A stretch of DNA of 64,000 nucleotides from Haloferula rosea (GTDB lineage Bacteria; Verrucomicrobiota; Verrucomicrobiia; Verrucomicrobiales; Akkermansiaceae), in assembly GCF_016595525.1 (NCBI RefSeq), contig NZ_JAENII010000011.1:1-64000 (forward strand), read 5' to 3'. The notes beneath the pieces are model-generated. The model was not told the DNA's origin, searched no databases, and saw only the letters and a program-made list of their open reading frames with translations. This document shows positions 1-64,000 of this stretch, piece by piece (position 1 is the first letter of the stretch; each line of letters starts with the position of its first letter). The translations under genes and the position numbers were made by a program.

Positions 1-2364
1 CAGTCCGTTAGACTGCGCTTCAACGTGAGCGTCAGCGGACACGCCCCCGAGGCCCTCGTTCGTCTCGACAAACTCACCATCGCCGAGATGCCCGAAGCCG
101 TTCTGGCCCTGCCGATCGACCAGATCGGGACCACCTCAATGCGTCTCAACTGGACTCCTTCCACCCTGCCTGGTTTCACCCGCTACCGGATCTACCGTAG
201 TACAACCAGCACGGTCACCACCGCATCCCCCCTCATCGCAGAGTTCGATCAAGCGACCACGGACAGCTACATCGATACCGGGCTGTCCACCCGCACGACC
301 TACTACTACAAGGTTTTCACGGTCGACGATCGGGACACCCACAGTCCCTCGGGCCTGATGACCGCAACCACCCTCGGCCTGCCGATTCCTCTCGAGGATG
401 ACTTCGAGTCCGGGTTCGACGGATGGACCGTGACCGGAGAGTGGCAGGTCTTCGAGGGCGTCGGCCGTGGCGGGGGCATGGCGCTCGTCGATTCTCCCGG
501 AGACTACCTTGCCTCCACCGACACCACCGCCCAGTTCGCCGTCAATCTCGCCGGCATGAACTGGCCGGTCCTCCGCTTCTGGGACAAGCACGCCTTTGCA
601 GGCGGTTCGTGGGGACGGATCGAGTTCTCTACCGACGGCACCTCTTGGGGGAACGCCCTGTACGGAGTCACCGGAATCCGTACGGAATGGAGACAACAGG
701 CGATCGACCTCTCGAAATGGAAGAATCAAGAACGACTTTTCATCCGGTTCCGCCGGGCCACCGATGGAAATGTGGCCGACGGCTGGACCATCGACGACCT
801 GAGCATCGGAGAGAACCCGAACGCACCGATCTATCCGGTCTGGGACGGCTTCGAATCCGAGTCCGGCCTGTGGCTCAACAGCCGCTGGGCCACCGTCAAC
901 GATGACCCGAGGGAAGGTTCCGGTTGCCTGCATGACACCCCGGAAGGACGCTATGCTCCCAGTTGTGAACAGCGCCTCGTCCTTGCCCACGAGCTCGATC
1001 TCACCAGTGCGGTCGACCCCAAGCTCAGCTTCTTCCTTCGTGGCAATCTCGCCTATCAATCATGGTTCCGGGTCCAGCTCTCGACCGACGGCGGACTCAC
1101 GTGGGGTGACCTGAGCAGCCTCAACCTGAACTACACCTACGACCAACCCGACTGGAGGTTCCTGCAGGTGTCCCTCGCCCCGTGGATGGGCCAGCAGGTA
1201 CGTCTCAGCTTCGTCACCTCGGGAAGCAACAACCAGCCCACCTCGAACATCCTGATCGACAGCATCGGCATCGGGGAAGAACCACCGGGCGCTCCGTCCC
1301 CACTTTCCCCGATCGACCAGAACATCGTTCCCGAACTACGACCCATCCTCACCACCGTGAATGCCGTCGATCCGCAAAGCGATCCACTAACCTACCGCTT
1401 TGAAGTATATGCCGATGCCGCACTTACCCAGCTTGTTGCCCAGGTCCCCGCGGTCGCTTCCGGCAGCACTACCACCTCGTGGCGGGTCGACGTCAATCTC
1501 CCCGACAATGCCTTCTACTGGTGGCGCTGCCGCGCGGATGATGGCGATGACACCGGGCCCTGGTCTTCAGTGGCAAGCTTTGCCGTCAATGAGATCAACA
1601 ACCCGCCGAACGAAGTGCAGCCCGTGACACCACTCAATGGCGGCACCCTCTACAGCTTGACCGAACTCCTGATCTGGCGAACCACCGACGACCCCGACCC
1701 CGGAGACTCGATCCTCGACTACCACCTCGAGATCGATGACGACGGCGACTTCAGCTCACCGCTCGTCACGGTGGAAGGCATCACCGTCAGTGGAGTTCCC
1801 GACGAAGCCGGCCATCTGGTGGGTTTGCCTCTCGACCAACTCGCCGGCATCGAATCCATCCGTGCGGGCGGCTGGCTGTGGCGCATCCGTGCCCGTGACA
1901 GCCGCTTTGGCTACGGCCCTTGGTCCACGGCCACCGCCTCGTTCCGGATCGTCAGCGACTACGAACGCTGGGTCGTCGACCACTTCACTCCGGCCGAACG
2001 TCTCGACCCCGAGATCTCCGGACCCGAAGTCGATGACGACGGGGATGGCATCCCCCGGATCATCGAGTTCGCGTGCGGCATGGACATGAACATTTCCTCC
2101 ATCGAAGGAGCCCCGGAGATGCGATACATCATGCTTGAGGGGGAACGCCATCTCGCCTTCGAGTTTGATCGCAAGATCGGCACTGACCTCGTCTTCCGAC
2201 TCCAGTCCTCCAGCCGACTCGACTTCGGTTGGAAGGACACCGGGGCGGCAGTCGAAGTGATCGGCCCCATCGACAGCGTCCGCGAGCGCTGCCGCCTGAC
2301 CGACCCACTCGCCATCGGTGAGTTCTCCCGCCGATTCCTTCGAGTCGAAGTGGACCTTCCTTGA
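1..2364 (+). CDS. Secreted multi-domain protein with Fn3 and paired jelly-roll modules, 5' end cut by window edge
   Basis: The reading frame is already open at base 1, so the true start lies upstream and at least 787 residues are visible. In order I see a fibronectin type III-like domain (about residues 35-120), then two related beta-sandwich modules of roughly 150 residues each. Each module opens with a D-G/S-FES-type motif and closes with a (D/I)DxxxIGE motif (about 130-270 and 275-425), like MAM/concanavalin-fold cleaved-adhesin domains. Two further Fn3-like domains follow (about 430-650). The C-terminus has a DDDGDGIPxxxEF calcium-loop motif followed by a short beta-rich tail ending in FLRVEVDLP. 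Extracellular location is inferred from the domain types. Any catalytic domain would be upstream of the window. Confidence 0.75.
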   Translation, partial: QSVRLRFNVSVSGHAPEALVRLDKLTIAEMPEAVLALPIDQIGTTSMRLNWTPSTLPGFTRYRIYRSTTSTVTTASPLIAEFDQATTDSYIDTGLSTRTTYYYKVFTVDDRDTHSPSGLMTATTLGLPIPLEDDFESGFDGWTVTGEWQVFEGVGRGGGMALVDSPGDYLASTDTTAQFAVNLAGMNWPVLRFWDKHAFAGGSWGRIEFSTDGTSWGNALYGVTGIRTEWRQQAIDLSKWKNQERLFIRFRRATDGNVADGWTIDDLSIGENPNAPIYPVWDGFESESGLWLNSRWATVNDDPREGSGCLHDTPEGRYAPSCEQRLVLAHELDLTSAVDPKLSFFLRGNLAYQSWFRVQLSTDGGLTWGDLSSLNLNYTYDQPDWRFLQVSLAPWMGQQVRLSFVTSGSNNQPTSNILIDSIGIGEEPPGAPSPLSPIDQNIVPELRPILTTVNAVDPQSDPLTYRFEVYADAALTQLVAQVPAVASGSTTTSWRVDVNLPDNAFYWWRCRADDGDDTGPWSSVASFAVNEINNPPNEVQPVTPLNGGTLYSLTELLIWRTTDDPDPGDSILDYHLEIDDDGDFSSPLVTVEGITVSGVPDEAGHLVGLPLDQLAGIESIRAGGWLWRIRARDSRFGYGPWSTATASFRIVSDYERWVVDHFTPAERLDPEISGPEVDDDGDGIPRIIEFACGMDMNISSIEGAPEMRYIMLEGERHLAFEFDRKIGTDLVFRLQSSSRLDFGWKDTGAAVEVIGPIDSVRERCRLTDPLAIGEFSRRFLRVEVDLP

Positions 2365-2583
2365 TTCAACCAACTCTCAAGGAACCTGCCACCGGTTCGC
2401 CCTGCTCCAGCCTCGCTCGGGAGATTCCATCCACTCCCCTGGGTCCGGGCGGCCCCGGCGAGGCGCCCTCTCTGAATCCTTGCCCCCGCATGGAGGTTCT
2501 GATTGGTTAGGCTTACTGCTCGGAACATACGGCTCCGCCACGAGCGGATCTCCGGGCCATCCCCCAACCAAAAACACATCATC

Positions 2584-3273
2584 ATGAAAAAGTACGGCGC
2601 GGAATTCATTGGAACCTTCTGGCTTGTTCTCGGTGGCTGCGGCAGCGCGGTCATCTCGGCTGCCTATCCCGATGTCGGGATCGGCCACCTCGGCGTGGCA
2701 CTCGCCTTTGGCCTGACCGTTCTAACCATGGCCTTTGCGATCGGTCACATTTCCGGGTGCCACCTGAACCCCGCCGTCTCGATCGGCCTGTGGGCGGGTG
2801 GACGGTTCGAAGCCAAGGAACTCGGCCCCTACATCATCTCCCAGGTGCTTGGTGCCATCCTTGCCGGCGGCGTCCTCTACGTCATCGCGAGTGGCAATGC
2901 CGGATTCGTCGTCTCCGGAGGCTTCGCCTCGAACGGCTACGGAGAACACTCACCCGACAAGTATTCCATGACGGCGGCGCTCATCTGCGAAATCGTCATG
3001 ACGATGATGTTCCTCGTCATCATCCTCGGATCGACCGACAAGCGCGCCCCCGCCGGACTCGCTCCCATCGCCATCGGTCTCGGCCTGACCCTCATTCACC
3101 TGATCAGCATTCCGGTCACCAACACCTCGGTGAACCCGGCACGCAGCACAGGTGTCGCCCTGTTCGCCGGTGGGTGGGCCATCTCCCAACTCTGGCTCTT
3201 CTGGGTCGCTCCCATCATCGGCGGCGTCCTCGGTGCGGTCGTCTATCGATTCATTGGAAGCGAGGACAAGTAA
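2584..3273 (+). CDS. aqpZ: Aquaporin Z, water channel
   Basis: The 229-residue protein has the length of E. coli AqpZ and its six-helix pattern. Both NPA boxes are present, NPA at 62-64 in HLNPAVS and NPAR at 184-187 in NTSVNPARS. The H-L-I-S-I-P-V-T stretch before the second box and its trailing Arg form the narrow water-selective filter of AqpZ, so rapid passive water flux across the inner membrane is the expected role. I chose the ATG at 2584 because it gives the conserved [14 protein letters not shown] N-terminus; the frame is open further upstream but that part has no resemblance. No clear ribosome binding site precedes it. The gene ends 3 bases before the convergent hscB-like stop, leaving no room for a separate terminator. 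Confidence 0.95.
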
Positions 3274-3276
3274 GGC

Positions 3277-3810
3277 CTACCACAGGCTCGCAAAGCGCTC
3301 GCGCACCTGGCCCTGCCACTTCGATAGAAAGGCCAGGTCGCGGGCGACTTCCCACCCGTCCGCCGCTCCGGACTCCACCGCCTCGAAGCCTGCCACCCGG
3401 GATGCCACCAAGGCATCCAGCTTGCCGGTGATGTCCTCAAGCCCGTCACGCACACTCTGGGTGCGTGCTTCAAGCATTGCCTTCGCAAGCGCACTGCCAG
3501 CCGCCTCCCGCTCACGAATGAGCGCATCCGCCTGCTGCAGCAACTCCCCCAGCTCGGTGAAAAGCGACATCAATTCCGAGCTTACCGAGCCCCGCAGGTC
3601 GCCCGGTCGGTTCTCCAGTTCCAGCCAGTGCTTCAGCCGCCGGCCCGGATCCTTCAAGGTCTGCGAAGCCGCCTCCAGTGACTCGAAAGCTGCGACCGAG
3701 CCCCCGGAATCCGGGTGACAGAGCTTTCCCTTCGCACGGAAAGCCGCGGAAATTTCGTCATCATCGAGCGAAAGCCGCCGCTCCAGCCCCAGACAGTCAA
3801 ACGCGTCCAT
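3277..3810 (-). CDS. hscB: HscB-like J-domain co-chaperone for Fe-S cluster assembly
   Basis: This 177-residue protein begins with a short J-domain-like region carrying the HPD tripeptide (residues 32-34) that stimulates Hsp70 ATPase. The C-terminal half is helical, with many Leu, Glu and Arg, like the IscU-binding bundle of HscB (171 residues in E. coli). The start ATG at 3810 shares one base with the stop of the upstream iscA-type gene (TGATG), indicating translational coupling. Context with an A-type carrier supports a role in delivering clusters from a scaffold. Sequence identity to textbook HscB is low away from the HPD region, so a more general J-domain protein is possible. No hscA, fdx or iscS is adjacent. 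Confidence 0.7.
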   Translation of the reverse strand: MDAFDCLGLERRLSLDDDEISAAFRAKGKLCHPDSGGSVAAFESLEAASQTLKDPGRRLKHWLELENRPGDLRGSVSSELMSLFTELGELLQQADALIREREAAGSALAKAMLEARTQSVRDGLEDITGKLDALVASRVAGFEAVESGAADGWEVARDLAFLSKWQGQVRERFASLW

Positions 3811-4169
3811 CACGCCGCAAAGCTCTCCCCGCACGAGCAGGTCACCACCGCGTTCGGGTTGCTCACCTTGAAGCCGCCCTGCTGAAGGTCGTCGGAATAG
3901 TCCAATTCGCTGCCGCTCACAAAAAGCGCGCTTTTCGGGTCGATCACCACCTGCACGCCATTACTCGGCACCACGATGTCACGATCCCTCGGGCCATCCA
4001 CCAGATCCATCTTGTACTGCAACCCGCTACACCCCCCGCCGATCACCGCGATCCTCAGACCGCCGTCCGGCCTACCCTGCTTCTCAAGCAGGCCACGCAG
4101 GTGCGCCGACGCCCCATCGAGCACTTTGATCAGTTTCTCGCTCCCCGTCTTGATATTGACTGCAGTCAT
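3810..4169 (-). CDS. iscA: A-type iron-sulfur carrier (IscA/ErpA/HesB family)
   Basis: The 119-residue protein carries the three family cysteines: Cys47 in GGGCSGLQY and Cys111/Cys113 in the C-terminal TCSCGESF. These three bind iron or a [2Fe-2S]/[4Fe-4S] cluster in IscA, SufA and ErpA. Length and the conserved Gly-rich CSG loop are normal for the family. It is the first gene of a two-gene minus-strand unit with the HscB-like gene, whose start overlaps this stop. It likely ferries clusters from the IscU-like scaffold encoded separately at 17211-17675 to target proteins. Which A-type subfamily it belongs to cannot be told from the sequence alone. Confidence 0.9.
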   Translation of the reverse strand: MTAVNIKTGSEKLIKVLDGASAHLRGLLEKQGRPDGGLRIAVIGGGCSGLQYKMDLVDGPRDRDIVVPSNGVQVVIDPKSALFVSGSELDYSDDLQQGGFKVSNPNAVVTCSCGESFAA

Positions 4170-4238
4170 CCGGCGCCAATTTCACCCCCATCCTTGCATG
4201 TGAAAACCGAAATCTCACAAACTCCCCCCGCAGCCTTG

Positions 4239-5069
4239 ATGAACGAGCCCTCCACCCACCCTCCCGACCCCGCCCGAACGGCCGTCATCCTGAGTTCGTC
4301 CTTTCTCGGCGTGTACGCCCATGCAGGCTTCCTCAATGCCCTCGATGCCCGTGGATTCGACCCCGCACGCATCGCCGGCTGCTCCGCCGGGGCCCTCGCC
4401 GGGGCCTTCCACACCTGCGGATTGCGCGGCGATGCCCTGAAAGACGCCGCCCTCGACCCCCGACTGCGACGCTCGTTTTTCGACCTCGGTTTCCTCTGGA
4501 GACTCCCCGGCGTGGCCACCTCGTTCTGGTCGACCGGCATATTTTCCGGAAAACGAACCGTCCACCACCTGCGCAAGCTGCTTGGCGAGCGCGACATTTC
4601 CGAGCTTCCCCTCGATATCGCCGTGACCAACCTCACCAAAGGCATTTCCGAGATCAAGCGGTCCGGCCCCCTCGCCGAGACCATCATGGCCTCCTGTGCC
4701 GTGCCCGCCCTGTTCACCATCCAACAGATCGGCGACGATCGCTTCCTCGACGGAGGCATCGCCGCTGAGTTTCCCTACGAACAGTTCATCGATGACCCTG
4801 ACATCGACACCATTCTCATCCACCGCATCCGCCATGAAGAAGGCAGCCAGCCGAATGTGAACTGGGAAACCGTCTCCAACGTCATCAGCATGTCCCACCA
4901 CACCGCCTGCAACGAACTCCACCGCATGCGGGGAGACCTCGCCGCACAAAAGGGAAAACGCGTGATCGAAGCCACGTCCACCACCCCCTTCCCCGGTCTC
5001 CTGTCAAACCGACTGGCACCCACCTGCTACGACCTCGGCTACGAAACCGCCACCAAACTCGACTTCTAA
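4239..5069 (+). CDS. Patatin-like phospholipase/acyl hydrolase
   Basis: The 276-residue protein has the patatin catalytic dyad: Ser49 in GCSAG (GxSxG, residues 47-51) and Asp171 in the FLDGGIAAEF motif (DGG). Patatins hydrolyse acyl chains from phospholipids or other esters. The usual Gly-rich oxyanion loop ahead of the first helix (GGGxRG in most members) is replaced by SSSFLG, with no Arg, so activity or specificity may differ. I take the ATG at 4239; a GTG at 4200 would add 13 residues. It is followed 11 bases later by an acyl carrier protein, then an acyltransferase and an adenylating ligase in the same direction, which suggests that it acts on acyl groups made or carried by that set. Confidence 0.85.
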   Translation: MNEPSTHPPDPARTAVILSSSFLGVYAHAGFLNALDARGFDPARIAGCSAGALAGAFHTCGLRGDALKDAALDPRLRRSFFDLGFLWRLPGVATSFWSTGIFSGKRTVHHLRKLLGERDISELPLDIAVTNLTKGISEIKRSGPLAETIMASCAVPALFTIQQIGDDRFLDGGIAAEFPYEQFIDDPDIDTILIHRIRHEEGSQPNVNWETVSNVISMSHHTACNELHRMRGDLAAQKGKRVIEATSTTPFPGLLSNRLAPTCYDLGYETATKLDF

Positions 5070-5080
5070 TTCCACCCACC

Positions 5081-5308
5081 ATGGAAACCAAGATACTGGA
5101 AATCATTCAGACCGAAATACTGGACTCACCGGAGACACTGACCTCCGAGACCGACCTGTTCGAGGCCGGCCTGGACTCGATGGCCATCATGCAGCTGCTC
5201 CTCCACATCGAGGACCACTTCGACGTCGTCCTCGAACCCGCCGATCTCTCCAAGGAAAACTTCCAGACCGCACCGAAGATCGTGGCCCTCATCGAATCCA
5301 AACGCTAA
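5081..5308 (+). CDS. Free-standing acyl carrier protein
   Basis: This 75-residue acidic protein has the four-helix ACP pattern with the phosphopantetheine attachment serine at residue 33 in GLDSMAIMQ. The usual DSL is DSM here. It is not the housekeeping fatty-acid ACP by context, because no fab genes are near. It sits between a patatin-like hydrolase and a condensation-type acyltransferase and is followed by an AMP-forming ligase, so it more likely carries an activated acyl or aminoacyl group within this small pathway. It would need activation by a phosphopantetheinyl transferase encoded elsewhere. The start ATG lies 11 bases after the previous stop. Confidence 0.92.
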   Translation: METKILEIIQTEILDSPETLTSETDLFEAGLDSMAIMQLLLHIEDHFDVVLEPADLSKENFQTAPKIVALIESKR

Positions 5309-5315
5309 CCGCGCC

Positions 5316-6599
5316 TTGCCCCACGCCACCACCAGCGACGCTTTCCTGCTCGGCCTCGAATCGCTCATGCGCCGGTCCGGCCAGGGCGCCCACCTGTCCG
5401 CCACGGTCCTCGAGCTCGACGGACCACCGGACCGGGAGGCCGTCACCCGGGCCACCGAGGCGATGGGCTGGCGACACCCGCTTCTCCACGCCCACCTTCG
5501 CCGGTCGCCCCTCACCTTCATTGCCGCCTGGACCGCGGGGCCCGCTGCCCCGGTCCCCCTGCACTTCCATGTCGGAGAAGCCCTGGCCGCACTCGTCTCA
5601 CGTCTGATCAACGGGAACTCGATCGACATCTTCCGCCCCGGACCGAACCTTGAAGTCCACATTCTGGAAGTGGACCACCGACACTTCCTCATCCTGCTCT
5701 GGCCCCACTCCCTCTTCGACGGGATCGGCATCGACAAGCTCATCAGCGAACTCGATTCCACCGACGACACTCCCCGGGAGGACTGGGGGGAAACCAACCG
5801 CGCCTCCGGCAACCCGTCCGAACTCTGGAAGACCGCCCACCCGATGATCGAGGAAATGCGGACGTTCCCCGCATCGAACATCCGCTCGCTCCACCGACCA
5901 TCCCGGCATCCCGGCACCGCCTGCTTCGAGGTGATCGATTTCGACCTCGATACCAGCGCCGCCATCCACGCAAAGATGGCCGGCTCCGTGGGGGAATTAC
6001 TATCGACACCGTATTTCGGCGCCGCCTCGGCCCGGGCCGTCGCGGCTGTCCTCGCCGGCCGCGATGAACCCTCCGCATCCATCCTCCTTTCCCTGCCGAT
6101 CCAGCGCGTCAACGATCCCGCCAAACGTCCGCTCTTCTACAACCACATGACCGCCTGGTCACTCTTGTTGGAAAAGTCCTCACTCACCGACCTCACCCAG
6201 GCAACCAAGTCGCTGTTCCGCAGCTACGGGTCCTTCCGGAAGCGGAAACTCCACACCGCGATGGATGCACTCACCAAACTCAACGAGCGCTGTCCGTCCA
6301 GGTTCTACCTGCTGCCCATCAAACACTACCTGAAGGGCGAGATCTGTTCCCTCTTCCACTCGCACATCGGCGAGTTCGCCAGCGGTACCGATGCACTCTT
6401 CGGTCACCGCATTCTGAATGCCTACCACATCCCCACCGTCTCCACGCCACCGGGCGTCGGCATCTTTTTCTCGGAAAAGAACAAGCGACTGAGCTGCACC
6501 CTGTCGTGGCGGGAGGGCGCACTTGACCCCGCGGAGCTCACGACCCTCCGCCAGCAACTCCTCACCGATCTGGGAGCCGGACTTCCCGTTGTTTCATGA
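5316..6599 (+). CDS. Condensation-type/CoA-dependent acyltransferase superfamily protein
   Basis: The 427-residue protein has an HxxxDG active site, His131-Ser-Leu-Phe-Asp135-Gly in a WPHSLFDGIG context. This is the signature of the chloramphenicol acetyltransferase fold shared by NRPS condensation domains, PapA acyltransferases and wax ester synthases. The first His of the HHxxxDG form is Pro here, as in several acyltransferases that need only the second His. It probably transfers an acyl group from the adjacent ACP onto an amine or alcohol. Translation seems to start at a TTG only 7 bases after the ACP stop, and its stop overlaps the ligase start (ATGA). The acceptor cannot be predicted from sequence. 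Confidence 0.75.
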   Translation: MPHATTSDAFLLGLESLMRRSGQGAHLSATVLELDGPPDREAVTRATEAMGWRHPLLHAHLRRSPLTFIAAWTAGPAAPVPLHFHVGEALAALVSRLINGNSIDIFRPGPNLEVHILEVDHRHFLILLWPHSLFDGIGIDKLISELDSTDDTPREDWGETNRASGNPSELWKTAHPMIEEMRTFPASNIRSLHRPSRHPGTACFEVIDFDLDTSAAIHAKMAGSVGELLSTPYFGAASARAVAAVLAGRDEPSASILLSLPIQRVNDPAKRPLFYNHMTAWSLLLEKSSLTDLTQATKSLFRSYGSFRKRKLHTAMDALTKLNERCPSRFYLLPIKHYLKGEICSLFHSHIGEFASGTDALFGHRILNAYHIPTVSTPPGVGIFFSEKNKRLSCTLSWREGALDPAELTTLRQQLLTDLGAGLPVVS

Positions 6600-7990
6600 A
6601 TCTCATCGAAGAAATATCACGTCGTCACCCGAGCGACGCCGTCGCCGTCATCAGCGGAGGCCGCTCGGTGACCTATGGCGAGTTGTTTGACGGCGCATCC
6701 GAAGTCGCCGCTGAGATTCGCAACGCCGCCCGCCCGCTTCAGCGCCATCCGCGCATCGGCCTGCATTGCCCGGACGGGTTGGACTACATCATCCTGGCCA
6801 TGGGCATCCTGCTTGCCGACGCCTGCCTCGTCCCACTCGCCGAGGAACTCACCGCCGAAGAGCGCGAAGAGATCACCCACACCACCTCCCTCGATTTCAC
6901 GCTGGATGGCAAACCGGATCATGGAGGGCACGTCTTGAAGCGCCTCAAGACCAAGCCTCCCGCATTCCCCGAAGACGACTTCCAGGCGCTCAACCCCGCA
7001 TTCATCCGCTTCTCCTCAGGGACCACCGGGACCAGCAAGGGCGTCGTCCTCTCCCACGAAACCCTCCTCGCCCGGATCACCGCAGCGAACGAAGGATTGA
7101 AGATCGGCCCCGACGACAAGGTCCTGTGGATGCTTCCACTCGCCCACCATTTCGCCGTCTCCATCGTACTCTACCTGTATGCGGGCGCCGTCACCGTGCT
7201 GGAACCCTCGCCCGCCCGGGAAGACATCCTTGCTGCCGCGGAGGCCCACGAGGCCACCGTCATGTATGGCGCTCCCTTCCACTACGCCATGCTCGGCGCG
7301 GATACCGGCAGCTTCCGTTGGCCATCGCTGCGACTCGCCGTCGCCACCGCCGCCGCCCTCCCGGAGGCCACCGCACGGGCATTCGAGCAACGTTTCGATC
7401 AAGCCCTCGTCCAGGGACTCGGCATCATCGAGGTCGGACTTTCGGTTCTCAATCTGGAGGACGCCGCATCCACCCCGACAGCCATCGGTCGCGCCCTGCC
7501 CGCCTATGAAGTCGCCTTGCTCGATCCATCGGGAAACCCGGTCGCCGAGGGCGAAGCAGGCGAGTTTCATATCCGCGGCCCGGGCCTGTTGGACGCCTAC
7601 CTTGTGCCATGGGATCCGGCACCACTGCGTGACGGCTACTTCGCCAGCGGCGATCTTGTCGTCCGCCACTCCGACGGACTTCTGACCCTCGTCGGCCGCA
7701 GCAAGTCGGTCATCAATGTCGCCGGCATGAAGGTGTTTCCCGAGGAAGTGGAGTCCGTCCTCAACCTTCATCCCGAGGTCGAGGCCAGCCGGGTCGTCGG
7801 CAAGGACCACCCGCACACCGGACAGATTCCCATCGCGGAAATCATCCCGCGCGACCCCGCCAACCCACCCAAGGCAATCGCACTCCAACGCTACTGTCGC
7901 GAACACCTCTCCGCTTACAAGGTGCCGCTGCGCTTCAAGCCCGTCGACCACCTTCCCCGCACCGCATCCGGAAAGATCCGGCGCGTGTGA
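6596..7990 (+). CDS. AMP-forming acyl/aryl ligase (ANL adenylation enzyme)
   Basis: The 464-residue protein is a complete but short ANL enzyme. The ATP-binding loop SSGTTGTSKG lies at residues 140-149. A core region with a GLGIIEVG-type acid-pocket motif follows, then the SGDLVVRHSDG hinge and the C-terminal catalytic lysine in PRTASGKIRR (about Lys460). It activates a carboxylate as an acyl-adenylate and presumably loads it onto the ACP two genes upstream. Typical acyl-CoA synthetases exceed 500 residues; this shorter size fits stand-alone acyl-ACP ligases or adenylation domains. Its start overlaps the previous stop by four bases. Substrate is unknown, and fatty, aryl and amino acids all remain possible. 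Confidence 0.88.
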   Translation: MNLIEEISRRHPSDAVAVISGGRSVTYGELFDGASEVAAEIRNAARPLQRHPRIGLHCPDGLDYIILAMGILLADACLVPLAEELTAEEREEITHTTSLDFTLDGKPDHGGHVLKRLKTKPPAFPEDDFQALNPAFIRFSSGTTGTSKGVVLSHETLLARITAANEGLKIGPDDKVLWMLPLAHHFAVSIVLYLYAGAVTVLEPSPAREDILAAAEAHEATVMYGAPFHYAMLGADTGSFRWPSLRLAVATAAALPEATARAFEQRFDQALVQGLGIIEVGLSVLNLEDAASTPTAIGRALPAYEVALLDPSGNPVAEGEAGEFHIRGPGLLDAYLVPWDPAPLRDGYFASGDLVVRHSDGLLTLVGRSKSVINVAGMKVFPEEVESVLNLHPEVEASRVVGKDHPHTGQIPIAEIIPRDPANPPKAIALQRYCREHLSAYKVPLRFKPVDHLPRTASGKIRRV

Positions 7991-8065
7991 ATCCCGCACG
8001 ACGGGTCGGTGGCCCGACACCCAGACGCATCCATCCGCCCCCGGGTGAAAAACGGACGCCCCTCA

Positions 8066-11000
8066 TCACTCCACGATCATGACCCCCTTCATCAGGCGCC
8101 AGTGGCCCGGGAAAGTGCAGATGAAGGGATACTTGCCGGGCTTCTCGGGAGTGGTGAACTTCATCGTCACCTTCTCGCCGTAAGGCACCTGAGGCGTGGC
8201 GAAGAGAATCAGGTCGGACTCCGGAATGTAGTGCTTTTCCATGGCGTCCGCCTGCGATGCCATCGCATCGGCCAAGGCCCCCACCGCCGCCTCCTGCCCC
8301 GGCTTCGTGATCACCACATTGTGGAGCATGTGATCCACATTATCGAAGATGAAGTCATACGTCTTGCCCGCCTTCACCGTGAAGCTCTTCACGTTGAACT
8401 CGAGCGCTGCGGGGATTGTCTTCAGATAGATGTGCTTGTCCGTCACCGTCGCGAACTCCTCGTCGTAGGCTTTCGCCCACTTCTGATGCTCGGCAGGGTT
8501 CTTCGCAAAGTGGATCCCCTTCGGCTTCTTGCCGGTCTGATCGGCAAGGCTGAGCTTGGCGACAACCGGTCGGCGCGAGCCCGCCGAACTGGAGCTCGTC
8601 CTGATCAGGTTCAAGCCTTTGGTGAAACTCAAGTTCAGCTGACCGCTCTTCGCGTGCGTATTGCCGCGGGATTGTCGCACGGGCACCCCATTGAAGGTGA
8701 TGTTCAGGTTCGGATCCCCCGCATAGTTGAGCACCAGGTCCTTCGCCTCATCGGACTTCACGTAGATCGAGCCACCCTTCTCCTTCTTGTTCTGGATCCA
8801 GCCGGTCAGCAAGGTGTCGGACGCCACGGTCAGGATGGGAAACTCAGGCCGAAGCGGCTGGCGACCATGAAGTTGGGCCAACTTGATCACCCGATCCAAG
8901 GGAGTGCCGGGTGGCGCTTCCGCCCCGTCGATCAACTCCGTCCAGAATGGAGCGAGCGCGTGCAGATGACTCGCCGCCGAGATCACGGCGATCTTCGTTC
9001 GATCGTCGTCGGACTTCAGAAGACGCGAAGCCATGGTTTGAGCTTCCTCACCCAGTGACGGAGCCCACCACCGGATCGACCGCGCGGCCGCCCGCTGGAC
9101 CGGAAGCTCATCGGAGTCCATCAGCGCGCGGAGCAACCCAGGCTGGGAAAAATCCTTGCAGCGCTCGAACAGCCAGAGCAACTCGAGGCCCAGCTTCCCG
9201 TCTTTCATGCCATCGCTCACGAGCGTCCTGGCATGGGCCAGCACCTCCGCATCCGGCCGTCTTTCGAGCTCCTCGCGCGCCAACTCCTGAACCCGGATCT
9301 GCGGATGACTGAGCAGGCCGAAGAGCGACTTCAGGTCCGCACCATCGATCGTCGGTGGCGTCGCCAATGGAGCGCCCTTCCGGGTCACACGCCAGATACG
9401 GCCATTCTGGTAATCGCGGTTCGCATCGCGAATCGAGTGCTGGGCGTGACCAATGATGGGGTAGTAGAAATCCGAAACGTAAAGGGCTCCATCGAGCCCG
9501 AAGCCAAGATCCGTCGGACGGAACACCTTGTTCGCCGACGAGAACAGATTGATCGACTTGTCGGCCGCCACCCACGTGCCACCTTCGAGCTTCAGTGGGG
9601 TGAAGAGCACCGCATTCTTGGCCAGCAGGTGTCCGGTGACCATGCCGCCCTGCCATTCCTGCGGGAAGTGCGGGCTCGAGACCACCTCCAGCGTGCACCC
9701 CTTGTCGTCACGGAATGGCATGCCCATCGATGGCAGCGCCGAAGTACCCGATGGCGTCGCCACATTGTAAAAATCGCAATCAATGATCTGACCGCCGCCG
9801 AACATCTGGAAGGACTCGCCCCACTCGGTGAACGAGATCTTCCACGGGTTGGGATGGGTCGTCTGCCGCTCGATGCTGAGCTTCTGCGAATCCAGATCGT
9901 AGAACAGCACCGAGGCGTCCTTGGTTCGGACCACACCATTCGGCGTCTCGAAGCGCCCGCGGTGGAACAAGGCCTCATTGATGATCAACTGCCCCTGCGG
10001 CGTGCGCTCGAGGTAGCCACCGTGGTGGGTATCGGTGTCGTCGGCGCCACGCAGGATCTCCTCACGCACATCCGCCACCCCATCGCCGTCGGTGTCCCTC
10101 AGCCACAGGAACTGCCGGGCCACGGAGACAATGATGCCGTCCTTGTAGAAGACGAAGCCGTCGGGGAGCTTCAGATGGTCGGCAAACACGGTGCGCTTGT
10201 CCGCCTTTCCGTCCCCATCGGTGTCCTCAAACACCAGCACCTTGTCATTGGACAGCGTGCCGGGGACCGGAACCGGATAACTCTCGAAACAAACCACCCA
10301 AAGCCGACCTTTCGAGTCGAAGTTGATCTGCAGGGGGTTGATCAGCTCCGGGAAGTCCTCACTCGAAGCAAACAGGTTGACCTCGTATCCATCGGCCACC
10401 TCGAAACCCGCGAGGTCCTCCTTCGACGACTGGATCTTGCCCAAACCCTTGCGCGGCTGCTTGGCGGGTGGCTTCGCAATCGCGGTCGGCAATTCCGGCA
10501 AGGGGACCACGGCCTCCAGATTGGCAGCCTGCTTCCAAATCGCTTCATCGATCCGATTCGCGAGCTTCAGGTGATGCGGGATCTCCGTGTGATACTCGAA
10601 GTCCCGTCCACGAACTCCATAGTAGTGGATGCCATTGGCCGGATGGTAGGCCATCGCCACTTCGTAGGCCTTGCGCGCGACGAGCTTGCGCAGCGACTCG
10701 AATCCAGCGGACTCCATCGACACCGCATCGACCTTTTTCCGCGAACCAAGCTCACCGGCGAACACCCGGGCAACCGCCCGATTCCCCGCTTCGTTCAGGT
10801 GCATCCCGTTGCTCGTCAGTGGCGCATCACTCTCCGCATACAGCTTCTTGCTCGGAGTGAAGAGGTCGATGAACTTCACATCCCTCTTCGCAGCCTCTTC
10901 CTGCATCGCGTTGGTGTAGAGTTCGATGTCGGCATTGCGTGCCGCGGGGTCGGGAAATTGACCGAAATCCACGGCCTCCACCGCCGTCGGCGACACCAGC

Positions 11001-12265
11001 ACGAACTCACTGCCGGGATGGCGGTCCATGATGATGTCGAGATACGCATTCAGATCCTTGCGGAACTTCTGAATCCCTTCCACACCGGCGAATGATTCGT
11101 TCATCCCGAAACACATGACCACCCGCTGGCACGGCAGTTGATTGGAAATGTAGCCAAGGTGATCCCCGAACTTCGACGGGCGGATCCGGAAGCCCACCTC
11201 GTCCGCACTGTAGGCGAGCGAGCGGAAGCTGAACGGCTTGCCGCCATTCGCGGCATGGAGCAGCGCCTCAAGCGTCCCGTCTTCCTGCTGACGCTCCACG
11301 AAACTGTTTCCATAGAAGAGGGTCAGGTCATCGGCAGCAGTCCGCACCTCCGGCAGTCCACCGGTCTTCGGCGGAGCTGCCTCTGCCTTCCTGGCCGGCT
11401 TCTTCCTGCCCTCCCTCGCCACAGCTTCCTTCGTATTGAGCGTGCGGACCGGCGTGTCGGCCTCTGGCACGGGTTGCCCCGCCGCCCAGAACACCCCGTT
11501 CACCAGCACCCGCATCGACTGGGGCACGTCGAAATCACCCAAGTGACCCAGCGAAGTGGTGAACACCCGGCCACCCCACGCATTCTTCCAGGTCCACGCC
11601 ACCACGTCCGTCATCTCCGCCTTCAGATCGTGCGTGCCGAAGGCGTTCGTCCGCTTGCCCGTTTTGCCTCTCCCCGTGCCCATCAGCAAGGGCTCGGTGC
11701 CCGGCTGCAGCTTCGTGAGGTAGAGCGTGCCCGGTGACTCCCACTCGCCGGAAACCCCCGTCAGGATCGGGTGCTTCTCCGCACCCTTCGCCAGTGCGAT
11801 CTCGGTCTTGCCACTCAGATGAATGAGATAGGGCGTCCCCAACACATTGCGACCGAATCCATGGTTCAGCTCCGCCTGGGCATGGCCCTTCGGATAGTTG
11901 AAACCATGCGTCGTGGTTCTCAGGCCGACCACCGGCTTGCCCGACTGCACGAACTCGGTGATGTGACCCAATTGATCGTCATCCAGCTTCAGGAAGCGAA
12001 TGAAGAACACGCCAACATCCGCCGTCTTGAGCGCCTCCAGCCCCGGAAGCCCCCGCTTGTCCTTCTCTGGATCCCACGCTGGATTGACCACCGTCGTCCG
12101 GAAGCCCAGACGCTCCAACTCGGCGGCGAAGCCGGGCATCGACTTCTGAGGCGTGTAATGATGGGTGCCGACAACGATGACCGCATGGGGCTTCTTCCCA
12201 GCCGCTGCAGGAAGCACTGAAATCAACGAAGCGAAGAGAAGGAAATACCGAAAAATGGGGTTCAC
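8066..12265 (-). CDS. Giant exported ThuA / SGNH / PVC-type dehydrogenase / cupredoxin fusion
   Basis: This 1399-residue protein starts with a signal peptide (about 1-22). In order follow a ThuA-like class I amidotransferase-fold domain (about 25-265), an SGNH-hydrolase-like domain (about 305-515), a PVC-type membrane-bound dehydrogenase beta-propeller (about 600-980), a HEAT-like helical stretch (about 985-1130), and a C-terminal azurin/auracyanin-like cupredoxin. The SGNH part has FYGNS, FGMNES and NGMHLN blocks, so the usual GDS and DxxH Asp residues are Asn. The cupredoxin shows plausible type 1 copper ligands His1315, Cys1383, His1388 and Met1392. Cupredoxin replaces the c-type heme domain often fused to these propellers, suggesting that electrons from a sugar oxidation pass to copper. 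Substrate is unknown; carbohydrate is likely. Confidence 0.88.
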   Translation of the reverse strand: MNPIFRYFLLFASLISVLPAAAGKKPHAVIVVGTHHYTPQKSMPGFAAELERLGFRTTVVNPAWDPEKDKRGLPGLEALKTADVGVFFIRFLKLDDDQLGHITEFVQSGKPVVGLRTTTHGFNYPKGHAQAELNHGFGRNVLGTPYLIHLSGKTEIALAKGAEKHPILTGVSGEWESPGTLYLTKLQPGTEPLLMGTGRGKTGKRTNAFGTHDLKAEMTDVVAWTWKNAWGGRVFTTSLGHLGDFDVPQSMRVLVNGVFWAAGQPVPEADTPVRTLNTKEAVAREGRKKPARKAEAAPPKTGGLPEVRTAADDLTLFYGNSFVERQQEDGTLEALLHAANGGKPFSFRSLAYSADEVGFRIRPSKFGDHLGYISNQLPCQRVVMCFGMNESFAGVEGIQKFRKDLNAYLDIIMDRHPGSEFVLVSPTAVEAVDFGQFPDPAARNADIELYTNAMQEEAAKRDVKFIDLFTPSKKLYAESDAPLTSNGMHLNEAGNRAVARVFAGELGSRKKVDAVSMESAGFESLRKLVARKAYEVAMAYHPANGIHYYGVRGRDFEYHTEIPHHLKLANRIDEAIWKQAANLEAVVPLPELPTAIAKPPAKQPRKGLGKIQSSKEDLAGFEVADGYEVNLFASSEDFPELINPLQINFDSKGRLWVVCFESYPVPVPGTLSNDKVLVFEDTDGDGKADKRTVFADHLKLPDGFVFYKDGIIVSVARQFLWLRDTDGDGVADVREEILRGADDTDTHHGGYLERTPQGQLIINEALFHRGRFETPNGVVRTKDASVLFYDLDSQKLSIERQTTHPNPWKISFTEWGESFQMFGGGQIIDCDFYNVATPSGTSALPSMGMPFRDDKGCTLEVVSSPHFPQEWQGGMVTGHLLAKNAVLFTPLKLEGGTWVAADKSINLFSSANKVFRPTDLGFGLDGALYVSDFYYPIIGHAQHSIRDANRDYQNGRIWRVTRKGAPLATPPTIDGADLKSLFGLLSHPQIRVQELAREELERRPDAEVLAHARTLVSDGMKDGKLGLELLWLFERCKDFSQPGLLRALMDSDELPVQRAAARSIRWWAPSLGEEAQTMASRLLKSDDDRTKIAVISAASHLHALAPFWTELIDGAEAPPGTPLDRVIKLAQLHGRQPLRPEFPILTVASDTLLTGWIQNKKEKGGSIYVKSDEAKDLVLNYAGDPNLNITFNGVPVRQSRGNTHAKSGQLNLSFTKGLNLIRTSSSSAGSRRPVVAKLSLADQTGKKPKGIHFAKNPAEHQKWAKAYDEEFATVTDKHIYLKTIPAALEFNVKSFTVKAGKTYDFIFDNVDHMLHNVVITKPGQEAAVGALADAMASQADAMEKHYIPESDLILFATPQVPYGEKVTMKFTTPEKPGKYPFICTFPGHWRLMKGVMIVE

Positions 12266-12354
12266 GGAGGCCCTCTACGCGACCCCACCCACCCATTCTT
12301 TCCCACCAAGGGGCCCACTCCCCTCGTCTCCCCCACCCGCTGGAGGCAAAACCC

Positions 12355-13476
12355 CTAGCCACCCGCCGCCGCAGCGATCTCGCAGAGCACTTCAGCCCCC
12401 TCCCGTAGCTTGTCATCCGGCACCGTGTAGCAGATGCGGAAATGGGTGTCCTGCTCGCTGAAGACCGCACCGGGAATGACCAGCACGTTCCGCGCAATCG
12501 CCTTCTCAACGAACTCCGTGCCCGTCATCCCTGCCGGCGCCTTGGCCCACAGGTAGAAGGCACCATCGGGCGGACCGATCTCGAAATGCTCCGAGAGGAT
12601 CCCAACCATCAGGTCACGCTTCTTCTCGTAGTCCTCGATGTATGGATCCAGCTCGACCTGCGGGCAGGCCAGCGCCGCAAACTGCGCCATCGCCGGAGCA
12701 CACACGAAGCTGTACTGCTGGACCTTCGTCATCGCCTGGATGATGTCCGCCGGACCGCAGGCGTAGCCAAGCCGCCACCCGGTCATCCCATACGCCTTCG
12801 AATGCCCCGCCAGCACCAGCGTGTCTTCATGGACCTCAGCCATGGAAACCATTTCCACATAGGCGAAGCGTCGGTAAATCTCATCGCTCACCACCAACAA
12901 TCCCCGCTCCCGACATACCGAGGCAATCCCCTCGAGTTCCGCCCGGGAAAGAATCCGCCCTGTCGGATTCGCCGGCGAGTTCAGCAGAAGCAACTTCGTC
13001 TTCGATGTGATCAGCGAGTCCAGCCGCTCCGGATCGATGCCGAAATTCGTGTCGTACGTATCGAGATACACCGGCACCCCGCCGAACAGGCGAACCAAGT
13101 GCTTGTACATCACGAAATACGGATCCGGGATGATCACTTCATCGCCATCCTCAACCAACGCCATCAAAGCAAGAAAGAGCCCACCACTCACCCCGGAGGT
13201 CACCAGGAACTCCTGCTCGCTCCAGTCACGCCCGGTGAATTCCTTCTCCTCGGCCATGAGCTGGGTCCGCAACTCCGCCACACCCTGGGTTGGCGTATAG
13301 GTATTCTTGCCCGCATCGATCGCGTCATGAGCCGCCTGCTTGACGACATCCGGCACATCGAAATCCGGTTGCCCGATCGACAGATTGATCGGGTCCTTCA
13401 ATTGCTTGGCCAGGTCGAAAACCTTGCGGATCCCGGAGGCATCGATCTGGTGGGTGCGCGCAGCGAGTCGTGACAT
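12355..13476 (-). CDS. Class I/II PLP-dependent aminotransferase (aspartate aminotransferase-like)
   Basis: The 373-residue protein is a normal-length fold-type I aminotransferase. PLP contacts are visible: Asn170 in NSPANPTG, Asp198 and Tyr201 in SDEIYRRF, the Schiff-base lysine Lys227 in GHSKAYGMTGWR, and Arg235. An N-terminal SIGQPDFDVP motif is typical of the aspartate/aromatic aminotransferase 1-gamma subgroup. It likely interconverts amino and 2-oxo acids in the cytoplasm. The gene stands alone between the dehydrogenase fusion and a minus-strand operon, with about 90-120 bases on each side, so the neighbours do not refine the substrate. Confidence 0.9.
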   Translation of the reverse strand: MSRLAARTHQIDASGIRKVFDLAKQLKDPINLSIGQPDFDVPDVVKQAAHDAIDAGKNTYTPTQGVAELRTQLMAEEKEFTGRDWSEQEFLVTSGVSGGLFLALMALVEDGDEVIIPDPYFVMYKHLVRLFGGVPVYLDTYDTNFGIDPERLDSLITSKTKLLLLNSPANPTGRILSRAELEGIASVCRERGLLVVSDEIYRRFAYVEMVSMAEVHEDTLVLAGHSKAYGMTGWRLGYACGPADIIQAMTKVQQYSFVCAPAMAQFAALACPQVELDPYIEDYEKKRDLMVGILSEHFEIGPPDGAFYLWAKAPAGMTGTEFVEKAIARNVLVIPGAVFSEQDTHFRICYTVPDDKLREGAEVLCEIAAAAGG

Positions 13477-13597
13477 GGCCGTTGTCTGCCAGCTTCTTCC
13501 CGCCTTGGCGAGTCACCAAGAGGGCCAGGAGCCGCTTTTCAAATCGCTCGCGAATCGAGCGTCGATGCCCGGAGGCATGGCAGGTCCCACCGGACCC

Positions 13598-13981
13598 TCA
13601 ATGGCGCCCCTCATCCGCAGGCCGGGGCATCATCCACGCCCAGGTCGAGAGCCCGAGGAAAATCATCGCGGTCAGCCCGACCACCGTGCAGCCCATCGTC
13701 AAATTCGCTTGGAGATCGATCCATGACGTCGGATCCACCGCGCCCGACCCCGACAACATCAGCGTCACCAAGAGCATCCGGAGAAAATAGTGAAACGGCG
13801 CCAGCATCCCGGTGAACATGCTCAGCGACATCAGGACCTTCGAAGTCCAATGCCGCGCCGCCACCTTCCTGACATGGATCAGGAAGATCACGATCCACGC
13901 GACGAAAACTGCGTGAAACAGCAGCATCTCCGGGCCGAACATCAGGCTCCGCGAGATTTGCTCGAGCAATGACCCCCTCAT
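13598..13981 (-). CDS. Small hypothetical integral membrane protein
   Basis: I do not recognise this 127-residue protein. It has three hydrophobic segments at about residues 18-36, 50-72 and 92-115, with short basic and polar linkers, so it is probably a three-helix inner-membrane protein. It is the last gene of the minus-strand kinase-like/acyltransferase/folD series, starting 48 bases after the folD stop, and may be cotranscribed. The start at 13981 is the first ATG; an internal ATG at residue 14 is an alternative. No catalytic motif is visible. Confidence 0.65.
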   Translation of the reverse strand: MRGSLLEQISRSLMFGPEMLLFHAVFVAWIVIFLIHVRKVAARHWTSKVLMSLSMFTGMLAPFHYFLRMLLVTLMLSGSGAVDPTSWIDLQANLTMGCTVVGLTAMIFLGLSTWAWMMPRPADEGRH

Positions 13982-14029
13982 GATGGCAGCGGAAGTTCGC
14001 GATGCGGCGATCGCTCACCGCACCCCAGG

Positions 14030-14902
14030 TCAGCCCAACTGCCGGGCCGACTGAAGCGTGTTCTTCATCAGCATTGCAATCGTCATCGGCCCCACACCAC
14101 CCGGCACGGGAGTAATCGCCGACGCCTTCTCCGCGCATTCTTCGTAGGCCACATCACCGGTCAGGCGATAGCCGCGTTTCTTCGAAGCGTCGTCGACGCG
14201 GTTGATGCCCACATCGATCACCACGGCACCTTCCTTGACCCAGTCCGCCTTGACCATTTCCGGGCGACCGACGGCAGCCACGAGAATGTCCGCCTCACGG
14301 CAGATCCCGGCCAGATCCTTGCTTCGCGAATGAGCCACGGTCACCGTCGCATCCACACCCCGAGCCATCAGCAGCAGTGCCATCGGTTTGCCGACGATCA
14401 TGCTCCGGCCGATCACCACGGCATTGGCACCCGAGGTCTCGACGCCCGCCTCTTTCAGCAGTCGCATGCAACCCGCCGGCGTGCAGGGCACGAAACCCGT
14501 CGGATCCTCGAGAGCCAGCTTGGCGACATTCTCCGGGTGGAAGCCGTCCACATCCTTGCGAGGATCCAGCGCCCGCACCACGGCCTCCTCGTCGATGTGC
14601 TTCGGTGGCGGGCTCTGCACGAGAATCCCGTGAATCGCCGGATCCGCATTCAGGTCGGCCACCACCTTGAGCAACTCCTCCTGAGTCGTCTCCGTCGGCA
14701 ACTCGATCTTACGCGAGTAAATCCCCAGATCGCCACAGGTCCGGACCTTCGAGCCCACATAGACCTGGGAAGCGGGATCCTCACCGACCAGCACCACCGC
14801 CAGGCCGGGCGTGATGCCATCGGCCTTCAATGATTCCACTTCCGTCCGGCACTCTTCGAGAACCGCCGCCGCGACTGCCTTGCCATCGATCACCTTGCTC
14901 AT
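14030..14902 (-). CDS. folD: Bifunctional methylenetetrahydrofolate dehydrogenase/cyclohydrolase
   Basis: The 290-residue protein matches FolD in length and motifs. The catalytic Tyr48 and Lys52 lie in QVYVGSK, the QSPPPKHI substrate loop is near residue 95, the NADP-binding [12 protein letters not shown] motif is near 165, and the [10 protein letters not shown] motif is near the C-terminus. It oxidises 5,10-methylene-THF to methenyl-THF and hydrolyses that to 10-formyl-THF for purine and formyl-methionine synthesis. I placed the start at 14902 because the longer open frame upstream overlaps the acyltransferase gene and has no family resemblance. The start overlaps the upstream stop (ATGA), so it is translationally coupled. 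Confidence 0.96.
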
Positions 14903-15567
14903 GAGTCTTCTGTAAAGTCGTCCACACCCGCCCGAAGACCCGCTTCGAGTCGTGCGCGCCACGTTTCGAAATCATCCTCCGAAAGCCCGGGCGGAACCGC
15001 AAGCGCCTCGTCGAAAATGACGCGCACCCGGCTGAATGGCTTCGGCAGATGAAAGCGGTCCCAACTCTTCAACTTCCACACCGAGGAAAACTCGGCATGA
15101 ATGGGAATCACCGGCGCACCACTCGTTTCCGCCAGTTTCACCAAGCCGGGCTGAAGCACGTAGCGTGGCCCGCGCGGGCCATCCGGCGTGATGCAGCAGT
15201 CGACCCCGGACCTGACCGCCTTGCGCAGGGCCACCAAAGCCGCCACCCCGCGTCTGGAACTTGATCCACGCACCGAACCGATCCCGAACACCCCCACCGC
15301 ACGCGCCAGCATTGCGCCATCGTGACTCGCACTCGTCAGCACCACCGCTTCGCGCCGGCCCCTGCACAGCTTCTTCCATGCCGCCGGCACGATGAAGATC
15401 CGGTTGTGCCAGAGCGCGTAAAGCACCGGCCCGTCGATCTCCACCAGTCCACAACGATCATCGATCTCGATGCGGAGCGTGCCGCACCAAAGCCTCATCA
15501 ACCACCCTGCCGTCTTGCCCAGCAATGTGGCCTTCCGGCTCTCGCGGATCTCACTCCCCTTCGCCAT
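14899..15567 (-). CDS. DUF374/LPLAT-like acyltransferase
   Basis: The 222-residue protein resembles the DUF374 branch of lysophospholipid acyltransferases. It has WHNR at 53-56, an SHDG motif at 81-84 and TPDGPRGPR at about 128-135. These proteins are thought to acylate a lipid or lipid A-like substrate at the inner membrane, but their substrate is generally unproven. The N-terminal amphipathic stretch would hold it at the membrane. Its ATG overlaps the stop of the FGGY kinase-like gene (TAATG) and its stop overlaps the folD start, so the genes are cotranscribed. The link between acyl transfer and folate metabolism is probably only operonic convenience. Confidence 0.82.
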
Positions 15568-17060
15568 TACATGAACCCCCCGTCGTGGAGCACCTCCGCA
15601 AGATACTGCTGCCGTCCCATCAGTTCCTGATAGAAATCATGCCTCCCCGCATCCGGCAAGCATCGCGATTCCTCGTCGACGGTGACCATGTAGCCTGCGA
15701 CCTCCTCGAAGCCAAGCGCCTCACCCTGCTCCCGGAACCACACCGCCGCCGCCTGCATCGCCGCACCCAGCAACGGCCCACCGCCGCCGGATACCGCAAC
15801 CACCGGGACACCCAGCGCATCCGCCAGCAGCTGCCCGCCAGCCGGACCCGCATGCCGGGTCAGCCTGACCTCCAGAGGTTCATACCCCATGTCCTGCAGC
15901 CGGCTCATGCCATAGGCGAAACCGAGAGCCACCCCCTCCGCCGCCGCCCGCGCCAGATTGCCGGGCGTCAGGTTGTTCATCGTGATCCCATGGAGAAGCC
16001 CCTGCGCTTCCGGCAACCGAGGGACCGCCTCACCGCGCAAATACGGTAGGAATAGTAGTCCGTCCGCCCCCGCCGCCGTCTCGGACAGGGCCTTTTCGAA
16101 ATCCGCAGACGACCACCCGTTGTGCCTCCTCACCATTTCGGGCGCGGACACCACATTGCGCATCGGCATCCGGGTGAATCCGTTGCCCGCAAGATCACAA
16201 CCCACCTCACCCTCGCCTCGGTAATCCACCCGCGTGCCCTCCGACAGTCCCGCCAGACACCCATCGCCCGAGAGATCCGCAATCACCTCCTCGGGCATCG
16301 CGATCCCGGCCGCGAGCAGCGCCGCCGCCTGCTGTCCCGCCCCGGGCCCGACCCAAACCTGACCCTCCAGCCCCCACGCGGATGCCAGCGCATCCCTGAG
16401 TACCCCCCGTGGCTGGGATGGCGGCAGCCCCTGCGGCAACATCGCTGCCACCTCGGGCGCGACGAAGTCCACCAGTGTCCGCGACCACGACCGCTCCGGC
16501 ACCTCGAACCAACCACTCGTTGCCGCCGTCGACGCCGACGTCCCGGTCTCTCCACTGAGCCAGTAGCCGACGAAGTCCTCCACGCTCATCAACCGCCGGG
16601 CACGCTCGAAATGCTTCGGTTCATGGAGCTTCAACCAGCGCACCTGTGCCGCCATCGACGAAGCATCCAGCGCATTCCCCGTCAACTCGATCAAGCCCGG
16701 CGCACCGCCGAACTCGCGCAAAATCTCCTGCGCCTCCCCTTTCGCCGACAGGTCGCCTCCCCACTTCACCGGGCGGATCACCCGGTCATCCTCATCCAGA
16801 ACCACCACCCCACCCGGAGCCGCCGTCACACTCATTCCCGCCACCGATCCGCGCAGCTCCCCGAGCTCATCCAGCACCTGCCGCACCGCCAGATCCACCG
16901 CCCTCAACCACATGCCCGGATCCTGCTCACGGCAGCCGTCCGGCAATCCCCCCAGCCATTCATGAGGCGCCGACGCCCTGGCCGTCACACTCGCCGTTTC
17001 CACGTCGAGTGCCAGCACCCGCGTCATCGCATGACCGATCTCGACACCCAGAAATTGCAC
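15567..17060 (-). CDS. Degenerate FGGY-family carbohydrate kinase (xylulokinase-like), catalytic Asp residues missing
   Basis: The overall architecture is FGGY kinase (about 497 residues), with an N-terminal FLGVEIG strand, a WGGDLSA substrate-loop region and two ATPase-fold halves. Key motifs have decayed. The DIGTS/DLGTS phosphate loop reads EIGHA (Glu7 for Asp). The GGGDNAAGA motif that carries the catalytic Asp reads GPGAGQQAAA (about 238-247). The adenosine-binding GGGAKS-type motif reads RHAGPAGG. The protein may be an inactive or repurposed kinase fold. I chose a GTG at 17060 because it keeps the first beta strand; a TTG at 17069 or ATG at 17027 are alternatives. It is the first gene of the four-gene minus-strand operon. 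Confidence 0.75.
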   Translation of the reverse strand: MQFLGVEIGHAMTRVLALDVETASVTARASAPHEWLGGLPDGCREQDPGMWLRAVDLAVRQVLDELGELRGSVAGMSVTAAPGGVVVLDEDDRVIRPVKWGGDLSAKGEAQEILREFGGAPGLIELTGNALDASSMAAQVRWLKLHEPKHFERARRLMSVEDFVGYWLSGETGTSASTAATSGWFEVPERSWSRTLVDFVAPEVAAMLPQGLPPSQPRGVLRDALASAWGLEGQVWVGPGAGQQAAALLAAGIAMPEEVIADLSGDGCLAGLSEGTRVDYRGEGEVGCDLAGNGFTRMPMRNVVSAPEMVRRHNGWSSADFEKALSETAAGADGLLFLPYLRGEAVPRLPEAQGLLHGITMNNLTPGNLARAAAEGVALGFAYGMSRLQDMGYEPLEVRLTRHAGPAGGQLLADALGVPVVAVSGGGGPLLGAAMQAAAVWFREQGEALGFEEVAGYMVTVDEESRCLPDAGRHDFYQELMGRQQYLAEVLHDGGFM

Positions 17061-17210
17061 CTCCCTCAAAGGTCCACACCCACCCACCGCTTGGCAAGCC
17101 TGCGACAAGGCCCGCGACGGGATTCTTCCTCCCGCCAGATGCGCGCAGGAACACACCGCACCCTCCAATTATCCATTTCCCAACCCACCGATCACCCGTA
17201 AGCTAACGGC

Positions 17211-17675
17211 ATGAGCGACTTCGAAGACAAAGTGCGGGACGCGCTGGCCAACCCGCGGAATCAGGGCGAAATGAGCGACGCCGATTCCGTCGGCACCGTC
17301 GGTTCCCCGGACTGCGGCGACATGCTCCGCATGTGGCTGAAATTCACCGAGAAGGATGGGCAGAAGGTCATCGACCGGGCCTCCTTCCAGAGCTTCGGCT
17401 GTCAAACCGCCATCGCCGTGGCTTCCATGGCCACCGAACTCCTGAAGGGAAAAACCGCCGAAGAAGCCCAGGCGCTCTCCGCCGATGAACTCACCGGTGA
17501 CCTTGGCCCGCTACCCCCCATGAAGATCCACTGCGGCCAACTCGTCGAGGGTGCCCTCCAAAACGCGCTGGGAAGTGAACCCTCCGCCGCCTCATCGCCA
17601 GCCAACAGCCCCACCCTGTCCGGAGAGCTCCAGAAGCCCAAGGGCCAGATCAAGATCGTCCCGCTGGACGACTGA
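17211..17675 (+). CDS. iscU: IscU/NifU-type iron-sulfur cluster scaffold
   Basis: The 154-residue protein carries the scaffold residues of IscU: Cys35 and Asp37 in SPDCGDML, Cys64 in SFGCQTAIA, and Cys108 in KIHCGQLVEGA. These hold the nascent [2Fe-2S] cluster. About 40 extra residues after the last Cys are low-complexity (Ser, Ala, Pro) and do not look like the NifU C-terminal domain. It stands alone, separated by 14 kb from the iscA/hscB-like pair, with no desulfurase beside it. It is divergent from the FGGY-kinase-like operon over a shared gap of about 150 bases. Confidence 0.92.
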   Translation: MSDFEDKVRDALANPRNQGEMSDADSVGTVGSPDCGDMLRMWLKFTEKDGQKVIDRASFQSFGCQTAIAVASMATELLKGKTAEEAQALSADELTGDLGPLPPMKIHCGQLVEGALQNALGSEPSAASSPANSPTLSGELQKPKGQIKIVPLDD

Positions 17676-17744
17676 GGCATCCCGGCTCCCAGCCGACCCA
17701 TCCCGACACCTCACCTGATTGCGCAAGCCGGGCGATCCGACCCG

Positions 17745-19025
17745 TCACGGATGGTCGGCCCTGAGGAAACGCTCCACCTCCCTGATGACCTCTCGATTCG
17801 ACAGGATCGACATGTGGTCATCGTGATATTCCTTCAGCGCCACCGCATCCTTCACCGCCAGGTCGAAGGTCATGCTCTCCACGCTCAAAGTCCCATCATT
17901 CTCAGGTGGCAGGCCCCAGCTCTTCGAGCTCTTCGTCCCATAAAGCATCATGTGTTCCACATCCCCGAGGAGCCGGTCCTCAAAGACATCCTCGAGGAAA
18001 TCGCTCTTCGGTTCGATATCCCTCCACGAAGGAATCACGGAGGGCGCCCTCTTGACTCCCGTCGCTGCGAATTCCTGCCCGCCGAAAGGAGAGGAAATCG
18101 AAACAAACCGCCCGATGCAGGGATCCTTCGAGTCGAGGTTGTCCAGAATCGCCCGGCGTGCCACCAGACCACCCATGCTGTGGGCGACGACATGCACCTT
18201 CTCGAATCGATGGTGACTATGCAGCAACCGCAGCCCTCGATCCAGGCTCGCTCCCATCTCTGACAACCTCCGCCCGCTCGGGTAATGGAAGAACCAGAGC
18301 TGGAACCTCTTGCGGTCGAAGGTGGCGATGAAATCCTCGAAGTCCTTGGGCGAACCCGCTGCTCCGTGCACGAAGACCACCGGAGTACGATTGGCATCGT
18401 ACTTCTCCGTGAAATAGATCCCCAGACCGACCTTCATCGGGTAGCCGGCCGGTTCCCAGTAGCCAGCCTGCGCCGATTCGCTTGAAAACCTTGCCTCACT
18501 CACCTTCGCCACCTCACCCAGGTTGATCGGGATCTCCCAACCCGTCTTCACCTCGGACCTGTGACGCCCTTGGTAAAACTCCTCCGCAGGGCCGACCAGG
18601 TCAGCCGGATAATCATGGCTCGGCTTCAGGTAACCCATGGCCTCCGGCTCCCCCGGGTGAATGGTGATCGGCGCCACGTTGCCCGCCTGATCCATGCTGA
18701 ACCACGCAGGTTCTCCCTTGTCGAAGCGGTCATTCCCGTTCGAATCGGCCCAGGCCATCAGGTAGAGGTTGTCGCTTTCCTCCACAAAGAAGCCGAACAC
18801 CCCAAGCCCCTTCACATCGCAGTAATCCACACTCTTGATCTTCTTCTTGTCCCGGTCCCAATCGACCACGAAGGCCCTGACATCCTTGTAATCCGCAGCA
18901 TTCTTGATGTGACCCGTCACGATGACCGTCTCATCCATGAAATTCAGGTTCTGTCCGAGTTTGCGGAAATTCGCACACCCGGACACCAGCAGGACGAGCA
19001 GAAAAAGAAGCACACCGGATTTCAT
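17745..19025 (-). CDS. Lipoprotein alpha/beta hydrolase (lipase-like)
   Basis: The 426-residue protein starts with a lipoprotein signal peptide whose lipobox is VSGC (about residues 14-17), so it is predicted to be lipid-anchored. The N-terminal third (about 25-190) is a beta-rich domain with a DSNGNDRFDKGE calcium-like loop. The C-terminal part is an alpha/beta hydrolase with VFVHGAAG and the nucleophile elbow HSMGG (Ser about 283), followed by a conserved YHDDH near the C-terminus as the likely His. It probably hydrolyses a lipid or ester outside the cytoplasm. The start at 19025 was chosen for the signal peptide; the frame extends further upstream without sense. Confidence 0.85.
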   Translation of the reverse strand: MKSGVLLFLLVLLVSGCANFRKLGQNLNFMDETVIVTGHIKNAADYKDVRAFVVDWDRDKKKIKSVDYCDVKGLGVFGFFVEESDNLYLMAWADSNGNDRFDKGEPAWFSMDQAGNVAPITIHPGEPEAMGYLKPSHDYPADLVGPAEEFYQGRHRSEVKTGWEIPINLGEVAKVSEARFSSESAQAGYWEPAGYPMKVGLGIYFTEKYDANRTPVVFVHGAAGSPKDFEDFIATFDRKRFQLWFFHYPSGRRLSEMGASLDRGLRLLHSHHRFEKVHVVAHSMGGLVARRAILDNLDSKDPCIGRFVSISSPFGGQEFAATGVKRAPSVIPSWRDIEPKSDFLEDVFEDRLLGDVEHMMLYGTKSSKSWGLPPENDGTLSVESMTFDLAVKDAVALKEYHDDHMSILSNREVIREVERFLRADHP

Positions 19026-19131
19026 ATGGTCGGACTCTGAGCCAGAAATCCATCCAGTGACAAGGGCCGAGCGGCGACACCATGACAGCAGCCCGCGACC
19101 ACGCTTGGTGAGTGCCAGGCACCCATCCCAC

Positions 19132-19163
19132 AAAAAAACCGCCCACCCCGAAAGGATGGACGG
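19132..19163 (-). terminator. Rho-independent terminator of glnA
   Basis: On the minus strand a ten-base-pair stem (CCGTCCATCC pairing with GGGTGGGCGG, two G-T pairs) with a short loop is followed at once by seven T residues. It lies about 30 bases after the glutamine synthetase stop and before the lipase gene, so glnA is probably a monocistronic unit. Confidence 0.85.
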
Positions 19164-19192
19164 CTTTGGAAATCAGAAATCGTCTGGCGATC

Positions 19193-20206
19193 TCAGGAAG
19201 TCGGAACTTCAGCAATCGTCTTGAGAATCCGCGAAGCGATCGCGTATGGATCACCCTGCGAGTTCGGACGACGGTCCTCAAGGTAGCCCTTCCAGTCGTT
19301 CTTCGCGAAGCTGTGAGGCACACGGATCGAAGCACCACGGTCAGCGATACCCCAGGAGAACTGGTCGATCGACTGGGTTTCGTGGAGACCGGTCAAACGC
19401 ATGTGATTGTCCGGGCCGTATGCAGCGATGTGTTCGTCGCAGTTCTTTTCGAAGGCTGCCATGAGCTTGTCGAAGTACTCCTTGCCGCCGGTCTCACGCA
19501 GATACTCGGTCGAGAAGTTGGCGTGCATGCCGGAACCATTCCAGTCGCCGGTGAGCGGCTTGCAGTGGTACTCCACGTCCACACCGTAGCTTTCGCAGAG
19601 ACGGTTGAGGATGTAGCGGGCAACCCAGATCTGGTCAGCGGCACGCTTCGAACCCTTACCGAAGATTTGGAACTCCCACTGGCCTTTCGCCACCTCGGCG
19701 TTGATGCCTTCGTGGTTGATGCCGGCGTCGAGGCAGATTTCAAGGTGCTCTTCCACGATCTGGCGAGCGACGTCACCGACGTTCTTGAAGCCGACACCGC
19801 AGTAGTACTCACCCTGTGGGTTCGGGTAGCCGCCCTTCGGGAAACCGAGTGGCAGGCCGTCTTCGACGAGGAAATACTCCTGCTCGAATCCGAACCAGGC
19901 GTTCTCGTCGTCCAGGATCGTAGCGCGGGAGTTGGATGGGTGCGGAGTGCCGTCAGGAAGCATGACTTCACACATGACAATCGCACCATTGTTGCGGGTG
20001 GAGTCAGGGTAGATGGCAACAGGCTTCAGGACACAGTCCGAGTCGCTGCCGTCGGCTTGCTGGGTCGAGCTGCCGTCAAAACCCCAGTCAGGAAGCTCTT
20101 CGAGAGTTGGAAACTTCTCGTATTCCTTGATTTGGGTCTTTCCGCGGAGGTTCGGGACCGGCGCATAGCCGTCGAGCCAGATATACTCCAATTTGAACTT
20201 GGGCAT
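19193..20206 (-). CDS. glnA: Glutamine synthetase type II (eukaryote-like)
   Basis: The 337-residue protein is a type II glutamine synthetase by length and motifs, not the 470-residue type I. It has WGFDGSSTQQA near the N-terminus, glutamate ligands in WFGFEQEYFL, GINAEVAKGQWEFQI, and GPDNHMRLTG near the C-terminus. It makes glutamine from glutamate, ammonia and ATP in the cytoplasm. GSII lacks the adenylylation site of type I enzymes, so control is expected at transcription. I chose the ATG at 20206 for the conserved MPKFKLEYIWLDG start; the frame is open for 186 codons upstream but overlaps the divergent phosphatase gene. A strong terminator follows it. Confidence 0.95.
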   Translation of the reverse strand: MPKFKLEYIWLDGYAPVPNLRGKTQIKEYEKFPTLEELPDWGFDGSSTQQADGSDSDCVLKPVAIYPDSTRNNGAIVMCEVMLPDGTPHPSNSRATILDDENAWFGFEQEYFLVEDGLPLGFPKGGYPNPQGEYYCGVGFKNVGDVARQIVEEHLEICLDAGINHEGINAEVAKGQWEFQIFGKGSKRAADQIWVARYILNRLCESYGVDVEYHCKPLTGDWNGSGMHANFSTEYLRETGGKEYFDKLMAAFEKNCDEHIAAYGPDNHMRLTGLHETQSIDQFSWGIADRGASIRVPHSFAKNDWKGYLEDRRPNSQGDPYAIASRILKTIAEVPTS

Positions 20207-20422
20207 CGTATTAGTCGTAGTTTTGGTGGTTTGATTCGCCCTCGGGGGCGGGATGGCTGGTCCGCGAGATACCGCCTCCCCCGTGGAGAGCCAGCTCACG
20301 TTCCGTGACGGGGTCAGCACATAGCGGGCCAATGGCCTCGACGAAACGAATTTTTTTGCCTTTGTCGTCATCGCTTCCCCCAGCCATCGTCCCCGCAGCC
20401 GACCGGCCTCCTTGGAAACCGC

Positions 20423-21241
20423 ATGGAAACTGACGTAGAGACCCCGCCACCTTCTGAAATCCGCTGGTCTGGCATCACCGACACCGGGCGCTTCAGAAAC
20501 AACAACGAGGATGCCTTCCTCGCGCTCACCTTCGATGCCCACGAGCTTCACTACCTCGGCAAGGACGGCAACAGCTCGCTGGATTTCCACGACTTCGTGT
20601 TCGCCGTGAGCGATGGCATGGGCGGCGCAAAAGCCGGGGAAGTCGCCAGCAAGATCGCTGTGGAGAAAATCACCCGCCTCCTGCCCCAGAGCTTCCAGCT
20701 CGGAGCCAACCGGATCGACTCCGGCTTCGCCGACAGCCTGAGCGAGATCTTTCTCCAGACCCACGACTCACTTCGAGAACTCGGCCGACATTATGAGGAA
20801 TGCCGCGGCATGGGAGCCACGCTGAGCCTGTGCTGGTTCATGCCCGGCTGGATGGCCTTCGGACACGTCGGCGACAGCCGCATCTACTACCTGCCGAAGA
20901 ACGGCGACATGGTCCAAGTCAGTGAAGACCACAGCCACGTCGGAAGCCTCCAACGTCGCGGGATGCTCAACGAACGCCAGGCCCGCAACCATCCCAAGAA
21001 GAACATTCTTTCCCAAGTGCTGGGAGGACGCAGCGAACGCGTGCACCCGCAGATCGGCCGCGTCGGATGCGAACCCGGAGACCGCTTCCTGATCTGCTCG
21101 GACGGGCTCATCGACGGGCTCTGGGACCGGAGGATCAATGACATGGCCCGCGAGGAACTCAGCGCCAAACGACTGGTCGACTACGCCGTCTCGGAATCCG
21201 GTCGGGACAACACGACCGCCATGCTCATCGAGGTCGAGTGA
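20423..21241 (+). CDS. PP2C-family serine/threonine protein phosphatase
   Basis: The 272-residue protein has the metal-binding and core PP2C motifs in order: GRFRNNNEDA near residue 25, SDGMGG, MGATL, VGDSRIY, ICSDGL and GRDNTTAM. Two Mn/Mg-bound aspartates in SDGMGG and SDGL carry out phosphoester hydrolysis. It probably reverses Hanks-type kinase phosphorylation in the cytoplasm; there is no membrane segment. No kinase or FHA gene is next to it. It is transcribed divergently from glnA across 216 bases, which could hold both promoters. Confidence 0.93.
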   Translation: METDVETPPPSEIRWSGITDTGRFRNNNEDAFLALTFDAHELHYLGKDGNSSLDFHDFVFAVSDGMGGAKAGEVASKIAVEKITRLLPQSFQLGANRIDSGFADSLSEIFLQTHDSLRELGRHYEECRGMGATLSLCWFMPGWMAFGHVGDSRIYYLPKNGDMVQVSEDHSHVGSLQRRGMLNERQARNHPKKNILSQVLGGRSERVHPQIGRVGCEPGDRFLICSDGLIDGLWDRRINDMAREELSAKRLVDYAVSESGRDNTTAMLIEVE

Positions 21242-21275
21242 GCCCGCCCTGCCGAACCTCTGAGCTTGATCTTCT

Positions 21276-22415
21276 GTGAAATCGAGGCGATTGGCCGGCG
21301 TGCGAATCCCGCGAACCCTCGTGACTTCCCTGGCGGCTACCGTGCTGCCCGGGCTGTCCGTGGAAACCAGGAATCTCACCTTCGTCATCCCGCCGAACAG
21401 CACTACCACGGTCAACCTGACGTCCACCGCAGGCATCGGCGATGTTTCCCAGACCACCTTTCCGGACGAAACGACCGCGACCTACGCCGGCAGCATCCAG
21501 GCATCGATCGGCTTCGATCCGGAAACCCTGGCAGTGACCGAGTTTGCCTACACCGGAGGGTCTGTGCAGCGGCAGGAAGCCGAATCGAGACTCCAGATCT
21601 TTCCGACCATCACCTACACCGGAGTCACGACACCGCTCCCAACCTCGTTTACCCGGACCTCATCGTCCTACGTTTCCCCGTTTTACCGGGCCTTTGTCCC
21701 CACCACCGTCAACCCACCAGCCTCGGTCGACCCCTTCGACGGCATCGTGGCGGGGAACCACCACTGGGTGACCAGTGTGGGCTACGAACGGCTCTTCAGC
21801 AGCCGGTCGGGGGTCATGAAGCTTGAGGTCGTCAGCTCCCAAGCTCCGCCGGTCGAGCTGCCTCATCGGGGCACCCCCATCATCTCTCTCGCCCAAACAG
21901 GGACCACGACCTTCCACCGACTCATTCGGGCAACCCTGACCTACCAATTCACCGAGTCCGCGCCCTCCAACATTGTCCAGTCGGCTCAGCAACTCTTCGT
22001 TCAAGAAACCGGCAGCTGGAGCACAACCGCTCTGTTCACCCTGCCGAATGACTACAGCTTGTGGGCCCAGAGCCACGGCTTGGTGAACCCCGACCCCGAG
22101 GACACCAATCCCGCCGGCATCCCGTGGGTCTTCCTCTATAATCTCGACCTGCCTCCCACGACCCCATCCCTGCCGGCTGGCTTCGTCCAGCAGTTCGGCG
22201 AGAACCTGCTTCAAATTACCCTCCCTGCAACAGGCCTGAAGGTCCCCATGAGCCTCGAATACTCGACCACCCTGGCGGACGGCAGCTGGCAGGCTCTCCC
22301 CCTCGAATCTTATCTCGATGGCCCCGGCTCCCTCGACTCTGGCGCCACCGGCTCCCCGCGCTTTTTCTTCCCCGCCGCCCCTCCCTGCTTCCTGCGCTTC
22401 AAAACCGCGCTGTAG
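21276..22415 (+). CDS. Probable exported protein of unknown function; stop codon lies in an inverted repeat
   Basis: I do not recognise the main part of this 379-residue protein. The N-terminus (basic start, then a hydrophobic stretch to about residue 28) could be a signal peptide, and the middle is beta-rich and Thr/Ser/Pro-rich. The last 60 residues match the C-terminal tail of the other exported proteins here (YSTTLADGSW, later FLRFKTAL). The start is a GTG at 21276. The TAG stop at 22413-22415 is formed by the first three bases of the left 24-bp inverted repeat of a 214-bp element, so the element may have set the present C-terminus. Confidence 0.6.
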   Translation: MKSRRLAGVRIPRTLVTSLAATVLPGLSVETRNLTFVIPPNSTTTVNLTSTAGIGDVSQTTFPDETTATYAGSIQASIGFDPETLAVTEFAYTGGSVQRQEAESRLQIFPTITYTGVTTPLPTSFTRTSSSYVSPFYRAFVPTTVNPPASVDPFDGIVAGNHHWVTSVGYERLFSSRSGVMKLEVVSSQAPPVELPHRGTPIISLAQTGTTTFHRLIRATLTYQFTESAPSNIVQSAQQLFVQETGSWSTTALFTLPNDYSLWAQSHGLVNPDPEDTNPAGIPWVFLYNLDLPPTTPSLPAGFVQQFGENLLQITLPATGLKVPMSLEYSTTLADGSWQALPLESYLDGPGSLDSGATGSPRFFFPAAPPCFLRFKTAL

Positions 22416-22436
22416 TGTAGTCCGCCAAGCAGACTG
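22413..22436 (+). repeat. Left terminal inverted repeat of the 214-bp element
   Basis: A 24-base arm, TAGTGTAGTCCGCCAAGC plus AGACTG. It overlaps the stop codon of the upstream gene and is the exact reverse complement of 22603-22626. Confidence 0.85.
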
Positions 22437-22602
22437 TGCGTTGTGCGATGGGGAGTTTTTTCGAAGTTCAAGGCGTGAGGAGGGTGCGAATCGAGATTCG
22501 TGACCGACGAACAACGCAGAAATTTGGGAAAAGACCCCGTCGTTCTTTCGCCGACCCCGCGAAGCGACTGGATACCCATATTCCTTAAAAAATCATAATG
22601 TG

Positions 22603-22626
22603 CAGTCTGCTTGGCGGACTACACTA
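22603..22626 (-). repeat. Right terminal inverted repeat of the 214-bp element
   Basis: Perfect reverse complement of the left arm. It ends 21 bases before the stop of the convergent cysteine-peptidase-like gene. Confidence 0.85.
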
Positions 22627-22647
22627 GCAGGCGACCCGACGGCCCCC

Positions 22648-23916
22648 TCAGTCATCGAAGACGAAGCAAAGGTAGGTCGTGGCCGCCATCTCATCGAACG
22701 TCATTCGCCGCGGCTCATCCTTCCCTCCCCAACTCTCGAGGAAAAACACCTCCCGCTTCTTCGGGTCGAAACCGGTCAGCACCGAGGCGTGCAAAGGAGC
22801 ATCCTCGCCCGGCCACGTTGCCTTCTCCTCCACCGACAGCGGATCCGGCAGATCGGCGCCCTGTTTGGCCACTTCGTCGTGAAGCCGGTTCCTCTCCCAC
22901 GAGAACCGCCGCCACACGATGACCGGACGCCCCTCCTCCAGCGCCCGGCGAACCGCCAATTCGTCAAATTTCGGCGAACGGTCCATCGATAGTCCAGCCT
23001 CCGCCGCCACCGCACTGTAGAGCTTCACCATGTTCGACCCCGCCGCACTCCCGGTATTCTGAAATCCACCCGCCGCCGCCAACCAGTCCTCATCCAGGTG
23101 CAGTCCAAAGTGTCGCGCAGCCATCGCCAGCGTGTTCAGCCCGCAGTAGGGCCGGTATCCCTGCGGAATCGGCTCCATCCCGGCGAGGCGCACCACTCCA
23201 TCCTCCTTCACCACGGAGCGGCTCAATCGAGCCTGCCTCTCCCGATCGTTCTCCTCCTTGAATGCCCGATCCATCCAGCTGTCGGAGGCCAGCTCCTCTG
23301 TGGAAATCTCTGCTCTTACCAGCCGCTGATCCGCGGAGAACAGGCGGATCACCAGATCCCCCTTCTTCCATTCCTCCACTTCAGCCCTCAGCATCCTTCC
23401 CTTGCCGATCCGGCGCTCCTTCGGCTCTTCCCGATCCGCCAGCAGCGAAATCGACTTCCGCACCTCATCCAACGACTCCTCGAAAATCTCCGTAAATTCA
23501 TCCTGCCGCGCCTTCAGACGATCCATCGCCACCTGCTTCGCCTCCTCACGTCCCAGGCCCTTCGGCAAATCGTCCTCGAAATAGCCAAAGAACGATCCCG
23601 CATCCGCAAAGGTCGCCTCCACACGCTCCAGCACCCCTTCCCTGCGCACCGCCCTCAGGATCACCACCTCCCGACCAAACACCTCCGGCCGCGCCAACAA
23701 ATGAGAAATTTCCGCCGACCCGACCCGCCCCTCGGCCACCCACTGACCGGGAAGCTCACCATCGCCCGCCAGAGCCGCCAGCACCGGCTCGGTCAGATCC
23801 GTGCCATTGAGTGGACTGTCCGCTTGGACGATGGGGCCGAAAACCGTGTTCGGGATGGCGAAAACCGGCGCCGCCAAGCCGATCGCCACGGTCAGAATTC
23901 CTGCTACTCGCTTCAT
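22648..23916 (-). CDS. Exported C39/papain-like cysteine peptidase-fold protein
   Basis: The 422-residue protein begins with a good signal peptide (MKRVAGILTVAIGLAAPVFA). The first 240 residues have no recognised domain but contain an acidic helical stretch. The C-terminal 180 residues look like a papain/C39-like fold: a candidate nucleophile Cys258 in YRPYCGLNT, His376 in PLHASVLTG, and an ESWGG motif where papain-type enzymes have NSWG, so Glu394 replaces the usual Asn. It may cleave peptides in the periplasm, or be a non-catalytic relative. The start was chosen at 23916 for the signal peptide. It faces the 21276-22415 gene across the inverted-repeat element. Confidence 0.7.
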   Translation of the reverse strand: MKRVAGILTVAIGLAAPVFAIPNTVFGPIVQADSPLNGTDLTEPVLAALAGDGELPGQWVAEGRVGSAEISHLLARPEVFGREVVILRAVRREGVLERVEATFADAGSFFGYFEDDLPKGLGREEAKQVAMDRLKARQDEFTEIFEESLDEVRKSISLLADREEPKERRIGKGRMLRAEVEEWKKGDLVIRLFSADQRLVRAEISTEELASDSWMDRAFKEENDRERQARLSRSVVKEDGVVRLAGMEPIPQGYRPYCGLNTLAMAARHFGLHLDEDWLAAAGGFQNTGSAAGSNMVKLYSAVAAEAGLSMDRSPKFDELAVRRALEEGRPVIVWRRFSWERNRLHDEVAKQGADLPDPLSVEEKATWPGEDAPLHASVLTGFDPKKREVFFLESWGGKDEPRRMTFDEMAATTYLCFVFDD

Positions 23917-24016
23917 GCTGATACTTTGAGACCTCCTTCCACCGAACATATTCAATATTCCTTCGTTTGCCAGCACACCCTTGTCGGTCCTGCGGCGGTT
24001 TGAAACACTCCCCCCT

Positions 24017-25549
24017 GTGATTCGGCATCTGATCCCCGCCCTCGCCTGCATCGCGCTTTCCGCCTGCACCATCCTTCCGAAGGTTGAAGACAAGCCCGTC
24101 AGTCACGCGATCGCCGCCCCTCAGCACGGCACGGCCTCCACCACCAGCCGCCGGATCAACCGCCAGCTGGCAAAGGACCAGTCCGCGTTCCTCCTCCTCG
24201 AGGAGGCCAAGGAGGGCCTCGACTGGCGGCTCGCACTCATCGACTCGGCAACCTCATCCATCGACATCCAGCTCTACCTCTGGCACCAGGGAGCCTCCAG
24301 CAGCCTGATCTTCTTCCGTGCCCTCCAAGCTGCGGAGCGCGGCGTCCGGGTCCGGATCCTGGTCGATGACTTCCTGCTCAACAGCAACGAACCCGCCCTC
24401 GCAGCCCTCTGTCGGGAGCATCCGAATTTCGACGTCCGGATCTTCAACCCCGGCCGCGTCCGCAACAACTCGTTCGGCGCGCTCGCCGAATGGGCATCGA
24501 ACTTCCGCTCGCTCAATCGACGGATGCACAACAAGACCTTCACCGTCGACCGCAGCCTGAGCATCGTCGGTGGACGAAACATCGGCGACCACTACTACGG
24601 CATGGACCGTAATTACAACTTCATCGACCTCGACGTGCTCGCAAGCGGACCCGTCGTCGATGACATCTCGGATGGATTCGACGCTTTCTGGAATTCGTCC
24701 CATACCTTCCCCGGAACCCACCTTTCCTCAAAGAGGATGGACTCCGCCGTCCAGACCTACCAGACCAGCCTCCGGACAAGCATGGAGGAGGATTTCGCCG
24801 AAGAACTCCGGAACTACCCGCTCGACCGCCAGGACTGGTCACGGATGCTCGGCAAACTCCCCGCAGGCATGCACTTCGGCAAAGCAGAGTTCATTCAGGA
24901 CCACCCCGAGGTCCACGAAGACAACCGGCAACTCGTCCGGACCCTCGAGGAAGTCCAGGCAAGGAAACAGGGTGAGGTCACCGTCGTATCCCCCTACCTG
25001 CTGCCCTCCGATGCTTCGATCGAGAACATCAAGAACGCCGAGGCCAACGGGGTCGACATCAGGATCCTCACCGCAAGCCTCGAGGCGAACAATCAACCTC
25101 TCGTCGACGGCCACTACCGCAAGATCCGTGCCCGACTGGTCGACAACGGCGCCGAGGTCCATGAATTCCGGCCCGACCCGAATCCACAGGTCCGTGCGGA
25201 TGCCGATGTACCGCCCGTCGTCGCGAAACGCATCACACTCCATGCGAAGACCATCGTCGTCGACAACCGACGGTCCTTCATCGGATCCCTCAACCTCGAC
25301 CCACGCGCACTCGACATCAACACCGAGAGCGGCCTGCTCATCGACAGCAAGCCACTCGCCAACGAACTCAACGAGTGGCTGGAAGAACTCTACTCAAGCG
25401 ACAACTCCTGGGCCGTCAGCCGCGATGCCAATGGCAAGGTCCAGTGGCAATCACGGGACACCACCCGGACCACTGAGCCGCCCGCCAAGTGGTCGCGGAA
25501 GCTGATGTCCCGCATCTCGGGACTCTTGCCGATCCGCGACCAACTCTGA
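24017..25549 (+). CDS. Phospholipase D/cardiolipin synthase-family lipoprotein
   Basis: The 510-residue protein has two HKD motifs, HNKTFTVD (His171) and HAKTIVVD (His409), each followed by downstream Gly/Asn-rich GGRNIGD or GSLNLDPR blocks. Together these form the PLD superfamily active site. The N-terminus is a lipoprotein signal with lipobox LSAC at about residues 13-16, so unlike classic ClsA it is anchored by lipid rather than by two helices. It resembles YmdC/ClsC-like proteins that make cardiolipin or remodel phospholipids. I prefer the GTG at 24017, which gives a clean signal peptide, over a TTG at 23981. It is divergent from the cysteine-peptidase-like gene. Confidence 0.86.
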   Translation: MIRHLIPALACIALSACTILPKVEDKPVSHAIAAPQHGTASTTSRRINRQLAKDQSAFLLLEEAKEGLDWRLALIDSATSSIDIQLYLWHQGASSSLIFFRALQAAERGVRVRILVDDFLLNSNEPALAALCREHPNFDVRIFNPGRVRNNSFGALAEWASNFRSLNRRMHNKTFTVDRSLSIVGGRNIGDHYYGMDRNYNFIDLDVLASGPVVDDISDGFDAFWNSSHTFPGTHLSSKRMDSAVQTYQTSLRTSMEEDFAEELRNYPLDRQDWSRMLGKLPAGMHFGKAEFIQDHPEVHEDNRQLVRTLEEVQARKQGEVTVVSPYLLPSDASIENIKNAEANGVDIRILTASLEANNQPLVDGHYRKIRARLVDNGAEVHEFRPDPNPQVRADADVPPVVAKRITLHAKTIVVDNRRSFIGSLNLDPRALDINTESGLLIDSKPLANELNEWLEELYSSDNSWAVSRDANGKVQWQSRDTTRTTEPPAKWSRKLMSRISGLLPIRDQL

Positions 25550-25553
25550 GGCA

Positions 25554-26651
<1,098 letters not shown>

Positions 26652-26690
26652 GGTCTTCTGGTTGTTGGAAAAAGGATTGAGAGAATTTTG

Positions 26691-27665
26691 TTAGAACTTG
26701 TTGGACTGAATGTAGTCGGAGTCGCCCTTGAGGAAGTTGATCAGGTTGTTGGTCGCCCGCGTCGCCTGGCGGTTCACGCTCTCATGCGTCCGTGATCCGA
26801 TGTGGGAGGTGATGATGCAGTTCGGAGCCTTCAGCAGCACGTGGTCCGCCGGCGGTGGCTCGCAGTCGAGCACGTCCGCTCCATAGCCGCCCACCTTGCC
26901 ACTCTCGAGTGCCGCGGCCATGTCGTTGATGTTGACGATCTCACCGCGTGCACAATTCAGCACCACCACATTGTCGCGCATCTCCGCGATCTTCGCCGAG
27001 TTGATCATGCCGTGCGTGTTCTCATCGAGGAAGCAGTGGAGCGAAACCACGTCCGAGTTGTGCAGCACCTCGTCCATGTTCGCGCAGCGCTTCACCTTGT
27101 GCTTGTAGGAGAAAGCCCCATCGAAATACGGGTCGTAGGCGATCACCTTCATGCCGAAGGCATTGGCACGGATCGCCACCTCCTTCCCGATCCGGCCCAG
27201 CCCGATGATGCCCATCGTCTTGCCCATGATCTCGTTGCCGATCGGCTTCTTCCAGCCCGCCTGCCACGCACCATCACGCACTTCCTGACCGTTCGAGAAA
27301 ACCCGCTTGGTCAGCCCCAGAAGCAACCCGAAGGTATGCTCCGCCACCGTCGTGTGATTCACGCCGGGCGTGAACAGCACCGGAAGCCGCTTCTCAGTCG
27401 CATACTTCACATCGATCTTGTCGAGGCCTATGCCGTACTTGCTGATCACACGGAGCCGCGGCAGCGACTTGTCGATCACCGCCTGCGTGATCGCATCATC
27501 CCCACAGAGGAAGCCATCGAACTCACCCGCCAACTCCAGCATCCGCTCCTCCGACAGAGGCCCGCGCTCGCGCACGATTTCAAACCCGCCGCTTTCAAGC
27601 AGATCATGGTGGCTGCCAGGGGTGTCCTGGTAAGAGGTGGTCGTCAGAAGAATCCGTAAGCTCAT
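26691..27665 (-). CDS. D-isomer-specific 2-hydroxyacid dehydrogenase (phosphoglycerate dehydrogenase-like)
   Basis: The 324-residue protein has the NAD-binding GLGRIG motif in the centre. The catalytic Arg/Glu/His set of the family is visible in CARGEI, DVLDCEPP and SHIGSRTHE. It is short for SerA, with no ACT regulatory domain, so it may reduce or oxidise a sugar-derived hydroxy acid rather than make serine. It is the first gene of the unit with the KDG kinase-like gene, supporting a role in sugar-acid catabolism. Upstream on the minus strand lie a GGAG about 15 bases before the ATG and a palindromic TTGT-ATG-ACAA. Confidence 0.87.
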   Translation of the reverse strand: MSLRILLTTTSYQDTPGSHHDLLESGGFEIVRERGPLSEERMLELAGEFDGFLCGDDAITQAVIDKSLPRLRVISKYGIGLDKIDVKYATEKRLPVLFTPGVNHTTVAEHTFGLLLGLTKRVFSNGQEVRDGAWQAGWKKPIGNEIMGKTMGIIGLGRIGKEVAIRANAFGMKVIAYDPYFDGAFSYKHKVKRCANMDEVLHNSDVVSLHCFLDENTHGMINSAKIAEMRDNVVVLNCARGEIVNINDMAAALESGKVGGYGADVLDCEPPPADHVLLKAPNCIITSHIGSRTHESVNRQATRATNNLINFLKGDSDYIQSNKF

Positions 27666-27691
27666 GGCGGCGCTCTTTTACTCCTCTAAAG

Positions 27692-27702
27692 TTGTCATAC
27701 AA
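27692..27702 (-). promoter_or_regulatory. Possible GntR-type operator upstream of the kdgK operon
   Basis: The minus strand reads TTGT-ATG-ACAA, a small perfect palindrome with a three-base centre, 27 bases before the dehydrogenase start. FadR-subfamily GntR regulators of sugar-acid operons commonly bind sites of this shape. No regulator gene is next to it and a palindrome this short can occur by chance. Confidence 0.35.
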
Positions 27703-27877
27703 GTATGGATTTTGAGAATCCACTGGCTGCCAAATCCCGGCTAGCAGAACGGCTGGGCGCCCAACCCAGCCAACACGGCAATCACCAGCCCACAAGTCAT
27801 CCAAACGGAAGCATCCCTGCCTGAAAATCCCGGTTTCGATCCTTGAAAGCCAACCATCACTTTTCTATCTCTCTCAT

Positions 27878-28237
27878 GTGGCCCTACACATTCATGCTTC
27901 ATTTGGTGGCTCGCTCGCAAAGCCTCTGCTGGTGACCTCTATAATTGGGACCTGCTTGCTCCTTGTCTCCTGTGACGAGGATCCAGAATTGGTCGCAAAG
28001 CGAGACCGGCAACAAGCACAGATCAGAACTCTTGAGAGCCAACTGATTGTGCTCAGGGACAAGATCAACAGCGCCCCAGAGGATCGCAGTGAAGAGTTGG
28101 CCGAACTCAAGGAAGTCGTGGCAAGGGATGAGAAATCGATCGCTGAATTGAGGACTTCAATCGCGCTCTTGAAACAACAGGCCACCGAGTTGAAGGAAGA
28201 GTTGGACGCCTACAAGGCGAAGTACCCGCTGCGTTAA
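27878..28237 (+). CDS. Small coiled-coil lipoprotein of the AT-rich trio
   Basis: I do not recognise this 119-residue protein as a named family. After a GTG start comes a hydrophobic segment ending in the lipobox LVSC (about residues 29-32), then almost 80 residues of charged heptad-like sequence with long runs of Glu, Lys, Leu and Ala, clearly coiled-coil. It should be a lipid-anchored periplasmic rod. It is the first of three same-strand genes spaced by 17 and -4 bases. Base composition is visibly AT-richer than the flanking genes, which suggests acquisition by transfer. Confidence 0.65.
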   Translation: MALHIHASFGGSLAKPLLVTSIIGTCLLLVSCDEDPELVAKRDRQQAQIRTLESQLIVLRDKINSAPEDRSEELAELKEVVARDEKSIAELRTSIALLKQQATELKEELDAYKAKYPLR

Positions 28238-28254
28238 CACAAACAACCGACCAT

Positions 28255-29283
28255 ATGGGAACAGATCTATTTACCAGCGCTAGAGGGCCCGGCTTGATCG
28301 GCACGATTTTAGCCGTGATTGTCCTAGGTGGATTCCTGACGCTCTATCTTCTCGTCTTCGGGGAAGATTTTCAAGGTGGCGGCAAAACCATTGAGTACAC
28401 CATCCAAGAAGATGAAAAGACGCTAGCCCGCTTGGAAAAAAATGTAGCTGAAGCTAGAAATGAGGCTGAAAGAATAGAAGGCTATACCGAAACAGTGGAC
28501 CAACTGATCCGATTGGAGGCTCGTTCAAAAGCAACCAAGAAAGATCTCCTCGACTTGGAAAGCCAGCTCATCACCTTCGAAGCAAAGGCTCAGAAGGCAC
28601 GCGAATCTCTCGACAACTACAAGCAGTCATACCGAGAGTCAGCTCGAGCCGCCCTATTAGGAAAGAAATACGCCACTCTGACCACCGCGCAGGGAAGAAC
28701 CTACAACGACGTCAGCGTGAAGGATATTGATGCGGCCCGCGTACAAATCCGTCATGCCTCAGGCATCACGGGGATCGGACTTGAAGACCTACCGGAAGAC
28801 ATCAAGGAGTTTCTTCAGATCGATGAAGCAGAAACGCTTGCCCGCCTCGAAGCAGAAGAAAAAGAACGCAAAATTCGTGGACTTAACACGGCTATAAACG
28901 AGCGAGCTTACAGGATCTCACGACTGGAAGCTGAACTCACTGCTTCGAAGGACGCGATCTCTACTGCAGAACGTAAAATTGCAAATAATACCAACGCGAT
29001 TCCAATTCTCGAATCCCAGCTGACCTCCAAGCGCTCCGAACTGAGTCAGCATGAATCCAAGGCAGCGACTGGAGGAATAAGTAATGCCCCCCAAATCAGG
29101 GCACAAATTAAGGCACTTGAGGCCAAAATTCTTGATGCGGAGCGGAACATCAAGCTTTTGAACCTGACCATCGCCAAGGAACAACAGGAAGCTGCCAACT
29201 ACGAAGAACAGATTGAGGCGGAAAGGAAGAAACTCGAATCAGAGGCGGAAAGCCGGGGACAGACGGCCGAGGAACTGGAGTGA
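28255..29283 (+). CDS. Membrane-anchored long coiled-coil protein with a GIT/DLP beta module (trio gene 2)
   Basis: The 342-residue protein has one transmembrane helix (about 14-35), a coiled coil (about 52-130), a compact non-helical module at about 138-188 (LTTAQGRTYNDVSV then IRHASGITGIGLEDLP), and a second long coiled coil to the C-terminus. The module resembles a short beta domain seen after T-x-x-G-x-x-Y motifs in other Verrucomicrobia proteins, as far as I recall. The stretch from about residue 123 to 186 is homologous to residues 126-188 of the next protein. The body probably lies outside the cytoplasm. Function unknown. Its stop overlaps the next start (GTGA). Confidence 0.7.
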   Translation: MGTDLFTSARGPGLIGTILAVIVLGGFLTLYLLVFGEDFQGGGKTIEYTIQEDEKTLARLEKNVAEARNEAERIEGYTETVDQLIRLEARSKATKKDLLDLESQLITFEAKAQKARESLDNYKQSYRESARAALLGKKYATLTTAQGRTYNDVSVKDIDAARVQIRHASGITGIGLEDLPEDIKEFLQIDEAETLARLEAEEKERKIRGLNTAINERAYRISRLEAELTASKDAISTAERKIANNTNAIPILESQLTSKRSELSQHESKAATGGISNAPQIRAQIKALEAKILDAERNIKLLNLTIAKEQQEAANYEEQIEAERKKLESEAESRGQTAEELE

Positions 29284-29894
29284 GCGGAAAATATGGTCTT
29301 TTTTCCTCGTGGACTTTGATTAGTTATCTATCAGGACTGGCTCTTCTCATCTTCATTACTGTATTTTTTTCCTTGGCATTCGATGGCTCGATTACGGTCG
29401 ACCGCGATAGAGCCAACCTACTCTACCAACTCGAGAAGGGGGCCGAGTATGAAGAAGAACTCAGACTAGAACGCATTCGGCTAGCTGAGAGAATGAAGAG
29501 CGATGTTTCTGATCGTTTGGATCAGCACCATACGATAACCCAAATTTCGAGTCTCTCTGAAGCCCTTGAATTGGAGCGACGCCTTCTCACTACTGAGAGA
29601 GACCAACTACGGCGCGAAATACAAGCTATTCCTCAGCAGCTTGCCGATCATCGAAGCACCTACAGGCGAGAACAGCGGAAGACTCTCTTGCAACAGAATT
29701 TCGAAGAGCTTCGTCTACGATCCGGGCGGATCTTCGTTGGAGTCACCATCAAAGGATTCGATGAAACTTCGATGCAAATCAGGCACTCCGGAGGTATTAC
29801 CCGCATTCCCATGGTTGACCTCTCGGACGAATGGAAGGAGCGCATTCACTGGAGAGCAGACGAAGTAAGCGGAATTAATTCTCCACGCAGCTGA
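29280..29894 (+). CDS. Membrane-anchored coiled-coil protein with a GIT/DLS beta module (trio gene 3, paralogue of gene 2)
   Basis: The 204-residue protein has a transmembrane helix at about 13-34, a coiled coil at about 45-138 and a C-terminal module at about 141-190 with SGRIFVGVTIKG then IRHSGGITRIPMVDLSDEWK. Alignment by eye with gene 2 over about 60 residues shows shared TYR, GR, V-x-I/V, QIRH, GIT and DL positions, so the two arose by duplication, and gene 3 lacks the second coiled coil. It begins at a GTG overlapping the previous stop, so it is translationally coupled. Function unknown. Confidence 0.7.
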   Translation: MSGKYGLFSSWTLISYLSGLALLIFITVFFSLAFDGSITVDRDRANLLYQLEKGAEYEEELRLERIRLAERMKSDVSDRLDQHHTITQISSLSEALELERRLLTTERDQLRREIQAIPQQLADHRSTYRREQRKTLLQQNFEELRLRSGRIFVGVTIKGFDETSMQIRHSGGITRIPMVDLSDEWKERIHWRADEVSGINSPRS

Positions 29895-29964
29895 ACTGTC
29901 ACTCAGACAGATTCTCAGCGCAACTTTCGCATGCGCGAACCAGCTCCCGGTACAATCATGCACC

Positions 29965-30684
29965 ATGAAATCACTCTGCGCCGCAGCCCTCGCCATTCTC
30001 CAGGCAAGCTGTGCCTGGATTCCCCGGAAAACAGAAGCTCCGGTGCCCATGCGGGTCGACGAACCACCGTCCACCGCAAAGCAACTGGTCGTGCTCCTGC
30101 CAGGTCGCCTGACCACCCCGCAGGAAATCGACCGCGAAGGGTTCACCGAGCTCGCCAAGACCGCCTTCCCCGATGCGCGGATCGTTCGTCCGGACCTCCA
30201 CATCGGATACTACCGGAACCGCACCGCGGTCGACCGGCTTCACGAGGACATCATCCTGCCCGCCCAGCGCGACGGGATCTCCAAAGTCACCCTCGTTGGC
30301 ATTTCCATGGGTGGCCTGGGCGCCATGCTCTACGACTTGGAAAAACCGGGCGTCGCCGACGAGTTGATCCTGCTCTCCCCCTTCCTCGGCGAACCCGAGG
30401 TCATCGAGGAAATCCAGACGGCAGGTGACCTGCAGCGTTGGCAGGAGGAACCGGAGAGCGAGCGGGACTTCTCCCGGGCCATCTGGAAGCGCATCAGGGA
30501 AAGGGAAGCCAAAGGCCTCTCCGCCGCCCCCATCAAGCTGGGGTGCGGTCTGAGCGATCGCTTGGCACCCACAAGTCGCCTCGCCGAGCGCGAGCTCCCC
30601 CTCCGTGGTGGGGCCGTCTGGCAAACCGGCGGCCACGACTGGCCGACCTGGCGCGCCCTCTTCCGCGAGCTGAACGGAATCTAA
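29965..30684 (+). CDS. Lipoprotein alpha/beta hydrolase
   Basis: The 239-residue protein has a short lipoprotein signal with lipobox QASC (about 13-16). The alpha/beta hydrolase core shows VVLLPGR as the oxyanion strand, the nucleophile elbow GISMGGLG (Ser near 114) and a GGHDWPTW motif near the C-terminus that supplies the His. Substrate is unknown; a small ester or lipid is plausible. Base composition has returned to GC-rich, so it is probably not part of the coiled-coil trio although it lies 70 bases downstream in the same direction. It converges with ftsK. Confidence 0.82.
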   Translation: MKSLCAAALAILQASCAWIPRKTEAPVPMRVDEPPSTAKQLVVLLPGRLTTPQEIDREGFTELAKTAFPDARIVRPDLHIGYYRNRTAVDRLHEDIILPAQRDGISKVTLVGISMGGLGAMLYDLEKPGVADELILLSPFLGEPEVIEEIQTAGDLQRWQEEPESERDFSRAIWKRIREREAKGLSAAPIKLGCGLSDRLAPTSRLAERELPLRGGAVWQTGGHDWPTWRALFRELNGI

Positions 30685-30693
30685 TGAGGTGCC

Positions 30694-33159
30694 TTACTTG
30701 ACATACACTTCACGTGCCTTCGCTCCGTCGCCCGGACCGACCACACCACGCTGTTCGAGGATGTCGACCATCCGAGCCGCACGGGTGTAGCCCAGACGAA
30801 GGCGCCGCTGGAGAAGACTCGTGCTGCACTTCTGTTCCTGCCGGACCACGTCCATGCACTTGATGATCATTTCCTCATCGGCATCCGACACGTCGTCGTC
30901 ACCGTCATCCATGCCACCGCTTTCGATCGATGCCTGGATGTCTTCCGCGAAGTTCGGCTCTGCCTGACCCGCACAGTGATCCACCAGACGCTCGACCTCC
31001 TCGTCGGAAACGAACGCACCCTGGGCCCGTTCCAGCTTGGCCGATCCCGGCGGCAGGTAAAGCATGTCGCCTTTCCCCACCAGCTTGTCCGCCCCCTTGG
31101 TATCGAGGATGACCCGGGAATCCAGCTGCGAGGAAACCTGGAATGCCACCCGGCACGGGATGTTCGCCTTGATGATGCCCGTGACCACATCGGCCCGCGG
31201 AGTCTGCGTCGCGATGATCAGGTGGATGCCCGCCGCACGTGCCTTCTGCGCAATTCGGGCGATGTTCATTTCCACATCCGCGGGGGCCGTCTGCATCAGG
31301 TCCGCAAGCTCATCGACGATCACCACGATGTAGGGGAAACGGTCGGGAATCTCGTCCTCTTCCGGCTCCAACTCGCTCTCGTCGGCCTCCGGCAGCAGGT
31401 CCCCGGACTCGAGCGCGGCAGCGATCTCTTCGATCTGCTCCTGATCGACTTCTTCCTCCTCTTCCGGCTTCTCCTCGACCACGGGCTCTTCCTTCTCAGG
31501 CCGTTCGCGCTTGTTGAAGCCATCGAAGTTGCGGACGCCGAATTTTGCGAACACGCGGTAGCGCTTCTCCATTTCGTTGACCACCCACTTCAGCGCTGCC
31601 ACCACCTTCTTCGGGTCCGTCACGACGGGAACCACCAGGTGCGGCAGCTTGTTGTACATCTGCATCTCGACCACCTTCGGATCGACCATGATGAAGCGCA
31701 ACTCGTCCGGCCCGAACTTGAACAGCATCGAGGCAATGATCGAGTTGATGCACACCGACTTACCCGATCCCGTCGCACCCGCCACGAGCAGGTGGGGCAT
31801 CGCCGCCAGATCACCGATCACCGTCTTGCCGTAGACGTCCTTGCCCAGAGCCAGCGGGATCTTCTTCTTCGCGGACCGGAACTCCGGGTCCTGTAGTAGT
31901 TCATGCAGCGGCACGGCCACCTTCTCGGAGTTGGCCAGCTCGATACCCACGGTGTCCTTCCCGGGGATCGGAGCCAGAATGTTGATGCGCTCGGCACGGG
32001 TCGCACGGGCAAGGTCCGCCTCCAGCTGGGAAATCCGCGAAACCCGCAGACCGACACTTGGATAAATCTCGTAGCGCGTGATCGTCGGGCCACGCGTGAT
32101 GTCGCCCGGCGTGGTCTCGATCCCGAAGGAACGCAACGTATCCACGATGTTCTTCTGGGTGGCAAGCAGCTCGTCCCGATTGGCCTCGGGTGCGTCCGCG
32201 TCGACCTCCACTTCATCGAGGAGATCGAAGCCCGGAAGCTCGTAGTCCTCGAAGCCATCGGTCGACAGCATCGTGTGGTCCTCCTTCTTCTTCCGCTCGA
32301 AAAGCTTCTCCCCCGGTTTCGGTGCCTCGACCCGACGCTGTGAGGCATCGATGATCTGGGGCGTCGGTGTTTCGCGCAGCGGCAATTCCGTCTGCGGTTC
32401 CTCCTCGGGCTCCTCGGCCTTGGAGGTCTTGGATCCTGCTTTGCCGGTTTTTGCAGCCTCGCGTTCCTTGCGCCGCTTCTCCTTCTCCTTTTCCCGCTCG
32501 CGGTCCATGCGCTCCCGCTTCGCCGCCTCGGACGCCCTCGCCTCCCTGCTCTCCTTGAACTTCGTGATGCCCGTCCCGATCAGGGCCATGCAGCCCTTCA
32601 CGAACTTCAGCGGACGCTGTCCGGTCAACAGCACCAGGGCGACCAGATACAACACGCCGCAGACAATCATGGTCCCGGCCTTGCCGATGATCGGCAACAG
32701 GACCAGATCCGCCAGCAGACGACCGATCACTCCTCCCTTGCCGGGCAACTCCCCGGGTTCCGACCAGCCGGCATGCAGAAATGCCGCTCCGCTCAGGGCC
32801 AGAACCGCAAATCCAATCATGGTCCGCGGAAACAGCCGACCATCGAACACCAGCTTCACCACCCCGAACCAGATGAAAGCCACCGGAATCACGAACCCCG
32901 CACTCCCGACCAAGGCCACATGAGCCAAGCCAATCAAGGCGCCCAGCTGACCAATGAAATTCTCCCTCGGCACCTGCGCTTCCGCTCCCGCCGCAAAGGT
33001 CTTCCCCATCCCCCAGACCGGAAGATCCGCCGGCGAGAACGAAATCACCGACAAAAATGCCAATAGCCCTGCCCCGATCAGAACGATGCCTGTCAGCTCG
33101 TTCGACCACTTCGAGCCTTCCGGCTTCTGTCCTCGCTTGCGGTTGTCCTTCTTGGCCAT
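30694..33159 (-). CDS. ftsK: DNA translocase FtsK/SpoIIIE
   Basis: The 821-residue protein has four N-terminal transmembrane helices (about 22-42, 68-95, 106-128, 148-175), a charged linker to about 300, and the RecA-like motor with Walker A GATGSGKS near 459-466 and Walker B IVVIVDELADL near 607-617. The C-terminal gamma winged-helix (QRRLRLGYTRAARMVDILE) reads the KOPS polarity sites. It pumps chromosome ends through the septum and activates Xer recombination at dif. A strongly acidic insert of about 60 residues, mostly Glu and Asp, separates Walker A from Walker B and is longer than the E. coli loop. A XerD-type gene lies at 61897-62790. Confidence 0.95.
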   Translation of the reverse strand: MAKKDNRKRGQKPEGSKWSNELTGIVLIGAGLLAFLSVISFSPADLPVWGMGKTFAAGAEAQVPRENFIGQLGALIGLAHVALVGSAGFVIPVAFIWFGVVKLVFDGRLFPRTMIGFAVLALSGAAFLHAGWSEPGELPGKGGVIGRLLADLVLLPIIGKAGTMIVCGVLYLVALVLLTGQRPLKFVKGCMALIGTGITKFKESREARASEAAKRERMDREREKEKEKRRKEREAAKTGKAGSKTSKAEEPEEEPQTELPLRETPTPQIIDASQRRVEAPKPGEKLFERKKKEDHTMLSTDGFEDYELPGFDLLDEVEVDADAPEANRDELLATQKNIVDTLRSFGIETTPGDITRGPTITRYEIYPSVGLRVSRISQLEADLARATRAERINILAPIPGKDTVGIELANSEKVAVPLHELLQDPEFRSAKKKIPLALGKDVYGKTVIGDLAAMPHLLVAGATGSGKSVCINSIIASMLFKFGPDELRFIMVDPKVVEMQMYNKLPHLVVPVVTDPKKVVAALKWVVNEMEKRYRVFAKFGVRNFDGFNKRERPEKEEPVVEEKPEEEEEVDQEQIEEIAAALESGDLLPEADESELEPEEDEIPDRFPYIVVIVDELADLMQTAPADVEMNIARIAQKARAAGIHLIIATQTPRADVVTGIIKANIPCRVAFQVSSQLDSRVILDTKGADKLVGKGDMLYLPPGSAKLERAQGAFVSDEEVERLVDHCAGQAEPNFAEDIQASIESGGMDDGDDDVSDADEEMIIKCMDVVRQEQKCSTSLLQRRLRLGYTRAARMVDILEQRGVVGPGDGAKAREVYVK

Positions 33160-33307
33160 CGAAATTTCCGTTCCGCAGCATCCCCCGACCCCACCCGTCC
33201 GGCAAGGTTGTTTTCATGGACCAAAATGTCAGGAACTCTTAATCTTTGGCCGTTTTGCCGTCTTCCACCCGCCCTTCTATCGAAGGATCCGCCGGGGAAG
33301 CCACAGG

Positions 33308-36300
33308 CTAGCTTTGGCCAGCCAATGGATCCAGAGCCTCTGTGTTCGGCATGCTTCGGATGTGCAGATCGCGCTGAGGGAAGGAAATCTCGATCCCAGC
33401 TTCGCCGAATCGACGGTCAATTTCCTCGTTGAGCTCCGTCTGCGTCCTCAGGCGGTTCTCCATGTTCGGCAGGTAGCAGCGCATGCTCAGGTCCAGCGTG
33501 CTGTCACCGAACCTCTCGAAATTGATCAACGGAGCCGGATCATCCAACACGGTGGGATGGGCCTCCGCGATCTCCGTCAGGATGCGGCGAGCCTCGGCCG
33601 TGTCCGTCCCGTAGGCGACACCCACATTCAGCGTCACGCGATTCAACGGACTGGAAAGCGTCCAGTTGATGAGCGACCCAGTGATGAAGTCCTTGTTCGG
33701 CACGACGAATTCCTGGCGTTCCCAGTTCGTGATCGTCGTAGCCCGCATGCGGATCCGCGAAACCGTGCCCGTCACCTCACCCACCGTCACCACATCGCCC
33801 ACCCGGATCGGCCGCTCGAACAGCACGATGATGCCACAGACGAAATTTGCGACGATCTCTTGCAGGCCGAATCCAAGACCCACACTCAGAGCCGCCGCGA
33901 TCCATCCGAATTTCGACCAATCCACCGCCAGCGCATGGGATGCGAGAAGAATGGCCAGAGCTCCGACCGCATACTGGCACAGCGTCGCCACCGCGTAGCG
34001 CACTCCGGGGGCCACCCCCGACGCACGCATGCCCGCCAGATCAACCATCCCCGGCAGATTTCGGATCACCGTCAGGGAGACCGCTCCGATCAGCACCGCC
34101 TGGATCAGCCCCAGCCACGAGAAATTTGCCACCTCCGATCGAGCGACTTCCTCCAGCGGAAGCATCGACGCACCCGTGTAAACCATCGCGAGCAGCACCC
34201 CCACACCAATCAATGATCTCAGCAAGCGACGCATTTGCTGGGCGACCGATTTGATATCCATCTCCACCTGCGCGTCGTCCGCCGCCACGGTTTCACCCGT
34301 CGACGTCTCATCCGGATCCTCTCCCTCTTCCAGGCTCTCACGACGGGCATTCCGCCGGGCGATGGCCTCCTGCAGCCCGATCCGGCGGGCCCGGATCATC
34401 AGCCAGCGCAGGAGCACCCCATACACCACCACCCCGATCCCGATCCAGCGCATCGAAGCATGGAACAGTTCGCTCAGAATCAATGCGGTGAGGCCGTAAC
34501 CAAGCGCCGCCATCACCGCGAGACCGATCGGCAGGCCCGCCGCCAAGCCAATCCAAAGGTACCGCCATTTCGAAAGCATCCGATCGGGACGCTCGCGGAT
34601 GATGTCCGCGAACACCCCCGCGGAAGGATGGAACATCCTCCAGAAGGCCCAGGCCATCACACATTCCGCCACGATGAAACTCAGCCGACCCAGGCTGTCG
34701 AAATACCCGGGGTTCGATTCGAAAACCGTCAATCCGGTGAGCAGGAGAATCGGCAAATAGAACACGGCGATTATCCCCAATGAATGACGCAAGCGCTCTG
34801 ACGACCCGGCATTCCACCCGAAATGGCGCTGACCCACACCTTCCTCCCGGGCCATCTCGCGAAGCGAGAAAATCCACATCAATGCCCACGCCGTCCACCC
34901 CAACCAACTCCCAAAACCCCTCACCCAGGTGTCCACCCGAGGCTGACTCGAAAGCCCCCATGCCAGAAATGCCAGGACCAGTGGCAACGGTGCCGCCAAC
35001 AAAAGAGTGTCGAGCAATCCCCGGAGCGTATGAACCAGCCGATCCGTCGAGATCCGCCGGATTCGTTTTCCGCTGTTGGCGATCGATTCCCTCAGTCGAC
35101 GCCGAAGGCCAAGTAGTGCTCCCACCACCAGCACCAAAAGAGAGGTGACGAATGGATGCCGACCCGGAATCGCAGCCAGCCCCCGAGCCAACTGGACCCA
35201 GTTCTCCGACGAAAAGGTCCATGCAATCGAGCCGGGCAATTGCTGGAAAAATTTCGTACCAATTGGAGGCGAGCTTCGGCTGAGAAACAGTTGCTCCGAA
35301 AGGAAGCTGGAGAATTCCTGCGTCAGATCGCGATAGGCCCGCTTGTCCGTACTGAGACGGGCGAGATCCCTCAACAGGGCACTCTGGTTGTCCTGCAGGC
35401 GCCCCAGCAAGATGCCCCGGATCTCCAGCACCCTCATCGCCTCCGGCACATCCGCCCATTCCTCGCGCAACTGGTCCAGATCCTCCGACAGGTCCTCAAG
35501 CCGATATCCCTCCAGCTGCGCGTCCGACAGCTCCTCATCAAGGGTTCGCAAATCAAAGTTCAGACCGCGGCCGTCCTCCAATCGCCGGCGGCGGTCCAAC
35601 AGCACCTGCGAGAATGCCCCATCCTTCCCCCCAAGCTCGACCTGCCGCCTCAAACGCTCGCTTTCCTTCTTGAGATGGTCCAAGCGCTGCTGGGTTTCAT
35701 CCAATCGGCTCCTCGTGTTCTCGATTCGATCCGTCGTCGACCCGAGTTGCTCGACCAAGGGATTGAGATCAGCCGCCAGCCGCTTGATCCCCTCATCACC
35801 GGCCTCACGGACCAGCTCACGGACTTCATCCCGCATCCTCGCCACCTCATTCTCAAGTCGGCGATTGAGTTCGCCTTCATACACCGCGACCGCCGCCTCG
35901 CGGAGCTTCAAACGCCGACTGACCAACTCCAGTCGCGCGGCTGCAACCTGCTCACGAGTTGCGATTCCCACCTGCTGCCGTTCCAATAAAGCGATTTCCG
36001 ATTCGAGCGCCTCGATCTCTGCTTCCACCAGCACACGATCCGCCATCGCCGCCAGCGACTCGTCCGCGGGCTCTCCAAGCAAGGCCAGCTTCGCCTTCTT
36101 CTGCGAGAATTCCGCCTTCGCCTCAGGCAGGCGGTTGGCCACCCGCACCGGCAACTCACGCAGGTCCGTGAGCATCGACTGCGCATCACCCAACTCCGTG
36201 GATGCCTGCGCCACCGCCGCCCGTTCCGCCTCCAGTCGGCCCCGCAGACTGTCGATGTCTTCCGGAATCTCGAGCTCCTGACTCTCGATCGTCGGCAAGT

Positions 36301-36622
36301 CCGCCAGTTCCCTTTTTAATCCCTCAAGCTCTGCCGCGCCCCTTGGACTGCTCTTCCCCAGGCCTTCCATCTGCTGCTTGGACTGCACCGCGGCATCGAT
36401 TCGATTCGATGCCGTATCCAGCACCTGCTTCACCGACTCCTTCCCCGCATCATCCAAGTCGGAGGCCTCGAGGCTGACCCGGAGATCCGCGACCTCGGAC
36501 CGCAGCTCACGAGCCGGATCCAGCGCCGACTCCTGCCTTTCCGCGGCAGTCAGCCAGCCCACCGTGATCACCAAGGTCACCAACCATCGGCTCGCTCCTG
36601 CTTGAAATGTCGTGCTCAACAC
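33308..36622 (-). CDS. Large MscK/YbiO-type mechanosensitive channel
   Basis: The 1104-residue protein has a signal sequence and then about 440 residues of predicted coiled coil facing the periplasm. A multi-helix membrane region follows (about 480-880), then an MscS core near the C-terminus with a Gly/Ala-rich pore helix (SVGLGFGLQEIVANFVCG), the GDVVTVGEVTGTVSRIRMRATTI beta domain and a cytoplasmic tail. It should open under membrane tension to release solutes in hypo-osmotic shock. The GTG start at 36622 is supported by an AGGA five bases upstream, one of the few clear ribosome sites in the window. It is divergent from manA. Confidence 0.9.
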   Translation of the reverse strand: MLSTTFQAGASRWLVTLVITVGWLTAAERQESALDPARELRSEVADLRVSLEASDLDDAGKESVKQVLDTASNRIDAAVQSKQQMEGLGKSSPRGAAELEGLKRELADLPTIESQELEIPEDIDSLRGRLEAERAAVAQASTELGDAQSMLTDLRELPVRVANRLPEAKAEFSQKKAKLALLGEPADESLAAMADRVLVEAEIEALESEIALLERQQVGIATREQVAAARLELVSRRLKLREAAVAVYEGELNRRLENEVARMRDEVRELVREAGDEGIKRLAADLNPLVEQLGSTTDRIENTRSRLDETQQRLDHLKKESERLRRQVELGGKDGAFSQVLLDRRRRLEDGRGLNFDLRTLDEELSDAQLEGYRLEDLSEDLDQLREEWADVPEAMRVLEIRGILLGRLQDNQSALLRDLARLSTDKRAYRDLTQEFSSFLSEQLFLSRSSPPIGTKFFQQLPGSIAWTFSSENWVQLARGLAAIPGRHPFVTSLLVLVVGALLGLRRRLRESIANSGKRIRRISTDRLVHTLRGLLDTLLLAAPLPLVLAFLAWGLSSQPRVDTWVRGFGSWLGWTAWALMWIFSLREMAREEGVGQRHFGWNAGSSERLRHSLGIIAVFYLPILLLTGLTVFESNPGYFDSLGRLSFIVAECVMAWAFWRMFHPSAGVFADIIRERPDRMLSKWRYLWIGLAAGLPIGLAVMAALGYGLTALILSELFHASMRWIGIGVVVYGVLLRWLMIRARRIGLQEAIARRNARRESLEEGEDPDETSTGETVAADDAQVEMDIKSVAQQMRRLLRSLIGVGVLLAMVYTGASMLPLEEVARSEVANFSWLGLIQAVLIGAVSLTVIRNLPGMVDLAGMRASGVAPGVRYAVATLCQYAVGALAILLASHALAVDWSKFGWIAAALSVGLGFGLQEIVANFVCGIIVLFERPIRVGDVVTVGEVTGTVSRIRMRATTITNWERQEFVVPNKDFITGSLINWTLSSPLNRVTLNVGVAYGTDTAEARRILTEIAEAHPTVLDDPAPLINFERFGDSTLDLSMRCYLPNMENRLRTQTELNEEIDRRFGEAGIEISFPQRDLHIRSMPNTEALDPLAGQS

Positions 36623-36693
36623 TGCATTCCTGACACCAGTAACGGCAGCGGGTCAACCGATCACTTCCAGCCGACTCTCCACTCACACCTTTC

Positions 36694-37623
36694 ATGATCA
36701 CTTTTTCCCCTCTCTACATGCAGCGCGTCTGGGGCGGACGCTCCCTTGAGACCGACTACCACCGCATGCTTCCCGACACTGCCCCGTATGGCGAATCATG
36801 GGAAATCGTGGATCGGGAAAACGAACAGTCCGTGGTCACCGACGGCCCATTCGCCGGCAAAACGCTGCATGAGCTCTGGACCGATCACCGTGAGGAGATT
36901 TTTGGGGCCGACCTTCCGGACTCCGAACGTTTCCCGCTCCTGATCAAAGTGCTCGATGCCCGCGACGACCTCTCCATCCAGGTCCACCCGCCTGCGGACC
37001 TGGCCCCATCGCTCGGTGGCGAGCCGAAGACGGAAATGTGGTACATCGCCGGTGCCGACCCCGGCTCGAAGCTCTACGTCGGCCTCAAGGAAGGCGTGAG
37101 CCGTGCAGACTTCGAGAGTTCGCTCGCCGATGGCACCGTCGAACAAGCCGTCCACGCTATCGAACCGAAAGTTGGCGATTCGATATTCATCCCATCCGGC
37201 CGCCTTCACGCCATCGGCTCCGGATTCCTCATCCATGAGATCCAGCAGAACTCAGACACCACCTACCGGGTATTCGACTGGAATCGGGTGGGACTCGATG
37301 GAAAACCGCGCGATCTCCACGTCGAACAATCGATGAAGAGCATCGATTTCGATGACTTCGAACCCACCATGGACCGTCCCGACGGCAATACCCTCGCGAA
37401 CTGCGAATACTTCAAGGTCGAGAAACTTTCGCTCACACCCGGCCAACTGGCAGGCAACAGCACGCCCAACCACTTCGCCATCTACTCCGTTGCCGAAGGT
37501 GAGCTCGAGGATGCCGACGGCCGGACTCACGGCAAAGGCTCTTTCTTCATCCTGCCCCGCGGGTGCGAGACTTTGACCGCCACGGTTCCAAGTGTCATTC
37601 TCCGCACCACCATTCCCTCATGA
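36694..37623 (+). CDS. manA: Class I mannose-6-phosphate isomerase
   Basis: The 309-residue protein is the short bacterial ManA form. The Zn ligands are visible: Gln96 and His98 in IQVHP, Glu114 in KTEMWYI and His172 in GRLHAIG. It interconverts fructose-6-phosphate and mannose-6-phosphate in the cytoplasm. The ATG at 36694 gives the family N-terminus (FSPLYMQRVWGG). Its stop overlaps the start of the EF-hand lipoprotein gene (ATGA), so they are cotranscribed, though the functions look unrelated. Confidence 0.95.
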   Translation: MITFSPLYMQRVWGGRSLETDYHRMLPDTAPYGESWEIVDRENEQSVVTDGPFAGKTLHELWTDHREEIFGADLPDSERFPLLIKVLDARDDLSIQVHPPADLAPSLGGEPKTEMWYIAGADPGSKLYVGLKEGVSRADFESSLADGTVEQAVHAIEPKVGDSIFIPSGRLHAIGSGFLIHEIQQNSDTTYRVFDWNRVGLDGKPRDLHVEQSMKSIDFDDFEPTMDRPDGNTLANCEYFKVEKLSLTPGQLAGNSTPNHFAIYSVAEGELEDADGRTHGKGSFFILPRGCETLTATVPSVILRTTIPS

Positions 37624-37943
37624 AGCCTGCACTTGCCCTCCTACCAGTCCTCCTCGCCGCCTGCACGACCGACCCCACCAGCCCGGAAGTCGTCGGGAGG
37701 AAAATGATCGGTCTTCAAGAGAAATTCGATCTCATCGATCTCGATGGCGACGGATACCTCACCAAGAAAGAACTCATGGATGGCTTCGATGATCTCGGCG
37801 TGATCACCCAGACTCCGGAAACCGCAGACAAGATCATCGAGTTCTACGACTTCGACAAAGACGGACGCATCTCACTCCGCGAAGCCCAGTCGGGCGCCGT
37901 GACAGGGCCAGACGTCCTGATCAAGCAGTTCGAAGAAGAATAA
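37620..37943 (+). CDS. EF-hand calcium-binding lipoprotein
   Basis: The 107-residue protein has a short signal peptide with lipobox LAAC (about 11-14) and two EF-hand loops, DLDGDGYLTKKEL and DFDKDGRISLREA, both with the Asp at 1, 3, 5 and Glu at 12 that bind Ca2+. It should sit on the periplasmic side of a membrane as a calcium sensor or buffer. The start overlaps the manA stop by four bases. A role beyond calcium binding cannot be read from the sequence. Confidence 0.85.
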   Translation: MKPALALLPVLLAACTTDPTSPEVVGRKMIGLQEKFDLIDLDGDGYLTKKELMDGFDDLGVITQTPETADKIIEFYDFDKDGRISLREAQSGAVTGPDVLIKQFEEE

Positions 37944-38001
37944 GCACGCCCCATAGCGGTCGGATCCGTGGTCATGCCCACGCCCCACGGGTTCTCATGT
38001 T

Positions 38002-39405
38002 GTGAAGATCCCCACCTCCATCCTCGCGATCCTCGCTCCGATCGCCGGCCTCCACGCCACCCCGACAGGCGTGAACCTTGGCTTTGAGGACAGCCTGAAC
38101 GGTTGGACCCACTCAGGAGTGGCCATCGAATCCACCGATGTCCACGAAGGTGCCTACGCGCTCGACCTGCAGGCCGGTTGGGTCGAACAAACCCTCACCG
38201 GCTTGACCCCGGGCGTCCCGCACACACTTCAAGTCGCCTACCTCGACGCGACCCCGCTCGAGTGGGTGCTGGGTCATGCCAGGATCCTCCTCAATAGAGT
38301 GACCCTCACCGAACTCCACAACAAGCAGGACCACGAATTCCTCGATGGCATCGGCTTCGAATTTACCCCTGCCTCCAGCCAAGTCGACCTGCGAATCGAA
38401 GCAATCCCCGGAGACACCGAATCCTTCATCATCGATGACATCCGGCTAGCCGTCGGGCCTCGCCCGGCACCGCCCGCCGAGAGTTGGGCGAACCTCACCC
38501 CCATTGCCGATGCCCGCGGTGGACGCAGACTGGTCAACGGTTCCTTCGAGGCGGACGTCGGCCTGCCCGCCAATGACCCCTACAACAGCGGCCCCGACTT
38601 GGCCGACCATCTCAGCCGCTTCTCGCTTCCCGGATGGCTGGTCACCCGGGAAAACGTCGACCTCGTCTACTCCTGGCACTCCAACGCCCCCGACGGCCAG
38701 ATCGCCCTCGACGTCAGCGGCCACGGCCCCGGTGGCATCGCCCAGACCATCACCGGTCTCGCGCCCGGAGCCGTCTACACCTGCTCCTTCTACTATGCCC
38801 GTCATGGATCGTGGGGCTCGGATGACATGACCGGACAGGCACTGGCGAATGGCGTCGTGGTCGAGGAACTCGTCCGCACCAACGCGCAGGACTGGAACTC
38901 ACCCTATGAGATCAAGTCCATCCCGATGCTGGCCGACCCCTCCGGCTCGCTGACCATCGAAATCCGTTCCACCACCACCGACCTCGGCGGAAACATCCTC
39001 TACGATGACATCCGGCTGACTGAAGGAGGCGATGCCTTCCTTGCGTGGTCCCGGCACCACGGCGTCGACCCCGACCCGGATGCCAACCCGGATACCGATC
39101 CCTACCCGCACGAATTCGAGTTTCTGCTAGATCAGGATCCCCTCAATCCCGATCCCGCCATCGTGCCCACCGTCAGCAACGGCCAGCACATCCTTGAAGT
39201 CCCTCTCCATGGCGCCGCCCTCGCCCAGGGCTATCAACTCGATCTCCAAGCCAGCACCGACCTCAGCGGCTGGGCTTCCGCTTCCACCTTCGGCGTGACC
39301 ATTCAAAGCGACACATCCTCGACGACAAGCAGCGGAGTCCGGCGCTATCTGCTTCCTTCCGGTCTCGATGCCTTCTTCGTCCAGCTGGTCCTCACACGAC
39401 CCTGA
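38002..39405 (+). CDS. Secreted protein with DUF642-like carbohydrate-binding modules
   Basis: The 467-residue protein starts at a GTG with a signal peptide (about 1-18). A beta module around a NLGFEDSLNGW motif (about 20-150) is followed by a DUF642/CBM-like module (about 170-345) with LVNGSFEADVG, an LPGW strand, IALDVSGHGPGGIAQT and YDDIRLTEGG. These folds usually bind polysaccharide. The C-terminus shows an Asp/Pro-rich calcium-like stretch (HGVDPDPDANPD) and the recurrent tail (LQASTDLSGWASA then FFVQLVLTRP). No catalytic motif is visible, so an adhesin or wall-binding role is likely. Confidence 0.72.
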   Translation: MKIPTSILAILAPIAGLHATPTGVNLGFEDSLNGWTHSGVAIESTDVHEGAYALDLQAGWVEQTLTGLTPGVPHTLQVAYLDATPLEWVLGHARILLNRVTLTELHNKQDHEFLDGIGFEFTPASSQVDLRIEAIPGDTESFIIDDIRLAVGPRPAPPAESWANLTPIADARGGRRLVNGSFEADVGLPANDPYNSGPDLADHLSRFSLPGWLVTRENVDLVYSWHSNAPDGQIALDVSGHGPGGIAQTITGLAPGAVYTCSFYYARHGSWGSDDMTGQALANGVVVEELVRTNAQDWNSPYEIKSIPMLADPSGSLTIEIRSTTTDLGGNILYDDIRLTEGGDAFLAWSRHHGVDPDPDANPDTDPYPHEFEFLLDQDPLNPDPAIVPTVSNGQHILEVPLHGAALAQGYQLDLQASTDLSGWASASTFGVTIQSDTSSTTSSGVRRYLLPSGLDAFFVQLVLTRP

Positions 39406-39492
39406 TCCATCACGATGCCGCACCGGGCTCGCGGGAATCTTGTCTCATTCATCGGTCGACATTCGGAAATCGTCGGCCATCATGCGCCGTTC

Positions 39493-42198
39493 ATGCAGTC
39501 ACCCATCCCCGGCCAACGCTGGATCTCCACTTCCGAACCCGCCCTCGGACTAGGCATTGTTCTCAATACGGAACACAACCGGGTCGAACTCCACTTCCCC
39601 GCCGCCGAGGAGACCCGCATGTATGCGCTCGACAGCGCTCCCCTCGTTCGCGTCCGCTTCAAGCCCGGAGACGAGATCGCCGACCACAAGGGCACCGAAT
39701 TCGTCGTCGAGAAGGTCGAAGAGAAAGATGAGCTCCTCACCTATTTCGGCAACGGCATCGAATTGTCCGAAGCCGCCCTCCTTGATTCCCTCAGCTTCAC
39801 TTCACCGGAAGACCGACTGCTCGCCGGCCTGTGCGACGAACCCCGGGACTTCGACCTCCGCCTGCGCACGCTCGGTTGGAACAGCAAGCTGCGCAAATCC
39901 CCCGCACGCGGATTCTGCGGAGCGCGCATCGACCTGATCCCCCACCAGCTCTCCATTGTCGGGGAAACCACACGACGGCTGCACCCCCGCGTCCTCCTGG
40001 CCGATGAGGTCGGCCTCGGCAAGACCATCGAGGCCTGCCTGATCCTCCACCACCTCCACCTGACGGGTCGCGCCGGCCGCATCCTCATCCTCGTTCCCGA
40101 AGCACTGATCCACCAGTGGTTCGTCGAACTGCTTCGTCGGTTCAACCTGCTCTTCGCCCTGTTCGACGAAGAACGCTGCGCCTCGATCTCCGCCCACGAC
40201 GCCGAGGCCAACCCATTCCTCGATTCCCAGCTCATTCTCGCCAGCACCGATTTCCTCAGCAACAGCCCCGTTCGTGCCGAACAGGCGCGCGCTTCGGGCT
40301 TCGATCTGCTCATCGTTGATGAAGCCCACCACCTCGAGTGGTCGCCCGAGGAAGCATCCGCGGAATACGAGATGGTCGAATCGCTTGCCACAGTGATCCC
40401 ATCACTCCTTCTCCTCACCGCCACTCCACAGCAACTCGGACCGGCCGGCCACTTCGCCCGCCTCCGCCTGCTCGACCCCGAACGCTACGGCGACCTTAGT
40501 AGTTTCCTCGCCGAGGCGGAATCCTACGCCCCTCTCGCGCGTATCGTCGAAGCACTGAAGGCAGGCGACCTCCCCGACGGTATCGAAGCCTTCGCCGAGC
40601 GTTCACCTCAGGCCAAGTCTCTGATTGAAAGGCTTCGGGACGGCGATGAATCAGCACGCACCGACTTGATCACCGAACTGGTCGATGGATTCGGCACAGG
40701 ACGGGTCCTCTTCCGCAATACCCGCGAACAACTGACCGGCTTCCCCGAGCGCAACCCAACCCTTCACCCGATGGCACCGGGAGAATCCCCCTACCAATGG
40801 CTGGCCGGCCTCCTGCGCTCGCTGCCGGAGGATGAAAAGGTTCTCCTGATCACCAGCTCGCCCGAGGCCGCCATCACGACCCGGGAAAAACTGCTCGAGG
40901 AAATGCACATCGAGTCCGCCCTCTTCCACGAGGACCTCAGCCTGATCGAGCGCGACCGGAATGCCGCATGGTTCGCCCAGGAAGAAGGCGCCCGCATCCT
41001 TCTCTCTTCGGAAATCGGAAGTGAGGGACGGAACTTTCAGTTTGCCCGTCACCTCGTGCTCTTCGGGCTGCCACAGGACCCCGAACTCCTCGAACAAAGG
41101 ATCGGACGCCTCGACCGCATCGGCCAGACCGGCACCATCAACATTCACGTCCCCTACGGTGTCGACAGCCCGTCGGAACTTCACGCCCGCTGGTTGCACG
41201 AAGGGCTCGATGCCTTCACCCACCCACTCAAAGGCGCCACCACGCTCGCCGAAGAACTCCTCCCGGAACTCGCCGGACACCTCGGTGGAGACGCCGATGA
41301 AACCTTCGACACCTTCCTCGATCGCTCCCGCCAGCGAGCCGCAGAAGTCGCCACGGAGCTCTCCACCGGCCACGACCGTCTCCTCGAACTCAGCGCCCCC
41401 GACCCGGCGGATGCCGAGGCCCTGATCGCCACGATCAAGGCTCAGGATGAAGATCCGAAATTCGAGAAATTCACCGTCCGCCTGTTCGACCGACTCGGAC
41501 TGGAAGTCTCCGATCTGGCACTGCGCTCCTACCACTTCAAACGAGGACAGCGCCTGAGCGAAGCCTTCGCCGACCTCCCGGAAGAAGGACTTTCCGCCAC
41601 CTTCGACCGGGAAGAATCGCTCTCCCGCGAAGACCTTGCCCAGATCAGCCTCGACCACCCGATGGTGCGCGGGGCCATCGACCATCTGCTGAGCTCCGAA
41701 ACAGGCAATGCCAGCTTCGCACGGTGGGAAACCGGTCAGGGCCGTGCCATCTTCCTCGAAGCATGCTACGTGCTCGAAACGCTCGCCCCCGAACGACTTC
41801 ACATCGAACGCTTCCTTCCCCCCAGTGCCCTGCGCATCATGGTCGACCACCGCGGCACCAACCTCTCGGGCAGCAAGGTGAAGATGCAGCTTCAGAAAGG
41901 GGACGCCCGACGCCTGGTGACTCAGCCCGCCTTCCGTCGCGATATCCTCCCGAAGCTCCTCGCAGATGCCAAGGGGTTCGCCGATGAGGCTGCCAAGCCC
42001 ATCCTTTCTGAGGCGAAGAAAGCCGCCAAGGCCACCTTCAAAGCAGAGATCGATCGACTCGAAGACCTCGCTCAGCGCAACCCACAAGTCAGCCCTGCGG
42101 AGATCCAAGCGCTTGAGACCACACGCGACGATTCGCTGGAAGCCCTCAAGTCATCCCGACTGCGACTCGACAGCATCAGGGTGATCTGGCGGACCTGA
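39493..42198 (+). CDS. rapA: RapA-like SNF2-family ATPase
   Basis: The 901-residue protein has the RapA N-terminus (GQRWISTSEPALGLGIV), SNF2 helicase motif I ADEVGLGKT (Lys near 178), the DEAH box DEAHHLEW (Asp near 276), motif III LTATPQQ and the C-terminal GSEGRNFQFA and RIGRLDRIGQ motifs. It is close in length to E. coli RapA (968), which recycles RNA polymerase. I chose the ATG at 39493 rather than the earlier one at 39415 because it matches the family start. It ends one base before the convergent halogenase-like stop. Confidence 0.9.
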   Translation: MQSPIPGQRWISTSEPALGLGIVLNTEHNRVELHFPAAEETRMYALDSAPLVRVRFKPGDEIADHKGTEFVVEKVEEKDELLTYFGNGIELSEAALLDSLSFTSPEDRLLAGLCDEPRDFDLRLRTLGWNSKLRKSPARGFCGARIDLIPHQLSIVGETTRRLHPRVLLADEVGLGKTIEACLILHHLHLTGRAGRILILVPEALIHQWFVELLRRFNLLFALFDEERCASISAHDAEANPFLDSQLILASTDFLSNSPVRAEQARASGFDLLIVDEAHHLEWSPEEASAEYEMVESLATVIPSLLLLTATPQQLGPAGHFARLRLLDPERYGDLSSFLAEAESYAPLARIVEALKAGDLPDGIEAFAERSPQAKSLIERLRDGDESARTDLITELVDGFGTGRVLFRNTREQLTGFPERNPTLHPMAPGESPYQWLAGLLRSLPEDEKVLLITSSPEAAITTREKLLEEMHIESALFHEDLSLIERDRNAAWFAQEEGARILLSSEIGSEGRNFQFARHLVLFGLPQDPELLEQRIGRLDRIGQTGTINIHVPYGVDSPSELHARWLHEGLDAFTHPLKGATTLAEELLPELAGHLGGDADETFDTFLDRSRQRAAEVATELSTGHDRLLELSAPDPADAEALIATIKAQDEDPKFEKFTVRLFDRLGLEVSDLALRSYHFKRGQRLSEAFADLPEEGLSATFDREESLSREDLAQISLDHPMVRGAIDHLLSSETGNASFARWETGQGRAIFLEACYVLETLAPERLHIERFLPPSALRIMVDHRGTNLSGSKVKMQLQKGDARRLVTQPAFRRDILPKLLADAKGFADEAAKPILSEAKKAAKATFKAEIDRLEDLAQRNPQVSPAEIQALETTRDDSLEALKSSRLRLDSIRVIWRT

Positions 42199-42199
42199 A

Positions 42200-43525
42200 T
42201 CAGGCAGTCGCCTTCGCCGGTTCGTTGCTCGCTTGAACCGCGTAGTATTCAGGTGGCTCGGTGTCCCACACCAGGTGCTTCGAGGTGAACTCGATGAGCT
42301 TCTGCCCATAGCGGCTGCGCGTACTGACCCCGGACACCATGCGGGTGATGTTCGCGCTCAGGTGTTTCTCCATCATCGCAGGAAGCGCCCACTTCTTGTA
42401 GGTCTCCTTGAGCTTCGTGCCTCCCTCATACATCGAGAACATCCGCCCATCGTAGAAATACTCGATGATCTCGCCCCAAGCCGCATGCCAGTCGCGCATC
42501 TCCGACTCGATGGCCGAAAATCCAGCCGCCAGTTTCTTCGCATCATCCAGCACCGACGGCCCACGCTTGAACACCTTCTCGTCGAGGATCTCCGCCATGT
42601 GCATGGCCATGAACAATCCGGGTGAGAGCATCGGATCGACGAAACCAAAGGAATCTCCCACGGCAATCCAGCCGGGACCGTGGGCCCGCTCGGAGATCAA
42701 CTGGTAATTCGTGTAGGTCATCACGTCGGTAACCCGCTTCCTTCCTTCTCCCGCCTTCTTCAGGATCGGCTCGGCATCGATGATGCCGTTGAGTCGTTCC
42801 TCCGGCGTCGAGCCGTGCTGCTGGGCAACCGACTTGTCGACCACCACGCCCACCGACAAGCGCCCGGGAAGCGGAATGCGCCACGACCAGCCGTGCTCCA
42901 GAATGGACAGCACCACCTGCCCGTCCACCGTGCTCTCCGCATCGAAATCCTCGAAGTGGGCGAAATAGGCGACGTCGTTGCGATTCCCACGCTCGCTCTT
43001 CAAGCCAAGCGTCTTTGAAAACAACCTCGTCCGACCGGTGGAATCCACCAACAGCTTCGGATGCTCACCGTTCATCCCCGCCGCCGTCAGGCTCTCCTCG
43101 GCCAGCTGGATCTCGCGAGCTCCCTCGCCCTTCTCCACCTTCGCCCGATGGTGGACGAACTCCACCCCGAGCTCCTCGGCACGCGTCCGCAGCAGGTTGT
43201 CATACTCAGGCCGGGGGATGTTGTAGGCGTAGTTCGGCGTCTTTCCCAGGACCCCCTCGGGGAAAAGGAAATCGAGCCTTTGGCCACCGCGGTGCATGAA
43301 GGCCACTCCCGGCTTGAATTGGGAGAATTCCTTCACCCGATCCTCGATGCCGAGTCGACGCATCAGATTCACCACCGTAGGCAGCAGCGATTCGCCGACC
43401 AGAAGATCGGGCCGCTTGTCATCGTCGAAGACTACGACCCTGAATCCCCGCTCACGCAGAAGCGCTCCCAAGGTGCACCCGGCCGGACCCGCTCCCAAAA
43501 TCGCCACATCGACTGCCTTACTCAC
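42200..43525 (-). CDS. FAD-dependent monooxygenase/halogenase-like protein
   Basis: The 441-residue protein has the FAD Rossmann motif GAGPAG (11-16), a GESLLP motif (44-49), and GWSWRIP (about 211-217), which fits the WxWxIP signature of flavin-dependent halogenases. A second FAD motif, GDSFGFVDPMLSPGL, follows. Lys71 in FKPGVAF is a candidate for the halogenase lysine. It would need an external reductase to supply FADH2. The same broad family includes geranylgeranyl reductases and other oxidoreductases, so halogenation is a hypothesis. The gene is alone and divergent from the M50 protease. Confidence 0.72.
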   Translation of the reverse strand: MSKAVDVAILGAGPAGCTLGALLRERGFRVVVFDDDKRPDLLVGESLLPTVVNLMRRLGIEDRVKEFSQFKPGVAFMHRGGQRLDFLFPEGVLGKTPNYAYNIPRPEYDNLLRTRAEELGVEFVHHRAKVEKGEGAREIQLAEESLTAAGMNGEHPKLLVDSTGRTRLFSKTLGLKSERGNRNDVAYFAHFEDFDAESTVDGQVVLSILEHGWSWRIPLPGRLSVGVVVDKSVAQQHGSTPEERLNGIIDAEPILKKAGEGRKRVTDVMTYTNYQLISERAHGPGWIAVGDSFGFVDPMLSPGLFMAMHMAEILDEKVFKRGPSVLDDAKKLAAGFSAIESEMRDWHAAWGEIIEYFYDGRMFSMYEGGTKLKETYKKWALPAMMEKHLSANITRMVSGVSTRSRYGQKLIEFTSKHLVWDTEPPEYYAVQASNEPAKATA

Positions 43526-43618
43526 AAGCCATTCCTAGGCTCATATCGGCTTTCGCGCAAGCGCACCTCCTTTCGCATTCGACAATCCGGCACTCCTGCC
43601 CGAAAGCTTCCCACCACA

Positions 43619-44335
43619 ATGATCCGCTTCACCCTCTTCCGAGTGCCCATCGAGATTCAGCCATGGTTCTGGATCACCGGCGCCCTCATCGGCGGAGCGA
43701 TCGGCACCACCGATCAGATCGGCCTGATGCGGCTGCTGATTTTCATGGCAGTCATGACGATCTCCATCCTCGTCCACGAGTTCGGACACGCTCTGACCGG
43801 CCGCTACCTCGGCGGTGGATCGCCACGCATCGTCCTCTGGGCATTCGGAGGTATGGCCTACAACCAGGGCGCCCGCCTCAGCCGGAATCACCTGTTCTGG
43901 ATGATCTTCATGGGCCCCGCCGCCGGTTTCATCCTCCTCGCGCTCACCCTGGCCGTCGTCTTCCTCATCTACGGCGTCCAGGGAGGCACCTGGCTGACCA
44001 CACTGATCATCTTCAATGAGCCCGTGGGGGATCCGACCATCGAGGCACTGACCCTCCTGCGAGACCACCTGCCCCGCTTCTTCATCCTCGATGCCCTCAT
44101 CTGGATCAATTTCTGGTGGAGCGTGCTGAACCTCATCCCCGTCCTGCCGCTCGACGGTGGCCGGATTGCCGAGCTCTACGTGACCCCCCGTCACAAGGCC
44201 CTGCTCATTTCCGCCATCACCGGGGCCACCGTGGCAGCCGTCGCCTGGATCGGCTTCGACCGGCTCTACACCGCCGTGCTCTTCGGCTATCTCGCCTTCC
44301 GCAATTACAAGGACTACCAGTCGAAAAAGTGGTGA
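43619..44335 (+). CDS. M50-family site-2 protease (intramembrane metalloprotease)
   Basis: The 238-residue protein has several transmembrane helices, with the zinc-binding HEFGH (His53, Glu54, His57) in one and the third ligand in NLIPVLPLDGGR (Asp179) in a later helix. This is the core layout of site-2 proteases that cleave membrane-spanning anti-sigma factors or similar. It has no PDZ or CBS domain, so it is a minimal form, perhaps a rhomboid-like housekeeping type. The ATG at 43619 gives a clean start; the frame upstream overlaps the divergent halogenase-like gene. Confidence 0.9.
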   Translation: MIRFTLFRVPIEIQPWFWITGALIGGAIGTTDQIGLMRLLIFMAVMTISILVHEFGHALTGRYLGGGSPRIVLWAFGGMAYNQGARLSRNHLFWMIFMGPAAGFILLALTLAVVFLIYGVQGGTWLTTLIIFNEPVGDPTIEALTLLRDHLPRFFILDALIWINFWWSVLNLIPVLPLDGGRIAELYVTPRHKALLISAITGATVAAVAWIGFDRLYTAVLFGYLAFRNYKDYQSKKW

Positions 44336-44339
44336 TCGC

Positions 44340-45119
44340 TCACCACAGCATCCGGATCGCGGCCAGCGTCGCGAATCCGATGATCATCCACTCGAAGACC
44401 TTCTGAGGGACCCGCTGGAGGAAATACTTCCCCAGAAAAATCCCGCAAAGCACCCCGGGAGCGAGCAGCAGGTTCTGCCACAGGGTGTCCACCCCGATGA
44501 ATCCGAGATTCTGATTCAGCGGCAGCTTGATGATGTTGATCAGGAGGAAGAATCGCGCGCCGATCCCGATCAGCTCCATCTTGGGCACCCGCTTCGACAG
44601 CAGGTACAGCTGGAAGACCGGCCCCGCCGCGTTGGCCAAGAGGGTCGTGATCCCCGCCGCCACGCCTGCCCCATTTCCGAATGCCCGGTGCTCCGCCATC
44701 TTGAGCAGAAGATCCGGCTTCCACGCCCGCAACAGCTGCAGCCCCAGGAGCACCAAAATGGTCCAGCCGATCAACTGCCGGGCCATCTCTTGGGAAAGCT
44801 CCCTCATCAGCCACCAGCCGATCGCCAAGCCCACCAAGGCAGCCGGCAACAGCCTCCAGACATCCTTCCAACTTCCATGTTTCCTGAAGGCCGGATAGAC
44901 CATCACGTCCGCAAGAATCAAAAGCGGCAAGGCAAAGCCCGCCTGCTCCCTCGGCCCGTAGAGATCGGCAAAGATCGCGATCGAGATCAACGAGGTCCCG
45001 CTGAAGCCCGCCTTGGCCACACCAATGCAGAACGCTGCAAGCAGCGCCAAGGTCCACTCGTCCCATCCCTCAAGCACGAGGTCACGCTGCGGCGCACCCT
45101 CGCGAACTCCAAGCCCCAA
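44340..45119 (-). CDS. TauE/SafE-family permease
   Basis: The 259-residue protein has seven or eight hydrophobic segments. The first is preceded by a short polar stretch and contains the GVAKAGFSG motif typical of TauE/SafE (DUF81) proteins, repeated more weakly in the second half (GVAAGITTLLANAAGP). Such carriers export sulfite or sulfoacetate, or import other anions. The neighbours do not indicate the substrate. The first 14 residues look unrelated to the family, so translation might start at the GTG at 45077 instead of the ATG at 45119. Confidence 0.83.
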   Translation of the reverse strand: MGLGVREGAPQRDLVLEGWDEWTLALLAAFCIGVAKAGFSGTSLISIAIFADLYGPREQAGFALPLLILADVMVYPAFRKHGSWKDVWRLLPAALVGLAIGWWLMRELSQEMARQLIGWTILVLLGLQLLRAWKPDLLLKMAEHRAFGNGAGVAAGITTLLANAAGPVFQLYLLSKRVPKMELIGIGARFFLLINIIKLPLNQNLGFIGVDTLWQNLLLAPGVLCGIFLGKYFLQRVPQKVFEWMIIGFATLAAIRMLW

Positions 45120-45217
45120 TCACCCCATGCCCGACATTCACCCCACGGGAGTGGCCTGAGGAGCGACAAGCCCGGCGAAGATTCCCCGCCGGCGATGCCG
45201 CCCCTCCAACCAAAGTC

Positions 45218-45583
45218 TCACCACCCGAACACACGCATCATGATCATCGTCGTCACGACACCGATCACCCCAAGCCAGAACAGACCGATCGACCACGATC
45301 CGAGTTGGCGCTGCCCACCGGACAGGCTCGACGACATGATCCCGAACAAGTGAACCCCAATGAGCGAGACCGGGAATGAGTGCCGGCTCCACTCCAGCAC
45401 CGGCCCCAGGAATTCAGGACGCCAATTGAGGAGTCCGGTGATCGTGCTCACCGAGGAAACCAGCCAGCACTGACCCAGGAAAACCAAGGAGATCACCCCG
45501 AGGACCAGGCTGATCCGCATCGACCCCTCATCCACCGGAGGCGAAGAGGAGGTCCCGAGCACGGGCATCGGCACCGTGTTCAT
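45218..45583 (-). CDS. Hypothetical small membrane protein
   Basis: I do not recognise this 121-residue protein. It has two or three hydrophobic segments at about 22-46, 57-78 and 98-118. The ATG at 45583 is preferred because the residues upstream of it are highly basic and without order, but the frame stays open to 45742 and 45850. It lies 98 bases upstream of the TauE/SafE gene on the same strand and is divergent from argG. Confidence 0.5.
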   Translation of the reverse strand: MNTVPMPVLGTSSSPPVDEGSMRISLVLGVISLVFLGQCWLVSSVSTITGLLNWRPEFLGPVLEWSRHSFPVSLIGVHLFGIMSSSLSGGQRQLGSWSIGLFWLGVIGVVTTMIMMRVFGW

Positions 45584-45899
45584 CGTCCGCTGCCCCCGCC
45601 CCTCCGGTACTTCTCCATAGAGGAATTTCACCGATGGCTCGCGCCGGGGGCGATCATCCTCTCGCCGACGATCCTTGTGCCGGATCGGAAACTGAGGAGT
45701 TGGATCGCGGAAGACCCGCTGGGTAACACCGATGGTTTTCATAACGCCCCAGAGCCTGAATCCACCCCGGAAATCCCGCCATGGGAAGCGGATCGCATTT
45801 TTGGAATCACCCGCCGACCAAGGTCCCGACCAGCCCGCACCAGACACCACACATTTTGGTGTTTTCAGCGCCGCGATTCCGCCCTACCCCTGCTCCGCC
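45584..45899. other. 316-base gap with the divergent argG promoter region
   Basis: I see no confident gene here. The minus-strand frame of the small membrane protein stays open through most of the gap, so a longer N-terminus is possible. The right part must hold the argG promoter. No riboswitch, attenuator or terminator stem is evident. Confidence 0.4.
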
Positions 45900-47180
45900 A
45901 TGAAAATCGTCGTCGCATACTCGGGAGGCCTCGATACCTCCGTCCTCCTCCTCTGGCTTAAGGAAAAGTACAACGCCGAAATCATCGCCTACTGCTCCGA
46001 CTGCGGACAAGGCGACGAACTCGACGGTCTCGAAGCCAAGGCCCTCAGCACCGGCGCCTCGAAGTGCTACATCGATGACCAGAAGGAAGAGTTCGCCCGC
46101 GACTACATCTTTCCGATGTTCCAAGCCAACGCCATCTACGAAGGCCGCTATCTGCTCGGCACCTCCATCGCCCGCCCGTGCATCACCAAGGGCATGGTCG
46201 ACGTCGCCCTGAAGGAAGGCGCCGATGCCATCGCCCACGGCGCGACCGGCAAGGGCAACGACCAGGTCCGCTTCGAACTATCCGCCGCAGCCCTCGCTCC
46301 CGACATCAAGATCATCGCTCCATGGCGCGATGCTGAATTCCGCGCCCAATTCCCGGGCCGGAAGGAAATGATCGAGTATGCCGAAGCCCACAACATCCCG
46401 GTGAAGGCATCGATGAAGAAGCCCTACTCGATGGACCGCAACCTCCTGCACATCTCTTTCGAAGCCGGCGCTCTCGAAGACACCTGGTATGACGCCACCG
46501 GCGAGGCCGACCGCGACATGTACGTGCTCTCCGTTTCCCCGGAAGACGCACCGGACACCCCGCAGTATGTCCAGTTCCTCTTCGACAAGGGCAACATCAT
46601 CGGACTTCAGACCGAAGGCCTTGCCGAACTCATCACCGAACTCGGCGACTTCGAAGTCCAGGGCGAAAAGGACGGCTACACCCTTCTCACTCCTTACGGG
46701 ATCATGCGCGTGCTCAATTTCCTCGGCGGCAAGCACGGCATCGGCCGTGTCGACATCGTCGAGAACCGCTTCGTCGGCATGAAGTCCCGCGGCATCTACG
46801 AGACTCCCGGTGGCACCATCATCCTCGCCGCCCATCAGGACCTCGAGACCCTGGTCATGGATCGGGATCTCCAACAGACGCGCGACACCCTGATCCCCAA
46901 GTATGCCCAACTCGTCTACAACGGATTCTGGTTCGCTCCTGAACGGGAAGCCATCCAGGCCCTCGTCACCGAAAGCCAGAAAAAGGTCTCCGGTGAGGTC
47001 CGAATGAAGCTCTACAAGGGCAACGTCATGCAGGCCGGACGCCGCAGCCCGCACAGCCTCTATGACGAGGACGTCGCCACCATGGAGGGTGGACAGGAGG
47101 AAGCCTACAACCAGGACGACGCCACCGGCTTCATCGCTCTGAACGCCCTGCGCCTGAAGGCCAACGCACGTCAGAAGTAA
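45900..47180 (+). CDS. argG: Argininosuccinate synthase
   Basis: The 426-residue protein is a clear ArgG. It has the PP-loop AYSGGLDTS at residues 5-13, [11 protein letters not shown] for citrulline binding, the [15 protein letters not shown] motif and the [10 protein letters not shown] block. It joins citrulline and aspartate using ATP in arginine synthesis. The ATG at 45900 gives the conserved [12 protein letters not shown] start. It is monocistronic, ending about 50 bases before a strong terminator. Confidence 0.97.
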
Positions 47181-47227
47181 GCCCCCCGAGAGGCAATGCG
47201 AACCGCATTCCCTCGCTCTCTCACATC

Positions 47228-47260
47228 GCCCGCAGTGCCTCATCGGCCTGCGGGCTTTTT
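47228..47260 (+). terminator. Rho-independent terminator after argG
   Basis: A perfect eight-base-pair stem GCCCGCAG/CTGCGGGC with a 12-base loop is followed by five T residues. It lies 48 bases past the argG stop and 29 bases before the end of the convergent amylase gene. Confidence 0.9.
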
Positions 47261-47288
47261 CGTGGCCCGAACCGCCCGATCACATCCT

Positions 47289-50200
47289 TCACTCGACCAC
47301 GCTCACCCGATAGAACCGACGATCATCCCCGGCACCTCCAACATGGGTGAGTGTCGTCAAGCTTCCCGTACCCGGTCCTGTCGCCACCGTCGACCAAGAC
47401 CCCGCGGTCATCGTCGTACTGGTCTGCAGCTGATAGGTGAGACCGTCCACCGACGAGAACGAGACCACCACATCTCCCCCCATCACCTTCGCCTCCTTCG
47501 CACGGAAGACCGAAGTCGAATCCAGAGGGTCGGTAAGGGCGATCGACTCGTCGAAGTTCGACTGACCATCCCCATCTTCATCTCCACCGTCCGACAGGAA
47601 AATGACCGAGCCGGTTGACTCCACAGGATCCCCTGCAATCCCCGCCACACTCGTCGCCGTGACCCGGGCCGTGTACGACATGCCGGTCGTGCCCGTGAAC
47701 TCGAACAAGTTCGAACCATCCGTGACGTTGCCACTCGCGATCACTTGGTTCGACGTGTCGAGAACCTCGACGAAGTAGGATGCCACCCGGTCATCTGGAT
47801 CAACCGGGTCGGACCAGTTGAAGGTCGCGGTGGAACCCAGGGTCCACGCCGAACTTGATGCCACCGGACTTGCCGGAGGTGTGACATCGAAAACCTTGAG
47901 GAACAGTCCTTCAAACGGATCGCTCCCCCAGCCGCCCGGCGAAGCATCAGAGCTCCCCGTCGTGGGGACACGTGCCAGGGACACGAAAAATCCACCACTC
48001 TGCAATTCCGCTCCGGTGTAGCCACCACCCGGCCACAACCATGCATCCCGCCGCCCCGACATACCCGCCGCAGGATTCTCATAAGCCGCCAGATTCCGGA
48101 CATTGTAGTTCCGAGCAGACTTCAACCCCAACTCGCCGGCCAAGCCCGATGGAATCACGAAGGTATCCCACTGGACGTTGTCGCGATCCAGATTGGAAAA
48201 CGCCAACACCACGTCCGCTTCCGCGGGGGAAGCTCCCGGCTGTTCATACTTCGCCACTGCGTGGATCTGACTGTTGTTTTCATCCCCATCCAGGAACCAG
48301 CGGTTGGATGACCGCAGCGCCTCACTCTCCTGACGAGCCGTCGCCATCCCCGAGTAAACCTTGAAGAGCTGATCGTTGCCGTAGTCCGTATCGTTCCAGA
48401 TCGGCATCATCGAGTTGTATCGCTTGAAGTGCGGGATCAGCTTCCCGAAATTCGTCTCATACTCGTCGTAGCCCGTCGTCCGGCTGATCCCCAGCTCCTG
48501 GCCCGGGAAGATCATGGGAACCCCGGCGAGCGTGGAAGAAACCCCGAACCGGACAACCGCCTGCCAGGGATCCTCATAGTTCTCCTCATCATGCGAAGTC
48601 GTATTCGCAAGAACGAGCCCCTGCCCGTATGCCGCCCTGCGACCTTCGAAGATGTTCCGGTAGTCGTACTTCGTCGTCGCACTCTTGAGCGGGAAAACGA
48701 TGTTCTCGTTGAGGATATCGAAATGGCGATTGCTCCGGTAAGTCACCGCTCCTCCATCAAGCGATTCACTCATCATCACGAAATTCCACTTCTTCGATCG
48801 CGCCACATTGATGATGTATTCCCAGCACTGCGGCGGAAGCCCTTGACCGAAATCACAGCGCAATCCGTCGATCCCCTTGGCGTCCCATTCATACCGCTCC
48901 TCGATGGTCAGACCCGCCTCGGTCTCGCTGTTTCGGTTCTCACCCGCCGGCCGGGTTTCTTCCAACCAGTGAACGGCATACTCGGCGAAGTATTTCCAAA
49001 CCCAGCGGGTGATGTTCTGGGCATTCCCCCCCTTGATGAAATCCGCATTGGTCCAGTCGGTATCCGTCGGATCAAACCAATCCCCCTCGCTCGTGTAGCT
49101 CGAACGCTCCGGCTCGCTGTCGAACTCAACCAGCGCATCATACCGTCCGAAGAAGACATCCTTCACGTCGTTCCACTTGCCGAAGTCGAACCGGTCCGGC
49201 CCCGGCGCAATCGAACCCGCGTCAAATGCCCGGTCTCCGTAGTTGCCATTCCTGGAAAAGAACCGTGCATCCCTGTCGCGGATCTCGTCGTATGCACCCC
49301 AAGTGCTCCCATCGGGCTCGAGCAGATCCACTCCGACCTGAGCCAGTTCCACGTCAAACGATGTGTGGTTGAAGGGAGCATCCAGCATGATACCCACATC
49401 CTTCGTATCAGCCGCCGTGACGAAATTCTGCCACGCCGTCATCGCCAGTGCCCGGTTTGCTGGATTCCCCGTGTCCGCAGGGTTGAGCGGGTCACCCGTG
49501 AAATCCTTGGTGAAGATCGGATTCACCTCGAAGAAATTCTTCACCGCATACGGACTCCCCGGATCATAAAGGGCCGATCCACTGCCGTAGCCACCCACCG
49601 GCTCACGGCCGTCGTAGCCATTCGGATGAATCGGCTGGAACCACAGCCAGTTGGCACCCAGGGCCTTCAGGTAGTCCAGATCCCATCGATTGCTCCCATT
49701 GTGGGGAGCACCAGGAGCGTTATGCATGTCCTCGATGGTTGATCTCGTTGCGAAGGTGTTCCCGCTTGCCTCGATGTTGAGCACATTGATTTCGTAAAGT
49801 ACGATATCCCTCGCATCCCGGGGAGACACGGTGATGGCATGATCACGCCGATTGGCAGCCCCATTCGTGTAGTAGCGCCACTGCGAATCTCCGGCCACTT
49901 TCCAGCGTGCCGTCAGCCGATACGCCCCGGTCTTCGAAGCATCCAGATTCAGCGTGTAGACACCTGAACCGGCTGATGCCATCGGCCAGGCCCTGTAATA
50001 GTGACCGTCGTCGCCCGCAGCAAGCGAGTCACCATCGATTCCACTGATCCCATCGGGGTAACCATCGCCATCACCATCGATATCCGCCCGGTCCCGACGA
50101 TTGAGATTCGTGAACACCTCGGCCTCGACCACATTCGGCTCTCCAGGCTGGAATACGATCGCGAGCGGAACCGATTCCCCCACCACCTCATCGATGAAGA

Positions 50201-51164
50201 GCTTGGTCGTGGTGTAATTCGCGTTGAGACCATTCACGGTCAGGGATGGCTCTCCGAGCACCCCGTTCTGATAGACGAAGGTTTCGTTGTCGGTCCCCGC
50301 CGTATGGTCGGCAAACTTCTCTTCGTTGGTTTCGGAATTCCATAGCCCGATCTTGTACTTCACCTCACCACCCAGTGGCAGTCCTGCAAGCACTCCCTCA
50401 AGCGTGCCGCGCCAGAACGCCGCATTGCCATTTCCCGAGTTGTCCTGATCCACCCCATCAAAGGTCATCGCCACCGCCGTGCCCGATCCCATGGCAACCC
50501 CGAAGGCACCCTCCGGCTCCGAGCCGTCCGTCGTATAGTAAACCGCTCCATTGGTGGCCCACAAGCTCGACGGATCGTTCGACGGACCGATGTAGCCTGT
50601 CTTCACCCGAACCTGGATGTCGTCGTCCGCCACCACCCGGTTGTTGGCGTGAAAGATCCAGCCCGGCCGGTTCCGGATCGAAAAGGGAGCCGCTTGCGCA
50701 TCCGCTTCCACCGTCGACAACGACGTATTCCCCTGCAAGTCACCACCGAAGATGTAGGTGGTCTCCGGATTGCTTCCGGTCGTCCCATCGAAATCCACAC
50801 GGATGTAGTATTCCACCACATCCGTGGGCGCCGCCAAGTCGAAGGGCAGGGAGGCCTGCCAATACTGATTGCCTCCGGCCGCATCGGATGAGAAGCCGAG
50901 CGACTCGCTCAACCAGGCACCCGGCGATCCTCCTCGTGGCGTGAAGCGGTAGAACACCGAACCTCCCGTCTGGTTTCCATTCACCCCACCCGCTTTGGCG
51001 AATCCCTGATAGATGATCGTATTCCCGGCCAGCGGCTCATAGGCAGGGTCACGCATCGTGACACCTCCGATCTCCGGTTGTTGGAAGGCTGGCTCATGCC
51101 AGACGACGCCCGGTGCGCCGAACAATGGCAGGAGAAGAAAACAATAAAACAGGTGGAATTTCAT
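47289..51164 (-). CDS. Large secreted GH13 alpha-amylase-type glycosidase
   Basis: The 1291-residue protein has a signal peptide (about 1-17) and beta-sandwich modules to about 450. A GH13 TIM-barrel holds all four consensus regions: DAPFNHT with Asp595, GLRCDF with the nucleophile Asp771, MSESLDG with the acid/base Glu800, and TSHDEE with Asp859. Fn3-like modules follow, then a DEDGDGQSNFDESIALTDP calcium loop and the recurrent tail (YQLQTSTTMTAGSW, RFYRVSVVE). It should cleave alpha-1,4-glucans outside the cell. The start at 51164 gives the signal peptide and overlaps the stop of the upstream giant amylase (ATGA), so the two are translationally coupled. Confidence 0.9.
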   Translation of the reverse strand: MKFHLFYCFLLLPLFGAPGVVWHEPAFQQPEIGGVTMRDPAYEPLAGNTIIYQGFAKAGGVNGNQTGGSVFYRFTPRGGSPGAWLSESLGFSSDAAGGNQYWQASLPFDLAAPTDVVEYYIRVDFDGTTGSNPETTYIFGGDLQGNTSLSTVEADAQAAPFSIRNRPGWIFHANNRVVADDDIQVRVKTGYIGPSNDPSSLWATNGAVYYTTDGSEPEGAFGVAMGSGTAVAMTFDGVDQDNSGNGNAAFWRGTLEGVLAGLPLGGEVKYKIGLWNSETNEEKFADHTAGTDNETFVYQNGVLGEPSLTVNGLNANYTTTKLFIDEVVGESVPLAIVFQPGEPNVVEAEVFTNLNRRDRADIDGDGDGYPDGISGIDGDSLAAGDDGHYYRAWPMASAGSGVYTLNLDASKTGAYRLTARWKVAGDSQWRYYTNGAANRRDHAITVSPRDARDIVLYEINVLNIEASGNTFATRSTIEDMHNAPGAPHNGSNRWDLDYLKALGANWLWFQPIHPNGYDGREPVGGYGSGSALYDPGSPYAVKNFFEVNPIFTKDFTGDPLNPADTGNPANRALAMTAWQNFVTAADTKDVGIMLDAPFNHTSFDVELAQVGVDLLEPDGSTWGAYDEIRDRDARFFSRNGNYGDRAFDAGSIAPGPDRFDFGKWNDVKDVFFGRYDALVEFDSEPERSSYTSEGDWFDPTDTDWTNADFIKGGNAQNITRWVWKYFAEYAVHWLEETRPAGENRNSETEAGLTIEERYEWDAKGIDGLRCDFGQGLPPQCWEYIINVARSKKWNFVMMSESLDGGAVTYRSNRHFDILNENIVFPLKSATTKYDYRNIFEGRRAAYGQGLVLANTTSHDEENYEDPWQAVVRFGVSSTLAGVPMIFPGQELGISRTTGYDEYETNFGKLIPHFKRYNSMMPIWNDTDYGNDQLFKVYSGMATARQESEALRSSNRWFLDGDENNSQIHAVAKYEQPGASPAEADVVLAFSNLDRDNVQWDTFVIPSGLAGELGLKSARNYNVRNLAAYENPAAGMSGRRDAWLWPGGGYTGAELQSGGFFVSLARVPTTGSSDASPGGWGSDPFEGLFLKVFDVTPPASPVASSSAWTLGSTATFNWSDPVDPDDRVASYFVEVLDTSNQVIASGNVTDGSNLFEFTGTTGMSYTARVTATSVAGIAGDPVESTGSVIFLSDGGDEDGDGQSNFDESIALTDPLDSTSVFRAKEAKVMGGDVVVSFSSVDGLTYQLQTSTTMTAGSWSTVATGPGTGSLTTLTHVGGAGDDRRFYRVSVVE

Positions 51165-54100
51165 GGGGCCGATAGGGTCATGCGGTAGAAGCGGGCCCCA
51201 ACAGCAGCAGGCAGGTCGTCGATCACCCATAGATCCGGGCCTCCCGCTCCCACGGTGGATCGAGGAAGTCCGTGATCATCCCAGGACTCGAGGTCATCGG
51301 ATACCTCGAGTTGATAGATCCGATCCGGCAGCGTTGGGAATGAGAGTTCGGGGGAGCCCCCATTGAGTGAGATCGTCAGCACGGGGAAATCGCCGGCATC
51401 CGCGACCTGGGGATCAAGCCCGACCAGCCACTCGTCCAGGTTACTGATACCATCGCCATCCGGATCTCCTGCAGCACCATGGACACCGGTCGGATCCGAA
51501 TCGTCGAGCCCGTTCGAAGCTTCCCAATCCGCAGGCAACCCATCTCCATCGCCATCGAGGACCTCCACCTCGAGGGACAAGGACAGGCTGAAGGTTTGAT
51601 CCTGACTCTCCACTTCCACTTGCTGGACCTGCGCTTGGTTCCTCATCGCCAACGTATCGAACAAGCCCTCATCATCCATCGCCAGACTCTGCCAGGTGGC
51701 ATTGGCATCCAGACCGACCACGGAACGGGTCAGCAGGGTCGGTGTCGTGTTCGACACCTCCACCCCACTGGCAACCGGTGCGATCGACAGACCTGACTGA
51801 CCACGCACCAGCAGGCTGTCGAGGTCGGGGCTGATGCCAAAACGCACGAACAGTTTGTTGACTCCACCACTCAGGGAATAATCAGCCAGCAACTCGTCGG
51901 CCCCGTTGGCCAGAGTCACCACCTTGGTGATCGCTCCGTCACCGGATGTGAAGGTCCATCCCTGCGTGGTCGGCGTGACCCCATACAGGTCATTCACATA
52001 GCCCGTCGTTCCTCCACCACTACCATCAGCAAACCAGTCCTTGAACGCGGAAGTCCTCCTCGCAAGCACCTCTCCCCCGGAAAGATTCCCATCACCCTCA
52101 CGCTCGTCTTCATAGGCAGGTTGCGACAGCGGGTTGCCGATGACCTGGACCACTTCTCCATTGGCCGCCAGCGACCAAGCCCCGACACAACGTCCTCCAA
52201 GCGCTTCAAATACCGCCATCACCCGGTCGTTGCGGAGCACGAACTCATCCTCACCATCAAAGTCGACGTCCATGGCCTCGGTCTCGGCCAGCGCCGGAGG
52301 AGCCATCGCCCAGTCTGCGACTGCCGAATACATCCCCGCCATCCTTGACTGGGCTTGGGAGCGTTTGGCGAAACCCGCAAGTTCGTCGTAAGTGACATCC
52401 GGATAGATGAAGGCTCCCGTCGAGTAGGTCCTCAGGTCGCTATTGTCCTCCGCATGCCATCCTGCAAGGAAAGTCGATGCGTGGTAGGTCCCGCGCGCCA
52501 CCCGCCCCAAGCGGGTATCACCCAACCCGGAAACCGCATCCCATGAAGCCTTCGCCACCCCGGATCCCGTCCCACCGAAATCCTGCACTCCGTAAAAGGC
52601 GTCACCCACCGGGTTGATCGATACTCCGGGCCTCACCTCGAACACCTTGTCGCGAAGGCTCTCCTCCTGACTGGATCCAAACCACCAGAAGTCGTAGTTC
52701 CCCTCGCTCGCATGATCGAGCCACAGCGGCCCCAGTTTCCGACCAAAGGAGGTCGTCCCGCGGTCGATCGAAGCAAACACATCACCCGTCCCGTCCGGAG
52801 GAAGCGAGAGATCCACCTCGCCCGACGCCACTTGGTCCGGCCCCACCACCTCGATCCACGGCCGGCTGGCCAACCAGGCCAGATTCCGATCGTAAGCTGT
52901 CGCCTGATCCGGATTACGGAAGTCGGAAAGATCACTGTAGAAGACCAGCAACTGGTGCTGCTCCCCACTGCGCGCCTTTCTCGAAACCAGCTGTCGCAGG
53001 TTCACATTCAAACCCTGATCCGTGTTCTGGAATCGGAAACCCGAAGCCTGATCGTTGATCACGATCGTATTCAGACCGTTGATCCGATTGATCCGGTAAC
53101 CGTCGTCGAGCAGGGCCGAGGTTCTCCCGAACCGATCCAGGATATGGCGGAACTGGTCCGCGAACACATGCGTGTATCCGAGGCCCTCCACTTTGCTCAG
53201 CACATCCTCGTCGATGATCCGCTCAGGAATCCAGAAGACCCGGTCGGAGGGCATTACACCATAGATCGAACTCAGCGTGTGGTTGGCAAAGGACACATTG
53301 TCCGCGATCCAGCCCGGGCTGAAGTAGGACAGCGGTGAGTCGGAATACGTGGAAGCAACCAGATCGATCGTTCCATCCTGGGCCATCGCACCAAGCCGGG
53401 CGTTGAACGCAGGTCCATCGCGCCACGGCTTCGCCGCAGCGGGATCGACCGATGCCCATTGAAGCGCCGAAGCAAGAGTTCCCGTCAGATGCAGACCCAA
53501 CTTCGCGCCATACGCGTCATGGGCATCGAGAAGTCGATAGTAGCCTCCGGCCACTCCGTCCTCAATCTCACCCAAGTCCTCGGCATCACTGATCCGATCC
53601 TGCATCTCGCTGCCCGTCTTCAAGGCCTCGTTTCCATGGACCATCATCATCACCTTCGAACGTTTGCCCCGGTCCGGACCATTGTAGTTGAACCATGAAC
53701 GCAGCTCACTGTTCTGGGAAATGTACCCCTGATCCCGCCAGTAGTCCTCGGCCAGATAGTCGTCATAGATGGTGTCCCGGATGTCCGTCCGCCCGCCGAT
53801 ATCCCCCGCACCCTGCGGGCTGTTCTGGGTTCCGTCCCGAACGGTGAAGACCTGGAAGTTCAGACTCGACGGATCTCCCAGCCAACCGGCATCCGTAAGG
53901 GCATCGCGACTGATGGAAAACTCCACCGCATCCAGATCGCTGTTGAAATGGGCTTTTCTGAATCCGTCCGGTGCGTTCTGGTCGCGTCGCACCACACCCT
54001 TGGAGGTCAGATCCTCGTTCACGCCGATCGAGTTGTTGGCCGGATTGAGATCGACGTAAACCGCACCTTGGTTTGACTGATAGACAGCCACCACCGCCTC

Positions 54101-57100
54101 CCACCGCATCAGGGTGCCGGTGTCCACCTCATCAGGAAGCGAGTATTCCCCGATCGCCGTGTTCCCTGTATCGACGGCCACATAGAAATCCAGATTCCCC
54201 TCTTCCGCAAAGGGACGAAGGTCGTGGAGATCCACACGGAAATAGAATTCTCCCGTGCCGCCCACGGACACATCCCCACCGTCCCGCGCATAGAAGGCGA
54301 CCAAGTCCCGGGAACTGTCGAATCCATCATAACCGAGATAGGTATCCCCACCCTGGTGGCCGGTGCCATCCCCTTCAAAGGCATCGAGAACCACCAAGTC
54401 ATCCACGGTCCAATCGGTGAACTCCTGGCGGTTCGAAACCGCCCCTCGAACGATCGAATTCTCCTCCGACACCGGGCCGATCACGATCGCCTCACCCGGA
54501 ACCAGCACCACGCTGTTGTCGACCGTCGGATCCGTCCCGGCAAGAAGCTCCTGCACGTTGGTCAATCCATCCTCATCCGGATCACCTGCCGCACCATTGT
54601 TCTCATTGGGGATGCTTCCGTCATAACTGGTCACGCCATCATCCAGCGGATTCAGTCCGAACCTCCGCTCGAACCCATCCGGCAAGCCGTCACCGTCGGT
54701 ATCCCCCTTGAGAGGATTTGTCTCGGTCCAGACCTCACCGCTGTCCCAGCTACGGTTCAGGTTCGTGTCACCCGTGATGGTTCCGCTGAAGTCAGTGTCC
54801 TCACCGAATCCATCCGACAAGCCATCGTCATCGGTATCAGAGTCGTTCGGCGAAGTCTCCATCCACACCTCACCCGGATCGATCTTCGCATTCGGCCAGT
54901 TCCGCCCCAGCGTGGGAGAATCTCCCGTGCCGATCGCGGCCCCGTCTCCATCAATCCAACCATTGGCGTTGGCATCCTCCACACCATCGAGCAGGCCGTC
55001 CCCGTCGGTATCAGGATTACCCGGATCCGTTAGGGAGCCGTAGAGTCGCTTCGCTCGATCTCCTCCTTCGCTCGCACTGTTTACTCCGGGGACCGAACCG
55101 AGGTTGTCCAAGGTGTTGTAGAAGGGAGGGTCCAGGTCACCCACAAAGTTGGGCAAGCCATCCTGATTGGTGTCCGTCAGCGTATTCGTATCTCCGGAGG
55201 CGGTCCGCCAACCGACCTCAAGCCCGTCGGGCAGGCCGTCGCCATCACTATCAGGCATGAGCGGATCCGACCGCCCGTAAGCCTCCCAAACGTGGACCTC
55301 TCCATTCGTCCATTGCTCCGGGTTCGGCTTGTAACGCGGATCCCCCGCTGGAAAGCCATTCGGCAGGGGAAGCGGTGTGCCTTCATCGAAATCGGCCAGA
55401 CCGTCGTCATCATCATCGGTATCGTTGGGGTCCGCAGCCACCAACTGACGCCGGATCACCGTGGCATTTCGCCGATCCACCGCACTCCCACCAGACGAGA
55501 GCGCCGTCGCAAGAAGCCGGAAACTCCCCGGTTGGTTGATCGTCCAGATGAAATCCCAGAACAAGGTCGAGCCTGACACCTCGGGCTGAATGCCGGGCTC
55601 CACAGGATCGGCATCGACGGGTGTCAGGACTCCGGATCCAAGCTCGAACTCCAGTGAAACGGACTCCGCCGTGTCGTCGGTCGAAACCCGCACGGTGAAA
55701 TCGAGGGAATCCGCCCCCGGACCATCCGGCAATACCGTCTCGACCAATTGACCGTCACTGTCGAATTCCTGAGGCTGCAGGATGGTCACCCGTGGAGCGG
55801 AACTCGGTGCTGCCTCGACCAAGCGGGTCGCCAAAAGATCGGAGAGGGGATCTGGCCGATCATGAAGAATCTCAATCCGATGGAGGAATCCATCGATGCC
55901 GTTGAACAGATTCGGCAACTGGAAAGCGAGCGCGTGATAGGTCGGCGTTTCGTTATAGTTGATGGAAAGCGCAACCGGATCCAGCACCACCGAACTGCCC
56001 GGCCAGTCATCATTTCCCCCGTAACGCACGAGGAACCGGCTCTTCAATGATGCCTCGTCCAAGCCGTCCGCAAGACTCTTGGAAAAATACACCTTGAGCT
56101 CGTAGTTTTCGTCGATCGCCAGCCCATCCGACGGAGGAAACGCCACGAACATCCGAAGATCAGGCCCGGCCGTCCCCACCGTTCGGGTCAGGGTGGTGAA
56201 ATGACCGTCCTCGTCGCTCAGTGCATTGTCATCGGACGAGCTCAATTCCTTCAACCGCACCTCGATTGTCGCTCCGCCGGTCGATGGGATGTTGACATAG
56301 TTGAACCGGAACTCGCGGATGTAGTCGGCATTGCCCGGGGAGATCGACGCACTGGCGGTCACCTCGGTTGCCATGACCCACTCGCCATTGCCATTGTCGA
56401 CTCCCGTCGCCAGATCGTCGTTGCTCGCATCGCCATCGGTGATGCGGAACCAAACTTCCTGGGTCGACTTGTCCGCGCGGACCACCACCCCATACTCACT
56501 ACCACCCACCGTATCGCCGTTGTTCGTCGGGAAAACGATCTCACCCTGTGGCTTCACCGCATCGTAGTAGAATGTTTGGACGAAGGTGTTGTAGAGCGAT
56601 GCCTTGCCAACCCGATTGAGGAAGGCTCGCCCCCTCAGCACGTGAAATCCCTCTTCGAGCCCGGTGTTTGTCACGCCATAGTCATTGTGAGGCGCATAAG
56701 TGATCGACGTTCCATCGAAGCCCTCCACCTTGAACGTGGTGAGCATCGATTTCTTTTTATCCACCGAGGCCTGACCGGAGGGATAGACACTGGAGGCGCC
56801 TTCCTTGAAGATCCCGATCTTGTAACGGAGCTCCACACCATTGGCTGGCTGGGGAAGAGTGGCGGTCATCCACCAGTCATTGCCCGACTCATCGTGGGAG
56901 TAATTCATTTCCACCACCTGTGTGGACCCAAGCCCCGCCCCCCCGGCACCCTCAGGATTCGTTCCATCCACGGTGTAGTAGCAGAACATCCGGAACCCGC
57001 CGCCCACCCCATTGGGCTTCGCCCACAGTGAGATCGTGCTCCCTTCCTCGACATACTGCAACGGTGCTCCCTCCACCGGCCAACCACCACCGGGGACACC

Positions 57101-59434
57101 ACCGACAACACCCGCAGGGTCGTGATAGAGGAATGACGCACGGTCCCCTCCGTCCGTGGAGAAATCATTGGCGCCAACCGGCCCGTCGACGGTCGTCACA
57201 CTGCCCGAACCGACCTCCTTGATGTAGGTCTCCGCACCCGCCGAACCAATTTGGCTCCGACTCGTATCCACTGCAGCGAACTTCTCCGCATGCATCCTCT
57301 GCACGAAGGTCGGCTGCTCATAACCGAGGAAGGTGTCCGTACTTACAGCCGGCGGGTTATCCCTCAACAACGCGTCCGTGATTCCCACCGGAACCGTTCC
57401 GTTCAAGTCCACACCACCATCCAACTTAAGGAGGATGTTCTCCGCCGAACCATCGGCCCGGACCACAAAGTCCATGTCGGTCGCACTCGTCACCCGCGGA
57501 ACCGTCATCGTGTAGGCATAGTCCGTCGGGTCGGCATCCGGCAGACCATAGGGATTGAAGGCAGGATCACCATCGGGCCCATCTCGACGAAGGACCTCCA
57601 TCGTTCCAGCCTCCACACCATTCTGATAGATGGTCAGCGGGCTCCCTCCCGCCGCCTGCCAGGCATCCGATGGCTCAGGCGTCCTCGGAGCAAAAATGAA
57701 ATAGCTCCCGGGATCCACGATCACCGACCCCAGATTCGAAGCATACACGTAGAAACCCTGCTGACTCCCGAATCCCCTGGCATACTGGTAGAGATACTCG
57801 TCGCCCGTATTGGGATCATTCTCGCTACCCGTCCCCCCTACGGACCGGAACGACGTCGACAAGGGACGGGATTGCCCCGCCGCATAGTTGTCGTTCAGCA
57901 TCATCAACATGGTGACACCGTCGGAGTCGTTCATCGCCCCATTCTCCCGCTTGTCCATCCGCTCATAAGCCACGAAGTCGCCGTCGCTCCACCGGCCCAC
58001 CTGATATCCACGGACGAAGTCGCGATGCACCTTGAGCAGGTTCGGGATCCTGCCGTCACCCCACTGGCCGAGGAACGAAGTATTCGAATGACGAGGGAAG
58101 GCACCTCCGCTCTCTCCCAGCGTTTCGGCATGGTAATTTCCGTCCGTATAGACCAACCCCAGACCTTCGCGCGTGAAGTAAAAGGCATGCTGCAACTCAC
58201 GCCGTGCAGCGAAATCATTGTCGTGGCTCTGGGCGTGCATCACGGCCACCGAAGCAGGGAACCCACCGAATCCCGCCTGATCATATCCATTCAAACCCGA
58301 CGAAGGATTTCCCAGCCGGTTGTTGAAATTCGAGCGCAGATCGTTGTCAATCAAGCGCATCCCCGCATCGATGTATGAGCCGTAGGCCGGGGGTTGGCCC
58401 AAATGCTCACCGAACAGCATCGCGTCATCCCGACCCTGCTCGGTATTGAACACGGAATCACGGTGGTTGTTCCAGTCGGAGAAGCCCCGGGTCAGATTGA
58501 ACTGAAGCTGGATCTGGCCACTATATCCATAGTTGGACGAGTCCTTGTCGACTCCGAAGGTTGCCCCGTAGAACTCGGCCGGCGTGTGTTTCACCGCATC
58601 CAGGCGGAAGCCGTCGGCCTTCGTCACATCAATCTGCCAACGCGCAGCCCGATGGAGGAAGTCCTCCACATATTCGGAGTAGAACGACGCATTCTCCGCA
58701 ATCGTCTGTGGCGTGATCCCGTTCCCAGCACCAAAGCCCACGTAGTTGCCCTCGCCGCGGGAATGTTTTTGCCCGGGACCGCTTGGGATGTAGCAATAAT
58801 ACTCGGGGTTGTCGGGTTGCCGGACGAATTCGAACTTGGGAATCGTATCCCCCTCGTAAGATCCGTGGTTGTAGTTCAAGGTTCCCGGTTCCGTCGCGAT
58901 ATCGATCAAGTCCGACAACCCGAGGTTCTGAACCTGCCAGGCATCATTCCAGTCACGTGTGTTGTCCCATTTGCGATAAAATCCGTCCTCCGTTCGACGA
59001 AGGTGGAAGTCTTCCGGGAGAAACCCGGGGTAGACGTCGATCGGCGTGAACGCGTTGTAGCCCGGCACGTCGAACGCATTGTGGTTCATCACATTGTCGA
59101 AGTACACCCGGATCCCGAATCGATGCGCCACACGAACCATCTCAAGCAGCTCCGCCTCAGTGCCGTAACGCGTCCGCACACTCCCACGCTGATCCTTGGA
59201 TCCTAGATCGAATCGATCCCAGCAGTCGTAGCCGACCGACAGGCCACCTGACCCCTTCGTCGGCGGCGGCAGCCACAACGAATCGTAGCCGGCCTCCGCC
59301 AGCTCGGGCATCTTTGAAGTCAGCTCCGCCCAACTGATGTTGAAATACTGCAGCATCGCCTCCCCACGGAGTTCACTTCCGACCAAGGACGCAATGCCTG
59401 CCATCAGGCCAAGCCATGTCTTCTTCCAGTTCAT
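51161..59434 (-). CDS. Giant secreted two-clan amylase: GH13 plus TSP3 repeats plus GH57/GH119-like module
   Basis: The 2757-residue protein has a signal peptide (about 1-25). A GH13 barrel follows with DNVMNH (113-118), GFRLDAVKH (nucleophile Asp279), FGEH (acid/base Glu343) and SHDND (404-407). Several starch-binding-like and Fn3-like modules run to about 1330. Thrombospondin type 3 calcium repeats, each DxDxDGLxDGxE, occupy about 1340-1630, and a DOMON-like beta module lies near 1640-1870. A second glycosidase-like domain from about 1890 shows HLTGTL, DGTIDLVASTYSDSPLSYF and WIPER (Glu about 2071, candidate nucleophile), which fit GH57/GH119. The end has DGDGLPADWE, DPDGDGISNLDEW and the recurrent tail (RFYRMTLSAP). 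It is first in an operon with the GH13 gene. Confidence 0.85.
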   Translation of the reverse strand: MNWKKTWLGLMAGIASLVGSELRGEAMLQYFNISWAELTSKMPELAEAGYDSLWLPPPTKGSGGLSVGYDCWDRFDLGSKDQRGSVRTRYGTEAELLEMVRVAHRFGIRVYFDNVMNHNAFDVPGYNAFTPIDVYPGFLPEDFHLRRTEDGFYRKWDNTRDWNDAWQVQNLGLSDLIDIATEPGTLNYNHGSYEGDTIPKFEFVRQPDNPEYYCYIPSGPGQKHSRGEGNYVGFGAGNGITPQTIAENASFYSEYVEDFLHRAARWQIDVTKADGFRLDAVKHTPAEFYGATFGVDKDSSNYGYSGQIQLQFNLTRGFSDWNNHRDSVFNTEQGRDDAMLFGEHLGQPPAYGSYIDAGMRLIDNDLRSNFNNRLGNPSSGLNGYDQAGFGGFPASVAVMHAQSHDNDFAARRELQHAFYFTREGLGLVYTDGNYHAETLGESGGAFPRHSNTSFLGQWGDGRIPNLLKVHRDFVRGYQVGRWSDGDFVAYERMDKRENGAMNDSDGVTMLMMLNDNYAAGQSRPLSTSFRSVGGTGSENDPNTGDEYLYQYARGFGSQQGFYVYASNLGSVIVDPGSYFIFAPRTPEPSDAWQAAGGSPLTIYQNGVEAGTMEVLRRDGPDGDPAFNPYGLPDADPTDYAYTMTVPRVTSATDMDFVVRADGSAENILLKLDGGVDLNGTVPVGITDALLRDNPPAVSTDTFLGYEQPTFVQRMHAEKFAAVDTSRSQIGSAGAETYIKEVGSGSVTTVDGPVGANDFSTDGGDRASFLYHDPAGVVGGVPGGGWPVEGAPLQYVEEGSTISLWAKPNGVGGGFRMFCYYTVDGTNPEGAGGAGLGSTQVVEMNYSHDESGNDWWMTATLPQPANGVELRYKIGIFKEGASSVYPSGQASVDKKKSMLTTFKVEGFDGTSITYAPHNDYGVTNTGLEEGFHVLRGRAFLNRVGKASLYNTFVQTFYYDAVKPQGEIVFPTNNGDTVGGSEYGVVVRADKSTQEVWFRITDGDASNDDLATGVDNGNGEWVMATEVTASASISPGNADYIREFRFNYVNIPSTGGATIEVRLKELSSSDDNALSDEDGHFTTLTRTVGTAGPDLRMFVAFPPSDGLAIDENYELKVYFSKSLADGLDEASLKSRFLVRYGGNDDWPGSSVVLDPVALSINYNETPTYHALAFQLPNLFNGIDGFLHRIEILHDRPDPLSDLLATRLVEAAPSSAPRVTILQPQEFDSDGQLVETVLPDGPGADSLDFTVRVSTDDTAESVSLEFELGSGVLTPVDADPVEPGIQPEVSGSTLFWDFIWTINQPGSFRLLATALSSGGSAVDRRNATVIRRQLVAADPNDTDDDDDGLADFDEGTPLPLPNGFPAGDPRYKPNPEQWTNGEVHVWEAYGRSDPLMPDSDGDGLPDGLEVGWRTASGDTNTLTDTNQDGLPNFVGDLDPPFYNTLDNLGSVPGVNSASEGGDRAKRLYGSLTDPGNPDTDGDGLLDGVEDANANGWIDGDGAAIGTGDSPTLGRNWPNAKIDPGEVWMETSPNDSDTDDDGLSDGFGEDTDFSGTITGDTNLNRSWDSGEVWTETNPLKGDTDGDGLPDGFERRFGLNPLDDGVTSYDGSIPNENNGAAGDPDEDGLTNVQELLAGTDPTVDNSVVLVPGEAIVIGPVSEENSIVRGAVSNRQEFTDWTVDDLVVLDAFEGDGTGHQGGDTYLGYDGFDSSRDLVAFYARDGGDVSVGGTGEFYFRVDLHDLRPFAEEGNLDFYVAVDTGNTAIGEYSLPDEVDTGTLMRWEAVVAVYQSNQGAVYVDLNPANNSIGVNEDLTSKGVVRRDQNAPDGFRKAHFNSDLDAVEFSISRDALTDAGWLGDPSSLNFQVFTVRDGTQNSPQGAGDIGGRTDIRDTIYDDYLAEDYWRDQGYISQNSELRSWFNYNGPDRGKRSKVMMMVHGNEALKTGSEMQDRISDAEDLGEIEDGVAGGYYRLLDAHDAYGAKLGLHLTGTLASALQWASVDPAAAKPWRDGPAFNARLGAMAQDGTIDLVASTYSDSPLSYFSPGWIADNVSFANHTLSSIYGVMPSDRVFWIPERIIDEDVLSKVEGLGYTHVFADQFRHILDRFGRTSALLDDGYRINRINGLNTIVINDQASGFRFQNTDQGLNVNLRQLVSRKARSGEQHQLLVFYSDLSDFRNPDQATAYDRNLAWLASRPWIEVVGPDQVASGEVDLSLPPDGTGDVFASIDRGTTSFGRKLGPLWLDHASEGNYDFWWFGSSQEESLRDKVFEVRPGVSINPVGDAFYGVQDFGGTGSGVAKASWDAVSGLGDTRLGRVARGTYHASTFLAGWHAEDNSDLRTYSTGAFIYPDVTYDELAGFAKRSQAQSRMAGMYSAVADWAMAPPALAETEAMDVDFDGEDEFVLRNDRVMAVFEALGGRCVGAWSLAANGEVVQVIGNPLSQPAYEDEREGDGNLSGGEVLARRTSAFKDWFADGSGGGTTGYVNDLYGVTPTTQGWTFTSGDGAITKVVTLANGADELLADYSLSGGVNKLFVRFGISPDLDSLLVRGQSGLSIAPVASGVEVSNTTPTLLTRSVVGLDANATWQSLAMDDEGLFDTLAMRNQAQVQQVEVESQDQTFSLSLSLEVEVLDGDGDGLPADWEASNGLDDSDPTGVHGAAGDPDGDGISNLDEWLVGLDPQVADAGDFPVLTISLNGGSPELSFPTLPDRIYQLEVSDDLESWDDHGLPRSTVGAGGPDLWVIDDLPAAVGARFYRMTLSAP

Positions 59435-59535
59435 CTATGGGTTTGTTTGAGAGGCGGTCGACTCCGACTCACGCTGGATGCCTTTGGAGCCGACCGATGG
59501 GTTTCAACGAGCGGATGGCTCACCAAGGCCGCAGG

Positions 59536-59545
59536 TTTAATTAAA
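59536..59545. promoter_or_regulatory. AT-rich palindrome upstream of the amylase operon
   Basis: TTTAATTAAA is a perfect ten-base palindrome about 100 bases upstream of the giant amylase start, in an otherwise GC-rich gap. It could be part of a promoter or an operator. It may also be chance. Confidence 0.25.
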
Positions 59546-59610
59546 GCACAGGAATCACTCCCCCGCCAATCGCGAGACCCAGCCAATGAAATGCTGTAAC
59601 CCGCTCAGGA

Positions 59611-60099
59611 TCAGACATCCGCCGACTCGAATCGCCCCTGCTCACGATTCTTCCTGACCTGGCCGGCTTCAAACACCGTGCCATTCATGGCGACAAACAC
59701 TCCCTCTCCTTTCGACTGCACCGCTCCCAGCGCCAAGCCCAGATTGAAGATGGCATCCGTGACGCGAAAACGTGCGGGCGCCAGCGCCCCGGTGAGCACA
59801 ATGGTCTTGCCCGGAATCCCGGTCAGGAATTCGGCCGTCTCCGCCATCGTATCCGTGCCATGGGTGATCAGAATGCGAGCCTCCGGCGATCTCTCACACG
59901 CTTCGCGAATTCGCCTCCGATCTCCCTCATTGATCTCCAGACTGTCCTTCCGGAAAAGGGACTCCAATTCATACTCCATCGCGACCGCTGCCTCGCGAAA
60001 CACATGCGGCACGGTCGGTTCACCCACCTCATAGTCGGAAGTCGCATCGAAGTAGACCTTGTCGATCGTTCCTCCCGTCGTGATCACGCGGACCTTCAT
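59611..60099 (-). CDS. Short asparaginase-family protein (N-terminal domain only)
   Basis: The 162-residue protein matches the N-terminal half of L-asparaginases. It has the first Thr motif TTGGTIDK (residues 7-14), the HGTDTMAETA motif with the second Thr, Asp and the following Lys region, and KTIVLTGALAPAR. Full-length enzymes are about 330 residues, so the C-terminal domain is missing. Single-domain members like this are common enough that truncation by mutation is not required. It may hydrolyse an amide, or be non-catalytic. Its ATG overlaps the stop of the upstream glycosylase gene (ATGA), so the two are cotranscribed. Confidence 0.8.
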   Translation of the reverse strand: MKVRVITTGGTIDKVYFDATSDYEVGEPTVPHVFREAAVAMEYELESLFRKDSLEINEGDRRRIREACERSPEARILITHGTDTMAETAEFLTGIPGKTIVLTGALAPARFRVTDAIFNLGLALGAVQSKGEGVFVAMNGTVFEAGQVRKNREQGRFESADV

Positions 60100-60950
60100 G
60101 ACTTCGGCAGGAAATAAGAGCGCTGCTTGTCACTGATCGGCAGTCCCAAGCGCTCCATCACCTCCAGCATGTCTTCCCAAATCATCCTCTTGTCCTTCAA
60201 TCCAGCTGAGCCGTGCAGAAGGTAGGCAGGATGATAGGTCACCCTCGCCGGCGTCCCTTCGAAGTCCTGCCAACTCGCGCGCATGCGACCAACCGAACCA
60301 CTCAAGCCCAATAGCCCTTCCGCCGCCGTAGCACCCAGCGCGACAATCACCTTGGGCCGAACCACCTTCACCTCCTCGCGGATGAACGGAATGCAGGCGG
60401 CCATTTCTTCCGCCGTGGGTTTCCGGTTGTTGGTGGTCTGCTTCGGCATCGCTGGCCGGAACTTGACGATATTCGAAATGTAGGTCTGCTCCCTGGCCAA
60501 TCCCATGGCCTTCAGGATGTCGTTCAGCTTCTGACCCGCCGGACCGACGAATGGCTCCTGTTCACGCTCCTCATGGTAGCCGGGCGCCTCGCCCACCAGC
60601 ATCAGATCCGCCTCCGGGTTGCCCGTCGAAAACACCATCGTCTCCCGCAAGCTCCCCAAAGCCTTGGCTGGCGCCCAGTCCGCAGCCATCCGGCGCAACG
60701 ACTCAATCTTCTCGGCCGCCGAGTTCCCCGTCGCGGCCACCTCTCTCACCACCTGTGGCTGCTCAGGCTCGGTCGTCTCCACCACCGCCGGCATCACCTG
60801 CTTCGGAGCACCACCCGAGCGCGCCTCTCTCGTCTGCCGGTGCCAATCGCGCAGGATTGCCTTGGCACTTTCATCCAAATGCACATCCGCCACACCTCGC
60901 GCTTGCTCAGCACGCAGGGCATCCACCAGCACATCAATCGGACGACTCAC
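60096..60950 (-). CDS. Family-4-like uracil-DNA glycosylase lacking the Fe-S cysteines
   Basis: The 284-residue protein has an N-terminal 90-residue disordered or helical extension and then a UDG fold of the family 4 type: VGEAPG (119-124), EPFVGPAGQKLND, TYISNIVKFRP, NRKPTAEE, KVIVALG and YHPAYLL. Family 4 enzymes have four cysteines for a [4Fe-4S] cluster. Here only one cysteine exists in the whole protein (Cys186), the usual CxxC is absent and NIVKCRP reads NIVKFRP. It should remove uracil from DNA without a cluster. I chose the GTG at 60950 because it begins the region that looks like protein; the open frame upstream does not. Confidence 0.82.
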   Translation of the reverse strand: MSRPIDVLVDALRAEQARGVADVHLDESAKAILRDWHRQTREARSGGAPKQVMPAVVETTEPEQPQVVREVAATGNSAAEKIESLRRMAADWAPAKALGSLRETMVFSTGNPEADLMLVGEAPGYHEEREQEPFVGPAGQKLNDILKAMGLAREQTYISNIVKFRPAMPKQTTNNRKPTAEEMAACIPFIREEVKVVRPKVIVALGATAAEGLLGLSGSVGRMRASWQDFEGTPARVTYHPAYLLHGSAGLKDKRMIWEDMLEVMERLGLPISDKQRSYFLPKS

Positions 60951-61155
60951 GGGCGACAGGCTAGTCAGGCCGACGACGACTGGCAATCGTTCGAAACGAG
61001 GAAGTGGATGAATCCACCCAGCCTCCCACCCATTCCACCTTTCAGGCCAAGCATGCCACCTCCCTGGGCACCAGCCCCGTCCACTCTGTTCCGCTTTGAG
61101 TTGAATTTTCTGACGAATAGGTGCGTATTGTCCTGACTCCAAGCCCGCCGACGCC

Positions 61156-61794
61156 ATGATCCGAATCCTTTCTGCCAGCCTTGTTCTGCTCGCCAGCGCC
61201 GCGACCGCGGACGTCGCGATCGATGTGGAAGCCTTCGGCGAGAGCCTCGGTGGATGGAAAAAGGAAGTCGTCGACTACGAGCTGTCCGGATCCCAGTACC
61301 GCACCCACAAGCCGGAGATCACCCCGTCTCCGGATGGAGGTATCTTCCTCTCCATCCGCATCGATCACCGACGTGGCTGGCTCGCCAGCGACGATCACGC
61401 CGTTCTTGAAGTCACCTTCAATGCCGACGGATCCGTCAGCAGCGCCCAATCCACCCTGGCCATCCAAGGGCGGACCATTGCCAGCGACCTGATCAGGACA
61501 TCTGCCGAGGCTGGCGCCAGCCTGAAAGGTGCCCAAGGAGCCGTACGCATCGGCTCAAACCTTGTCGCGGACCTTTCCAGCAAGCTCTTGCGCGAAAAGA
61601 TTGTCGAGGCGGGACGCGTCTCCTTTCCGTCCGCCGTCCGGCACAACTACAACCTGCTCTACAAAGCAGTTCGCATGCTCCCAGCCGCTCCGACCGAAAC
61701 CGGTGAAGCCGAACCCGAAGAGCCCGACCCGGCCAAACCCGAGCCAGCCGCCCCAGCCGTCGAAATCAAACCCTACGGCAAGGTTCCCAAATAA
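61156..61794 (+). CDS. Exported protein of unknown function
   Basis: I do not recognise this 212-residue protein. It has a signal peptide (MIRILSASLVLLASAATADV, about 1-18), a mixed alpha/beta body to about 175 and a Pro/Glu/Ala-rich C-terminal tail. No catalytic motif or lipobox is present. It is divergent from the uracil-DNA glycosylase gene over about 205 bases and convergent with the XerD-type gene, so it is probably its own transcription unit. Confidence 0.65.
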   Translation: MIRILSASLVLLASAATADVAIDVEAFGESLGGWKKEVVDYELSGSQYRTHKPEITPSPDGGIFLSIRIDHRRGWLASDDHAVLEVTFNADGSVSSAQSTLAIQGRTIASDLIRTSAEAGASLKGAQGAVRIGSNLVADLSSKLLREKIVEAGRVSFPSAVRHNYNLLYKAVRMLPAAPTETGEAEPEEPDPAKPEPAAPAVEIKPYGKVPK

Positions 61795-61896
61795 CAGGGA
61801 CTTCATCTGCACCGGCGCCCGATCCGGTGAAGGCACAGCCACCGTTGTTTTCAAGCACTTGGGAAGGATTCCCCCCCAGGCGAAAACCCGATCTGC

Positions 61897-62790
61897 TCAA
61901 CCACGTGGGTGGAACTTCTTGTGGAGCGACTTCAGACGCTTCCCGTCCACATGCGTGTAAATCTGAGTCGTAGAAATGTCCGCATGGCCAAGCATTTCCT
62001 GGATCACCCTGAGGTCCGCCCCGCCCTCAAGCAGGTGAGTGGCGAATGAATGCCGGAGCAAGTGAGGATATACTTTTTCCTCGATCCCAGCCTGCGCCGC
62101 GCGCTGCTTCACAATCTGCCTGACACGGTCCGGAGACAATCGGCCTCCACGCACACTGAGGAATACCTCCATGCTCGTCCTCTTCTTCACAAGATTCGGC
62201 CGTTCGTTGCGCAAATAGTTCTCCAACGCTACCCTCGCCTTACCCCCAATCGGGACCATCCGGGTCTTGCGCCCCTTCCCCGTGACGCGGAGAAAGGATT
62301 CGTCTTCAAGGAAATCGGTCAGGCTCAGCCCACACAATTCACTCAAACGCAGCCCGGAAGCGTAGAATAGCTCGAGAATCGCACGATCCCGACGCCCCAG
62401 CGGAACCGTCGTGTCCACGCCCTCAATCATCCGCTCGACCAGTTGCTGATTCAGGGTCTCCGGCAAATACTCATCCGGTTTGGGCGCAAGGAGCGGCTCC
62501 GCAGGGTCCATCTCAATCACCCCTTTGGCCGCCAACCAACGGAAAAAGACCTTCAGGTGAACCGTCGAAATCCGCAGGGACGAGGACGCCAGTCCTGCCG
62601 CCTTCCGGTCTCCGAGAAAATCCGCCAACTCCTCAGTTCCCAAATCCCGAAGCAGCAACTTCCGCCGTTCCACCCAAGCCACCAAGGCATCGAGCGTCTG
62701 CCGAAGCGATAGCTGATACGCGTCCGAAAGCCCCTTCTCAGTGGCCACGAATAGCATGAACCCATCGATCTCCCCTTCCACAAGAATCAT
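61897..62790 (-). CDS. xerD: XerD/XerC-type tyrosine recombinase
   Basis: The 297-residue protein has the SAM-like N-terminal domain and a complete catalytic set: Arg148 in SGLRLSEL, Lys172 in GKGRKTR, His243 and Arg246 in HLLRHSFATH, His269 in LGHADISTTQIY and Tyr278. Size and the HLLRHSFATHLLEGGADLRVIQ motif are those of XerC/XerD, which resolve chromosome dimers at dif with FtsK (encoded at 30694-33159). Whether it is C or D cannot be told here. No dif-like site was found near it. The start at 62790 was chosen over the ATG at 62847 to match family length. Confidence 0.9.
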   Translation of the reverse strand: MILVEGEIDGFMLFVATEKGLSDAYQLSLRQTLDALVAWVERRKLLLRDLGTEELADFLGDRKAAGLASSSLRISTVHLKVFFRWLAAKGVIEMDPAEPLLAPKPDEYLPETLNQQLVERMIEGVDTTVPLGRRDRAILELFYASGLRLSELCGLSLTDFLEDESFLRVTGKGRKTRMVPIGGKARVALENYLRNERPNLVKKRTSMEVFLSVRGGRLSPDRVRQIVKQRAAQAGIEEKVYPHLLRHSFATHLLEGGADLRVIQEMLGHADISTTQIYTHVDGKRLKSLHKKFHPRG

Positions 62791-63061
62791 CCTTCCCGCC
62801 CAAAGCCGCCCAAGCAACCACCAACATGGACCGCGCGGCGCCGCCACGCACGGAATCGCCCAAAAGCATCTCCCCGATGAGCATACCTGCCCCCGGGGCC
62901 AGTCGGGGCTCTAGTCAACCCAACCAGAACTCTCGCGCCCACAGCAACGCACCGAATCAAATGAGTTCGGCCGCGCCACGCGATCCCCCCTCAATCCCAG
63001 CAAACCCCCAATCCGAAATCCCCTCTTGCCCGCCAAGCCTTCCGCCCCTCATCGTCCATCC

Positions 63062-63817
63062 ATGCGGATCAAAATCGTCATTGCCTACGACGGGAGAAGC
63101 CACGCTGGATGGCAGTCCCAACCCTGCGGCAACACGATTCAGGACCAGTTGGAAGCCGCCGCAGCTACCGTCGCCAAGGAGCCGATTCGTATCCACGGAT
63201 CAGGTCGCACCGACGCCGGCGTTCACGCGCTCGCTCAAGTCGCACACTTTGATGCCCCGGACCACCTGACCATGAATCCTTTCAACTGGGTTCCAGCGCT
63301 CAATACCAAGCTCCCTCCCTCCATTCGTGTGCTCGAGGCCAGCGAGGTCTCTTCCGACTTCCACGCCAGATTTTCGGCGACGAATAAGACCTACCGCTAC
63401 GACATCTCCACCGAGCCCGTCCTCTCCCCCTTCAAGGCCGGCTTTGCTTGGCATCTTCCCCGCCAGTTCGACCCCTTCCTGCTTGAGGACGCCATGAAGC
63501 TCACCCTGGGGACCCACGATTTCCAAGCCTTCTCCGCCAAGCGTGGCAACGAGACTGACACCACCGACTTCCAGAGAACCCTTAGCCAGGCCGACTACGA
63601 ACCCCTCGACCACGGCTGGCGCCTGACTTGGTCCAGCAACGGCTTCCTCTACAAAATGGTCCGTCTCCTCACCGGTTCCGTCCTCGAAGTCGCCCAAGGC
63701 CGCCTTCGTCTCGACGATTTCGCCCGACTCCTCGACCAACCCCGGAACCTCCCCCACGGCCGCGCCCCCCACTGCGCCCCGGCAGATGGGCTGTCGCTGA
63801 AGGAAGTCCGCTTCTGA
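63062..63817 (+). CDS. truA: tRNA pseudouridine(38-40) synthase TruA
   Basis: The 251-residue protein is a typical TruA: IAYDGRSHAGWQSQ near the start, the catalytic Asp51 in GSGRTDAGVHA, TYRYDI, FQAFSAKRG and KMVRLLTGSVLEVA. It isomerises uridines at positions 38-40 of the tRNA anticodon arm. The ATG at 63062 gives the normal start. A 183-base stretch follows to the window edge with a small hairpin (CACTC/GAGTG near 63873-63887) but no T-run, so no terminator is claimed there. Confidence 0.95.
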   Translation: MRIKIVIAYDGRSHAGWQSQPCGNTIQDQLEAAAATVAKEPIRIHGSGRTDAGVHALAQVAHFDAPDHLTMNPFNWVPALNTKLPPSIRVLEASEVSSDFHARFSATNKTYRYDISTEPVLSPFKAGFAWHLPRQFDPFLLEDAMKLTLGTHDFQAFSAKRGNETDTTDFQRTLSQADYEPLDHGWRLTWSSNGFLYKMVRLLTGSVLEVAQGRLRLDDFARLLDQPRNLPHGRAPHCAPADGLSLKEVRF

Positions 63818-64000
63818 TATCCCCCGTTCAGTCGGACCACAGTGCTCTAGTCCAGTCACCATCCGAACGCTTCACTCGCGTGGAGTGGTGGATGAGGAGG
63901 GATCCAAAGCACCACCTGCTATGCTGGAGGCGAAAGGTTCCCCTTCCACCAAGCAGAGGCGATTTCAAGGCAAGCAAAAGGGGCATCTCGCAAAAGAGGC

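Follow-up and report, generated by a model that had tools for sequence, protein, structure and literature searches.

The usual view of families GH13 and GH57 is that they solve the same chemistry in alternative ways. Among GH13 enzymes, the alpha-amylases of PDB entries 1mwo and 1hvx carry four GH13 regions and a catalytic triad. Described GH57 enzymes include the 4-alpha-glucanotransferase of Thermococcus litoralis (1k1w/1k1x) and the amylopullulanase of Aquifex aeolicus (9kyq and related entries), which have in common a barrel and the helices that follow it. According to excerpts of PMC6037648 (Martinovicova and Janecek 2018), the GH57 nucleophile is the fourth residue of CSR3, on strand 4, and the proton donor is the third residue of CSR4, on strand 7; the same excerpts describe GH57 'like' proteins in which one catalytic residue, or both, is lacking. 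A known alpha-amylase plus pullulanase protein combines two starch-active catalytic domains in a single chain, and an excerpt of PMC5010890 has GH57 standing alone in Sandaracinus.

The locus described here lies in the window, the whole stretch of 64,000 nucleotides that was analysed. An uninterrupted open reading frame on the minus strand (51161-59434, ATG to TGA) encodes a protein of 2757 aa in which a GH13 and a GH57 catalytic domain are 1,440 residues apart. Its GH13 part shares the four regions and the triad with 1mwo and 1hvx but has about 2,270 more residues fused to it. The GH57 module has the barrel and following helices of the T. litoralis and A. aeolicus enzymes, and the likeness to 1k1x extends over its C-terminal beta-sandwich; unlike in those enzymes, the module sits in the C-terminal third of a very long protein, behind a glucodextranase-C-like domain, and its donor Asp is not conserved within the fusion family. 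Two starch-active domains share one chain as in the alpha-amylase plus pullulanase protein, except that here they are GH13 and GH57. Judged by the features tested, each catalytic domain belongs to a known family; what is new is the combination. The fusion was not described in open-literature titles or abstract starts, a search that had CAZy and subscription papers outside its scope, so that the layout may be listed there, nor was it described in excerpts of PMC6037648, PMC5010890, PMC11046441, PMC7410926 and PMC2721979. The parts of the protein and its neighbours are as follows.

59357..59434, minus strand: putative signal peptide, aa 1-26 (ending ...GEA ahead of MLQY), placed by eye from a basic start and hydrophobic core
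57995..59347, minus strand: GH13 alpha-amylase catalytic domain, aa 30-480, with Asp279, Glu343 and Asp405 (PF00128, NCBIfam, PDB 1mwo)
55280..57994, minus strand: beta-sandwich/Ig-like modules, aa 481-1385, about 900 residues (AlphaFold model m8b3fd333b8d5, pLDDT 83)
54365..55279, minus strand: TSP3-like calcium-repeat stretch, aa 1386-1690 (Dx[DN]xDG motifs; TSP3_bac below cut-off)
53675..54364, minus strand: beta-sandwich resembling the C-terminal part of glucodextranase, aa 1691-1920 (structural match 1ug9)
52331..53674, minus strand: GH57 catalytic module, aa 1921-2368, with His1933 (CSR1), Glu2071 (CSR3 nucleophile, predicted), Asp2168 (CSR4 donor, predicted) and His2327 (CSR5, by eye) (PF03065, VIA, hhalign)
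51605..52291, minus strand: C-terminal beta-sandwich of the 4-alpha-glucanotransferase / galactose mutarotase type, aa 2382-2610 (1k1x, 3mwx)
51164..51604, minus strand: two further Dx[DN]xDG motifs (2627, 2657) and a short C-terminal domain, aa 2611-2757 (motif search)
47289..51164, minus strand: second GH13-like gene; counted from the likely start, its product has 1291 aa and a hydrophobic N-terminus (PF00128 under cut-off, GH13-like motifs)
59611-60099: asparaginase-type gene, upstream neighbour, no evident starch link
60096-61157: uracil-DNA-glycosylase-type gene, upstream neighbour, no evident starch link

Our main reading, to which we give a probability of about 0.6, is that the fusion protein is a secreted multi-domain degrader of alpha-glucan (starch or glycogen) with two catalytic barrels, the GH13 barrel cutting and the GH57 barrel acting on maltooligosaccharides, and with a co-translated second GH13-like enzyme alongside. 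The N-terminal GH13 amylase would cut the alpha-glucan internally. The GH57 module, which has the barrel, helices and beta-sandwich of GH57 4-alpha-glucanotransferase, may act on or rearrange maltooligosaccharides; Glu2071 would serve as the nucleophile and Asp2168 as the acid/base. The amylase and the glucanotransferase-like module would thus act on the same polymer, presumably in cooperation, and the second GH13-like enzyme would work beside them. Secretion is suggested by the putative signal peptide; a hydrophobic N-terminus preceding a conserved MLQYFN is also present in relatives of the fusion protein.

The GH13 half was matched by PF00128 above the Pfam cut-off (2.9e-9), and its best NCBIfam match was an alpha-amylase model (1.6e-36, under the equivalog cut-off of that model). 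The closest solved sequence in a phmmer search was the alpha-amylase 1mwo (3.4e-23), with a best stretch of only aa 33-129; both 1mwo and 1hvx rank among the best PDB sequence matches of the fusion protein. A predicted (beta/alpha)8 barrel for this part is supported by the 1mwo sequence match. The GH13 regions are DNVMNH (I, 113-118), FRLDAVKH (II, 276-283, including Asp279), the region of Glu343 (III) and HDN (IV, 404-406). Across the family the triad was invariant, with Asp279 in 43/43, Glu343 in 44/44 and Asp405 in 44/44 of the rows that have letters there; the 46 GH13 rows include the window, L060 split in two, and a GH13 ORF that stands separately (L044:12753-14597).

The second domain was matched by the GH57 model PF03065 at 2.9e-6, scoring 27.3 bits where the cut-off is 21.2, and at E 0.01 the same model matched 40 of the 48 family members (best 3.3e-12). 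An AlphaFold model of aa 1691-2610 was built from 48 homologous rows, with a mean pLDDT of 90 and a pTM of 0.88. Its top Foldseek match was the GH57 4-alpha-glucanotransferase 1k1x (2.5e-16), at a low whole-chain TM of 0.31/0.42. VIA-align placed 9kyq, the Aquifex GH57 amylopullulanase, at Z 29.1 (rmsd 3.4, 337 aligned residues, model 233-678) and 1k1x at Z 27.4 across model 233-920, including the C-terminal beta-sandwich. The rmsd of the latter superposition was 9.1, indicating that the domains are placed differently relative to 1k1x. Rows 1-18 of the VIA-align ranking were all GH57 entries (Z 21.2-29.1), the first non-GH57 entry was a deacetylase (Z 18.6), and a further GH57 entry, 4cmr, stood lower (Z 17.5). 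Outside the barrel, 3mwx matched model 692-920 (Z 14.8), and model 5-229, ahead of the barrel, matched residues 785-1020 of glucodextranase 1ug9 (Z 13.9, rmsd 3.2, 181 aligned). Identity to solved GH57 enzymes was 10-15% and a profile search of PDB sequences with the GH57 module gave one match, 7e1y, at E 0.079; the link to solved GH57 enzymes through sequence is weak. The GH57 region is also less conserved than GH13 across relatives. From the two Pfam matches, the fold matches and the presence of both GH57 catalytic residues we conclude that the GH57 module is real and lies in the same chain as GH13, which confirms the central claim of the original prediction. That prediction had called the second domain GH57/GH119-like; Pfam and the fold bear out the GH57 part, the comparison having been made without GH119 references.

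Catalytic residues of the GH57 module were located by comparing a family profile of 56 rows with the canonical GH57 L108, from the window's class, together with L125, using hhalign (-mact 0.01). This single comparison gave 95.6% probability and E 1.2e-8 over 605 columns. CSR1 to CSR4 were aligned overall, with the CSR1 His and CSR2 in register; Glu2071 was paired with the Glu of WLTERV in L108, and Asp2168 with the second Asp in GDDGEKF. Asp2168 (codon GAT, 52931-52933) was thus found as the proton-donor Asp that the original prediction had asked for, and that prediction withstood its own refutation test. The Glu of the canonical CSR4 (DGEKF) is replaced by Ser2170 in the window's protein. In the structural model Asp2168 closes the strand at 473-478, a location that fits a donor on beta7 as given in the excerpts of PMC6037648. 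By position, Glu2071 is the predicted GH57 nucleophile and Asp2168 the predicted proton donor. His2327 was not aligned onto the CSR5 His of L108, so its designation as CSR5 follows placement by eye. The residue positions announced beforehand were correct, namely Asp279, Glu343, HDN at 404-406, DGTIDLVASTYSDSP beginning at aa 2020 and WIPER at 2068-2072.

The spacer that separates the two catalytic domains consists of about 900 residues of beta-sandwich or Ig-like modules, followed by about 300 TSP3-like residues and by the glucodextranase-C-like domain. The whole protein contains 10 Dx[DN]xDG motifs, compared with a mean of 0.48 and a maximum of 4 in 1000 shuffles; aa 1380-1700 contain 6, compared with a mean of 0.25 and a maximum of 3 in 1000 shuffles of that stretch. 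The Pfam model TSP3_bac (PF18884) matched four stretches at 16.8 bits, below its cut-off of 25. The motif enrichment makes the resemblance of aa 1386-1690 to TSP3 repeats clear, although the stretch does not pass the Pfam model, and calcium binding by these repeats would be expected. The stretch may, as originally proposed, form a rod that calcium stiffens and that keeps two active sites apart. The proposal that the two enzymes are joined through calcium repeats holds for these residues and covers only part of the spacer, since the TSP3-like stretch makes up about 300 of its 1,440 residues. The model of aa 481-1385 gave generic Ig-chain matches only (best Z 9.5 at rmsd 23.6), and its structural matches allowed no carbohydrate-binding family to be named for these modules. 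Two further alignments were A5, of 34 rows (L031 and L060 left out of 35 stretches), and A4, also of 34 rows (33 of 40 stretches).

A scan for the GH57 core in a collection of species genomes (84,980 species) recovered at least 52 related loci, a lower bound because the scan works via two short peptide patterns. By their record titles, forty-four are from Verrucomicrobiota, four from Kiritimatiellota or Lentisphaerota and one from Lindowbacteria, and three are labelled 'bacterium' only; L026-L028, L047/L048 and L060/L061 are near-copies. GH13 and GH57 share one ORF at 42 of the 52 loci, and 35 of these ORFs are uncut, at 2620-2977 aa from stop to stop (median 2831). The remaining loci comprise six that lost the 5' end at contig ends, L057 with a frame change, L062 with an in-frame stop, L071 with a different GH13 and L072 with no GH13. 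The 42 include L060, whose GH13 part is interrupted by an in-frame stop. The GH57 module was present in 37 of 387 sampled genomes of the window's phylum and in 9 of 97 genomes of a second set that includes the window's own; the family is therefore patchy but widespread, and the architecture is no isolated case, contrary to the rarity expected in the original prediction. Six full-length co-linear homologues with 50-77% identity were found in genomes of the same order, the organisms partly overlapping those of the 52 loci. The split frames of L057, L060 and L062 might suggest that two adjoining genes were joined by chance through an assembly or gene-calling artefact. We give this practically no credence, as the co-linear homologues and the same order in one ORF at 42 loci, most from different assemblies, already refute it.

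Other large or duplicated arrangements were encountered during these searches. An ORF reported as 8,313 aa in Candidatus Lindowbacteria (L071:1109-21304, MFPR01000006.1) has another type of GH13 (PF00128 3.6e-40), two Pfam GH57 matches (5.5e-10 and 1.3e-15), many fn3/Ig-like repeats and one GH57 module of the window type (29% identity), which hints at more than one origin of the GH13-GH57 combination. Among the PF03065 matches listed for 57 genomes of the class, three lie in frames longer than 2,500 aa (G000, G141 and G258), all of them members of the fusion family. A frame of 26,627 aa in G254 was rejected, as it is created by the 72,000 N of its contig. The window's genome has another GH57 gene (G000:C22:61472-62083, 1077 aa, PF03065 1.6e-11); a further match in the same genome (G000:C22:111154, 762 aa) was under the Pfam cut-off and was set aside, its N-terminus resembling, by eye, that of a GH38 mannosidase. 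In L054 window-type GH57 modules occupy adjoining ORFs (1-3438 and 3788-12433) as tandem copies.

Conservation of the GH57 catalytic residues was followed in alignment A3, whose 48 rows are the window and 47 stretches, with L054 supplying two rows; near-copies (L027, L028 and L047) and loci cut at contig ends (L067, L068 and L070) were left out. Glu2071 and His2327 were present in 48 of 48 modules and His1933 in 41. At position 2168 there were 26 Asp, 10 Asn, 4 Trp, 3 Gly, 2 Ser and one each of Ala, Met and His. With the donor Asp missing from 22 of the 48 modules, two active sites are doubtful for the family as a whole. Outside A3, L067 has Arg and L070 has Asp at this position. Many members of the fusion family therefore resemble the GH57 'like' proteins of the PMC6037648 excerpts in having a substituted catalytic residue, but here the substitution recurs inside a single GH13-GH57 family and spares the nucleophile in every module. 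A genome of the window's own genus, G009 (L016), has Gly, implying that GH57 catalysis is dispensable somewhere close by; L016 and the other loci of sampled genomes, apart from eight short relatives, were outside A3 and the tree.

A quick tree of 56 modules, with its root placed by choice on the short relatives, required at least eight changes of donor state; supported branches force five of these. In 500 shuffles no arrangement was as clustered as the observed donor states, a clustering that near-copies favour. In the window's clade the donor Asp was present in 7 of 7 tree rows. The eight short relatives are unfused (L080-L087, for example L081:2593-6183 and L084:2637-6089) and represent eight of ten places with short frames, G294:C229 and G166:C19 being left out. 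Their frames of 1,103-1,264 aa give no GH13 match and contain the glucodextranase-C-like domain, GH57 and the beta-sandwich, possibly picturing the module prior to fusion. All eight have the donor Asp, in the motif FDDWEA, as do the first-branching rows L071 and L072, both long branches of unsure placement. The simpler reading from these rows is that the donor was lost within the fused family. Separately, the minus strand of L080 carries a GH13-like stretch (33% identity) at about 2223-2468, opposite in strand to the unfused GH57 gene and just upstream of it. The small clade L060-L062 has the most degraded CSR3 and has lost the donor Asp together with the Arg that follows the nucleophile. The fusion genes of L060 and L062 have in-frame stops and are possibly pseudogenes; decay may therefore explain these losses, but not the others.

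These observations bear on whether the GH57 half works at all. GH13 could be the sole working enzyme, with the GH57 half, in the window's protein too, a former enzyme that is kept as an alpha-glucan-holding module and no longer needs its general acid. The 22 modules without donor Asp, in which Glu2071 and His2327 stay and His1933 is mostly kept, would fit such a module, as would the recurrent donor changes next to an unchanged GH13 triad, the Gly of the same-genus relative and the precedent of GH57 'like' proteins without catalytic residues in the PMC6037648 excerpts. However, an unused residue is expected to drift, and the window's clade retains Asp in all seven rows; the GH57 fold is also kept, and glucan binding is itself putative. 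We regard this explanation as unlikely, while still giving it real weight.

A different possibility is that GH57 is active throughout the family and the role of proton donor moved to another acid of CSR4, at 2171 or 2170. Position 2171 is acidic in 44 of 46 window-type modules compared with none of the eight unfused relatives, but this acid does not track the loss of Asp2168, being present in 23 of 24 modules with Asp2168 and in 21 of 22 without it (L071 and L072 not counted). An acid at 2170 occurs in 17 of the 22 modules without Asp2168 and in 4 of the 24 with it, on the same count. The covariation of Asp2168 loss with the 2170 acid (Fisher p 7e-5, 46 rows) is unsupported once kinship is allowed for: five independent pairs on supported branches gave a median sign-test p of 1. 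Moreover, 5 of the 22 (L043, L056, L060, L061 and L062) are without an acid at 2170 as well. We consider a moved donor improbable. Returning to the reading with two catalytic barrels, the GH57 half probably works as an enzyme in part of the lineages, including that of the window, and is acid-less elsewhere. A more tentative proposal, which we hold as plausible at somewhat less than even odds, is that the general acid was removed repeatedly from the GH57 half of one fusion family while nucleophile and fold were kept, so that an enzyme became a module that grips glucan, or else had its acid shifted, on several occasions, with the window's protein among the lineages that retain both active sites.

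Two families regarded as alternatives are combined here in a single chain, which has a patchy distribution over Verrucomicrobiota and a few related phyla. With the GH13 triad constant and the GH57 donor variable, the family forms a natural series for studying the role of a second active site and the passage from enzyme to binding domain. For annotation, a 'GH57' match can be part of a protein some 2,800 aa long.

The second GH13-like gene lies directly downstream of the fusion gene, and the fusion-gene stop and the next start overlap as ATGA (51161-51164), an arrangement that suggests co-translation. Its PF00128 match (0.0036) is under the cut-off, and it has the GH13-like motifs DAPFNH, DGLRCD, SESLDGG and SHDEEN in that order. 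Of 41 related loci where more than 3 kb is available, 23 have a homologue of it downstream of the fusion gene under a distance rule. The homologue was not found in the rest of the 41, including L021 and L023, the two closest relatives of the window, apart from L060, where it is also downstream but starts too early for the distance rule, and L059, where it is upstream. The end of the fusion protein (aa 2611-2757) is similar to the end of the adjoining ORF in L016 and L018. The ATGA overlap was seen again in six relatives (L048, L052, L060, L065, L068 and L070).
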